A stretch of 64,000 nucleotides of DNA, taken from contig NC_134838.1 of assembly GCF_965363235.1 (NCBI RefSeq), positions 1,493,001 through 1,557,000 of the forward strand. The letters are read 5' to 3'. The position numbers and the translations under genes are program-made. The notes below the pieces were generated by a model. It was not told the DNA's origin, made no database searches, and worked only from the letters and a program-made list of their open reading frames with translations. This DNA is from Mytilus galloprovincialis. Lineage: Eukaryota; Mollusca; Bivalvia; Mytilida; Mytilidae. This document shows, in pieces, positions 1 to 64,000 of the stretch. Every line of letters starts with the position of its first letter. The first letter of the stretch is position 1.

Positions 1-23
1 CTAACCGAGAAGTTTCTAGTAAC

Positions 24-1014
24 TAGACAATGCTTCATACCGTGCTGACGTCATCATATTTCTGGTCTGTTCCTGTTGGAACAAATATTTTATTATCATA
101 ATCTTTATTCCATTTGGAACTTTGGTTATGAAGAAACTTCTTTTTCTTGACAATCACCATTTAATGACTTTATATAGGAACTTTCTATGCTTTATAGTGT
201 GTCTTTCTATGGTGTGATGTTACACTATTAGTCAGATTAGGATTAAGGTTGGCGCCTGTTTTAAACGTTTAAACACGCTGCAATTTTTTGCATCAGTCCT
301 AAGTCAGGTCGTGAGGAACCTGTTGTCGTTTGTTGATGTAGTTCTTAAGAAGTCTGAGTCCGATGTCAGAATAGGTAGCAAAAGGAACTAAGCAAAATGA
401 CATTCACCGAACTTATACATGAATTATCAAATGACTAATCATAGCTAATCAAACCTCAATTAAACTGATTGAAAGATTATGTCTTCATCATACACAAATC
501 AAGAACAATCCCTCCCTATAGGGGTTTAGTATCATACCATTATAAAATATGTGAGAATTACATAATGTCATTGCTCGTATCGTGCAAACAACTGGTTTTT
601 TTTTAGGAATAAATGTGTTTATTTCCGATGCAAAGAACTTATGATTGAATCAATATTAAAACCAAAATATGCCATATTTAATGACCGGAAAACAGTATCA
701 TAACTATATGTCTTCATAATAAGTCTGTTTTAAAAAGGTTAAAAAATCAAAAATAAATTATTTCGTCGAAATCGTTTTCTTGATGCATTTTTTTTTTTCT
801 TTTTCATATGACTTTTTTTGTTGTTCTCGTTTGTTCAAAACATAATGATATACTTACTCTTGTAAACGTTAATTTGTTCCGGCCGTATAACAGATGTTTG
901 ACTGAAAACTGCTATTAGACAATGCCATACTGGCATCCTCATATAGCTGTTTCTGTTGGAACAAATATTCTATAATCTTTATTCCATTTAGAACTTATGT
1001 TATGGATGAACTTC
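24..1014. repeat. Diverged direct repeat pair (24-146 and 916-1014)
   Basis: Both copies begin TAGACAATGC and share the phrases CTGTTGGAACAAATATT and TAATCTTTATTCCATTT in the same order, followed by GAACTT and a GAAACTTC/GAACTTCC stretch. The copies are about 890 bp apart in the same orientation with several indels. I see no gene in the 770 bp between them; 275-350 resembles part of the dispersed repeat at 3700-3800. Likely an old dispersed repeat or local duplication. Confidence 0.55.
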
Positions 1015-1227
1015 CGACTGAGTGATAAACTTCCTTTAATATATATATATAGAGTATGGCGGCCTTTATATGACCTGACAGGGCCGTGGGACCGATACTA
1101 ACAGATATATACAACTAAAAAGTAAAATCACAAAAATACTGAACTCCAAGGGAAATTCAAAAAGGAAAGTCAACAATCAAATGGCAAAATCAAAAGTTCA
1201 AACACATCAAACAGATGGATAACAACC

Positions 1228-1511
1228 ACAGGCACTTGTCTCAGAAAAAAATTCCCATATACTTTAATATAACACAAGGTACTTAACTTGCATTTTAGAA
1301 AAATGTCAGGTGGTGACGAAGTTTCATTATATGCCGCTTTATAGGCTGTCAACCCTACTAAAACTTGTTATATCGTAAATCTAAATTAATTTATCTTTAC
1401 AATGGTTTTAATGGAATTTCGTCACCGCATGACATTTTTCAAAATCGCGAGTTAAGTACCTTGTGTTATATAAAGGTATATAGGGGAAACAATTCTGAGA
1501 CGAGTGCCTGT
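1228..1511. mobile_element. Foldback MITE with 9-bp target duplication
   Basis: The left arm starts ACAGGCACTTGTCTCAG and the right arm ends with its near reverse complement (CTGAGACGAGTGCCTGT). The arms match for roughly 110-125 bp around a loop of about 50 bp. GATAACAAC occurs at 1218-1226 and 1512-1520, a 9-bp target duplication. Long arms and a 9-bp duplication are typical of Mutator-like (MULE) elements; no transposase is present, so this would be non-autonomous. Confidence 0.75.
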
Positions 1512-1739
1512 GATAACAACTGTCATATTCTTGACTTGGTACAGGCATTTTCTTATGTAGAAAATGGTGGATTGAACCTGGTTTTATATCTAACTAAACC
1601 TCTCACTTATATGACAGTCGCATCAAATTCCATTATATTTTCAACGATGCGTGAACAAAACAAACAGACACAATATGTAAAAATGTCAAAAATAGGGGTA
1701 CAGCAGTCAACATTGTGTTATCATCTTAATCACTATTTT

Positions 1740-1788
1740 GACTTTAAAAACAACAAATGTCTTCGTTACATTTGTTGTTTTTAAAGTC
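1740..1788. repeat. Perfect 21-bp hairpin, 7-nt loop
   Basis: The arm 1740-1760 (GACTTTAAAAACAACAAATG then T) is exactly complementary in inverted order to 1768-1788, with loop CTTCGTT. It lies at the end of the dispersed repeat at 1115-1790 and may be its terminus. No gene is adjacent. Confidence 0.85.
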
Positions 1789-1899
1789 ATGTTCATCCTC
1801 ATTTTGCTTATATTATACGATTTTATTTATCTATGTAAAATCCACCCATAAAGGATGGAAGGTTTTAAGTACTGGTGTAAAATTGCGCGTTTGAAATTC

Positions 1900-2195
1900 G
1901 CACAGACATAAAATTATTTTGTCGTTCAAAGTATGACGGGATACATAAATACTGTCACGTAAAATAGATATAACAAAAAACCGACTTAACAGTAAAAGTA
2001 ATAATAATAAATAAAATAATAGTGTGGTTCAAAGTATGACAAGATACATAAGTACAAAGTCACATCATAGAAATAATTTTGTCGTTCAAAGCATGATGAG
2101 ATACATAAGCACAGAGTCACGTCAAATGGATATCTAATAAAAAAAAAACAGACTTAACAGTAAAAGTAATATTAATAAAGACAAATAAAAGAATA
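1900..2195. repeat. Degenerate tandem repeat, about three units
   Basis: The phrases GTCGTTCAAAGTATGA, GATACATAA and GTCACGT recur in order three times, and GACTTAACAGTAAAAGTAAT occurs twice. Unit length is irregular. No coding potential seen. Confidence 0.7.
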
Positions 2196-2537
2196 ATATA
2201 ATTGATAGGCGCTACTGCTAAACCAAGGACCAATTACAATGGGACGCATTGAAACAGAAATTCATCACGTCATAATGAAATGCATGATGGACGAACGTTG
2301 TCGTTGGTGAACACGTTGCTCGGTGACTGGTTTATGTCTGGTCAAACGGCGGCAGTTGCAAGATGCGGCTTTTCTTTTTATTTCAGTATCTACTTTTTCT
2401 TTCGTGTTTTGTTTTCTTTACTAGGGAAGCGGCCGATTATTTGTGGTAAGTCATACAGACTACATATTTTTACATAGCCTGGATTTCTTTATACAATGCT
2501 GTCATTATTGCACATTTATCTTTTTTTAAATTGATTT

Positions 2538-2540
<3 letters not shown>

Positions 2541-2599
<59 letters not shown>
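2541..2599. repeat. (TC)n microsatellite
   Basis: About 29 uninterrupted TC dinucleotides. The surrounding 2200-3090 shows no recognisable gene; a short threefold repeat of GAAGTTATTATTTCATA lies at about 2874-2950. Confidence 0.95.
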
Positions 2600-2604
<5 letters not shown>

Positions 2605-3089
2605 TTTAGTTATATATTTAAGCGAAAGAGACTTGAAAAAAACCAATAAAAGCAACAACAAAAAAAACATTTAGAATAAACTGTTGGTTTAACCATTGAC
2701 TGCATAATCACAAATCGCAAAATAATTGTTCTATTTTTTAGTCAATCTGCACTAGAGGATGTGAGTTATTTTACACTGTTACTGAGGAAGATACTAACTT
2801 TATTCAATAGTTCATACTACACAGTCCCGTATCCGTGTTTACTACACGAAGCTCTAGAAGTAAGTTACAAATAGAGAAGTTATTATTTCATACGGTTACA
2901 GAAGTTATTGTTTCATAAAGATACAGAAGTTATTATTTCATAAAGATACAAAGATGTCAATGTTCATGGACTCATGTTCATATAAACTCATCAAATATTA
3001 ACTCAAAGTATATGATCGTATGATGTTGTCTTTTCGTAAATCGAGATAGACTTAATTAACCTACTGTCAATAAGTTGTATAAACTAAAA

Positions 3090-3260
3090 TGGAAAATGGA
3101 AATGGGGAATATGTCAAGTAGACAACAACTCGACTAAAGAGCAGACAACAGCCGAAGGCCACCAATTGGTCTTCAAAGCAGCGAGAAAGTCCCGCACCCG
3201 GAGGTAGTCCTCAGCTGGCCCCCAAATAAAATTGTGAACTTGTACAGTGAAAACATGTTG
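3090..3260 (+). repeat. SINE-like dispersed repeat, family A
   Basis: It shares with 13534-13685 the ordered phrases AATGGAAATGGGGAAT, AGACAACAAC, CCCGCACCCGGAGG and TCAGCTGGCCCC. Two copies 10 kb apart in unrelated contexts show that it is interspersed. I recall this family from mussel genomes (unchecked). Confidence 0.7.
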
Positions 3261-3654
3261 TATACAATGGTCTGATCAGTATATTGCTTAAACTTTAGTG
3301 GACCAAACTATTTTATGACCTGGACAGACAGTCAAAATTTTTAACTTCTTCTTGATGTTAAAACAGAACAATCTGGGAAATTGAACGAACCTTGTAAATA
3401 ACTATCTTAAAAGATTTTTTTCATTCAAACAGCTGTTCCAAAACAGTTATACAAGTTGATAACTTTTTTGTTCATTTGACCTTCTTTCTGAAGAAACTTA
3501 ATTGTTAAGCACCCAGTCTTCTTGTCCTAATCATTGCTAAGGTTATCTGGCATCTTTACCGCATGTTCGACTTCCTCTTGGTGTTTCACTTGAAGCCTTA
3601 GTGAAATATGAATAGGTACAACTGTACTAACATCTTATGGTTTGTTCTTATGTT

Positions 3655-4022
3655 TTTCTGTTACACCACTGTCCCCAGTTAGGAGGAGGGTTGGTTACCG
3701 CTAACATGCTTAACGCCGCCACATTCTGTATGTGTGTGCCTGTCTCTAGTCAGGAGCCTGTAATTCATTGGTTGACGTTTTTTGCTTGAATGCATGTTTG
3801 TTTTTCGTTAATTTTTTGTTCATTAATTCGGCCATTAGTTTTCTATTATCAATTGTTTTCTATTTGTGATTTCGGGGTCTTTTATAGCGGACTATATGCG
3901 GTATGGGCTTCGCTCATTACGTACAGTGACCTATAGTTGTTAATTTCTGTGACATTTGGGCGACTCTTGGTCTCTTGTTAAGAGTTGTCTCATTGGCAAT
4001 CATACCACATCTTCTATTTTCA
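3655..4022 (+). repeat. SINE-like dispersed repeat, family B (long copy)
   Basis: It starts near GTTACACCACTGTCCC and ends GTTGTCTCATTGGCAATCAT followed by ACCACATCTTC. Pieces recur at 5045-5165 (inverted), 13912-14010 (inverted), 15205-15340, 28745-28965, 29842-30240 and 33622-33700. It includes CCTATAGTTGTTAATTTCTG and the GGTATGGGCTTCGCTCAT block. Confidence 0.7.
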
Positions 4023-4424
4023 TACATACTCCAAGTTTTATAGTTCATCATTCTTATTTGTTAGAAGTTCATCCATATTATTGTTATTGCAGTTCCCCTT
4101 GATGATATTGATCAGAATAGTGTTTGCCTACACCTGTACCCTTGTGGTTACTCTGGGAGTTATCTTTCTTGAGTAAGTATTTACGCTTAATACACAATTC
4201 AAATAAGCAACTCATTAAACCTAAATAGCCTTTTCTTTTGGTTTGGAGGTCAACGTTCAGACGTTGGTCTTTAAACTTTTTATTATTTTGAATTTAAAAT
4301 GTATATTTATATCATTACGTTTCTTTGTATGCTGCATGTATTTTTATAATAATTTCTCAGTTAAAAACAAATGTTTTACACATTTTTTTTTATTATACTA
4401 AGTATATACATGTAAAAGTCTGTT

Positions 4425-4840
4425 GTATTGTCCAGTATTTGGTAGTCGTTTTTATGTACTAGAAGGGTTGCACATATTTTTCTAGGTTATTGTCCAGTAT
4501 TTTGGTAATCGTTTTTATGTACTAGAAGGGTTGCACATATTTTTCTTGGGTATTGTCCAGTATTTTGGTAATCGGGTTTATGTACTAAAGGGTTGCACAT
4601 ATTTTTCTGGGTATTGTCCAGTATTTTGGTAGTCTTGCACATATTTTTCTGGGTACTGTGGGTACTGTCCAGGATTTTAATAGTCCGTGTTATGTTCTAA
4701 AAGGGCTGTACATATTTTTCTGGGTATTGTCCAGTATTTTGGTAGTCCGTGTTATGTACTAAAAGGGTTGAAAATATTTTTTCTGGGTATTGTCCAGTAT
4801 TTTGGTAGTCCGTTTTATGTACTAAAAGTTTTTTTTTACA
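4425..4840. repeat. Minisatellite of 60-70 bp units
   Basis: The phrase GTCCAGTATTTTGGTA recurs about seven times, each followed by TATGTACTA(G/A)AAGGGTTG and CACATATTTTTCT, with unit length varying by small indels. Confidence 0.9.
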
Positions 4841-5044
4841 TATTTTATCTTTTCAGATGGATTGTAGTCAGAGCCAGCCACGAATGCACGTGCTTGCCGT
4901 GAACTTTGTAATCGTGTACCATGTCAGTGAATGTAACTTTTGTTTTTAATAAAAATAATTTATCATAACTTAAAATGTTATTATCACTTCTGGTCCTACA
5001 TCCTGTTGATACATATATTATAGCATAACACCAGATAAGATATA

Positions 5045-5165
5045 AAAAGAAGATGTGGTATGATTGACAATGAGACAACTCTCCACAAGAGACCAAATGA
5101 CACAGAAATTACCAACTAATGGTCATCGTACGGCCTTCAACAATATGGAGTTGGCTTAGGCTCAT
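5045..5165 (-). repeat. SINE-like family B fragment, inverted
   Basis: It begins AGAAGATGTGGTATGATTG, the reverse complement of the family B 3' end at 3990-4015, and continues through CAACTCTCCACAAGAGACC and TCGTACGGCCTTCAACAAT. The following 5170-6190 shows no convincing gene; the 73-codon frame at 5347-5568 resembles nothing I know. Confidence 0.7.
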
Positions 5166-6139
5166 TCTAAAAACCTGTACATTGACTTGATAACTTGTAT
5201 ACAGCCTTGTTGTTTTGTTTCTGTTAATGTTTATCTCATTCAAAGTTTTACAATGACATGTCAAATTTCCTATATACCTCAATATAACACAACATAGTAG
5301 TTTGTTTTTTTTTTAGATCAGTGCATGTGTGTAACACCTCGAAAATTTGGCGGGAAATGATTCTCTCTGGATGTTTCATACATTTAACATTAGAACATTT
5401 TTTCGTCCAAAAAACTATGATTTCAAAATTTACCTCAGTTTAGAGTATATGTTGTTAAATTTTGGAGAGCAAAGTAGGGATAAAGTTTTGATGGCACCAT
5501 ATAAAGATAAAACCAGGGAGTTCCGAATAACTAGAGAAAAATCCAAAACAAGACTAGCAAAGATGTGACTTCTATATTGTACAAGGTCTAATTGAAGACG
5601 TTTTTTTTCTCTTTTGAATTAAATTAGGAATATCAAATCACATTTTGTATAATTATACCAAAAACAATTGCATACAATGTATTGGTAAGCTCAGAGTTGG
5701 TAAGTCAGCTGTAGCATTGCAATAAAATACTTCATTCATAAGTGTATACACATAACATCAATAGCAAATTAACCAAACAACGTACTAGTTAAACATCTCC
5801 CCCAAGAAAAGTAATTAGCTCTGTATCTTAGTTATTTCATTATTATCCAACATTGAAGAGACATTTGTTTTAATTCTGCTTGTCACACTCCTACTTCAAC
5901 ACTGAGGAAATTAAGAATTAATTTTATAATGCTTTATCAGTCCAAGTAATCCTTATTTTAAATAAAAGCGCAAAAGTAATCGATTGGTTTTGAAAATATC
6001 TCAGTAACAAAGAATGACAGAGCTGAAATTAAAATGTTAATTAATTCTTAGATTAATAAACTGACCCAATAGAGAACACTTAAAAACTAACTGTCATTTT
6101 ATGTTATGTTATGCATGGGACTAACACATATCACTCAGT

Positions 6140-6193
6140 CTCACCATATATAGTTACTGAGACTTTGCATATCTAGTTTGGAGAAAAATCACC
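6140..6193 (+). promoter_or_regulatory. Possible TATA box and 5' leader of the lectin gene
   Basis: CCATATATAG lies about 45 bp before the ATG at 6194, and the ATG sits in CACCATGG, a near-ideal animal translation start context. Whether the TATA-like motif is used cannot be judged from sequence. Confidence 0.4.
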
Positions 6194-8093
6194 ATGGACG
6201 AGTTTTACGTGTTGAATTTTCTTTTTATAAATGTTATTACATCTGTTGCTGACATGCAGTTAATGTTTTTCGACGTTTACAAAAATCAGAAAATTTCATC
6301 AAACTATCAAATGCACAGGACATTTTATTTGAGTTCTAAAGAAGAATGTGCGATCTTATGTTTAAATACTTTGACATGTTGGTCTGCTAGCTATCGCAGA
6401 AGTACGGGAGAATGTGGACCAAGTAGCAGGAGTGCAAGATCTGAACCAAACACTACACAATACGACCCTGAGTGGATAATTCTAAACAGAAACGGTAAGG
6501 GTAGTTTTTTTCAAGTATATATGATCAATGCCTGTTACGAAGGTAATAAAAAGGTATACACTGGACGTGTTTCACAAATACAAATAATTATGAAGCACAA
6601 AACATTAACATCAAAACTAGGTGCTGCACTTACGAAAACTTATTTGGTAAGGTTAAAATAATAATTTACTAAATTTCTTTAATTTATTTGATGCCAAACA
6701 GATACACATTTAATTGTCGCTATTGTCTAAAAATGGTCTCAATAAAGATAGACAATCAGGCAGACATTTTTCGATGTCGTCTCAATAAAGATAGACAAGC
6801 AGTCAGACATTTGTTAATGTTGTCTCAAAGACTCTCTTGTGAAGAGTGTGCTAGTTAATGATAGTCTCGATGCACCAGAGTTACTGTTCTTACAGCCAAC
6901 AATAACATATGCATATGGAGCGTCTGGATAATCGAGACTAGCTAGTTGACAGTCATACCACATTTTCTTATGTTTATATTTACAAACAGGCAGACATTTG
7001 AACATGGGGAACATATTTAGATTTTTCTTCAAAAAAAGGAAACAATCGCTTGAAAAAAACAGGTTCTTTTTGTATTTTTTGATAGCGTTCTACCTTTTTT
7101 TTTAAACGTCATCTATGGTACTATTCATTTATCAATACTGACCAAATTCAGATACAAATTACAAAAAAACCACCAGTGTATATTTTGATCATTTTTTTAA
7201 ACTTTGTACAATAATTAAATGTAATATTTCAGTCGAGTGTTATGACAAATGGATACCAGACGGGGATAGCTGCTATTTGGTTAGTGACGTCGGTGTGACA
7301 TGGAAAGAAGCCGAGGTCTGTTATTATTATTATTAATTTTTTTTGAGGGTGGTGTAAATACATTATTGAAAAGGGTCAAAGTGCAAGTTAACATTTACCC
7401 TAAAAAATTGGTAAAAGTTACAGCGAAGAAAATTAAGAATTTTTTTTAAAAGGAACAAAAGTAGCAAATCACAGAGTTATTTCTTTAAACAAAAGAATGT
7501 ACACACAATGGTGTTTGTCCACTGTGAGAGAGTTTATGTCAATCCACCAGACTATATAATGAAACAAACTTTAGAGGAATTGTATACTGTAGTAGATAGA
7601 GGAATTGTATACTGTAGTAGAACTAGAGGAATTGTATACTGTAGTAGAACTAGAGGAATTGTATACTGTAGTAGAACTAGAGGAATTGTATGCTGTAGTA
7701 GAACTCGTAGAAGATCACACAACATCCGTAATGCTTACTATAGTTTCAATTATACTTGTGTAGTTGTGAAAATAGGATAGTTAGTGTTTTAACGGTTTTT
7801 GATTTTCGTCTTTTGAATCGCCGTTTTATTTGCTTAATTTTGTGATATTCCTTTTTAAACGCAAAAAATTTCAATATTAACGGAATTGTAGCGCTTGGTG
7901 TCACGGTATGTAATCGAAGATTTGAAGACGTATCTTACTAGTCAGGATTCTATTTCGTCAAAATTATCTCCCCATTACGCCAGTCCTTTTTACAATCTAC
8001 TAACTTGTCTAAGTTATTAAGTCAGGGGAAATAGGATTTCTGCAGCCTACTCTCAGTTGATGTTCTTGTCTGCATTGATTCAACTTAAAACTA

Positions 8094-8167
<74 letters not shown>

Positions 8168-10178
8168 GATATTTGTTAAATCACAAATCTCATATAAAGT
8201 CAATTATCATTGAAAAACTCCGAATTAAATATGATGAAATTTGGCTTAACCAACTAAATAATGACAAACCTGGCATGGTGCAAGGAAATAAATTAAGGAC
8301 CTATAGACTATTTAAAAATAATATAGGCCTTGAAAAACATGTATTGTTAAATAATTGTAAAACATTAAATGAGTTAACCAAATTTAGAATTAGTGCCCAT
8401 CAACTTAATTGAAATAGAAAAGGGAAGACATAAAGGAATACCCCCATATAAAAGATTTTGTAAATTATGTAATTCTGACATTGTTGAGAATGAAATTCAT
8501 TTTCTTCTTCAATGTCCATCACTTAAAACTGAGAGGTCCAGTATTATTTAGATTTATCCTCTAAATTTACTAACTTTAAAACTTTAAATGACCAATCTAA
8601 ATTTGTATGGTTGATGTTAAATGAAGATCCATTTGGGAATATATACTGTGTTGGTTGTCTCCCTTCTCTTATATAACATAGTTTTAGTTTTATTGTCATG
8701 TATTATAATTTCAATGAAAAAAATCACCACAATCATTTGTACACTTTAATTTAAACTGTAATTGTACTGCTCCTCGGGGCGTCTTGATTGACAAATACAA
8801 ATTGTTGTTGTTGTTGTTGATCGGTTGTCAGGTGGAATTTAAAAAAAAAATCTAATTAAATATTTCGTGAAAGGGCAGACGAAACTCTTTAGAGGTTGAA
8901 GAGTATAAACCCTAATTATCACTCACAAAAAAGATTTTTTTTTTGTCGAAGATATGCATTTTTAAGATCCAACTTAAAAGACTGTCTTCAACTTTAAGCA
9001 AAAATTGGTTATTCGAACACACCTACTCTGTTTTTGTGATTTATTAGAAAGTTATTTCACTTGACCTTTATATTTCATCTTTTATTACTATAAATTGTTG
9101 ATGTTATAAAGTCAACATGTAGCCTTGATATATAAAAATGATAGAATCTGAAGCGAGATGACGTATCAAATACTCTTGCTTACGAATTTATAATTTTTCG
9201 TTTTAGAGGGAGAGGAAAAATTGTAGACCTAAATCAATATTTCAATTTCTTTGAGATGGATCTCCCATAAAATGTGTGAGTTGAAATGCACCCAGCATAA
9301 TGCTTTACAAATATTTCAGGCTCACTGCCATCGTTATGACAGTAGTTTAGTAGAAGTACCCGACACAAACAAGACAGATGCTTTAAAATCCTTGCTGGAA
9401 AGCCAATACACGAACCGGCATACAACAGTCGGTAAGCTCCCATGTATGTTAAAGAGTATTATATGTACTGACCCCCCCCCCCCCCAAAAAAAATGAAGAA
9501 AAAAACCAATATTGTTTCTTTTGTTTCTTTGTTTGGAAATTACCCATGCACATAAGCAACACATGCTCCTTGAAGTCTCTAGTTCAAATTCAAAAGACCT
9601 ATAAAGCTAAAATTTATTATGGGAACGTCTTGTTACAGGTCGAATTTGTTCAATTTTGTTTTATTAGTACTTGTAACTTTAAAAACTCACGGACAGAAAA
9701 AAAATATTGCATAGAAAGTTCGGAATTTACTGAGTTAATTAATGATATATCGCTTATTGTAATTCAAAACAAGGCGTTTTAACTTTTATTCATTTACTCA
9801 AATGGGCACCATTACATTTATATTTTTTCTCTTTAAACCTGTTCTCTTTAATTCAAACGGCTTAAAAGTATTCTTATTATAATAAGAAAGAGAGAGAGAG
9901 AGAGAGACAATCTTACAACTGTGACTACTTGATTTGATTTTTTTTTTGTAGATAAATTCTTTTGGATTGGAGGTTATGGACACGATGGTGATTTCATATG
10001 GAAGTCTACTGGATCCCTTATCACTTTCCAAAACTGGAATAAAGGGAACCCGTTACCAGTTCCTGGTAGACATTATGAAGAATTGTGTTTAGAAATGGTT
10101 CAGAGTAGTGATTTTAAATGGAACTATGCTCTCTGTAATGCCACTAACCCGTTTGTGTGTGAACGCAAAAAGAACTGA
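6194..10178 (+). CDS. Secreted C-type lectin with N-terminal PAN/apple-like segment, 4 exons
   Basis: Exons are 6194-6494, 7233-7315, 9320-9431 and 9952-10178, with GT-AG introns and closing phases, giving 240 aa. Residues 1-20 are hydrophobic and probably a signal peptide. Residues 30-98 (exon 1) hold spaced cysteines and a CWSASYRRSTGECGPSSRS stretch resembling a PAN/apple domain. Residues 101-239 form a long-form C-type lectin domain: C103/C114, then C131 and C235, the FWIGG core at 169-173, and C211/C227. The Ca2+/sugar site is not canonical: no EPN or QPD triplet (the loop reads GNPLPVPG), and WNY stands where WND is usual. By family knowledge such proteins bind sugars or microbes in molluscan haemolymph; with this loop, sugar specificity is uncertain and Ca-independent binding is possible. 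Introns hold minisatellites and a LINE fragment. Kozak CACCATGG fixes the start. Confidence 0.88.
6733..6970. repeat. Short duplication plus SINE-like remnant in lectin intron 1
   Basis: TCTCAATAAAGATAGACAA occurs twice about 50 bp apart, each followed by CAG(G/T)CAGACATTT. Then a diverged family-B-like segment (ACTCTCTTGTGAAGAGTGTG ... TTGACAGTCATACCACATTTTC) follows. Confidence 0.55.
7573..7705. repeat. 27-bp minisatellite, about five units
   Basis: The unit AGAGGAATTGTATACTGTAG plus TAGAACT repeats in lectin intron 2; the first unit is slightly shorter. A chance reading frame at 7508-7780 runs through it and is not called. Confidence 0.9.
8095..8168. repeat. (TGTC)n microsatellite
   Basis: About 18 uninterrupted tetranucleotide units, immediately before the LINE fragment at 8170. 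It may mark the 5' junction of that insertion. Confidence 0.95.
8170..8819 (+). mobile_element. LINE 3' fragment: ORF2 C-terminus and (TTG)n tail
   Basis: Inside lectin intron 2. The frame from 8173 reads RIKYDEIWLNQLNNDK ... KFRISAHQLN and, after a frameshift near 8409, GIPPYKRFCKLCNSDIVENE with HFLLQC. This is the C-x2-C-x8-H-x4-C zinc finger common at the C-terminus of non-LTR retrotransposon ORF2 proteins. A 3' UTR follows, ending in a (TTG)6 tail at about 8803-8819. It is 5'-truncated and inactive; the clade cannot be fixed from this much. Confidence 0.75.
9888..9908. repeat. (AG)n tract in lectin intron 3
   Basis: About ten AG units between exons 3 and 4. The only other low-complexity feature in this intron is a C12 run near 9473-9484. 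Confidence 0.85.
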
Positions 10179-10984
10179 CAACCTTCATTGAGTTATCCCT
10201 TCACTGACGACAGTATAATTCATACTTTTATTTATTCATTGAGTTAGAGCCTGGATGTTCGTCATAATGAATGAGGCAAAAGTCTGTCTGAATCGTGAAC
10301 AGAATATGATAAACATTTTAAGATGTATTATTTTAAGATGTCTTTAAGTTATAATGAAATTATCATTAAATAGTATAGGTTCATTTGTGATTTGCATTAT
10401 AAATATGATATCAAGTGTGCCATGTTATAAACATAATAATAGAGCAGTGCAAATAGTCACAGTTTTCCAAAAATGGATTGTTCGTGAACAAATAAGAATA
10501 GTTGGACAACAGCACAACCTTGGTTTTTATTTTAGTTGGATGAGCGTTCCGGATGAAAGTAAATCCGGAAGAGCAGTTTTGACACCACAATTTTATAAAA
10601 TGGTGAATACTAGTAGTTGTCTCATTCGACCCTATAGGTGTTATTACCAATGAGACGAGTATCAATTTCTCTGCCTATACTTTCTTTACAGCGTACGATG
10701 AAAGAATGATGAAAGTAAATCCAGAAAAGCGTCTTTAAATTTTATGACTGGATTTATAGGTATACATATGTAAATGTCAATGTCATGTTACATATTAATT
10801 TCTCTATCATTGGGACCAATAAAAATTTGTATTCTCCGCCGTTTGATATGCTTAAGCTTTTCAAATTTTGGTCTCGATGGTAGCTAATGAAGGTCGTACC
10901 AAAAGTCCGGAAACAACTTTTAGCCGAGAAATAACACAATTTAATAAGATTGAGAAATAACTGATAGTTTGAAAGGAGTGCATG
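10179..10984. other. Lectin 3' flank, no gene recognised
   Basis: The lectin 3' UTR probably lies here. A 99-codon frame at 10354-10653 starts with a hydrophobic stretch but has no recognisable domain, and its second half carries repeat-like phrases (GATGAAAGTAAATCCGG, echoed at 10702). I do not call it a gene. Confidence 0.4.
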
Positions 10985-11235
10985 AAGAGGCATAGTTTCA
11001 ACACCAAGGAGGACTAATCGTTTCAGCGGAGTGGCCATCCGACTAGAAAAAAATCTGACTTCGTTGCCTTTAGCCTAGTCATTATACTGAAGATTTACTA
11101 TCTGACATCAAAGACACTACTGAGTAACTTAGAAAAAAGCCGGCATTAAGTATCTTCCTTTCGACACACCACATGTTGCTATGGATGTCGCATCCCTCTA
11201 CACGAATATTCCGTAAATGGCATTGATCTATATAT
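10985..11235 (+). pseudogene. Decayed Penelope-like reverse transcriptase fragment
   Basis: Broken frames read DIKDTTE (near 11105) and then PFDTPHVAMDVASLYTNIP (about 11158-11215). In Penelope-like elements an IKDTT.FL block is followed by an RT motif of the form DVxSLYTNIP. Upstream, a GLIVSAEWPSD-like block sits where those proteins have G-R-P-I-V-S. Stops and frameshifts separate the blocks, so this is dead. The following 11240-11640 shows nothing recognisable. Confidence 0.55.
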
Positions 11236-11637
11236 ATAGCAACAATGAAAAAAGTTGAATATTTTACTGAAAGGTGGCATATACGTCAATAAATACACTA
11301 CACTACAAAAAACGGAATAAAAAACATTATATCATCGTACTTATGGATATGTATCGTAGTTAAGCATGTGTGCAATCCTCAATAAAGAATCGTCAATCGT
11401 TTGGAGGTCGGTCCAAACCTATTTTACCATGATTCTTTAGTTTAAACAGTATTTATTAATGAAAAATGTCAAGATAAATATTACAATGTTACATAAAGTT
11501 CAAATATGGGATTCGGAAACAAGTTTGGAAAAACTTTTATAAATCCGTCTCCCTAAAAAAAACCCATCTATTTAACAAACAATATTACGTGCCAACAGTA
11601 TATCCAGTTTATGGTAGCATATGATAAAATGAATAAA

Positions 11638-11720
11638 TACACACACACACACACGCAAAAAAAAAATACAACAAATAAAATAAATAATAATAAAAAAAAA
11701 AAAAATGTGGAAAAAAAAGG
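11638..11720. repeat. (CA)n and A-rich simple repeat
   Basis: About nine CA units are followed by A runs and AAT-type triplets. Read on the minus strand this could be the 3' tail region of the LINE at 11868-13011, but the exact LINE end is not clear. Confidence 0.7.
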
Positions 11721-11867
11721 AAAAAATGACGAAAACAGTCAACTCTTATTTACTTTTCTAGACAGTCACTGGAACCAACACACACGTCCGACTATAGTCA
11801 ATTACGCCGGGCAATCCACTCGATTTCACATCATATTAAAAAAAAAGTCTATATATATAATATATGT

Positions 11868-13011
11868 ACATATACTAGATCAACTTTCAAAACGTTTTGT
11901 TTTATTATGTATTCAGAAACTTTATGAAACATTTGCATATTGTCCTCGTCAGCTTTTAGACTGTCCCCATATAAGATAATCTTAAGATTAGAACAGGAGA
12001 TCGTCCCGATAGTATCCCTTCGAATTTCATTATATTTTGGACATTTGAAGAACTAATGAGAGGTAGTTTCTACTCGACCACAGGAACACAGCGCGTTCTC
12101 GATTAGATTTTTTTTAAATAGATGGTCCCTTAGAACACTACTCTGGAGTCTTAGTCTTGCTAAACATATCTGTTCTCTTCTACAGCCTAAGAGAAAATAC
12201 AATGGTATTTTATTATTATTTTGAGAGAGATAAGTCTTAAAACCCGATTTTGATTGATTTAGACGAATGTCGTCTGGAATATTATTCCAAAGGTTTACTA
12301 CGGCTGGTAGAAATGACTTTTGATAATAGCTTGTTCTGCATAATACAGTTTGTAAATTTGAAGTCCCCCTGGTCCTGTGGTCGTGTAGATCTAGTCTCTG
12401 ATTTGGAACTAACACAGAAAGATAATCAGGACAATCTCCGTGAAACATTTGATGAAATTTTAATAACTTATGTTTATCACGTCGAGACTGGAGAGTTTCC
12501 AAACCGGTTTCATCGTACAGCAACTGTCTCGATGATTCTTAGTACCACCTGTAACGATTCTTGCTGCTTCTAGTTGTAAGTTTTCCAGAGATGTTTTTAA
12601 ATAATTGGGTATGTTATCCCAGACAATGTCCCCATATTCTAAGACTGGGCGTATGAAAGATAAATAAATAGTTTCTAAATTTTCCCTTTTAAGTTTAAAC
12701 TTTAACTTTCGGAATAATGCTAATCTAGGAATAGCCTTATCAATAATCATTTTTACATGATTATTCCAGCTTCCATCTTCATTTATAATAACCCCTAAAT
12801 CAGTGCTTGTGCGTCTCAACTTCTTTTATTATATTATTATTCATATTCACTGGCGGGTGGTGGGGTTTATGGTGCCTTTTTGAAATGGTCATTATTTCTG
12901 TTTTGTTTGGGTTGAAATTGACAAGCCATTGTTTAGACCAATTATGTATTTTCTCAATATCTTTATTTAGCTTTTCTGCCGCTTCATATTCGTTATCAAC
13001 CACTATATAAA
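11868..13011 (-). pseudogene. LINE reverse transcriptase, C-terminal half (continues from 18235-18850)
   Basis: On the minus strand the first codons after the break read IVVDNEYEAAEKLNKDIEK, then FNPNKTEIMTISKR, then a thumb region with VLEYGDIVWDN, then a C-terminal CSCGRVETTSH zinc-finger block completed by FFKCPKY beyond an in-frame TAG near 12055. The frame shifts at about 12810 and 12500. This is the RT of a CR1/jockey-type non-LTR retrotransposon. The other half lies 5.2 kb away because DNA transposons inserted between RT residues. It is 5'-truncated overall and inactive. Confidence 0.85.
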
Positions 13012-13533
13012 GAGGGGGGGGCAAGGGGGGTCCCAATAACAGCAAAACAGCAAATTGATTTGGCTCATAACAGATAACAAGGAATTAAAATGGACAAAAA
13101 CAGATAACAGTAAACACGGTGGGTATGGTTGTCCTGCGAGAGAACGTTCTGTGCTGGTGATTTGGTCCTGTCAGGTGCTGGTGGGTCCTGATTCTGTGCT
13201 GGTGGGTTTGTTTACATTGTATCAGAACGGCAATAAAACGACTGTTTTGTTGCTTAATTTTTCTCTGATGCGTCATAAGTACCATGCAAAGTATATTACA
13301 ACAATATTATATTGCAAAAGTCGTGAAAGTTCGTTAAACGGAATTGTCCTGACGCTGTGCTGGTGATAAGAAAAACGGTCCTGGTTCTGTGCTCCTATGT
13401 CCTGGTTCTGTGCCTTTATATTTTAGTTAAAAGTGGCATATATTTAAGATCATTGATGCTGTACTGTTATTGACTAATTAACTGTTGTCTGCTTTCTTGA
13501 AATTGACATTGTTGTGAATCTAAAATTGAGAAT

Positions 13534-13685
13534 GGAAATGGGGAATGTGTCAAAGAGACAACAACCCGCCCAAATAAAAAACAACAGCAGAGGGTCACCA
13601 ACAGGTCTTCAATGTAGCGAGAAATACCCGCACCCGGAGGCGTCCTTCAGCTGGCCCCTAAACAAATATATACTAGTCCAGTGAT
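13534..13685 (+). repeat. SINE-like dispersed repeat, family A
   Basis: Second copy of the 3090-3260 family, with the same ordered phrases. It sits inside the 13115-16594 element. Confidence 0.7.
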
Positions 13686-13911
13686 AATGAACACCATATT
13701 TGTGAATCTGTTTACTGTTATCATGAGAGAAAAAATACCCCTATTTTTTTTTTTTTTTTTTAAATTAACTGTAATCTTATGTATTGGCCTGTTAATGGAA
13801 CCCTTCTTGCCCCCTTTTAAGATAAGAAAATATGTTTACGATTTTCGGGATTACGATCATTTTGCAAGATCACCAAAATACGTTGTAATTTATACAATAC
13901 TTTAATAAAGT

Positions 13912-14010
13912 AGATGATGTGGTATGTTTGTTGTCAATCGACAAATTTCCATAAGAAACCAAAGGAAGTATGTGTTAACAACCATACGTCATCGTACGAC
14001 CTTCAACAAT
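13912..14010 (-). repeat. SINE-like family B fragment, diverged
   Basis: GATGATGTGGTATG, then AAATTTCCATAAGAAACC and TCATCGTACGACCTTCAACA, parallel the inverted family B copy at 5045-5165. Confidence 0.55.
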
Positions 14011-15204
14011 AACCCATAAAATAAAAATGTAAAAAGTTTTGCATAAAAATGGAGAGCAAAAATATAGAACAAAGGAATACATTTGTTTGTGAACAATTTA
14101 GTGCTGACTATAAGAATGACAATAGTATTGCGGGTTTGTTTGTTTGGTTTTTTTTTGGGGGGGGGATGGGGGATAAGTTAAAGCGAGGTTACAGTGAAAG
14201 TTTTAAGCTTGGAATAGTTTCTCGTAAGATTTAAAAGTTGTATTTTAAAAGAAAAATGTATCTTATAGCTATTAAGAATCACTTGCTGTATCTGTAAGAT
14301 TTTTTCAACATGATTTTTTTGTCTGAACGGTTATCAGGTATTTTTTTTCGAAAGTTCGAAAGAACACTAAAAAAATATTCACTATTTTATGAAAGGGCAG
14401 ACTAGAATATGTCAGAGAATGAAGACGAGTTAACCTTTGTACAGAGATTTTTGTTATGTTTAGCATGGAATCAACACAAGGGTACATTATCCTTAAAGAT
14501 TTATTTAAAAGTATTTGAAACTACCGTTTGCTTTGTTAATTGTGCCTTCAATTTCAAAAATTAAAATATTTCGTAGCTTCATACTACCAATTGAGTATAA
14601 AACAAGTATATAAGTTTAAAAAAGAAATTCTTAGATTAAACACCTACATTTAACTTTAAAAGGTCATAACAGTTTAAAGCAATACAAATCTACACACACA
14701 AAAAACTGGCTTAATTTCAACTGGTTATCAACCCGAATCGCTACAAGATCATATATAAGCTCACCTGTGTCGAGGGGTCGTGTGAGGTTCATATATTGTC
14801 TTGGCGTCCGCAATTACAAAAAGATCTTTTCTGAAATTACTAGACCAAAATGAAATGTTACCAAATGATTTTTCAAGATTTTCCGTACCATTTCCGTCCA
14901 TTCATGATCATTAAATTGAACTGTAAAATATTTCTTGGTACCTTCTTAATTCCTTTATAAGTCTTATGTAAACATAATTATGACAATAACTGTTGTGAGC
15001 ACAAAGTTCACTGCACACTTTTTAAGTTCTGCTTCATCAATGTTTTGAGACTTTTTTAATCGACACGATTGGAATTTTTGTATATGAGAACATGGTTTAT
15101 CTATTAGTTGAAAATGCAGCTTTGAACTAGCTTTCAGTACCTGCGAGCATTCGTTGTTCAATAATGTGTGTCTTTGTGTTATTAATTTATGTGATAAATT
15201 GTTG

Positions 15205-15340
15205 TGTTGGTACACCACTGTAACAATGAAGGAGGAAATGAGGAGGGTTGGTTGGGTGGAAGTGGGGAGGGGTATGCGGAGCGCTAACAAACATGTCTAT
15301 GCGGCATGGGCTTTGATCATTGTTGAAGCATCAATGTAAG
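15205..15340 (+). repeat. SINE-like family B fragment
   Basis: GGTACACCACTGTAACAATG, AGGAGGGTTGG, GCTAACAAACATG and GCGGCATGGGCTTTGATCAT occur in the order seen in the family B copy at 3655-3915. It is interior to the 13115-16594 element. Confidence 0.6.
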
Positions 15341-15820
15341 GGGCATTTAATATCTTAAAACTATTCTTATTTTAGATACTATATATTGTTATCTGATATT
15401 GGACGAAAGATGTTGCCCTTTTATGTAATTATGTAATACAAGTTACGATCATTTGAAAACACATATATAAACAGCCAAATGGATGCACAAGAGCTAAAAT
15501 AGGAGTCATAGATCCTATTGACAACAATTATCTGCCCAATTTTATTGATTTTGTAACATTTGTTTCAAATATGACCAACTTCTTATCCACAATCACCAGC
15601 ACCGTATCAGGACCCACCAGCACAATGACAGGACACACCAGCACAGTATCAGGACATGAATAAATTGAGAAAATGCTAAATTTTAATAAATTGCAATGTT
15701 TTTTCACAAAATAGTTTTGTCGTGTGAATTGCGGTATAGTAAGCGGACTCTATGAGCATTTTTGTTTTATTTTTTCAGTTCTAGATTCTCTGAAAATGAG
15801 CATTTTTGTGTTACGCTTAA

Positions 15821-16375
15821 GGGGGTTCGCGGGTCTAAATCATTTATATAGGATTTCTCTATATTTTTCTATAAATGAACTTTATCTTATAGTTAATAGA
15901 TAAATGAAATAAAAAAATGGGGTCACCGTTCATTTGCGCTCACAATCTGCCTTCGAAAGAAGCATACATCTTTGTAAAAGTGTTTATTTTCTGTTGAACT
16001 AATAGGAGAAATAAAGGTAATATCGAAATAAAAAAAAGAAATTTATTACAGAAATCGCTCAAATTTTACAATAATTTAGTTTGAGTACAGCATATATCAA
16101 AATTATATTAAAAAATAATGGTCACCGATGAGTTAAAAGAGATATTTCAATTTTAAAGCCAAAAAATGGCATTTTTCCACCAAAGGGAGATAATTTGGAA
16201 CTTTTTCAATGATGTTTACATTTTAAAAGTCATCTGGGGCCAACACGAAGTAATTGTTTTGAATGTTTTTTTGTACCATATGATAAAGTAACAACTACAA
16301 AAGTTAATAAATAAAAATTGTAATGAAAAACAAATGTTTAATTTTTTTCTGAAATTTTTATACCCTCGAGTCTCC
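15821..16375. mobile_element. TTAA-type MITE (innermost level of the nest)
   Basis: The left end GGGGGTTCGCGGGTC and the inverted right end GGAGACTCGAGGGTA are related TIRs, flanked by TTAA at 15817-15820 and 16376-16379. The interior carries GGGGTCACCG (about 15920) and GGTCACCG (about 16118), motifs also present in the TTAA MITE at 24602-25192. TTAA duplications occur in piggyBac and Kolobok elements. Confidence 0.6.
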
Positions 16376-16774
16376 TTAAACAGTTTAGAGGGTCAACTTT
16401 TTAATGGTTTACATATGAACCCATAAGAAACAAAATTGAAAAATTTCAACTGTTTTATTCCATTTTTTATGAGTGAAAACGTCAAAAATCATCATTTTCG
16501 TCTTTGTTTACATTTTTTCATTGATCACCAGCACCCGTCAGGACCGAATCACCAGCACAGAACGTTCTCTCGCAGGACAACCATACCCACCGTGAGTAAA
16601 TGAAATATTAAAATTATTCGGTCTTCGACAAATCAGTATTTCTTATTACGGATATAATCCTTTGTAATGCATTCCATTTTTTATGACTATGTTGTTAGTA
16701 TTAATTTATGTATCTAGAATGTGTTTAAATTACTACTCAATATATTATAATATTTTTTATACGCTCGTTTACGG

Positions 16775-17260
16775 AACGTATTATGGTATACTGTTGTCCG
16801 TCTGTTGTCAACATGTCGGACATTAACTCAAAAAACTCTTTAACCATGTGCATTAAACTTTGGGAAATTGTTTATATCTATTGACGTGAGCTCCCTTTTT
16901 GGGTTTTTTTTTTTTTTTATAAATTTTAGATTTTAAGTTTCTGGGTAATGGGTTTTTATTCAATAAAATTGGTGTTTTTTTTCAATTTTCTGATAATATC
17001 TTAAAAATGCTTTCACAAAGCAAGGAACTTTGGTGAATTGTTTATATCTATTAACATGAGGTAACTTTCAATTTTTATAAATTTTAGATTTTACGTTTCC
17101 GAGTGAACGGGTTTTATTAATTAAAAAGGGGTGATTTTCCAGTTTTCAGACATTAACACAAAAATGTTTTCAGCAGTTCTCATGAAACATTGGTGTATTG
17201 TTTATATATATTGACTGAAGCTCCCTGTGTTGCTAATCAAAAAAGTGACCTAAAAGAGTT
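16775..17260. repeat. Degenerate threefold repeat of about 140 bp
   Basis: ATTGTTTATATCTATTGAC, ATTGTTTATATCTATTAAC and ATTGTTTATATATATTGAC each follow an ACTTTGG/ACATTGG phrase and precede a TTTATAAATTTTAGATTTTA-type block in the first two. It lies inside the 13012-18234 element. 17260-18050 shows nothing further recognisable. Confidence 0.6.
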
Positions 17261-18234
17261 TGAATATTCTGACTTTTTCTAAATGACCATTTAATGAGGT
17301 GTGTGAATTTTTCTTAATAAAACTATGAGGCAAAGTGGTATATAGGGTAGAAAAATCAAAAGCACCAATTATAAGCATGCAATTTATCAAGTACTTTTTG
17401 ACACTCTAAAAGCAATTTATTCCACTATTTTCAAAGGCCTTATTTGAACAATTTTTTATCAGCTGAGGTTTTTGATTGTACCAAGTGTACTAGTAAGTAG
17501 AATACATAGTTTAGTAGGGAAACAATGGCTTGAAACGAAATAAATCTTTGTTTGTAATGAGTTATGTGCAGCTTCGGACCCAAGTACATGGTTGGAACTT
17601 TCATTGTACAATGCATTTGGTTCTGCTTTGAAAAGAATCACAAAGCTGAGTCTATGTACCATATTATATAAAAGGTTAAGTGGTTGTTAGGACCTAGTCC
17701 TTAATTGAGATCCTTGACAGATATTCCTGACCATATGTTTTCCTTTTTGTCATATTAAGAATTTTTTTAATTTAATATGTTCGTACGGAAAACAAGGAAC
17801 ATTATTCTCATACAAAAAATTAAGATAATTCTAAATACACATTCATAAAAAAAAATGGAATTTATTACAAAGGATAATCATAAGATATACTTGGATTGTC
17901 CTGGACCACACTTCTGTGATGGGTATATGTTAATGGAATCCTTCTCTGAATACGGGACAAACATATCAGTAGTGGTAGACCCCAATGGCCAATGATCTTC
18001 AATTTGTACCGAATATTGACTGTCAAAAAAAAATGCTAACATTCCATTTTATAATAACAGTTAACAGCAAATACATTATCACAATAACAGATAACAAAAA
18101 AATTAAAAGCCCAATAACAGCTAACAAAGAATAAGACAATAACAGCAAACAGCAAATATATTTTCAAAATAACAGATAACAAAGAATTAAATTGCCCCAT
18201 AACAACATAACAGTTAAACCCCTTGCCCCCCCTC

Positions 18235-18850
18235 TATAAATTGAGGTGTCATCAGCAAAAAGTTTGATATCACATTCGATGTCATTAACTATGTCATTAA
18301 TATAAATGAGAAATAAAATAGGACCCAAGATAGACCCTTGGGGTACCCCAGCTGAGACATGTTCGTTGTTGGACGTTTCTCCAGACCACCAATGACAACC
18401 TGTTGCCTTCTTGAGTTTAAATAGCTTTCAAACCAAAGTAACAAGTTACCATTAATTCCTATTTTTCTAAGCTTATAAAGTAAGCCTAAAAGGCTTTATG
18501 CCAAACTCGGTTGAAAGCTCGACTAATGTCACAGAAGATTACCCTGACCTCTTTCCCTTCATCTAATGCTTTACCAAAATCGTTAATGATACATATGATA
18601 CATAGCAGTTGGTTTACTGCCGAATCACCAGGGATGAAACCAGACTGGAATTTTGTTAATAAAGAATTTGTAATAATAAAGTTAAAAGGGTATTTAAAAA
18701 TGCATCTCTCCATTGTCTTACCAATGTTAGACAGCAAAGATATAGGTCTATAATTAATTAAAAATTTCTGGGCCACCTTTGTTCTTATATACAGGTATAA
18801 CATTTGCTAGTTTCCACACAAATATGATTCTTTATGAACTCAAAATCAAA
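18235..18850 (-). pseudogene. LINE reverse transcriptase, N-terminal half
   Basis: On the minus strand from about 18840 the frames give WKLANVIPVYKNKG, then NYRPISLLSNIGKTMERC (RT block 1), VRVIFCDISRAFNRVWHKAF (motif A region), [19 protein letters not shown] (motif B) and KLFADDTS (catalytic FADD, motif C), where the 13012-18234 transposon interrupts. Small frameshifts at about 18775, 18485 and 18335 disable it. Homology fades upstream of about 18850, so the copy is 5'-truncated. 18850-19377 shows no gene. Confidence 0.88.
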
Positions 18851-19377
18851 TTTGTGGAACTATATACTTATAAAAGGCTACATTTACACACCCAAGAAAT
18901 GATAAACCACTGAATAGAGACTTTTGTCTATTTTTGAAATAAACGAAAGTCTTGTAACTAATTGTTTTGGACATATTGTAAATATTTGTTTGTATTTTTT
19001 TATCTCTCAACCAATGCATTGCATTGGCTTTATGAGAATAAAGATATCATACTTCAAATCTGATAAAATATGGTAAAAACAAAGTCTTTCACAATATATA
19101 TGTTTTGATGTTCAGTCCAAAATCGCTGTCGGGATTATGTTATACAGTTTTAAAAGGCCTGATATAAATGAAATATTTTTTATCTTATCATATCTTATTA
19201 AGCTTAATCTGATTTCACAATTATTAAACTTAAATTTCGAATTTAAAACCTCGTGAATGTTAAAAATTACAGTTTTCCCGGATACAATCCAATTCGGTTT
19301 TATTATTATTGTGCTTGCCATTCGGACTTCTCTATGGTTTCGTTACGTTTCTAGTAAAAGTCAAAGAGCAAAGAAAA

Positions 19378-22300
19378 ATGATAGGCAGATCAGCAGAACG
19401 TCGTATTTTCTCAAGAATTATCAATGGTTTGACAAAGTTCAAATGCAAAAGACACTCTTCAACCGAATCAAGGGACATTGTCCCTCGAAAAGAAGTGAAA
19501 AGATTTATAATAGAATGCATGTCATCTGTTAAAACACGTCAAGATCATGCAGAAAAATTGGCAGACAATTTATCCACAGCAGACTACAGAGGACATTACA
19601 GTCATGGATTGAATAGACTCGGTAAAACTTGAAATACAACTTCTATTTATTTGATTTCATTGATTAAGTAAGTGTTGCATTTTCTAAAATTGTAAAATCG
19701 GTCCATCATTAGCTTTGTGTTAATTATAACTTTTTGTCAAATAGTGCTTCAGTCCAGACAGACATTATTTGTACTTGGATAAGATGTTTCATTCCAGGGA
19801 ATTTTTTATAGATATGTATGTAAGAGATATAGATTCTGGTATAACAGAGAGAGATGGAGATCCTATGACAATAAAGGAGAGCCAAGCTACAGCTTTAGTA
19901 GATGGTCAGAATGTGCTTGGTCCAGTTGTTGGAGACTATAGCATGGAGATAGCTATACAGAAAGCAAAACAAACAGGAGTTGGTTGGGTAGCTGCAAAAG
20001 GTGTTTATTGAATATAATGATATTAATTTAAACCTATAACATCATGGAGTACTATCCATCAAGAAAATGAATGTGGTTTAGGTATAGTCTCCCTTTATCT
20101 GTTTCAGATTAGTATTGTTTATTTATAAATGTTTAATTTTATCTAGACATGTTAAAAAACAAATAATACAATGCTATTAATTCAAACTTGTAACCTCACA
20201 GACATGACAGTAACTCAGCATTTAAGGAGCAAGTGAAAATATTGCCTTTTTTCTTGCCACACTCATTATAAACTACATATATTTTACAATACCTCATATG
20301 ATAACAGAATACTACATATTATAACACATACAATATATAATTACACAATGTTACAAATTATAACATAATAATACATACTATAACACAATTCAATATATAA
20401 TAACACAGATGCAAATTATAACATAATACTACATAAAATTACACAATGTGCTACATATACATGTAAGTATACAATACATTGTACTACATATGATTACACA
20501 ATACTACATATAGTAACACAATATACTACATATAATTACACAATGTACTACATATAATTACTACATATAGTAACACAATATACTACATAAAATTACACAA
20601 TGTACTACATATAATTATACAATACATTGTACTACATATAATTACACAATACTACATATAATTACAACCTCAACTAAGTAATTCAGAACAAGAAAATTGT
20701 AAAAATAACAAGTTAAATTTGTAGAAGTTTGTGACAAAGAAAATGATGATGATGAAAGAGGACTGCAAAATAAAACTGTGATAATTCATTGGTTTACAAT
20801 GTTTTCTCTATTTTATAGTAAAGCCTATCTTATGTATGTTAGCTTGTTAGGTTCTTAGACAATAGAGGATATGGATACATTGGATTTGTGTTATTAGGCT
20901 TTTATTCTGAAATTCTGACTACATATATACACCGGTATATAAATTATACATACATTTTTTCTAGGTTCAAATCATTATGGAATAGCTGGATGGTATGCCA
21001 TGAAAGCTGTAGACCATGGCCTTCTGGTAAGTCAAAAAGTAATAAAAAATCAAATATTGACCTATATCATGATTTGCCCCAAATCACAACAGTTAAGATT
21101 ACAAAATAAGAAAACATCTGTTTTTGAACAATACATTTTGAGCCATAATCAGATTCTATTGATTTTTGGATAGTAGGTTTTTGAACCAAAAAAAAGCCTG
21201 AATTTTTGGTCACACTGATCTATATTATTACAACAATCAATAATTTGAGCAGTTTTTGAGTTTTCTATCTTTTGACACAAATTAACAGCTGAGTACAATA
21301 TTTATCCCTAACTCAAACAAATAAATGTCAATAAAATCAAACAGACAAATAAAAAGATCAAACAATAAAATCAACTGTTTCTTCTACCAAAAACCAATAA
21401 AGATTCTTATGTTGTGCTGTAGCACCATTGTAGTAGATGAGGGGAGGGTTGAGAGCTCACAAACATATTGTAGTAGATGAGGGGAGGGTTTAGGGCTCAC
21501 AAACATATTGTAGTAGATGAGGGGAGGGTTGAGGGCTCACAAACATATTGTAGTAGATGAGGGGAGGGTTGAGGGCTCACAAACATATTGTAGTAGATGA
21601 GGGGAGGGTTGAGGGCTCACAAACATATTGTAGTAGATGAGGGGAGGGTTGAGGGCTCACAAACATATTGTAGTAGATGAGGGGAGGGTTGAGGGCTCAC
21701 AAACATATTGAAGCTGCAACATTACAAAAAATACATATATAGTCCTATATAAAGGAATAAAGTTATTAATATGCACTGTGCTCAACCATAAGAAAATAAG
21801 GAAAATAAAGGGAGTAAATCTTAGATTAAATTAATATGCAAAACAAAATAATTTTAAACTTTTGCAGATGTTGACAAAAAGTTTTAGAGCTGAAACAAAA
21901 GCTATGGTCCATGTAAATATAAAACTGATTAATTAATTTATTTTTGATTTCAGGGTTTATCCTTCACCAACACATCACCACTTGAAGTTCCAACCAGAGC
22001 AAGAAAGGTATACTGTTTTCTATCATTTAAGCCTGTTTATTGTAATGAGATGTTCATACTGCTTGTCAATCTGTTTTTCTGTGGAAAATTGTTTAAAAGT
22101 TTGAAAAAAAGACCACGTAAAACATAGAGCAAGCAACATAGGAATGTTGAATTGAACACCTGTTTAATCTAATTAAGAAAATCTTCAGTGCTGTACCTTA
22201 TAGACAGCATTTAAAAAATATCTGATTCTTTTACTCTTTTGGTGCAACAACACAGAGATTGGTCAAAAGTTGAGTCAAATCATTTCTAAGTGGCTGTAAG

Positions 22301-25300
22301 TCTGTCTTCAAAACTGACAGATAATTTTCTTTTAAATTCATATGTTGTATTTGATTGGTCAATAATAAAGAGACAAATATTTTCTTTGAAGATGGTCAAA
22401 TGTAACAACTTATGCTATGATTTATTTGATTTGAGTGATATCTTATTTTTGTAAACTATTGTACTTTCAGCCTACACTGGGAACAAATCCTTTAAGTTTG
22501 GCTGTACCTGCTAAAGACAATGATAGTTTTGTGTTAGATATGGCCACCACTACTGTAGCTCTTGGTAAAGTATGTTGGTTTGGTTTGTATGTTTTGTGTT
22601 AGACATGGCCACCACTACTGTAGCTCTTGGTAAAGTATGTTGGTTTGGTTTGTATGTTTTGGTGTTAGATATGGCCACCACTACTGTAGCTCTTGGTAAA
22701 GTATGTTGGTTTGGTCTGTATGTTTTGTGTTAGATATGGCCACCACTACTGTAGCTCTTGGTAAAGTATGTTGGTTTTGTTTGTATGTTTTGTGTTAGAC
22801 ATGGCCACCACCACTGTAGCTCTTGGTAAAGTATGTTGGTTTGGTTTGTATGTTTTGTGTTAGATATGGCCACCACTACTGTAGCTCTTGGTAAAGTATG
22901 TTGGTTTGGTTTGTATGTTTTGTGTTAGATATGGCCACCACTACTGTAGCTCTTTGTAAAGTATGTTGGTTTGGTTTGTATGTTTTGTGTTAGATATGGC
23001 CACCACTACTGTAGCTCTTGGTAAAGTATGTTGGTTTGGTTTGTATGTTTTGTGTTAGACCTGGCCACCACTACTGTAGCTCTTGGTAAAGTATGTTGAT
23101 TTGGTTTGTATGTTTTGTGTTAGATATGGCCACCACTACTGTAGCTCTTGGTAAAGTATGTTGGTTTGGTCTGTATGTTTTGTGTTAGATATGGCCACCA
23201 CTACTGTAGCTCTTGGTAAAGTATGTTGGTTTGGTTTGCATGTTTTGTGTTAGATATGGCCACCACTACTGTAGCTCTTGGTAAAGTATGTTGGTTTGGT
23301 TTGTATGTTTAGGTGTTATCCTTTACTTTGTGTTAGATATGGCCACCACTACTGTAGCTCTTGGTAAAGTATGTTGGTTTGGTTTGTATGTTTTGTGTTA
23401 GATATGGCCACCACTACTGTAGCTCTTGGTAAAGTATGTTGGTTTGGTTTGTATGTTTTGTGTTAGATATGGCCACCACTACTGTATCTCTTGGTAAAGT
23501 ATGTTGGTTTGGTTTGTATGTTTTGTGTTAGATATGGCCACCACTACTGTAGCTCTTGGTAAAGTATGTTGGTTTGGTTTGTATGTTTTGTGTTAGATAT
23601 GGCCACCACTACTGTAGCTCTTGGTAAAGTATGTTGGTTTGGTTTGTATGTTTTGTGTTAGACATGGCCACCACTACTGTAGCTCTTGGTAAAGTATGTT
23701 GGTTTGGTTTGTATGTTTTGTGTTAGACCTGGCCACCACTACTGTAGCTCTTGGTAAAGTATGTTGGTTTTGTTTGTATGTTTTGTGTTAGATATGGCCA
23801 CCACTACTGTAGCTCTTGGTAAAGTATGTTGGTTTGGTTTGTATGTTTTGTGTTAGATATGGCCACCACTACTGTAGCTCTTGGTAAAGTATGTTGGTTT
23901 TGTTTGTATGTTTTGTGTTAGATATGGCCACCACTACTGTAGCTCTTGGTAAAGTATGTTGGTTTGGTTTGCATGTTTTGGTGTTATCCTTTATTTGGTT
24001 TTATTCTTCTTCAATCCTCTTTCACAACATAAAAGATGAGATGTATGCAAGTGAAGGCAGTAGCTGTTCATCAGAAACTACTGAAATGTAGTTCATGCCA
24101 TTTACAACAATTCTTTGGAGAAAAAGATTAACTGAAATTATGAATGCAAATTTTTATTCTTGTAAAGCTGATACTTTTAATGTTCTCCCAATATATGTCA
24201 TATAGCATCCTGGTAAATAGGGAAATTTGAAATACCATCTTGTTTCTAAAAATTATAACATCACATCAATTATGCAACCTATAAAAAAATGTATGGAATT
24301 GACTTTCAATCCTGCTTACAAATACATTGTACAATAAAATAACTTCTATATATTTTGCATGATTAATAACCTTTTTAAAACCACTGTTTTATTAATTATT
24401 TTCAATTTACTTTATTAACCAGTAGACTCTTGTTAAACATTCTAGAGACACTTGAAATAGAATTTTTATATTGTTAATTTCCTAACTTTTGGACTAAAAA
24501 TAATATTGCTAGGGTATCTTAGTAGTTGAGAAAATTTATAACAATAAGAGATTAATAGTTGACTTGTTGCAGTTTTGATAATTTCACCTATGATTATTTA
24601 AGGTAGATCATAAGTAAATGTTTTTTGAGACAGAATTTTCTTATACTTAGCCAGAATGAAGATTTAAATATGCTCTTTTCAAAAATATAATAAAAAGTAG
24701 GGGTCACCGTGCTATTTTTCAAGCTATGAGTCGTTCAAAATTGCCTAAATTTGGTTAGATTGTTCATGGAAAAACTCATTTGTGTGCATAAAAAAAAATC
24801 TATGAGATAGAATTTTGAAATAAATTGTGAAAAGATAGGTTTTATAATATGTTTTAAGAAAATAAAATGAAAAAATGGTGTCACCGAACTCGTTTTCTTG
24901 CTACAAGTAAAAAGAAAAAAAATCCCTATCTGTCCAGTATAAATTTTTTACTCAAAGAGTTATCTTCCCTTTAATGGCTCGTTTGAAAAAAATGATTTTA
25001 ACAGCAAAAAAAAATATATTTGTTGAAATATTTTTAATTATACAATAAGTTGCCAAGTTTTCTGTATATTATTGAACAGTCTAACCATTAAATTGCAAAT
25101 CTGTCTCCAAATTTGCAGATTTAGGCAAATAACTAGACCGATTATTTACTCTGATTGTTCAATCCAAGATGGCGGTATACCATGAATCTACCTTAAGACA
25201 ATTTTGTATAAAAAGAAAATGTTTACCATGGAAATATTATATTTTGAAAATTTCAATAATTTTAGTTCTCCTTGTAGATTGAGTTACATGACAGGAAACA

Positions 25301-28300
25301 GATCTCAATACCAGATGGTTGGGGCGTTGACAGTCAAGGAAAGGTAATTTATACTTTCATTTCCAGGTGGCAGCACTCATTCTTCTTCTGAACTGGCTAA
25401 ATTTTGCTGTCAGTATATGTTTATTGTTGAAGATCATTAGTTGACTTCCAAAGGTCTTTTCCAATGTTTTCTTGTGTATTTGCTGTCCCAATAATGTCTA
25501 ATATCTTGATGAATATTATAGATGGACAATATCTGGCATGGCTAAAGTGTTTAGAAAGTTCAAATCTACTTACTGTCAATTTTTAACAAAAGTATCAGAC
25601 AACCTCTAAAGGAGGAATACAGTCGAACCTCGTTGTCTCGAAGTCAAAGGGACCGGACCAGAGTATTCGACTCATCCGAGGTCGAGTGTGTCGTCATAAA
25701 TTTTGAATGCATGAAATACGGTATGAGATTTGTGTAAACTAGATACAATGAACAGTGTGCTTTATTTTATTCTCAATATGACACTGTATGATTGTGTATT
25801 CAATCTTCATTTTTGGTCCTTCGTAATAATTTAAAACACAAGTACAGATACAAATCATGCACAAATAAAATCAATAGTCTACACAAATATTTACAAAGGT
25901 CAGTCGCTATAAAATATGAAATCACTCGCACCACGAAATAAGTTCTGAACGGTCTCTGATGAGGTCATCTGCTCAACATTAAATTATCATGAACTTATTA
26001 TATATTGTCCTAATCCTTTTATCTATGGTAATTTATGAGTTTTAAATCTAACGATTCATTTTATCTCGGCTTGGGTCAATTAAATTTTGTTTCGTTTTAT
26101 CTCAGTTAAAAAATGTTCAACACACTAACATTCCCCTTGAACGATCAACAAAGGTGTTAATTAGCGGTCACTATAAACATGTCATTTTAACTGTTATACA
26201 AACAAGTATGTTTATTCAGCTTTAATCTCTTTTGAAAATGATTAGTTGACATAAGAAATACATCCGATTTGAATTTTTATGATTAGGGGTGCATCTTTCG
26301 AAAATTCTTACTTTCGAAGTTCGAGACATCAGGGTCAATTTCCATTATTTTACTTCGACGGGACTATAAAATTTACTCGACTTAACCGAGTATTCAAATC
26401 AACCAAGTTCGACTCATCAGAGGTAATTATGCATTGATCAAACGGGAATTTTACGGGGACCGAGAAATTACTTCGACTCATCGGAGATTTCGACACAACC
26501 GAGTTCGACACAACAAGGTTCGACTGTAAATATAAAGTGAGGATGTACTAATGTTTTTGTATTTTAGGCTATTATCTTGATTTTCAATGATGATCATTAC
26601 CCATTTTTGTTAGAAACAGAAAAACTGTAAACAGAAAAAAATGATTGCTATAATCTACTAAAAAGTCTGAATAACAGAAATCCTCAGTAATTTCCAATAT
26701 AAGTTATTGCCTTTTAATGACCTTTTTTGTTGTTGAGTGTTTGAGGTTTTGATGAAAATTGTAACAGATTACTTTTAACAGATGTGTAATGTTGCTTAAC
26801 CAGTCATAGAAGCTATTGGACAGATGCCTTTAGGAGGATCAGAAAATTATAACACATATTCTAATTGTTTCTTTTAACAGATGTGTAATGTTGCTAAACC
26901 AGTCATAGAAGCTGGTGGACTGATGCCTTTAGGAGGATCAGAAATGACAGGTCAGTGACAAATTATATATACATAGTGTTTATTCCAAATTGTGGGAAAA
27001 AATCATTTGCTCTCATGTTCTCAACTCAGATGGACAAAAATGAAAAGACTATGTCAAAGAAAAGAACTGGGAAACAATTTTGAATAAAGGATAAAGAAAA
27101 CTGATATGAAATATTTCAATTAAAATTTAACATTTGATAAATAGTGGTGAACAAATTATTTATCTCTGTATAGGTGTAAGTGCTACTTAGAGTATAGCCC
27201 AAATTAAATACATATTTTAGACAAAAATATGTTGTTGTAATATGAATATTAACCATGAATATTAACCCTGCTTTGCACTGGACTGGCACATAGAGCATGA
27301 ATTTTAATTTTGTAGTTCACAAAATAACAATTCATAGGAATACATGTTTCTGACTCAAAGCAAACTGGTCTTTGGTCTTACCTTCTAATGCTGTTTGTTT
27401 AGTGGAAAAACAGTGAATACAAATTTTAAAAGTCTTTGGTTTGACGACCCCAGGCTCAACCCACAACCTTCAGCATAGGAGGCAACACTAGACCACTGAT
27501 GCTGTGTAATTCTAGAAGATTACAGCCTTTTCTTTATGGTCAATCTGTATTTGGTCTCTTTTTATGAAATTACTTATGGTCCACTTCATTTTATAAGGCA
27601 AAAACTTACATCCATACACACATGTTACTTATATGGTCCACTTCATTTTATAAGGCAAAAACTTACATCCATACACACATGTTACTTATATATTCCACAT
27701 CATTTCACAATTAATGCAGTAACTTATATCATCCATATAAACTCTTTAACAGGTGGATATAAAGGTTATGGATTAGCCATGTTGGTAGAAATATTTTGTG
27801 GGATATTGGCAGGATCTGATTATGGTCCAAACATAAGAAGATGGAAAAGTACAGAAAGAGTGGCCAATCTGGTTTGTAATCAGTACCCTCATATATTTTA
27901 TAAAAAAAGTAGCGGTTCTGAGGAGAATGCATTGCTCACATTGTACATGTATCTTTACAGAACACAGATTCAATCTGTATACCCGAATAACATGAAGTTT
28001 AGATTTTAGAGTTCTAGCTTCTTCAGTGCTCTTCAACTTTGTACTTTATATGAACATTTTAAATTTTATTATTCTAACACCACTGAAGAGTCTTTTGTAG
28101 ACAAAATGTGCCTCAGGTATTACTAATGTTATTTCAACTGATCCGGCAGAGCTGAAATTTCGATTTGCATAAGGACAGTTTATTTGAAGATGTGTGTGAT
28201 AAGGATGATTGTCGTTATATTATTGTTACTGATTTCTAATCACCCATCAGTGTTACCAAACAGATATTCAGAAAAGAACTAATTTTACGATAAGGGATGA

Positions 28301-31300
28301 AATAAAATATAGCATTGAAATGTGCAAGAGTTTTATTAAGTATCGGCTATAGTTTTATTCTGTTTGAAACTTTTTCTTATTGTAAGCTCTATTTTAAACG
28401 TGATTTATAAAATATATGTAATACCCAAATCAACGTCCGGTCTCTAATCGACGTCTGATCCTCAAATCGACGTCCAAAGCTGACATCACAATAAAACAAG
28501 ATTCCAAATCGACGGCCAATTGTGTCCCCTCTAATCGACTTACAATTTTAGGCTCCTCTAGTAGACCTAAACATAGTATGTGTGACAAATAAAATATATA
28601 TATATATTTTTAAATGCAAATTTACAGATCTAACATTGTTGGATTGATGTTTAGACGAGTTGTATATTTTTAAATGTATACCCATTATTTACAGGTTGTG
28701 ATATCAATTTTTTATGTAATTTAAGAGCCTATAAAAACCAATGAGAGTTGGTGTAATTGCTAATCAGACAACTATACACCAAAGTTCAAATGAAGTGGAT
28801 GTAAGCAATTGTATAGCCCTTTATCTTTATAGCTTGCTGTTCGGTGTGAGCCAAGCTCCGTGTTTAAGACTGTATTTTGACCTATAAAGGTTTTCTTTTA
28901 TAAACTGTGACTTTAAAGTTGAGTTGTCTCATTGACACTCATACCACATCTTCCTACATCTAAAGGCAACCATATGTCATTCAACAATGATAAAGACGGC
29001 AATTAAAGGCCATGGCATTTAACATGTAAAACAATTGGAACTAAAAACTAACTCATAACAAAAGAATTCCGAAAAACAAATATGCCAGACATAAACCAAT
29101 GATCACCACTCGACTACAAGCACATAACATATTTGGCTGGGTTTAACATGTTTGTGAGCGCTTAACCCTCCCCTCACCTGGAACAATGGTGTAACAGCAC
29201 AACATAAAAACATAATGCCAATTTATTTTCTATGTGTTTCACTCCAGGTGTAAACTAATGAAAATGTTGAAAAATATCTTACAGAGTTCAAATTATAATA
29301 CACTGATACTCTCAAAACAGTCGGCATCACTTCTTTATTTTGTCCATTGCTGAAGGCTGAGTGTTGCCCTATATATATGTCGTTTTTTCTTTCTTTTTTT
29401 GTTGTTGTTTGGTTCTTCTTTATGTATACTCACATGCCATTTATCAATAATATGCAAGTACATGTATAAGTGTAAGTGCAGTAATTTATTATTTATTATT
29501 TAAATGATATTGAACATCCATTAGATAAGACTACAATCAATCAGACGTCGTTTTGGAAAATCATGACGGTACATTGGACGTCGATTGTTTCATTGCTGTT
29601 GACCCAGATAACTTATGTTTTTAGGGTCAGTGTTTCATTGCTGTTGACCCAGATTGTTTTGCTCCAGGATTTGTAGACAGAATGTCAGACTTAATGGATA
29701 CTTGTAGAAATCTGACACCAGTAAGTATTTATAAAGGTATCACATTGATAGAATTATTGTATGATACTTTTTACACAAGATTTGTGCCTTAATGGCAGGC
29801 CTTACAAAAGTGAAAATGGAGGAATGAATGTGAAGCAAATTTAAGGAACCTGATGTTCAGTAGTTGTCGTTTGTTTATGCAGTTTATAGGTGTTTCTCAT
29901 TTCCCGTTTATATAGATTAGGCCTCACGGTCATAAAACTTTCGAGCAAGATTTTTGTACTCAGACTCGAAAATCAACCAATCAAATTACTGGATTTCATG
30001 TTTCGAGCATGATTTTTGTGCTCCGAGCACTGAGCAAAGTTTTATGCCTTCAAGGCCAGATCTTTGTTTTTACTGTATGAATATTTTTACACTAGTAATT
30101 TTTGGGGCCCTTTATAGCTTGCTGTTCGGTGTGAGCCTAGGCTCCCTGTTCAAGACCATACTTAGACCTATAATGGTTTACTTATATAAGTTGCGACTTG
30201 GATGGATAGTTGTCTCGTTGGCACTCATATAACATCTTTAAAAAATATTATGTGTATCAGGAAGCTGAATTATTATATAAACTTGTCTATTTAAGTATAA
30301 AAATAAGGAGATATGGTCCAATTGCCTAGGAGACAGATACACACCAGAATTCAAATGACCTGGATTATAAGCAATTGTAGATTATGGTACAATGAGAAAT
30401 ACCCATAATATATTGGCTATGAAAAGCCCAGATAAGAAAAATGTTGGTATGAAGAGAAAAATTAGAAATGTATACCAACTTTAGAAGTGGAATCTATATG
30501 GCTATCACCTGTCTTTTTGTTCGTCTGTTGTTTCTTCAAATAATAATTTTATCACACTTTTCTCAGAAGCATATATGGTCAGCAAATTGACAGTGATATT
30601 TTTTAAGGTGTGAGCACTTTTGGATCTGTCAGTTACATACTTCTGGTTTGCCAATATTTAAAATATAAGTTTGGGTATACTAAGTATGGTTTCTTGTCAC
30701 ATACGAGGGTCGTAATGCGGGTACCTGCATGACAAAAAAACGGTAAAAATTCCTGCCAAATGATGTTAAAGGTAATTTTTTAGTGCATGAAGATAAAATG
30801 AACACTTTATTTTAGTCAATTAAAAAATCGACTGATTTTGACAAATCACATTAATTTTTTTCCAAAAATAAAGGTCATGATAATAATTTAAGACCTGTGA
30901 CGAATCACAGTAAACTTTTAACAAGTTTGACACTTATGCAACGGTAGCTGAAATTGACCGTTTTACGCCCTCATAATCTACGATTGTTTTTTAGGCTGAA
31001 GGGGAAGACGATGTAGTATTAGTGGCTGGAGATCCAGAAAGGAGACATATGAACATGTGTGATCAAAAAGGAGGCATACCTTATCATCCTAATCAAATCA
31101 AGTTTGGGGTAGGATTTTTTTATAACGACAATCTCTCACAATATGATTCCATAATTTAGAACAGTATAGTTGTCTGCCAAAAGTAACAGCTGTTTACAGT
31201 TTTTACAAAGATGCCACATTTTATCAAGTCTGCCACATTCTGTCAAGTTTGCCACATTTTTGTCAAGACTGTCACATTTTATCAAGTCTGCAACATTTTT

Positions 31301-32568
31301 GTCAAGCATGCCACATTTTGTCAAGCCTGCTACATTTTGTGAACTCTGCCACATTTTTGTCAAGTCTTGCCACATTTTGTCAAGCCTGCTACATTTTGTG
31401 AACTCTGCCACATTTTTGTCAAGCCTGCTGCATTTTGTCAAGTCTGCCACATTTTGTCAAGTCTTGCCACATTTTTTGTCAAGTCTGCCACACTTTGTCA
31501 AGCATGCCACATTTTGTCAAGTCTGCCACATTTATGTCATGGAAGCTAGACAAAGCAAGTCTCAAATATGCTGGTGTTCCTGTTGTAGTTCAAGTGTAAT
31601 AGTGTAGTTCAAGATTTTTTATAAAATTTTATACAACTTTTTTAACAGACATTTAATGATGTTTTCATATTAGAATGTGGAATAGAAAGTCCTTGAACAA
31701 ATGAATAATTTAATTTTGAGAAATTTTATTTGATTTTTTTGAAAAAAACATTCAATTATCAATATTTATGACTTTCTGTCTGTTAACTTTCTGATAAACC
31801 CTTCCCAAACACTTGAAAGTATGAGGGCTCCTGTATTGCCAGTGTTTTATATTTGCACCAATTTACAGGAAACATGAATGTGAATAATGGGGGAGGGTGG
31901 AGGGTTGGAATTTAGAGCTTCTATTTAAATCATGATGTCAATTGACTTAAAACGTTTTGTTGTATTAGACCCTGATACACTGACAAAAAAAAGATCGATC
32001 TTTGGTCCAGTGTAAACGGGTAAGATCAATCTTCAATCGGACTTAAAAAGTCTACCTATAGAAGTGGTTTAAAAAAGATAGATCTTATTTGAATCGATCT
32101 TTTTTTTTGGTGTAAACGCTTAGATCAATAGTGATCAATCTTTTTTCATGTGTTTGTTATATTTAGATAGGAAAATAAAGGTCAGACTGGTTCTTTTTAT
32201 GTTGTAGTGTAAATGCACTGGATTAAATAAGATCTGATCGATCTTGCCTGTGCAATGTAAACGGGAACTGGTCTTTTTAAGATTGATTCAACTAAAGATC
32301 GATTCAATTTCGTTGCCAGTGTAAAGGGGTCTTAGTTAAAACATATTTTATTGTTTAAATCATTGACAATAGGCTTAGACACAAGTTTTACAACTTAGAA
32401 TGTCATCTCCATTACATACAAATAATAATAACCAAACAAATTGAAAAGTGTGCATTGTGACATGCAACAGTCTATTTTTAAACAGATACTTATTATGCAG
32501 ATTTCTTTTTACAGGTTGAACTTGCTAAATCCTTGAAAGTTGAACCAATGAAAATTATAACAGACTGA
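19378..32568 (+). CDS. Malate/L-lactate dehydrogenase, Ldh_2 family, 11 coding exons
   Basis: Exons: 19378-19621, 19812-20000, 20965-21026, 21954-22007, 22471-22569, 25278-25343, 26881-26950, 27753-27871, 29625-29720, 30995-31108, 32515-32568. All are GT-AG and all phases close (1,167 nt, 388 aa plus stop), the usual family length. Diagnostic blocks: [13 protein letters not shown] (about 69-81), [14 protein letters not shown] (about 144-157), [71 protein letters not shown]. This family (type-2 malate/lactate dehydrogenase, not the Rossmann-type enzymes) oxidises 2-hydroxy acids with NAD(P)+; the exact substrate cannot be told here. The N-terminus from the ATG at 19378 is Arg/Lys-rich and could be a mitochondrial presequence. 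Introns carry many repeats; exons 5, 7 and 9 each have a nearby partial duplicate. Confidence 0.93.
20290..20662. repeat. AT-rich irregular tandem repeat in intron 2
   Basis: ACTACATATAATTACACAAT and variants (ATAACACAAT, AAATTACACAATG) recur more than a dozen times with irregular spacing. Confidence 0.85.
21425..21710. repeat. 40-bp minisatellite, seven units
   Basis: The unit begins ATTGTAGTAGATGAGGGGAG and ends GGCTCACAAACAT. The seven copies are nearly identical (one GAGAGC, one TTTAGGG variant). The monomer and its left flank (TTATGTTGTGCTGTAGCACC) also occur once, inverted, in the dispersed repeat at 29040-29215, so the array grew from inside an interspersed repeat. Confidence 0.95.
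22534..23978 (+). repeat. 65-bp minisatellite built from the end of exon 5 and its splice donor, 22 copies
   Basis: The unit begins GTGTTAGATATGGCCACCAC, runs through CTACTGTAGCTCTTGGTAAA (exon 5 end) and then GTATGTTGGTTTGGTTTGTA (donor and intron start). Counting CTCTTGGTAAAG or variants gives 22 copies, the first being the real exon end (22569). Reading on past the first donor gives an in-frame TAG within the next unit. Between copies 12 and 13 is a GGTGTTATCCTTTAC block that also follows the last copy, pointing to a block duplication of the array. Confidence 0.95.
24602..25192. mobile_element. TTAA-type MITE in intron 5
   Basis: The left end GGTAGATCA and the inverted right end GGTAGATTCATGG are flanked by TTAA at 24598-24601 and 25193-25196. 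The interior has GGGGTCACCG and GGTGTCACCG. No ORF. It resembles the satellite MITE (which starts GGTAGCACTCC after TTAA) in termini and target site. Confidence 0.7.
25620..26526. mobile_element. Tigger/pogo-like non-autonomous element in intron 6
   Basis: The ends CAGTCGAACCTCGTTGTCTC and (inverted) CAGTCGAACCTTGTTGTGTC are flanked by TA at 25618-25619 and 26527-26528, as for Tc1/mariner-pogo elements. Subterminal CGACTCATC(C/G)GAG motifs occur on both sides. 907 bp with no transposase. Confidence 0.85.
26782..26845 (+). pseudogene. Dead duplicate of dehydrogenase exon 7
   Basis: It lies 99 bp upstream of the real exon 7 (26881) with the same TTTTAACAG acceptor. It reads ATGTGTAATGTTGCTTAACC, where the real exon has GCTAAACC, so it carries an in-frame TAA. 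Its 3' end runs into AGAAAATTATAAC and lacks the GTCAGT donor. If spliced in, it would terminate the protein. Confidence 0.9.
27570..27712. repeat. About 57-bp tandem repeat, 2.5 units
   Basis: TATGGTCCACTTCATTTTAT with AAGGCAAAAACTTACATCC and ATACACACATGTTACTTATA occurs twice, plus a partial third copy (ATTCCACATCATTTCAC), just before exon 8. Confidence 0.9.
28745..28965 (+). repeat. SINE-like family B copy
   Basis: GCCCTTTATCTTTATAGCTTGCTGTTCGGTGTGAG-type sequence (the phrase TAGCTTGCTGTTCGGTGTGA recurs at 30117), ending GTTGTCTCATTGACACTCAT then ACCACATCTTC. Confidence 0.7.
29040..29215 (-). repeat. Dispersed repeat carrying the 21.4-kb minisatellite monomer
   Basis: ATGTTTGTGAGCGCTTAACC, CTCCCCTCACCTGG and GGTGTAACAGCACAACATAA are the inverted form of the left flank and unit at 21405-21470. 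Confidence 0.75.
29586..29609 (+). repeat. 24-bp duplicate of the start of exon 9
   Basis: TGTTTCATTGCTGTTGACCC plus AGAT is identical to 29631-29654 inside exon 9, 45 bp upstream of it. It lacks the GGTCAG start of the exon. Confidence 0.9.
29842..30240 (+). repeat. SINE-like family B copy interrupted by a MITE
   Basis: The 5' part at 29842-29919 (CAGTAGTTGTCGTTTGTTTATG ... region) and the 3' part at 30085-30240 (GCCCTTTATAGCTTGCTGTTC ... GTTGTCTCGTTGGCACTCAT) flank the element at 29920-30057. Confidence 0.65.
29920..30057. mobile_element. 138-bp MITE
   Basis: The left end GGCCTCACGGTCATAAAACT and the inverted right end GGCCTTGAAGGCATAAAACT match over about 26 bp with few differences. The interior holds two CGAGCA(A/T)GATTTTTGT(A/G)CTC motifs. 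Target duplication unclear. Confidence 0.6.
30702..30975. mobile_element. 274-bp MITE in intron 9
   Basis: The ends TACGAGGGTCGTAATGCGGG and (inverted) TATGAGGGCGTAAAACGGTC are related, with TA at both borders. No ORF. It ends 19 bp before exon 10. Confidence 0.6.
31205..31540. repeat. 21-23 bp minisatellite in intron 10
   Basis: GCCACATTTTGTCAAG(T/C)CTG and variants repeat about 15 times; spacing alternates with CTACATTTTGTGAACTCT. Long chance frames on both strands (for example 31170-31607) come from the repeat. Confidence 0.95.
31968..32331. mobile_element. PIF/Harbinger-like MITE
   Basis: The ends GACCCTGATACACTG and (inverted) GACCCCTTTACACTGGCAAC are flanked by TTA at 31965-31967 and 32332-32334, a 3-bp target duplication of the kind made by PIF/Harbinger. 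The interior is dense in GATC(G/A)ATCTT motifs on both strands. Confidence 0.75.
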
Positions 32569-32645
32569 ATGGACTGGATTATAACAGGATGAATGGACTG
32601 AATTATAACAGAATGAATGGACTGGATTAATATATAGAAATGAAG

Positions 32646-32651
32646 AATAAA
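32646..32651 (+). terminator. Poly(A) signal AATAAA of the dehydrogenase gene
   Basis: Canonical hexamer 78 bp after the stop codon. The short 3' UTR before it holds three imperfect ATGGACTG-ATTATAACAG units (about 32567-32625). Confidence 0.75.
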
Positions 32652-32822
32652 GATGACAACTTTAAGATTAAAAAAATAATTTGTGCAATTGATTTTCTGT
32701 GATAATGTGCTCATAACATAATGTTTACAAAAATTATAAATATAGTTAATTCAACATCTATTTTTTTTACTTTTTTATGTGAGATTTTAATCTAAATAAT
32801 GTTTTAAAATATGTATTTTGTT

Positions 32823-33056
32823 TTATCTAAATGAAATATTTCCACAATTGTATCTATAATATACACCACCTCCAAACACCTGATATCCCCATCTATAACC
32901 TGTGAGGGATCTGAAGCCTGAAGGAGTAAACATATTGGATTTGTTTTATCTAAATGAAATATTTCCAATAATGTATCTATAATATACACCACCTCCTAAC
33001 ACCTGATATCCCCATCTATAACCTGTGAGAGATCTGAAGCCTGAAGGAGTAAACAT
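32823..33056 (-). CDS. Duplicated 36-codon terminal exon-like segment (possible convergent gene end)
   Basis: Two copies (32946-33056 and 32823-32933, 123-bp offset) each encode a peptide starting MFTPSGFRSLTGYRWGYQV and ending with GGGVYYRY, two variable residues, GNISFR and a stop. The copies differ at few sites: one is silent, one L/F, and the variable pair is II/NC. Upstream of the first copy on this strand is a plausible acceptor (ACAAACACAACTCCAG). The rest of the gene is not visible in 33060-35150. Glycine/tyrosine-rich composition suggests a structural or secreted protein end, but I do not recognise it. A non-coding duplication remains possible. Confidence 0.4.
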
Positions 33057-33239
33057 GCTGGAGTTGTGTTTGTAATAAGACTAGATGTGTAAAAACAAAT
33101 TATATTTAAAAAAAAATAAAAAATCTGAAAAAATACTGTATGGAATCTATGTGTTTTCAATAACCAGAAGAACTTATTATGGAAAAATCTGTGCTGTCAT
33201 ATCATGGAAGTATTATATTGACAGGAACTCCAACAAACC

Positions 33240-34801
33240 GACTTCAAACGTTTATAGTGCGATGCCGCAAAATCGTTAAGTATCTGTTAATTAATTTGAC
33301 ATCTTTCAATTAGTTGTATCGATGCATGGGTTCAACGACGTTTTCGGGATACTCGTAGTTACGGAATTTACCGAAGTAACCGGATGTATACATAAATGTC
33401 AAGGATATGACATTTAACGACCATACCAATATTTGACAGTTGACAATTTATAGTTTTTAGGTTTTCTATGTTAATAAACATTTACAAATATTTTCAATCG
33501 CAAATATCTATTTATTCTTTATATTCGCTTATTTGTTTCTCTGTTATTTGTTTTGTGCATAATCAGGCCAATAGATTTTTTTTCATACATGAAATGGATT
33601 TGCTAAAATATGTTTAAGGCTGTAAGGTGACCTATAGTTGAAAACTTCTGTTTCATTTGATCTCTGGTGGAGAGTAGTCTTATTGGCAATCATATCTTCT
33701 TATTTTTATATTGAATTATAATAGATGTCTTGTGTAAGGAAACAAATAGTTGTAATCTGCATGTATAATTGAGGTTTACTGCTAACAAATCACTTGTTGA
33801 ATTGTTTACTGAAAGTCCGGTGTCAAATGTTTCATTCATTTCAACAAAAAGAAAATTTTATAAATTTCCCAAAACAAATCCGTCAGAAGCCAGAGCAATC
33901 TCGGACCAGGTTGAATTTTAAAAAAAAGAAGGTGTACATGTAATCTGTGTTTTAACTTGATACATACTATATGGAGAGACAATCACGGGCGTATAATTAT
34001 CCACCTCTTAGTGCTTAAAACAATTTCTATAAATATGTTTAGTTACATTTTACGATCGAGAAAACTATTAATATTTGTGTTACACTCGATTAAAATTTAC
34101 AATCTTTTACTTAAAATTTGAGTTATCAGGCGCCATCAGGCACACTACACGGACATCAAATTATTTTCTGAAAACACTCTACTTCAGAGTCATGTAATCT
34201 GCATAATCCGATATTTCCCGATTTCCTAGTTCTAGTGATAAAAACATATTAGACAAAACTAAAAATAATCTTACCTTCTTTCCAAATACAGTTATTTTTC
34301 TTTTGTCATTCTGTTAAATATGGACCGATTTTTAAGAATGTTTCAGCTATAGTCTTTAATTATTGAATAGAAACAGGTGTCGTTATTCATGTAGCGATTC
34401 GCAATTAGCCACGGGAGTGCACATTGTCAGAAAACAAAGAAATATCAATGACATCGTCAAATACGTTAATAAAGTAATACAAATAGACAGGAAATACTAA
34501 AAAAAAAATAAAAAACATTGATTAACAAAATTTTAATCTGCTTACCGAGTCCCTGTGGTATGGCCTAATAATAATTCGACGAGACTAGTACATGTTTAGT
34601 TATTTATTATACTGATATCAAATCAAAGAAAAATTAGCACATTTATTACCCTACTGAGTTTTTAAGGGAACAAAAGATACCGGCTCAGTTTGTCAAGAAC
34701 ATGTTAACACGCTCGTTGGTCATTTATCTGCGCTACTACCATGGGGTTAATTAACAGATACTTGTTTATTTTGCGGCATCGCAGTATTAACATTTGAGGT
34801 C
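33240..34801. mobile_element. Candidate 1.56-kb element defined by 55-bp inverted repeats
   Basis: 33240-33294 (GACTTCAAACGTTTATAGTG, CGATGCCGCAAAAT, AAGTATCTGTTAATTAA) matches the reverse complement of 34745-34801 at most positions. No ORF or clear target duplication. A family B SINE fragment lies inside at 33622-33700; otherwise nothing recognisable. Confidence 0.55.
33622..33700 (+). repeat. SINE-like family B 3' fragment
   Basis: GGTGACCTATAGTTGAAAAC then GGTGGAGAGTAGTCTTATTG and GCAATCATATCTTCTT parallel 3928-4015. Confidence 0.65.
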
Positions 34802-35629
34802 AATTTCCTATCACTTTAATTGGCCAATTTTATTAGCGAATCGTTGAATTTGTAAGACTCGTCCAATTAATGCTAATGTGACAATAGCTCCAACCTGTTC
34901 CTTCGGTGCGAAGCTATAGATAGAACGGCGGACCAGTTTAGGCACTGTCGTGCAAAATCAAATGTCAAAAAAATATTTCGAGAGGTCACATCAGCTACGA
35001 CATGTCTACTATGGTTCCACGATAGGTACAGTACAGGAAAAAACAAGTTGCTTTCTTTAAAAAAGGAAAAGCAATACATGAACCTAAGACCGATGACTGC
35101 CGGGTCACTAAAAGATTGTTGCTGAATTTGTGTTTGCTTTGATTTGAAATAAGGCACTGGCTACGGTTACATGGAAATGTAACAATAATAAAGGGAAAAC
35201 GGTAGTATTAAATTTTCCCAGCATTAGGTTGGCCTTTTGTGTACCCAAGGCAGGTGAAGGAAGTCAAATTATGAGCGCTGTGATTGGATGTAAGGGTACA
35301 ATATATTTTTTTATTTATCTATGAATAACTGCAGTGTGTATATTTACAATATAAATTTTGAAACCTATTGAAATATTTTCTAGAGAATTATTCGAAAAGA
35401 CTTGCAAAATTTCATAAATTTGGTGCAAAATGACGGTGGGCATGGATAACATAAACAAGCTCCGTTGGAAGTTGGTCATGATACTATTTGGCTTTAATTT
35501 TTAAAACAGAATAATAAAGTACTAACACAACATATAACTGTTTTATCCAGGTTTTTATCTTAAAAAGTGGTAAATTTAGAAAATGTTAATATTGTCGCCT
35601 ATGGCAGAATAAATAGTACCGTTTTCCCT

Positions 35630-36860
35630 ATACTGAAGATAGCAAGGGAAATCAAAGTCACTCAAACTTCAATTCTTTTATACTATTTTGAAGCTTTTGA
35701 TTAGTACATTTGATTTTTATCACAAAGAATAGAAATTTTTCACTGAGAACAATACTGTGTTGAGAAAAGTGCTGAGTCATCATGATAGGTCAAATTGATT
35801 GGTAATGATATCAAACTTTATTCTAGGATGTCAATATTAACTATATTGTGTAAAATGCACCATATTATAGTTCTTTTGTATTTGATTTCACCTTTCGCAA
35901 TGATTTTTTCAATTGGAAACACCAGAATTCAAGTCGCGACAAATATTTTTTAGTGAAATGTTTGCCTTTTTTGCTGCGTAATTCCCTAAATGTATCACTT
36001 GGGTATTTCTGTAAACATAATCTATTAAAATGGGAAATTGTCTGGTTTAGTTTGTACTGTTTATGGAATTGGGCAATATTTGGTCACATTGGAAGCATTT
36101 TTAGTGTTAGAATTGTTCATCTAAGAAAAAAAGAGGCCCACTTGAGGCTAAATTTACATAGAATTTATACTCTCCTGTGTAAAGAATTGTTCACATTCTT
36201 GATAATTCATGCAGCAAATATTTCAAAAGTGCTTCATTTAGTAGTTTCTTTCTTTTATTATATCAGACATAAATAATTTTTCATTTCCTACTGTTTGAAA
36301 GGACTTTTGTTGGAAATTAATACTCCCAAGGGACATAATTCAGCTTTTTCATTGATTAATACAGGCAACAAAGGCAACTTTACAGCTGAGTATTTTGCAT
36401 ATTTAATGTTTAAAGTGTCTAATATCTTTGTTTTCACCATCTGAAGACAGAATAATAGATTTTATAACAAGCTCTGAAATTTTTAACCACAATATGGTAT
36501 ATACTAAAGCATGGAATGGAGATTAGTATGAAAAATCTTGAATTTGTGCATTTGTTGTAAATTTTGGATAAAATGAATACAAATTGAATGGAACTGTCCA
36601 TTTTATCTGTTTAAATGGAACTATTTATCATTCTTTTTAAATAAGATAAGATATGATTGGATACAGGTTGTTTATTAAGGCTTTTCTGAAAGAAGTAGAG
36701 AATGAGGTAAACCAGCATGTAGGGGTGGGGACATAAAATGATCTATGTTTCTTTAAGTAATGGGGACATACAAGTATTTATTATAGCCAAGGTTTTCACA
36801 ATAGCCCAGTATTGCATTAATAATGTCATAAGAATTCTTTATATCTTTATGTCACAGTAT
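35630..36860. other. Interior of the composite unit, no gene recognised
   Basis: AT-rich; the 107-codon frame at 35953-36276 has no recognisable domain. The interior starts ATACTG and ends CAGTAT, so with the adjacent repeat ends it is bounded by exact 19-bp inverted sequence (CAGTATAGGGAAAACGGTA). No primer-binding site or polypurine tract typical of an LTR element is visible. Confidence 0.5.
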
Positions 36861-37379
36861 AGGGAAAACGGTAGTATTAAATTTTCCCAGCATTAGGTTG
36901 GCCTTTTGTGTACCCAAGGCAGGTGAAGGAAGTCAAATTATAAGACGAAAACGAGGTCGAAGCAAGAAGACGACATCTTGAAACTGAGAAGAAAATTTTG
37001 TGATATAAGTAGAAACAAAGCAATTGTGACAACACACATTATTTAAAAACATATAAATTAATTGAAATACATCTTATGATATAAATATTTCCATAAATTA
37101 CCATAAATTTGTGTAAATAACCGATTTTTCGGATATCCATTGTTACGGGCCGGTAGAACTACCGGGTTAATAATAATATCTGTCAAGGTAACGTTTTTAC
37201 TTAAAGGCAAACTCTTTTCCCCTATATTGTTTCCTAAATTTTATTGTAAAAATATAATTAAATTCTGTATAACTAATTATTCTTTAGTAAATTCAATTAA
37301 AATTTAAATTTGAGTAAAGTCTGGCAGAGAACGCTGTCCCCCCTCCCCTTCCCCTTCCCCAGAAGTGAAGATAACTGGT

Positions 37380-38117
37380 ATGTCAACAACAAAACTCAAT
37401 AAATACTTACGTCAGCCAACCACTCCAATAACTGGAAAGAAGAAACTAACACCTGTACTCTTTGCAGACAGTAAAGGCAACTACCTTGAAAAGCAAATCA
37501 AACCAGGCATTGACCACCACATTAAATTTTGGTGTGCAAAGTCCAGAACAACATCTAAAGGACTTCACTGGCTACAGCAAAATTAAGCCCATAAAATTGG
37601 CCACCTGGATAATATATCAATATATATATGGTTGGGTACATGCGATTTGACAGCATTCGATCCAAAGACAAGATACGTCACACTACATCCTAAACCTGAA
37701 GAAGCTGTCGAAACCGCCACTCAAAATTTTCGAAATATTGCAGAACTTCTACGTCCATATGCCAACTGTAAATTAACCTTCATTGAAACTCCTCCATACT
37801 CAATTCAACAGTGGAATATTAAACAGAAACATCCTGATACCAACCAATTCATTAATCAAGACAGTGCCTTAAGCAGATACATCTACCAACTAAATCAAAA
37901 CATTAGGACTATAAATCAGGAACTTGGAGTTGTATCACCTTCACTCTCCGTTGACCTAAGCCACTGCCAAAGCAAAAACTCAAAAAATCGCCACAAAAGG
38001 CTAGCAGACAAGTACAACTTTACTCTATACAAGGACGGAGTACATCCAGATCCCCTCCTGGCTCAAGTTTGGATGCGTAAAATTGGCAAACTTATGCAAA
38101 CCGACTGTTTCACCTAA
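37380..38117 (+). pseudogene. SGNH/GDSL-hydrolase-like ORF of the LINE, one premature stop
   Basis: One frame with a single TAA (37584-37586) covers about 246 codons. Blocks in order: PVLFADSKGNYL (nucleophile block, Ser in DSK), a middle region, IYIWLGTCDLTAFDP (the position of the GxND block, with C for N), and YKDGVHPDPLLAQVWMRKIG near the C-terminus (the D-x-x-H catalytic dyad). SGNH/esterase domains are known in ORF1 proteins of some CR1-like and RTE-like LINEs; here it is a separate ORF ahead of a zinc-finger ORF1. The GTG at 37365 is an alternative start; I chose the first ATG. The stop makes this copy inactive. Confidence 0.7.
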
Positions 38118-38299
38118 ATTTAAATAAAGAATACAACTCTAAAAACCAATATCAACAAGAACTTCAAAGCAATATCAACAAATACTTTAAACCAATACCA
38201 ACAAGAACTTTAAAGCAATACCAACTATATTATTATTAACTTTCTGTTTCCATAACAACTTCAGGCCACGAGTAGACACAGAGTGCGTTTGATTAGTAA

Positions 38300-38650
38300 T
38301 TTGCAGTCGACAGTGGGATTATCCACGACGTACCTTATTGCTGATCAATCGTAATCTAGTGCATTGGACCCATATATTCCAACCCGAAGAAACAAGGATA
38401 TAACAAAACCATAGCTTAAAGAGTTAAAAAGTGCCATCCATTATACTGACATAATACCATATAAAAATAGTGAATACAAAACAGCTGGGAACCATAAATC
38501 AACAATCAAAAAGGAAATAATCTTGACTTAAACATTCTCTTTGTACGTATAGACTCTCCCATATTATATTCTGAATAAAGACTGCTGGTCAGTGAATTGC
38601 AGTCGATAGTGGGATTATCCACGACGTACCTTTTTGCTGATCAGTAGTAA
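38300..38650. repeat. Repeated 55-bp block in the LINE leader
   Basis: TTGCAGTCGACAGTGGGATT then ATCCACGACGTACCTT and TTGCTGATCA at 38300-38353 recurs at 38596-38650 with three or four changes. The second copy ends about 40 bp before the ATG at 38688. Confidence 0.9.
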
Positions 38651-38826
38651 GAGGTTTTTTTCTCCAAGTCAGACAACAAATATAAAAATGGCGAGCAATT
38701 CTGAAATGCAAGTCGTAAGAAGGAAAGAGGATGCAAAAATACACATAGAGATCATAAAGAATTATTCCCTTAATGTAGATAAAGCACTGCTAAAAAAAGC
38801 TAGAAGCAACTCAGCGCTCCACAAGC

Positions 38827-41070
38827 ATGGAATACAAGCAAACAAATGGAGGACTAGTCATTAAAGCAGATGCAGCAACATTTGAACTTCTGAAACATGC
38901 AACTGTTGCTTATTTCGAGGAATTGCCATGCAATATAGGCAAAGCCACTATCCAAAGAGAAACTGACAGTTCGAAAAATGCCACGGTGCAAATAACTATA
39001 AAGATGAAAGAAAAATGTGGCAAAACCTACACAGTCAACCTGTACCTTACTACCTGTACATTAATGGTAAATGGGAAAAATCCTGAAAATTTTGGCGACA
39101 GAGACATAAAGGAAATACATAAGCTTATAGAAAATGTGAATAATGGAGATAAGAACAAAACCATCACTAAATTAAATGAGATCATGAAAAGCAAACTTGA
39201 ACAAGCTCTACAAGGAAAAAGAGTACAACCAAAATATGCAGATAAAGATGAAAAAGTCAGCATTCAATGTTTCAAATGTACCAAGAATTGTAGAACAAAA
39301 AGCACATTCTGTAACTCAGGCCGACATTGGGTACACTACAACTGCCAACGCCTCTCAACAAAGGAGATCGAATTGTTAGAAAAGGAAGAACTTGAAGACT
39401 ACACATGTCGAATATGCCAAGATGTCAACCTGAAAATATTAGAAAAAGTATTGTCTCCAGTAAAAAAAGGTGCAAACAGTAAAACGTCTTACCATCACAA
39501 TGACGTACCAGCAATCACCCAAGAAATAAGCAGTAGCCGTAATGATGACTCAACTGAAAAAAGTCCTGAAACATGCAATATATGTGACACAATCATAATG
39601 GAAGATAAATATGAAATCTGTGATATTTGTAATGATATAGCTCATCCTGAGTGCATGACAATCAGTGGTAACAGTCTCACATGCCACTCCTGCTGCAACA
39701 CAATCGAAAGACTGGAACCAACTCAAGATAAAAATGAACAGATTGATACTAGCCAAACATTTATAAAGTCTTGTGAATTGCCTGAAAATGAAGAAAACAA
39801 CCCAGAGCAATCCCAGGAGACGGCTACTATAAGAACAAATAGGCCTAAAAGACAGGAACTGCATAACAATCGTGAAATAGCAAATAACAACCAACAATAT
39901 GCACAAGAGAAAAAGACAAACCAGAGAAATGGGAAAAAAACAACACAAAGGACAAACCTTGATCCATTCCCAACTCATGAACAATCAACATCAGAGCGTA
40001 TTGAGCAAGATGAGGTTGCAATAGTAAAACTAAGAGAGATCCGTGAGAGAGAACTTAAATTGCGAAAGGCAGAAGAACATCTGAAAATGAAAGAAAAAAT
40101 ATTCAAAGAAGAACAGTCTAAAATAGTGCTCCTGGAAACTCGTTGCCAATACCTAGAATCCAAGAATTGTGAATTGGAATCATTAGTCAATACAATGAAA
40201 CGTAGACTTGACATGAACACTAGTACTAATATCAGTAATCCGCAAGGTATGGGGCATTCAACACCATTAAATGAACAAATGCAAGGAAAAATTAACAACA
40301 GAATACTAGCCTTCCATGAAAAATTAACAAATCTCGTTATGGATCAGGTAGAAAATCAGCTACAGAAAGTAGCAGAGAGCCTTAACATCACTGATGAAAG
40401 ACTAGACATACATCATGAAAATAGGGTCAATAACCCAAGCTATGAAAGTAATCAAGAAAATGGTAGAGCTGCAATGAATATAGCCTCAACAGTAAGCCCG
40501 AGCGTACCTACAAACCCTGAGGTCATCCAGAACCCTCTCAAAGTTTGCAACGGCGTAGCACAAGTAAATATGAACTACCCGCCAAGAATAGAGTCTACAA
40601 GCTTAAAACCAGGGTGCAATATAATGACATCAGGATATAATGTAAATGAAGGCCATAGAGGACAAGTCTTAGGCCCTGATGCTATCAACAACAACGATAC
40701 TGTTCGGTACAACTTTCCGCCGCCTATGTATAATGCTCACCAGAATACAGGACAAATGACACCTATCATCATAACCCAGATGCCATTCGTACATAATACT
40801 GCCTCACAGGAAAGACCCACTATACCATCATTGCCGCAAAAATTAACATCAATCAACAGGCCTCAGTACATACAACTGAATAATAGAAAACATGTTACGG
40901 TACAAGACCGGAGACGTAACGAGCACAGCAGAAACAATAGTGCTAGAACCGATGTTTCTGACATAGAGTCAACTAATCTCAATCAACAAGTCTTAGTTGC
41001 CAACCCGTTAATTCCAAATCACCAACAGCATTTTTTAGGCCAACAAAGCCTCCAATGGCAGATCAGGTAG
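38827..41070 (+). CDS. LINE ORF1: two zinc fingers and coiled coil, 747 aa
   Basis: A PHD-like finger at residues 148-197 (C148, C151, C162, H170, C173, C194, C197) and a second C4-H-C3 finger at 250-289 (C250, C253, C265, C268, H273, C276, C286, C289). A charged coiled coil spans 395-462, followed by an Asn/Pro/Gln-rich C-terminus. By analogy with LINE ORF1 proteins, it probably binds RNA and multimerises in the retrotransposition particle. A frame starting at ATG 38688 overlaps the first 38 nt in another phase and encodes a charged 59-residue peptide; a small frameshift could have split the true N-terminus there. The stop overlaps the ORF2 start. Confidence 0.85.
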   Translation: MEYKQTNGGLVIKADAATFELLKHATVAYFEELPCNIGKATIQRETDSSKNATVQITIKMKEKCGKTYTVNLYLTTCTLMVNGKNPENFGDRDIKEIHKLIENVNNGDKNKTITKLNEIMKSKLEQALQGKRVQPKYADKDEKVSIQCFKCTKNCRTKSTFCNSGRHWVHYNCQRLSTKEIELLEKEELEDYTCRICQDVNLKILEKVLSPVKKGANSKTSYHHNDVPAITQEISSSRNDDSTEKSPETCNICDTIIMEDKYEICDICNDIAHPECMTISGNSLTCHSCCNTIERLEPTQDKNEQIDTSQTFIKSCELPENEENNPEQSQETATIRTNRPKRQELHNNREIANNNQQYAQEKKTNQRNGKKTTQRTNLDPFPTHEQSTSERIEQDEVAIVKLREIRERELKLRKAEEHLKMKEKIFKEEQSKIVLLETRCQYLESKNCELESLVNTMKRRLDMNTSTNISNPQGMGHSTPLNEQMQGKINNRILAFHEKLTNLVMDQVENQLQKVAESLNITDERLDIHHENRVNNPSYESNQENGRAAMNIASTVSPSVPTNPEVIQNPLKVCNGVAQVNMNYPPRIESTSLKPGCNIMTSGYNVNEGHRGQVLGPDAINNNDTVRYNFPPPMYNAHQNTGQMTPIIITQMPFVHNTASQERPTIPSLPQKLTSINRPQYIQLNNRKHVTVQDRRRNEHSRNNSARTDVSDIESTNLNQQVLVANPLIPNHQQHFLGQQSLQWQIR

Positions 41071-44000
41071 CACAACCAACAGAAGCCTCAAATACTACAC
41101 TGCAAATAGTATCATTCAACTGTAAAAGTATTAAATCATGCAGTGCAACGGTTAGGGATCTGATTAGACAAAATGACTTTGTATTAATTCAAGAACATTG
41201 GCTATTTGAAGGACAATTAAATCTGATAGGAGAAATCGATGCAAATGTGAACTATGCCGCTAAAGGTGTGGATAAGTATGATCCACTCCCACCGATATAT
41301 TTGCCAAGAGGTTATGGAGGAGTAGCTATAATATGGAAAATGAATTTGGATAGTATAATTAAAACATTAGATGACGGAAGAGAGCGTATACAATGCGTGG
41401 AAGTCTTAGGAAAAGATAATAACAATCTGATATTAATATCTATTTATTTGCCATCAACTGGAAGTCGAGATCATTATGAGGAATTTAAAGACACTATAGA
41501 CCAACTTAATGAAATAGTGCTAAAATATCAAGATACACATTACATAATAATTGGAGGAGATCTAAACGAAGACTTAGGAAACATCGATAGAATAAATAAG
41601 AGAAAGGACTATCTGGAAAAATTTGTAAAAGAGACTGGACTTAAATACGACAATGAAGGAAAGACATTCGTGAAGGTCAATGTAGAAGAATGCTCAGAAT
41701 TGGACTACTTCCTACATAAACTTGGAAAAATCAAGCCAACACACAAGCAAGTGCTGAACAGCGTTATGAACAACACGTCGGACCATCATCCTATAAAAAT
41801 GAAAATATTATATGGAATCTCGAATGAGGCTGATTGTAAAAATCTAACTAAGGACTGTACAAACCGAGCTGTCAAATGGGATAAAGTTGATATTGACCTA
41901 TATGTAGCCATTACAAATGAACAGTCAGATTCTATACTGAACATGCCGCTAGAAACATTAGAACAAGCTACATCCGTCTTAGAGCAGGTACATGGATTTC
42001 TAAATGATGCTGCCGCTACATGTGCCGCAAACAAGCCTAGGTACAACGCAAAACCTAAATTGAATGTATGGTCTCCAGATATAAAGTTAGCCCTAGACGA
42101 GATGCGTAAATATTATGCGCAGTGGGTCAAGCAAGGAAAAATAAAGGACCCTGAAAATAATATATACCAACAAAGATTAAGAACTAAAAAGGAATTTAGG
42201 CGACAGGTGCGAATTGAAAATGCTAAAGTCAAAGATACTGAGAAACAACGCATAATGGAAACAAGAACAAAGGATACAAAACTATTCCATCAACTTGTAA
42301 AGTTCAATAGAAAGAACAGGGGTAATGCTATCATGGATCTGCACGTAGGAGACATATGTATGTCTGGTGAGCAAACTGTTATGGAAGGCTTCAAACAGCA
42401 CTTTAGAAACCTAGCAACTCCAGAGGAATCTACAGTCTTAGAGAATAGACAATATCACCAGCAAGTAGAATATGAAATAGGATTAATTACAGAGATGGTG
42501 AAAGATAAGAATATACCACCGGCCACACTAGAAGAACTACAAAAGGCCATCAAATCAATTAATAAAGGAAAATCAGCTGATATCTATGGAATCACTGTCG
42601 AACATATATTGCATGCAGGAAAAAATCTGGAAATGTTGCTGCTGAACCTCATAAACATAATATTCAAAGAAGGCAAGGTGCCAGACATGCTAAAGGAGGG
42701 ATTACTCACCCCCGTGTTTAAGAACAAAGGCGAGAAAAACATGGCAACAAATTACAGAGGAATCACTGTATTACCGGTACTAAACAAAGTGATAGAAACA
42801 ATTGTGAAATTAAGGATCAACCCAGCAGTACTTATAACACAAAATGTAACTCAACGAGGATTTACAGCAGGCTCAGGACCGGCAAATGCAGCATTACCAG
42901 TCGAAGAAATATACCGTGAAGCCAAAGACAACAATCAGAATATGAACTTGTACTGCTGGACGCAAAATCAGCCTTTGATGTAGTTATACATTCCCATCTA
43001 ATGAAGCGACTCTATCATGCTGGAATTGATGATAAACACTGGACAATCATTCAGAGTATGCACACAAATGCAACAAGTGCAGTTAAATGGAATGGCAAAA
43101 CTTCAGAGCTATTTAATGTACTACAAGGAGTACGCCAGGGAGGGGTCCTAAGTACGGATCTATACAAGCTTTACATCAATCCTCTACTTAACATGCTGGA
43201 AACATCAAATTTAGGATGTAGAATTGGAAATATACTCTGCAATACTAGCGCATGTGCAGATGATGTCGCACTCATGAGCAAAAAGACAACCGATATGCAA
43301 GTACAAATCAATATGGCAAACACCTTTGCTGGCATGGAAGGATATAAACTACAGCCAAAAAAAGCGTCGCTATTAACATCAAACCTAAGCCAACAAAGAA
43401 AGAAACGCTACTGGAAGAATATACATTGAATGAAGCTATTATGCCAAGAGTTGACTCAGCTATGCATTTAGGAATAATCCGAACGAACTCTATGAAGCAA
43501 AATATCATAGCAAATATTGAGGAGAATATAAAAAAATCAAGAAGAAGTGCTTATGCTCTACTTGGCAGTGGCTTCCATGGTGAAAATGGACTAGATATGG
43601 AAACTATAATACACCTGTTTAAAATCTACATCTTGCCGGTGTTATTATATGGAATGGATCTACTAACACCACAATCTCTGGATCTAGAGAAATTGGAAAA
43701 ATTTCAAAAGAAAATGCTCAAGCAACTGATGTCACTACCAACTAATACACCAGATCCGGCAATTAACATCTTGACGGGAATACTACCAGTAGAAGCGCAA
43801 ATACACTTAAAGGTCATGACCCTCTTCATAAATGTATGTACCCAACCCAACGAAAGTTTAGAAAAACAACTAGCAAGGAGGCAATTGTGCATCAAGTCAA
43901 TGAATAGTAACAGCTGGTTTATTCAAGTAAAAACAATCATGCTAAAATACGACCTAGGAAATGCAAGTGAGTGGCTAGATATTCAGATAAAAAAGGATGA

Positions 44001-44574
44001 ACTGTTAAATAAAGCTAAAAAAGGTATCAATGCCTACTGGATTGAACGAACAACATCTCTAGCTAAGCTCTATACCGGCCTTCGATACCTCAACAGTGAT
44101 ATATTCATGCCAGGAAAAATACATCCAATATTGCGAATCAAGCACCAATCTCCAAGAGACAGCAAGAGAGTACCTACCAATATCAAACTATTAACTGGAA
44201 CTTATATTCTACAACCTCTAAGATATAAGATATACAAAGAAGGAACTGAAGATCATTGTATAGCCTGTGAGTGTAAAGAAGAGACATTAGAACATTTGCT
44301 TATAGAATGTGAAGCGTGGAATTACCTGCGAGATCCAATATTACAAACAATTAAGAACCTACTAACCACAAACGGGAATGTGCGAGTAGAAGATCTCACA
44401 TGTGAAATGACAATTCAAGTATTAATGGACATTACAAAAATACAAAAGATATACAGAATCACATCTGACCTGATATCTCAAATAGAATTCCAATCAAGAA
44501 GACTAGTGTTTCTCATACACAACGCACGATATCAACTGGTGATGAAAGACCAAGCAAAGAAAAAGGCTGCCTAA
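41055..44574 (+). pseudogene. LINE ORF2: APE endonuclease and reverse transcriptase, two frameshifts
   Basis: ATG at 41055 lies 16 nt inside ORF1. The APE endonuclease spans residues 15-255 with N22, E47 (IQEHW), D169/N171 (GGDLNED) and SDHHP at 242-246, all catalytic positions present. RT follows: NKGKSADIYGITVEHIL, LLTPVFKNKG, NYRGITVLPVLNKVIE, then a frameshift near 42945 just before motif A (LDAKSAFDVV). Motif B is GVRQGGVLST, motif C is ACADDVALM (C instead of Y/F before ADD). A second frameshift sits at an A7 run near 43358. The last part (to 44574) has a C-x2-C-x8-H-x4-C finger (CIACECKEETLEHLLIEC). Decay seems mild, so the copy is fairly young, or the shifts are sequencing errors. Confidence 0.9.
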
Positions 44575-45265
44575 GAGTGGGGGCAAGGATGGGAGGACAG
44601 CAATGTAAAATTTAAACAAAACATTTTGAAAATTTAGTCTACTTAATACTATTATTAACAGTATAATCATTCTCATTAAATCTTAAGAGTTTCAGTTCAT
44701 AAATATTCTGTGAATTAACTGTAAATAGTTGTAAAAACATCATCTTTCTAATTGTTCTCATAATACACAGTGAATAAATTAATGTCAAATTATCTTTAAA
44801 GATATAAAGGCGAATTCCTAAAGATCAAAGACCAAAATCTTGTCTTTTTTCATTTTGTAAATTATCTAAAAAGTGAATTATCTAAAAAGTGAATATTTGA
44901 CCTAATCTGTAAATATTATATTAAATATTGATCAGTAAACCAAAAAAAAAAAAAAAAAAATATATGAAAAATAACTGCTAAAAGTAAAAATCATAATTTT
45001 TCAAGTAAAAATCATAATTTTTCCTTTAATTGTATGTAAAAAGACTTAAACTGTAAACTTCCTATTTAAAAGTCAAAATAAAACCTGTAAACCTCCCTTA
45101 TAAAAACACATAAAGACTTAAAAAAATGTATAGAGTGTATATAATGTTGTTATGTTACGATTGTTAATTCATTCTTCAATTATTTTTTTGGTGGTGGAAC
45201 TGTTCGACATACAATTTCGTATGGTTACTCTATAAAGGGTGTAAAGATCCAGAGAAGAAGAAGAA
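44575..45265 (+). other. LINE 3' UTR and tail
   Basis: Non-coding, AT-rich, with an A18 run at 44943-44960, short direct repeats (TTATCTAAAAAGTGAA twice; AAGTAAAAATCATAATTTTT twice) and a terminal (GAA)n-type tail at 45252-45265 adjoining the target. Confidence 0.7.
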
Positions 45266-46524
45266 GCTGTGATTGGATGTAAGGGTACAATATATTTTTT
45301 TATTTATCTATGAATAACTGCAGTGTGTATATTTACAATATAAATTTTGAAACCTATTGAAATATTTTCTAGAGAATTATTCGAAAAGACTTGCAAAATT
45401 TCATAAATTTGGTGCAAAATGACGGTGGGCATGGATAACATAAACAAGCTCCGTTGGAAGTTGGTCATGATACTATTTGGCTTTAATTTTTAAAACAGAA
45501 TAATAAAGTACTAACACAACATATAACTGTTTTATCCAGGTTTTTATCTTAAAAAGTGGTAAATTTAGAAAATGTTAATATTGTCGCCTATGGCAGAATA
45601 AATAGTACCGTTTTCCCTATAAATATTATTGTTACATCGGAGACTAATTGCCGGAATGCAAAGTTGGGCAAGGAACCGATTAATTACGAATGTAACAATA
45701 ATTATTGAGGCTACGGTTACAGTGTGTTATTGTTACATGAAAAACAGCAATGTACGCTAAATTTATTAAATTTAAATCTTCTTTAGCTGTGTTGCTTAAT
45801 TCTTTCATATGTACAATTAATACTTGTAATAATGATAATTAATAAGTATTATTATTATACAAATGATGTTTAAGTAGTTTTACATATTAATCTAAAAGGT
45901 AATAAAAATACCTCAGATTAGCAGTGTCAAAATTAATACGAAAAATATAGTTTGTTGTTGAGAACTGGGGATGATAAAGTGTTCACTTTTTGAAGTATTT
46001 AACTGCACACCTTCTCTTATTACTGTCATTATATACTTTGAACAATGGATGGAGAGATTTATTTTACCAATTTAGTTTTGGATGAAAAACTTGGGATGCG
46101 TTTGAAACGAAAATGAAACAATATCAAGACACAAATTTCATACAGCTCTATAGCTATATAGCTCTATACAAAAGCAACTCTAAAAATTGATACATCAACT
46201 GAAGCAAAGTTTGTTAACTGCTAAGTTGGATACTGAAATCTGAGGTAAACCTAACATCCGTAATGGACGGCAATGCAATCATATTGAAAGACAACATGAA
46301 ACTACACCACATGCTTTCAACCAAAAGATCGGATGAGAATATCAACATTGCGAGAGTAAAATAGTATTTCTCACCGAAAGCATGGCAAACATTAAAGACC
46401 GACCGTGCAAGGGCTGTATAGCCAGTCAAGGTCGTTAAAAACTTCCATTTGTAACATTAAAGATTTCCTTATCTTCTAAAAGAAATATCGCAGAATTGAA
46501 TTGCACGGTATGCGATACAGACGT

Positions 46525-46705
46525 TCACAGCGGAGGGTAGGAGGGGTCCTGATCCCGAAATCCCGGGCTTAAAAACATGAAGTCCCGAGGTCCCGAATTA
46601 AAAAAAAAATAAATCCCGACATCCCGAAAGATCAATCTCGATATCCCGAGCTTAAAAAAACACCCGATCCCGCATCCCGAAAAAGGTCCTGCCCCCTTAT
46701 TACTG
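46525..46705. repeat. GC-richer repeat with CCCGA motifs inside the Mutator-like element
   Basis: GGAGGGGTCCTGATCCCGAA starts a stretch with at least eight ATCCCG/GTCCCG motifs, ending CCCGAAAAAGGTCCTGCCCC. The outer GGTCCTG phrases lie in the same orientation. Its composition is unlike its surroundings, so it is probably a separate insertion. Confidence 0.5.
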
Positions 46706-47064
46706 GTGTGTGATGGCTGCTTGGAGTGGATTCGTCAAAATGATGTGTCGGACTTAAACATGCTCCAAAAACCACTTACTGGATATTTATAAACTGTCAT
46801 TGTAAATAAAAAAAAATAAAGACATTGTATATTTTTATGTCTTAAACTTTTATTATTTAGTACATATTACAAGTCCCCATCATACATTGTTGTTTTTCAT
46901 GTAACAATAACGCTATGTAACCGTAGCCTCAATAGTTATTGTTACATTCATAATTAATCAGGTCCTCACCCAACCATGCATTCCGGCATTTAGTCTCCAA
47001 TGTAACAATAATATTTTTATTATTGTTACATTTCCATGTAACCGTAGCCAGTGCCTTGAAATAA

Positions 47065-48673
47065 TTGACTGTGAATAGAAGAAGCCAGTTGAAAGTATAT
47101 AGTTACAGCTTCTATTTGAATAGTTATTTTAAAGCTCGACTATTTTATTTATTACTTGGGAATGTACACAACTTTTCCGATTATAACCATTTGGCAAATC
47201 AAATTGCACAAACCTATCGCAATATAAATTTATGCACTCAGTTTGCTTTGTAATCTGGAATTCTGGATGCATTTATTGTTATCTATCATATCTTTATATT
47301 TTGTTTCCTACATGAATGCCTTTATATTCTCAACTCGTATTTGAAGCTGTCTTTACTCATGGTAGATGTTGTATGCGATGAAACCTGTGGCATGCAATTG
47401 ATTGGGACCCATAAAACATCTCAAATTTTAAGGATTTCCTGATTTTACTTAAATCAAGGAATTATATATTTAAATATACAATTCCTTGCTTAAATCCATT
47501 CAAACATTCTACAGGAAAACTTAGTTTTGCCGAAGAATTTCTTAATTCATGAGTTTAATATGAATACCTGTACACACTTTCAAAATAACCAATTTATATA
47601 AAAAGGTATGTAGATGTAAAAAGATACCAGAATTAAAATGATGTACACCAGACACGAGTTAAGTCTACAAAAAAAGCATCAGTGACGCTCGAATGAAAAA
47701 AGTTAAAAGGCTAAATACATTACAAAGTTAAGGAATCTATTCCTTGGGTAGACAATCCTTAGCTTTTCGAAAAGATCAAAGTTTATAATAGGACAGTGAC
47801 TCAAAAAAGAAACAAAAGAGAAACAACTCGAAGTCAGAATACCGTGATTAATGATGACCGTGCTTGAAAGTCACATGTAAAGCTTATTCTGCCGTGTCCT
47901 GAATTTAGATAACAAAAACGAAAATAAGCTTTCACGAGTGTTATTGCATGCAAGTAGTATTTTAGCCCACGAAATAGTAAATAGAAAGCATCTCACTGAT
48001 ACTCAGGAAAAGAATACGCATTTGCGTCATCACATATCTTAATCTAATAGTTGTCAAACGGCCTACATTAAACGTTTTGACTCCGGATTCATTGACATTT
48101 TATCCGGAATTTTTGAGAACGCAAACCGATAGTGTGCTTTTGAAATGTGATCTATAATGTGAATGAATCAAGACGTGTAGGATAGTTGGTCAACACAATG
48201 AATACTATTTTCAAAACCGTACCATAGTACAAATATGTAGATGCTATAAGGTTAAACTATTAAAACAAACAAACAAAAATTGAATCAAAAGTTTATTATT
48301 AACTAACGTTCCTGTTAGTAATTTCTTTCAAATTCTTTTGAATATATATAATATCAATAAAGACAATATTAATCAAAACCAAGGAGTAAACAAAGACTCA
48401 CAAAACCAAAGGACATTTACATCAACAGTTATAAATAATAATTAAGAAACAAAACGAACTCCTCTAGAAACCGGGAGTGAAATCAGGTGCTCCGGAAGGG
48501 TAAGCATTTCTTGCACCGTATACGGCACCCGTCGTGTTATCTCTTTGTTCAGTTCGGTAATGATGGAAGGTTATTATGACTGAGGAAGAATATCAGATAT
48601 GATTTCTGACACACTTTTGTCATAATGGCCAATCAGCTCATGATGGCGACCGGAAATTTCTTGGGTGATTACC
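47065..48673. other. Spacer before the satellite, no gene recognised
   Basis: No frame with recognisable domains. A segment at about 48455-48570 (inverted GCTTACCCTTCCGGAGCACC, then TGATTTCACTCCCGGTTTC) resembles a dispersed repeat I recall from mussel genomes, unchecked. Confidence 0.4.
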
Positions 48674-51600
48674 TTAAGGTAGCACTCCACAGTTAGGTGT
48701 GTAGTTTCGCATTTTGGCCCCTGTGGATTTTTCAAATATGAGAGCTAGTGTGCAATAAAATTCATTTTTGGATAGCTGAGTATTAAAATAGCCTTTGTAT
48801 TGGGTTTATATGAACATCAAGATTATGTAATGTATGTAATATAGGCTGTTTTCTGTATGACTGTCCGTATTTGCATGTCCCTACCATACATTGGTCCGGC
48901 AATTATTGTAATGTTTTTTTCCAACTTTTTATCGCACGAACTTTGTGATTGGATTTTACGAAAAAATGAGGCGAAAGACACCCATTTTTTATTTGATCAC
49001 TAGGAAGATTTATGAAAACAGTTTCTAAAAAGGTATCACTCAAAGGCATTGAAATTCTAGTTTGATCCAAATTTTGGGGGGATATGTGACATGTCCACCC
49101 CCCTTTTTGCAATATTTTATGATAAATAAATGCAGAATGTTGCCATGGATACACATAAAGGGAATTAATTTTCACTCTTTTAACTTTTGAAAATCAAATC
49201 TATGGAATATACTGATTACATACATATGCACATGTACAACACAAACAGTTAGGTTAATGTATTAGAAATCCAGGAATAGGAGATGATAAAACATTTTGTG
49301 GCTCATTTTTGATTTTATTTTCTAACTGTGGAGTGCTACCTTATGGCACATCAGAAAGCACAGAAATGCACTTTTTAAGATAAAATTTACCCCAAATCTT
49401 TAGTCTTTAATGTTCTTGTTTTAGTTCTGAAGGTAAAAAATCTGCTAGGAATGCAATTTATGTTTATTTTATTGTTTACTGTCCTTAGCAACCAAATATA
49501 CACATTTTGGCACTTAGACATGTTGCGGTCTTAAATTTGTACTCCATTAGCTTCGCCATTGTAACCAAAGATTGCGCTTTATATGATATCCTCAGAATGT
49601 ATCGCTTCATATTTTTGAATGCGAATAAGTCAAATAAACATTTTTAGTAGGATTTTATATTATAATTTGGCATTAATTAGATTTAATGATGCCAGTACTG
49701 CTAGAAATTTATACCCTGCTTGAGAGCTTCTAAACCAAGGTTAGGTATGCTATTTACAGCAAAATTGACCTATAAGTGCTTTCAAATACCTAAAAATTGT
49801 ACAATTTGTCCTCTTTTAAGGTAATTTTATGATTTTAAATAAGATAATGGGAAAAGTTTTAGAAATTTACCCCAAAAATGAGACAGACTTGAAGTTTTTC
49901 ACTATGATCCAGCATTTATTTTTAAATCACTTTTTGTCGCGTTTCAACATCAACTGCTAACCTTCATAAAATCTTTATTACTGAACCAATTTTAAAAACT
50001 AAGGTACCATTTTCATCGTAACAGCTAGTAGAACACAGAAAATATAATAAAAATTGAGGCAGGAGGGGAAAAATTTTGCCTTAAGGTAGCACTCCACAGT
50101 TAGGTGTGTAGTTTCGCATTTTGGCCCCTGTGGATTTTTCAAATATGAGAGCTAGTGTGCAATAAAATTCATTTTTGGATAGCTGAGTATTAAAATAGCC
50201 TTTGTATTGGGTTTATATGAACATCAAGATTATGTAATGTATGTAATATAGGCTGTTTTCTGTATGACTGTCCGTATTTGCATGTCCCTACCATACATTG
50301 GTCCGGCAATTATTGTAATGTTTTTTTCCAACTTTTTATCGCACGAACTTTGTGATTGGATTTTACGAAAAAATGAGGCGAAAGACACCCATTTTTTATT
50401 TGATCACTAGGAAGATTTATGAAAACAGTTTCTAAAAAGGTATCACTCAAAGGCATTGAAATTCTAGTTTGATCCAAATTTTGGGGGGATATGTGACATG
50501 TCCACCCCCCTTTTTGCAATATTTTATGATAAATAAATGCAGAATGTTGCCATGGATACACATAAAGGGAATTAATTTTCACTCTTTTAACTTTTGAAAA
50601 TCAAATCTATGGAATATACTGATTACATACATATGCACATGTACAACACAAACAGTTAGGTTAATGTATTAGAAATCCAGGAATAGGAGATGATAAAACA
50701 TTTTGTGGCTCATTTTTGATTTTATTTTCTAACTGTGGAGTGCTACCTTATGGCACATCAGAAAGCACAGAAATGCACTTTTTAAGATAAAATTTACCCC
50801 AAATCTTTAGTCTTTAATGTTCTTGTTTTAGTTCTGAAGGTAAAAAATCTGCTAGGAATGCAATTTATGTTTATTTTATTGTTTACTGTCCTTAGCAACC
50901 AAATATACACATTTTGGCACTTAGACATGTTGCGGTCTTAAATTTGTACTCCATTAGCTTCGCCATTGTAACCAAAGATTGCGCTTTATATGATATCCTC
51001 AGAATGTATCGCTTCATATTTTTGAATGCGAATAAGTCAAATAAACATTTTTAGTAGGATTTTATATTATAATTTGGCATTAATTAGATTTAATGATGCC
51101 AGTACTGCTAGAAATTTATACCCTGCTTGAGAGCTTCTAAACCAAGGTTAGGTATGCTATTTACAGCAAAATTGACCTATAAGTGCTTTCAAATACCTAA
51201 AAATTGTACAATTTGTCCTCTTTTAAGGTAATTTTATGATTTTAAATAAGATAATGGGAAAAGTTTTAGAAATTTACCCCAAAAATGAGACAGACTTGAA
51301 GTTTTTCACTATGATCCAGCATTTATTTTTAAATCACTTTTTGTCGCGTTTCAACATCAACTGCTAACCTTCATAAAATCTTTATTACTGAACCAATTTT
51401 AAAAACTAAGGTACCATTTTCATCGTAACAGCTAGTAGAACACAGAAAATATAATAAAAATTGAGGCAGGAGGGGAAAAATTTTGCCTTAAGGTAGCACT
51501 CCACAGTTAGGTGTGTAGTTTCGCATTTTGGCCCCTGTGGATTTTTCAAATATGAGAGCTAGTGTGCAATAAAATTCATTTTTGGATAGCTGAGTATTAA

Positions 51601-54600
51601 AATAGCCTTTGTATTGGGTTTATATGAACATCAAGATTATGTAATGTATGTAATATAGGCTGTTTTCTGTATGACTGTCCGTATTTGCATGTCCCTACCA
51701 TACATTGGTCCGGCAATTATTGTAATGTTTTTTTCCAACTTTTTATCGCACGAACTTTGTGATTGGATTTTACGAAAAAATGAGGCGAAAGACACCCATT
51801 TTTTATTTGATCACTAGGAAGATTTATGAAAACAGTTTCTAAAAAGGTATCACTCAAAGGCATTGAAATTCTAGTTTGATCCAAATTTTGGGGGGATATG
51901 TGACATGTCCACCCCCCTTTTTGCAATATTTTATGATAAATAAATGCAGAATGTTGCCATGGATACACATAAAGGGAATTAATTTTCACTCTTTTAACTT
52001 TTGAAAATCAAATCTATGGAATATACTGATTACATACATATGCACATGTACAACACAAACAGTTAGGTTAATGTATTAGAAATCCAGGAATAGGAGATGA
52101 TAAAACATTTTGTGGCTCATTTTTGATTTTATTTTCTAACTGTGGAGTGCTACCTTATGGCACATCAGAAAGCACAGAAATGCACTTTTTAAGATAAAAT
52201 TTACCCCAAATCTTTAGTCTTTAATGTTCTTGTTTTAGTTCTGAAGGTAAAAAATCTGCTAGGAATGCAATTTATGTTTATTTTATTGTTTACTGTCCTT
52301 AGCAACCAAATATACACATTTTGGCACTTAGACATGTTGCGGTCTTAAATTTGTACTCCATTAGCTTCGCCATTGTAACCAAAGATTGCGCTTTATATGA
52401 TATCCTCAGAATGTATCGCTTCATATTTTTGAATGCGAATAAGTCAAATAAACATTTTTAGTAGGATTTTATATTATAATTTGGCATTAATTAGATTTAA
52501 TGATGCCAGTACTGCTAGAAATTTATACCCTGCTTGAGAGCTTCTAAACCAAGGTTAGGTATGCTATTTACAGCAAAATTGACCTATAAGTGCTTTCAAA
52601 TACCTAAAAATTGTACAATTTGTCCTCTTTTAAGGTAATTTTATGATTTTAAATAAGATAATGGGAAAAGTTTTAGAAATTTACCCCAAAAATGAGACAG
52701 ACTTGAAGTTTTTCACTATGATCCAGCATTTATTTTTAAATCACTTTTTGTCGCGTTTCAACATCAACTGCTAACCTTCATAAAATCTTTATTACTGAAC
52801 CAATTTTAAAAACTAAGGTACCATTTTCATCGTAACAGCTAGTAGAACACAGAAAATATAATAAAAATTGAGGCAGGAGGGGAAAAATTTTGCCTTAAGG
52901 TAGCACTCCACAGTTAGGTGTGTAGTTTCGCATTTTGGCCCCTGTGGATTTTTCAAATATGAGAGCTAGTGTGCAATAAAATTCATTTTTGGATAGCTGA
53001 GTATTAAAATAGCCTTTGTATTGGGTTTATATGAACATCAAGATTATGTAATGTATGTAATATAGGCTGTTTTCTGTATGACTGTCCGTATTTGCATGTC
53101 CCTACCATACATTGGTCCGGCAATTATTGTAATGTTTTTTTCCAACTTTTTATCGCACGAACTTTGTGATTGGATTTTACGAAAAAATGAGGCGAAAGAC
53201 ACCCATTTTTTATTTGATCACTAGGAAGATTTATGAAAACAGTTTCTAAAAAGGTATCACTCAAAGGCATTGAAATTCTAGTTTGATCCAAATTTTGGGG
53301 GGATATGTGACATGTCCACCCCCCTTTTTGCAATATTTTATGATAAATAAATGCAGAATGTTGCCATGGATACACATAAAGGGAATTAATTTTCACTCTT
53401 TTAACTTTTGAAAATCAAATCTATGGAATATACTGATTACATACATATGCACATGTACAACACAAACAGTTAGGTTAATGTATTAGAAATCCAGGAATAG
53501 GAGATGATAAAACATTTTGTGGCTCATTTTTGATTTTATTTTCTAACTGTGGAGTGCTACCTTATGGCACATCAGAAAGCACAGAAATGCACTTTTTAAG
53601 ATAAAATTTACCCCAAATCTTTAGTCTTTAATGTTCTTGTTTTAGTTCTGAAGGTAAAAAATCTGCTAGGAATGCAATTTATGTTTATTTTATTGTTTAC
53701 TGTCCTTAGCAACCAAATATACACATTTTGGCACTTAGACATGTTGCGGTCTTAAATTTGTACTCCATTAGCTTCGCCATTGTAACCAAAGATTGCGCTT
53801 TATATGATATCCTCAGAATGTATCGCTTCATATTTTTGAATGCGAATAAGTCAAATAAACATTTTTAGTAGGATTTTATATTATAATTTGGCATTAATTA
53901 GATTTAATGATGCCAGTACTGCTAGAAATTTATACCCTGCTTGAGAGCTTCTAAACCAAGGTTAGGTATGCTATTTACAGCAAAATTGACCTATAAGTGC
54001 TTTCAAATACCTAAAAATTGTACAATTTGTCCTCTTTTAAGGTAATTTTATGATTTTAAATAAGATAATGGGAAAAGTTTTAGAAATTTACCCCAAAAAT
54101 GAGACAGACTTGAAGTTTTTCACTATGATCCAGCATTTATTTTTAAATCACTTTTTGTCGCGTTTCAACATCAACTGCTAACCTTCATAAAATCTTTATT
54201 ACTGAACCAATTTTAAAAACTAAGGTACCATTTTCATCGTAACAGCTAGTAGAACACAGAAAATATAATAAAAATTGAGGCAGGAGGGGAAAAATTTTGC
54301 CTTAAGGTAGCACTCCACAGTTAGGTGTGTAGTTTCGCATTTTGGCCCCTGTGGATTTTTCAAATATGAGAGCTAGTGTGCAATAAAATTCATTTTTGGA
54401 TAGCTGAGTATTAAAATAGCCTTTGTATTGGGTTTATATGAACATCAAGATTATGTAATGTATGTAATATAGGCTGTTTTCTGTATGACTGTCCGTATTT
54501 GCATGTCCCTACCATACATTGGTCCGGCAATTATTGTAATGTTTTTTTCCAACTTTTTATCGCACGAACTTTGTGATTGGATTTTACGAAAAAATGAGGC

Positions 54601-57600
54601 GAAAGACACCCATTTTTTATTTGATCACTAGGAAGATTTATGAAAACAGTTTCTAAAAAGGTATCACTCAAAGGCATTGAAATTCTAGTTTGATCCAAAT
54701 TTTGGGGGGATATGTGACATGTCCACCCCCCTTTTTGCAATATTTTATGATAAATAAATGCAGAATGTTGCCATGGATACACATAAAGGGAATTAATTTT
54801 CACTCTTTTAACTTTTGAAAATCAAATCTATGGAATATACTGATTACATACATATGCACATGTACAACACAAACAGTTAGGTTAATGTATTAGAAATCCA
54901 GGAATAGGAGATGATAAAACATTTTGTGGCTCATTTTTGATTTTATTTTCTAACTGTGGAGTGCTACCTTATGGCACATCAGAAAGCACAGAAATGCACT
55001 TTTTAAGATAAAATTTACCCCAAATCTTTAGTCTTTAATGTTCTTGTTTTAGTTCTGAAGGTAAAAAATCTGCTAGGAATGCAATTTATGTTTATTTTAT
55101 TGTTTACTGTCCTTAGCAACCAAATATACACATTTTGGCACTTAGACATGTTGCGGTCTTAAATTTGTACTCCATTAGCTTCGCCATTGTAACCAAAGAT
55201 TGCGCTTTATATGATATCCTCAGAATGTATCGCTTCATATTTTTGAATGCGAATAAGTCAAATAAACATTTTTAGTAGGATTTTATATTATAATTTGGCA
55301 TTAATTAGATTTAATGATGCCAGTACTGCTAGAAATTTATACCCTGCTTGAGAGCTTCTAAACCAAGGTTAGGTATGCTATTTACAGCAAAATTGACCTA
55401 TAAGTGCTTTCAAATACCTAAAAATTGTACAATTTGTCCTCTTTTAAGGTAATTTTATGATTTTAAATAAGATAATGGGAAAAGTTTTAGAAATTTACCC
55501 CAAAAATGAGACAGACTTGAAGTTTTTCACTATGATCCAGCATTTATTTTTAAATCACTTTTTGTCGCGTTTCAACATCAACTGCTAACCTTCATAAAAT
55601 CTTTATTACTGAACCAATTTTAAAAACTAAGGTACCATTTTCATCGTAACAGCTAGTAGAACACAGAAAATATAATAAAAATTGAGGCAGGAGGGGAAAA
55701 ATTTTGCCTTAAGGTAGCACTCCACAGTTAGGTGTGTAGTTTCGCATTTTGGCCCCTGTGGATTTTTCAAATATGAGAGCTAGTGTGCAATAAAATTCAT
55801 TTTTGGATAGCTGAGTATTAAAATAGCCTTTGTATTGGGTTTATATGAACATCAAGATTATGTAATGTATGTAATATAGGCTGTTTTCTGTATGACTGTC
55901 CGTATTTGCATGTCCCTACCATACATTGGTCCGGCAATTATTGTAATGTTTTTTTCCAACTTTTTATCGCACGAACTTTGTGATTGGATTTTACGAAAAA
56001 ATGAGGCGAAAGACACCCATTTTTTATTTGATCACTAGGAAGATTTATGAAAACAGTTTCTAAAAAGGTATCACTCAAAGGCATTGAAATTCTAGTTTGA
56101 TCCAAATTTTGGGGGGATATGTGACATGTCCACCCCCCTTTTTGCAATATTTTATGATAAATAAATGCAGAATGTTGCCATGGATACACATAAAGGGAAT
56201 TAATTTTCACTCTTTTAACTTTTGAAAATCAAATCTATGGAATATACTGATTACATACATATGCACATGTACAACACAAACAGTTAGGTTAATGTATTAG
56301 AAATCCAGGAATAGGAGATGATAAAACATTTTGTGGCTCATTTTTGATTTTATTTTCTAACTGTGGAGTGCTACCTTATGGCACATCAGAAAGCACAGAA
56401 ATGCACTTTTTAAGATAAAATTTACCCCAAATCTTTAGTCTTTAATGTTCTTGTTTTAGTTCTGAAGGTAAAAAATCTGCTAGGAATGCAATTTATGTTT
56501 ATTTTATTGTTTACTGTCCTTAGCAACCAAATATACACATTTTGGCACTTAGACATGTTGCGGTCTTAAATTTGTACTCCATTAGCTTCGCCATTGTAAC
56601 CAAAGATTGCGCTTTATATGATATCCTCAGAATGTATCGCTTCATATTTTTGAATGCGAATAAGTCAAATAAACATTTTTAGTAGGATTTTATATTATAA
56701 TTTGGCATTAATTAGATTTAATGATGCCAGTACTGCTAGAAATTTATACCCTGCTTGAGAGCTTCTAAACCAAGGTTAGGTATGCTATTTACAGCAAAAT
56801 TGACCTATAAGTGCTTTCAAATACCTAAAAATTGTACAATTTGTCCTCTTTTAAGGTAATTTTATGATTTTAAATAAGATAATGGGAAAAGTTTTAGAAA
56901 TTTACCCCAAAAATGAGACAGACTTGAAGTTTTTCACTATGATCCAGCATTTATTTTTAAATCACTTTTTGTCGCGTTTCAACATCAACTGCTAACCTTC
57001 ATAAAATCTTTATTACTGAACCAATTTTAAAAACTAAGGTACCATTTTCATCGTAACAGCTAGTAGAACACAGAAAATATAATAAAAATTGAGGCAGGAG
57101 GGGAAAAATTTTGCCTTAAGGTAGCACTCCACAGTTAGGTGTGTAGTTTCGCATTTTGGCCCCTGTGGATTTTTCAAATATGAGAGCTAGTGTGCAATAA
57201 AATTCATTTTTGGATAGCTGAGTATTAAAATAGCCTTTGTATTGGGTTTATATGAACATCAAGATTATGTAATGTATGTAATATAGGCTGTTTTCTGTAT
57301 GACTGTCCGTATTTGCATGTCCCTACCATACATTGGTCCGGCAATTATTGTAATGTTTTTTTCCAACTTTTTATCGCACGAACTTTGTGATTGGATTTTA
57401 CGAAAAAATGAGGCGAAAGACACCCATTTTTTATTTGATCACTAGGAAGATTTATGAAAACAGTTTCTAAAAAGGTATCACTCAAAGGCATTGAAATTCT
57501 AGTTTGATCCAAATTTTGGGGGGATATGTGACATGTCCACCCCCCTTTTTGCAATATTTTATGATAAATAAATGCAGAATGTTGCCATGGATACACATAA

Positions 57601-60600
57601 AGGGAATTAATTTTCACTCTTTTAACTTTTGAAAATCAAATCTATGGAATATACTGATTACATACATATGCACATGTACAACACAAACAGTTAGGTTAAT
57701 GTATTAGAAATCCAGGAATAGGAGATGATAAAACATTTTGTGGCTCATTTTTGATTTTATTTTCTAACTGTGGAGTGCTACCTTATGGCACATCAGAAAG
57801 CACAGAAATGCACTTTTTAAGATAAAATTTACCCCAAATCTTTAGTCTTTAATGTTCTTGTTTTAGTTCTGAAGGTAAAAAATCTGCTAGGAATGCAATT
57901 TATGTTTATTTTATTGTTTACTGTCCTTAGCAACCAAATATACACATTTTGGCACTTAGACATGTTGCGGTCTTAAATTTGTACTCCATTAGCTTCGCCA
58001 TTGTAACCAAAGATTGCGCTTTATATGATATCCTCAGAATGTATCGCTTCATATTTTTGAATGCGAATAAGTCAAATAAACATTTTTAGTAGGATTTTAT
58101 ATTATAATTTGGCATTAATTAGATTTAATGATGCCAGTACTGCTAGAAATTTATACCCTGCTTGAGAGCTTCTAAACCAAGGTTAGGTATGCTATTTACA
58201 GCAAAATTGACCTATAAGTGCTTTCAAATACCTAAAAATTGTACAATTTGTCCTCTTTTAAGGTAATTTTATGATTTTAAATAAGATAATGGGAAAAGTT
58301 TTAGAAATTTACCCCAAAAATGAGACAGACTTGAAGTTTTTCACTATGATCCAGCATTTATTTTTAAATCACTTTTTGTCGCGTTTCAACATCAACTGCT
58401 AACCTTCATAAAATCTTTATTACTGAACCAATTTTAAAAACTAAGGTACCATTTTCATCGTAACAGCTAGTAGAACACAGAAAATATAATAAAAATTGAG
58501 GCAGGAGGGGAAAAATTTTGCCTTAAGGTAGCACTCCACAGTTAGGTGTGTAGTTTCGCATTTTGGCCCCTGTGGATTTTTCAAATATGAGAGCTAGTGT
58601 GCAATAAAATTCATTTTTGGATAGCTGAGTATTAAAATAGCCTTTGTATTGGGTTTATATGAACATCAAGATTATGTAATGTATGTAATATAGGCTGTTT
58701 TCTGTATGACTGTCCGTATTTGCATGTCCCTACCATACATTGGTCCGGCAATTATTGTAATGTTTTTTTCCAACTTTTTATCGCACGAACTTTGTGATTG
58801 GATTTTACGAAAAAATGAGGCGAAAGACACCCATTTTTTATTTGATCACTAGGAAGATTTATGAAAACAGTTTCTAAAAAGGTATCACTCAAAGGCATTG
58901 AAATTCTAGTTTGATCCAAATTTTGGGGGGATATGTGACATGTCCACCCCCCTTTTTGCAATATTTTATGATAAATAAATGCAGAATGTTGCCATGGATA
59001 CACATAAAGGGAATTAATTTTCACTCTTTTAACTTTTGAAAATCAAATCTATGGAATATACTGATTACATACATATGCACATGTACAACACAAACAGTTA
59101 GGTTAATGTATTAGAAATCCAGGAATAGGAGATGATAAAACATTTTGTGGCTCATTTTTGATTTTATTTTCTAACTGTGGAGTGCTACCTTATGGCACAT
59201 CAGAAAGCACAGAAATGCACTTTTTAAGATAAAATTTACCCCAAATCTTTAGTCTTTAATGTTCTTGTTTTAGTTCTGAAGGTAAAAAATCTGCTAGGAA
59301 TGCAATTTATGTTTATTTTATTGTTTACTGTCCTTAGCAACCAAATATACACATTTTGGCACTTAGACATGTTGCGGTCTTAAATTTGTACTCCATTAGC
59401 TTCGCCATTGTAACCAAAGATTGCGCTTTATATGATATCCTCAGAATGTATCGCTTCATATTTTTGAATGCGAATAAGTCAAATAAACATTTTTAGTAGG
59501 ATTTTATATTATAATTTGGCATTAATTAGATTTAATGATGCCAGTACTGCTAGAAATTTATACCCTGCTTGAGAGCTTCTAAACCAAGGTTAGGTATGCT
59601 ATTTACAGCAAAATTGACCTATAAGTGCTTTCAAATACCTAAAAATTGTACAATTTGTCCTCTTTTAAGGTAATTTTATGATTTTAAATAAGATAATGGG
59701 AAAAGTTTTAGAAATTTACCCCAAAAATGAGACAGACTTGAAGTTTTTCACTATGATCCAGCATTTATTTTTAAATCACTTTTTGTCGCGTTTCAACATC
59801 AACTGCTAACCTTCATAAAATCTTTATTACTGAACCAATTTTAAAAACTAAGGTACCATTTTCATCGTAACAGCTAGTAGAACACAGAAAATATAATAAA
59901 AATTGAGGCAGGAGGGGAAAAATTTTGCCTTAAGGTAGCACTCCACAGTTAGGTGTGTAGTTTCGCATTTTGGCCCCTGTGGATTTTTCAAATATGAGAG
60001 CTAGTGTGCAATAAAATTCATTTTTGGATAGCTGAGTATTAAAATAGCCTTTGTATTGGGTTTATATGAACATCAAGATTATGTAATGTATGTAATATAG
60101 GCTGTTTTCTGTATGACTGTCCGTATTTGCATGTCCCTACCATACATTGGTCCGGCAATTATTGTAATGTTTTTTTCCAACTTTTTATCGCACGAACTTT
60201 GTGATTGGATTTTACGAAAAAATGAGGCGAAAGACACCCATTTTTTATTTGATCACTAGGAAGATTTATGAAAACAGTTTCTAAAAAGGTATCACTCAAA
60301 GGCATTGAAATTCTAGTTTGATCCAAATTTTGGGGGGATATGTGACATGTCCACCCCCCTTTTTGCAATATTTTATGATAAATAAATGCAGAATGTTGCC
60401 ATGGATACACATAAAGGGAATTAATTTTCACTCTTTTAACTTTTGAAAATCAAATCTATGGAATATACTGATTACATACATATGCACATGTACAACACAA
60501 ACAGTTAGGTTAATGTATTAGAAATCCAGGAATAGGAGATGATAAAACATTTTGTGGCTCATTTTTGATTTTATTTTCTAACTGTGGAGTGCTACCTTAT

Positions 60601-63600
60601 GGCACATCAGAAAGCACAGAAATGCACTTTTTAAGATAAAATTTACCCCAAATCTTTAGTCTTTAATGTTCTTGTTTTAGTTCTGAAGGTAAAAAATCTG
60701 CTAGGAATGCAATTTATGTTTATTTTATTGTTTACTGTCCTTAGCAACCAAATATACACATTTTGGCACTTAGACATGTTGCGGTCTTAAATTTGTACTC
60801 CATTAGCTTCGCCATTGTAACCAAAGATTGCGCTTTATATGATATCCTCAGAATGTATCGCTTCATATTTTTGAATGCGAATAAGTCAAATAAACATTTT
60901 TAGTAGGATTTTATATTATAATTTGGCATTAATTAGATTTAATGATGCCAGTACTGCTAGAAATTTATACCCTGCTTGAGAGCTTCTAAACCAAGGTTAG
61001 GTATGCTATTTACAGCAAAATTGACCTATAAGTGCTTTCAAATACCTAAAAATTGTACAATTTGTCCTCTTTTAAGGTAATTTTATGATTTTAAATAAGA
61101 TAATGGGAAAAGTTTTAGAAATTTACCCCAAAAATGAGACAGACTTGAAGTTTTTCACTATGATCCAGCATTTATTTTTAAATCACTTTTTGTCGCGTTT
61201 CAACATCAACTGCTAACCTTCATAAAATCTTTATTACTGAACCAATTTTAAAAACTAAGGTACCATTTTCATCGTAACAGCTAGTAGAACACAGAAAATA
61301 TAATAAAAATTGAGGCAGGAGGGGAAAAATTTTGCCTTAAGGTAGCACTCCACAGTTAGGTGTGTAGTTTCGCATTTTGGCCCCTGTGGATTTTTCAAAT
61401 ATGAGAGCTAGTGTGCAATAAAATTCATTTTTGGATAGCTGAGTATTAAAATAGCCTTTGTATTGGGTTTATATGAACATCAAGATTATGTAATGTATGT
61501 AATATAGGCTGTTTTCTGTATGACTGTCCGTATTTGCATGTCCCTACCATACATTGGTCCGGCAATTATTGTAATGTTTTTTTCCAACTTTTTATCGCAC
61601 GAACTTTGTGATTGGATTTTACGAAAAAATGAGGCGAAAGACACCCATTTTTTATTTGATCACTAGGAAGATTTATGAAAACAGTTTCTAAAAAGGTATC
61701 ACTCAAAGGCATTGAAATTCTAGTTTGATCCAAATTTTGGGGGGATATGTGACATGTCCACCCCCCTTTTTGCAATATTTTATGATAAATAAATGCAGAA
61801 TGTTGCCATGGATACACATAAAGGGAATTAATTTTCACTCTTTTAACTTTTGAAAATCAAATCTATGGAATATACTGATTACATACATATGCACATGTAC
61901 AACACAAACAGTTAGGTTAATGTATTAGAAATCCAGGAATAGGAGATGATAAAACATTTTGTGGCTCATTTTTGATTTTATTTTCTAACTGTGGAGTGCT
62001 ACCTTATGGCACATCAGAAAGCACAGAAATGCACTTTTTAAGATAAAATTTACCCCAAATCTTTAGTCTTTAATGTTCTTGTTTTAGTTCTGAAGGTAAA
62101 AAATCTGCTAGGAATGCAATTTATGTTTATTTTATTGTTTACTGTCCTTAGCAACCAAATATACACATTTTGGCACTTAGACATGTTGCGGTCTTAAATT
62201 TGTACTCCATTAGCTTCGCCATTGTAACCAAAGATTGCGCTTTATATGATATCCTCAGAATGTATCGCTTCATATTTTTGAATGCGAATAAGTCAAATAA
62301 ACATTTTTAGTAGGATTTTATATTATAATTTGGCATTAATTAGATTTAATGATGCCAGTACTGCTAGAAATTTATACCCTGCTTGAGAGCTTCTAAACCA
62401 AGGTTAGGTATGCTATTTACAGCAAAATTGACCTATAAGTGCTTTCAAATACCTAAAAATTGTACAATTTGTCCTCTTTTAAGGTAATTTTATGATTTTA
62501 AATAAGATAATGGGAAAAGTTTTAGAAATTTACCCCAAAAATGAGACAGACTTGAAGTTTTTCACTATGATCCAGCATTTATTTTTAAATCACTTTTTGT
62601 CGCGTTTCAACATCAACTGCTAACCTTCATAAAATCTTTATTACTGAACCAATTTTAAAAACTAAGGTACCATTTTCATCGTAACAGCTAGTAGAACACA
62701 GAAAATATAATAAAAATTGAGGCAGGAGGGGAAAAATTTTGCCTTAAGGTAGCACTCCACAGTTAGGTGTGTAGTTTCGCATTTTGGCCCCTGTGGATTT
62801 TTCAAATATGAGAGCTAGTGTGCAATAAAATTCATTTTTGGATAGCTGAGTATTAAAATAGCCTTTGTATTGGGTTTATATGAACATCAAGATTATGTAA
62901 TGTATGTAATATAGGCTGTTTTCTGTATGACTGTCCGTATTTGCATGTCCCTACCATACATTGGTCCGGCAATTATTGTAATGTTTTTTTCCAACTTTTT
63001 ATCGCACGAACTTTGTGATTGGATTTTACGAAAAAATGAGGCGAAAGACACCCATTTTTTATTTGATCACTAGGAAGATTTATGAAAACAGTTTCTAAAA
63101 AGGTATCACTCAAAGGCATTGAAATTCTAGTTTGATCCAAATTTTGGGGGGATATGTGACATGTCCACCCCCCTTTTTGCAATATTTTATGATAAATAAA
63201 TGCAGAATGTTGCCATGGATACACATAAAGGGAATTAATTTTCACTCTTTTAACTTTTGAAAATCAAATCTATGGAATATACTGATTACATACATATGCA
63301 CATGTACAACACAAACAGTTAGGTTAATGTATTAGAAATCCAGGAATAGGAGATGATAAAACATTTTGTGGCTCATTTTTGATTTTATTTTCTAACTGTG
63401 GAGTGCTACCTTATGGCACATCAGAAAGCACAGAAATGCACTTTTTAAGATAAAATTTACCCCAAATCTTTAGTCTTTAATGTTCTTGTTTTAGTTCTGA
63501 AGGTAAAAAATCTGCTAGGAATGCAATTTATGTTTATTTTATTGTTTACTGTCCTTAGCAACCAAATATACACATTTTGGCACTTAGACATGTTGCGGTC

Positions 63601-64000
63601 TTAAATTTGTACTCCATTAGCTTCGCCATTGTAACCAAAGATTGCGCTTTATATGATATCCTCAGAATGTATCGCTTCATATTTTTGAATGCGAATAAGT
63701 CAAATAAACATTTTTAGTAGGATTTTATATTATAATTTGGCATTAATTAGATTTAATGATGCCAGTACTGCTAGAAATTTATACCCTGCTTGAGAGCTTC
63801 TAAACCAAGGTTAGGTATGCTATTTACAGCAAAATTGACCTATAAGTGCTTTCAAATACCTAAAAATTGTACAATTTGTCCTCTTTTAAGGTAATTTTAT
63901 GATTTTAAATAAGATAATGGGAAAAGTTTTAGAAATTTACCCCAAAAATGAGACAGACTTGAAGTTTTTCACTATGATCCAGCATTTATTTTTAAATCAC
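48674..64000. repeat. Satellite array, 1,407-bp unit, about 10.9 copies (runs off the window)
   Basis: Units start (TTAA) at 48674, 50081, 51488, 52895, 54302, 55709, 57116, 58523, 59930, 61337 and 62744; the last is cut by the window end. Every landmark recurs at exactly 1,407 bp and I saw no differences between units. Each unit is a 663-bp MITE (after TTAA) plus a 744-bp spacer starting TTATGGCACATC and ending GGGGAAAAATTTTGCC. The array begins with the MITE; the sequence left of it (TTGGGTGATTACC) is not spacer. Confidence 0.97.
48678..49340. mobile_element. TTAA-type MITE forming half of each satellite unit (first copy)
   Basis: Perfect 19-bp TIRs: GGTAGCACTCCACAGTTAG at the left and its reverse complement at 49322-49340. 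Flanks are TTAA on the left and TTAT on the right. The interior holds a 90-codon minus-strand frame (48903-49175), repeated in all units, with no recognised domain and no sign that it is a gene. Terminal bases and target resemble the MITE at 24602-25192. The same element recurs every 1,407 bp to the window end. Confidence 0.85.

Follow-up and report, generated by a model that had tools for sequence, protein, structure and literature searches.

The tandem array at the right edge of the 64,000-nucleotide stretch analysed here (the window; C1:1493001-1557000, where C1 is NC_134838.1) probably belongs to a family of satellite arrays that spread as composite transposons, and we put at roughly 0.7 the probability that MITE-S-MITE composites transpose as units and then multiply locally by unequal exchange. 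The anatomy of these arrays is well supported, whereas we infer the mechanism, in which two same-orientation copies of a non-autonomous TIR element would enclose the 740-bp sequence S to form a composite transposon, and a transposase supplied in trans would take the two outermost ends and move MITE-S-MITE, or a longer MITE-(S-MITE)k, in one piece to a new TNA site. Unequal exchange between the direct 663-bp repeats would then multiply S-MITE units into a homogeneous array that keeps the original ends and duplication as its bounds, and an inner MITE might occasionally be lost through deletion between CCTTAAGG and CCTTATGG to give S-S. It is not settled how a satellite gets to new places in a genome, and MITE-S-MITE arrays may offer one readable route, with the cargo carried between two small transposon copies. 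The arrays still carry legible insertion scars: their flanking 3-bp duplications match, most of their sizes follow 663+1407k, and a single insertion is represented both with one S and with two S. Seeding and local amplification can therefore be separated and dated within a single genome. The genome searched was one assembly of 1.385 Gb in 331 contigs.

Within the window the array occupies 48672..64000 (+ strand). Ten units of 1,407 bp are complete, the eleventh is cut by the window edge after 1,259 bp, and the array continues beyond. Comparison of the 10 full units and the final 1,259 bp revealed zero letter differences, although unit identity within arrays could partly be an assembly effect. 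The first 663-bp MITE lies at 48678..49340 (+), with a left 19-bp terminal inverted repeat at 48678..48696 (+) and a right one at 49322..49340 (-), and copies recur each 1,407 bp. The 19-bp end GGTAGCACTCCACAGTTAG is present in 11 copies in the window and its reverse complement in 11, with a spacing of GGTAGCACTCCACAGTTAG of exactly 1,407 bp in 10/10 intervals; a search allowing up to 4 edits found no additional copies elsewhere in the window. Each MITE is followed by S and its flanks (TTATGG...CCTTAA; first copy 49341..50084, +), which measure 744 bp from MITE to MITE. The initial annotation had divided the 1,407-bp unit into an element of 663 bp, whose 19-bp inverted ends are perfect, and a further 744 bp, and this is confirmed letter by letter. 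At its left start (48672) the array reads CCTTAA then GG, in which TAA at 48675..48677 (+) is the left half of a 3-bp target duplication; the right half is missing, as the right end is truncated inside a MITE at C1:1600433. Followed to that point, the full array holds 31 copies of S and 24 complete MITEs, plus one MITE that a later insert has split and another that is truncated. The insert, outside the window at C1:1561924-1580554, is 18,631 bp long, ends CACTGGG...CCCAGTG with inverted identity over at least 80 bp, has CAT on both sides and contains no stop-to-stop frame of at least 150 codons; judged by its ends it is probably CACTA-like. Other features of the window include open frames of non-LTR retrotransposon type at 37587-44571, among them one at 40977-42980 matching endonuclease families PF03372 and PF14529, an unconnected, strongly strand-skewed tandem repeat with a 65-bp unit that covers ~1.5 kb at 22526-23986, and other short tandem arrays at 4425-4828, 21427-21710 and 31212-31539. 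Rfam and tRNA scans of the window returned no matches.

The 663-bp element has a 19-bp perfect TIR, a longest stop-to-stop frame of 96 codons and solo copies on many contigs, all of which are properties of a MITE. Its single-strand fold is stronger than that of shuffled sequences (z -3.0, 20 shuffles), as expected since the ends are inverted. A 23-bp pattern of TTAA plus the element end has 534 exact matches genome-wide, compared with 0 for the reversed-pattern control; 53 of these have a non-C base in front and are scattered over the genome, and solo-type matches were found on C1-C9 and C11-C14, the large chromosomes probably numbering about 14. To the initial annotation this was a TTAA MITE. 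We fetched the far side of 20 of the 53 non-C TTAA ends, 17 of which had a recognisable other end; three lacked a recognisable TIR (one adjoins S letters), four of the 17 adjoin S, and the other 13 were used. With TTAA at the near end, 9/13 solo far ends read TAA followed by a varying base, while the remaining four read TTAA, TAC, CAA and ATA. Filing under TTAA (piggyBac/Kolobok) was rejected on these counts, as the solo copies carry a 3-bp duplication and only 1/13 far ends reads TTAA. Two solo MITEs at C1:53.78 and 53.93 Mb, ~150 kb apart, have common flanking letters and look like one insertion duplicated together with its surroundings.

A further 222 ends genome-wide are preceded by TTA, TGA or TCA. 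Facing ends on C1-C5 were paired by coordinates from 132 ends, made up of 100 of the 222 (those among the ends listed) and 32 of the 53 TTAA ends, the other 21 of which lie beyond C1-C5. Among the ends listed, which contain only TTA, TGA, TCA or non-C TTAA ends and to which pairs with other letters, including TAA ends after a non-T letter or after CT, are invisible, matching 3-bp duplications were obtained in 29/29 pairs: 17/17 of solo size (shuffle mean 6.1; 0/20,000 shuffles reach 17), 11/11 of array size (shuffle mean 3.55; 0/20,000 reach 11) and one of 773 bp. Because the coordinate lists are blind to other letters, the four deviating far ends of 13 are the fairer gauge of decay. With 107 of the 132 listed ends being TTA or TAA and 25 being TGA or TCA, the target duplication is a 3-bp TNA, which fits better than strict TWA, and solo far ends and paired ends both speak against the TTAA assignment. 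The solo-size pairs (at least 17) also supply the solo MITEs without S that had been sought, so the spacer is not an obligate companion of the element. By its ends, the element is probably PIF/Harbinger-like: the available portion of PMC4482050 gives the PIF/Harbinger duplication as TWA and that of the related PHIS group as TNA within CTNAG, 3 bp as for the 663-bp element, and reports TIRs starting with GG, as here, in part of the superfamily. Unlike the strict TWA of PIF/Harbinger, 25/132 listed ends are TGA or TCA.

We read the outer ends of nine arrays, all on C1 or C7, that had been chosen via element or S matches independent of those ends. Of 17 outer ends, 15 lie exactly at a MITE terminus, two lie inside a MITE (the right ends of the window array and the C7:52.66 Mb array) and none lies in S. 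All six arrays with both ends read at a terminus are flanked by a matching 3-bp duplication, which on C1 is TTA at 57.59 Mb, TGA at 56.55 Mb, and TAA at 77.59 (array's strand), 57.36, 59.86 and 59.89 Mb. When letters and coordinates are combined (among the ends listed; two arrays are in both sets), matching duplications bound 15/15 arrays, 14 of them independent, with C1:59.86 and C1:59.89 Mb counted as one insertion. For 11 of these 15 arrays (among the ends listed), S letters were read or matched next to the end element on its inner side; C4:17.64 Mb and C5:68.47 Mb were counted as arrays on size fit alone, while C1:111.69 Mb (24,473 bp) and C5:71.97 Mb (2,622 bp) are of array size by coordinates alone and do not fit 663+1407k. 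Sizes agree with 663+1407k within 12 bp in 8/11 array-size pairs (k=1, 2, 3, 11), and three of the 11 are exact at 2070, 2070 and 16140 bp, again among the ends listed. The k=1 composites are those at C4:55.67, C5:68.47, C1:57.36, C1:59.86 and C1:110.68 Mb. The C1:56.55 Mb array spans 62,065 bp and has a longer unit of ~1,550 bp; in this array (C1:56.55-56.62 Mb) each MITE read is preceded by an additional segment in which MITE bases 1-20 are followed by S 616-732. At C7:52658992-52661604 the left outer MITE is broken by a ~2.6-kb insert with short inverted ends and a ~10-bp target duplication. The arrays are homogeneous and head-to-tail, as satellite DNA is, and they have the layout of a composite transposon, with two element copies around DNA and a single duplication around the whole. 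An insertion event does seem to have seeded them, as had been proposed for the window array, since they begin and stop at MITE ends with matching duplications.

The same terminal layout would be expected of a small LTR retrotransposon (TRIM/LARD) in which S would be the internal domain between terminal direct repeats of 663 bp, the solos would be solo-LTRs and the arrays would share LTRs. LTR elements have TG...CA ends and a 4-6-bp target duplication, whereas the copies here end GG...CC with a 19-bp perfect inversion, and all 28 pairs of solo or array size (among the ends listed) have a duplication of 3 bp. S does have a TGG 3 bp from its start, and the right copy is preceded by a purine run, but past TGGCA the presumed primer site is not the same in S as in a diverged sister sequence, S'. 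The layout itself has a precedent in biv-TRIM, which the available part of PMC6934838 describes in canonical, solo and tandem forms. On balance we regard an LTR origin as highly improbable.

The initial annotation regarded the 744-bp interval as a constant unique spacer, but S has a 740-bp period, is found at many loci and in places follows itself directly. There are 573 exact S starts genome-wide, a count whose pattern admits MITE-S junctions too, and 41 of them are S-S junctions of the TTAA type without a MITE between, 41 being the MITE-free TTAA count. We found 6 S-S junctions in the window array (near its right end), 2 at C1:57.59 Mb (part read), 0 at C1:77.59 Mb and 8 at C7:52.66 Mb, making 16 S-S versus 49 MITE-S junctions in these four stretches. 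These junctions are what would be expected if S were an old satellite in one monomer of which a MITE landed and rode along, the pair being spread by ordinary recombination, and a locus at C7:89.65 Mb with three S' and one S in direct tandem, with no MITE between, agrees with that scheme. It fails to predict outer ends at MITE termini (15/17) and matching duplications (15/15 arrays, among the ends listed). Furthermore, inner MITEs read CCTTAA/GG...CC/TTATGG, with TAA before the element and TTA after it, unlike the outcome of one insertion into an old satellite; this arrangement would follow from unequal exchange between two elements independently inserted on either side of S. We consider the old-satellite account improbable, and S as an independent element was rejected: TTAA plus the S start after a non-C base occurs at 2 places, both in arrays, with 1 match for the reversed control of that short pattern.

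Under composite transposition the S-S junctions would arise by loss of inner MITEs. With an S-S period of ~740 bp, 1,407 - 740 gives 667 bp, and the S-S units lack 667 bp, equal to the distance from CCTTAAGG to CCTTATGG. The left edge of inner MITEs carries CCTTAAGG (50079..50086, +), a near-repeat of the right-edge CCTTATGG (e.g. 49339-49346), and the junction letters are mostly CCTTAAGG and twice CCTTATGG. Precise 3-bp excision, which predicts 666 bp lost with CCTTAATGG or CCTTTATGG left behind, was rejected as the source; deletion between the two near-repeats appears to fit better.

The target of the C1:57.59 Mb array sits in a dispersed repeat, a related copy of which forms the left flank of the window array (48402..48659, +); others are found beside C7:52.66 Mb and at C1:57.59 Mb, where they flank or hold the array. 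The window array's left flank aligns across the C1:57.59 Mb site at ~75% over 79 columns, and the stretch beside C7:52.66 Mb does so at 73% over 233 columns, in both cases with no gap at the site; the two uninterrupted stretches serve as empty-site paralogues for this array. Outer and inner MITEs of one array share private variants: they differ in 0 columns at three left ends, in 2 at the C1:77.59 Mb right end (one a cutting artefact) and in 2 at C1:59.89 Mb, whereas MITEs of different arrays differ in 7-31. This comparison bears on a scheme in which extrachromosomal S-MITE circles recombine into resident solo MITEs, placing MITE-(S-MITE)k inside the solo's duplication with no composite transposition. 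Under circle integration, MITE ends and matching duplications are expected whatever the k, as observed among the ends listed, and resident solos are plentiful (at least 17 solo-size pairs), but hybrid outer copies with solo variants are expected too, and in the arrays read full length the outer copies match the inner ones. Later gene conversion could hide such hybrids, which softens the objection, and we judge circle integration unlikely though the most serious competitor to transposition among these schemes. In favour of small-composite founding, the array at C1:59.86 Mb has one S and that at C1:59.89 Mb, 29 kb away, has two, with identical flank letters over ~33 bp on each side, and the pair seems to be a single insertion present in two lengths. 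Taken as a whole the pattern would fit arrays that began as a small composite and afterwards gained or lost units through exchange between the direct 663-bp repeats.

MITE and S distances co-vary across 7 arrays (r 0.96, 16/5,040 permutations; r 0.56, 12/720 permutations, without the most distant array). The C7:89.65 Mb locus holds an older copy (MITE 96% and S 94% identical) joined to three copies of S', which is 67% identical to S over 626 columns, has a period of 741 bp and shows 0 and 2 differences between neighbouring copies. The S' copies follow an element 77% like the 663-bp MITE over 320 columns, and the junction letters, TTATGG and TTAAGG, are the same as in the S arrays. Since this sister has the same layout, the MITE-S partnership is older than the fresh arrays; a satellite of S predating the partnership would also fit. 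The initial annotation saw a transposon turning into a satellite, with a MITE beside a unique local spacer and the pair amplified on the spot. Seeding by insertion and the existence of solos survive from that reading, whereas the TTAA class and the local spacer do not: S is common to arrays on many contigs, and a local origin is further opposed by the co-variation of MITE and S and by the deeply diverged sister. It is possible, though we hold it clearly the less probable version, that whole multi-unit arrays transpose as single TIR elements, which would make the satellite a transposable element in its own right, with length shifting by unequal exchange between jumps, in an old cycle that has a roughly two-thirds-identical sister alongside.

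In bacterial composite transposons, two short element copies bound a stretch of DNA and are thought to move it, and direct copies permit its amplification. MITE-S-MITE resembles them in this two-copy bounding and direct-copy amplification; unlike them, it involves a eukaryotic element without coding capacity, and its cargo turns satellite. Transposon-linked dispersal of satellites has been proposed earlier (PMC5139131, PMC12628747, in the parts available), as has a hypothetical transposition-related shuffling of bivalve satellite monomers (PMC5139131, likewise in part), and the available text of PMC12628747 reviews tandem retrotransposons with LTRs in common as well as repeats that originate within MITEs. 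In the literature searched, mostly outside subscription journals, we found no satellite arrays recognised as bounded like composite MITE insertions. Bivalve TRIM elements occur in solo and tandem forms, and biv-TRIM, as far as the available part of PMC6934838 describes it, shows, like MITE-S, an internal part enclosed by direct terminal repeats, tandem arrays with common terminal repeats, and solos; unlike biv-TRIM, MITE-S has TIR elements with 3-bp TNA duplications as its terminal copies, and its solos are elements that have their own duplications. A MITE-type element is also tied to a tandem repeat in Tetris of Drosophila virilis (PMC4079207, in part) and in Xstir and miDNA4 of Xenopus (PMC12628747, in part). 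In the Xenopus elements, as that portion presents them, the repeats are internal to the element, whereas here complete elements stand on both sides of the repeat and the duplication surrounds the whole array.
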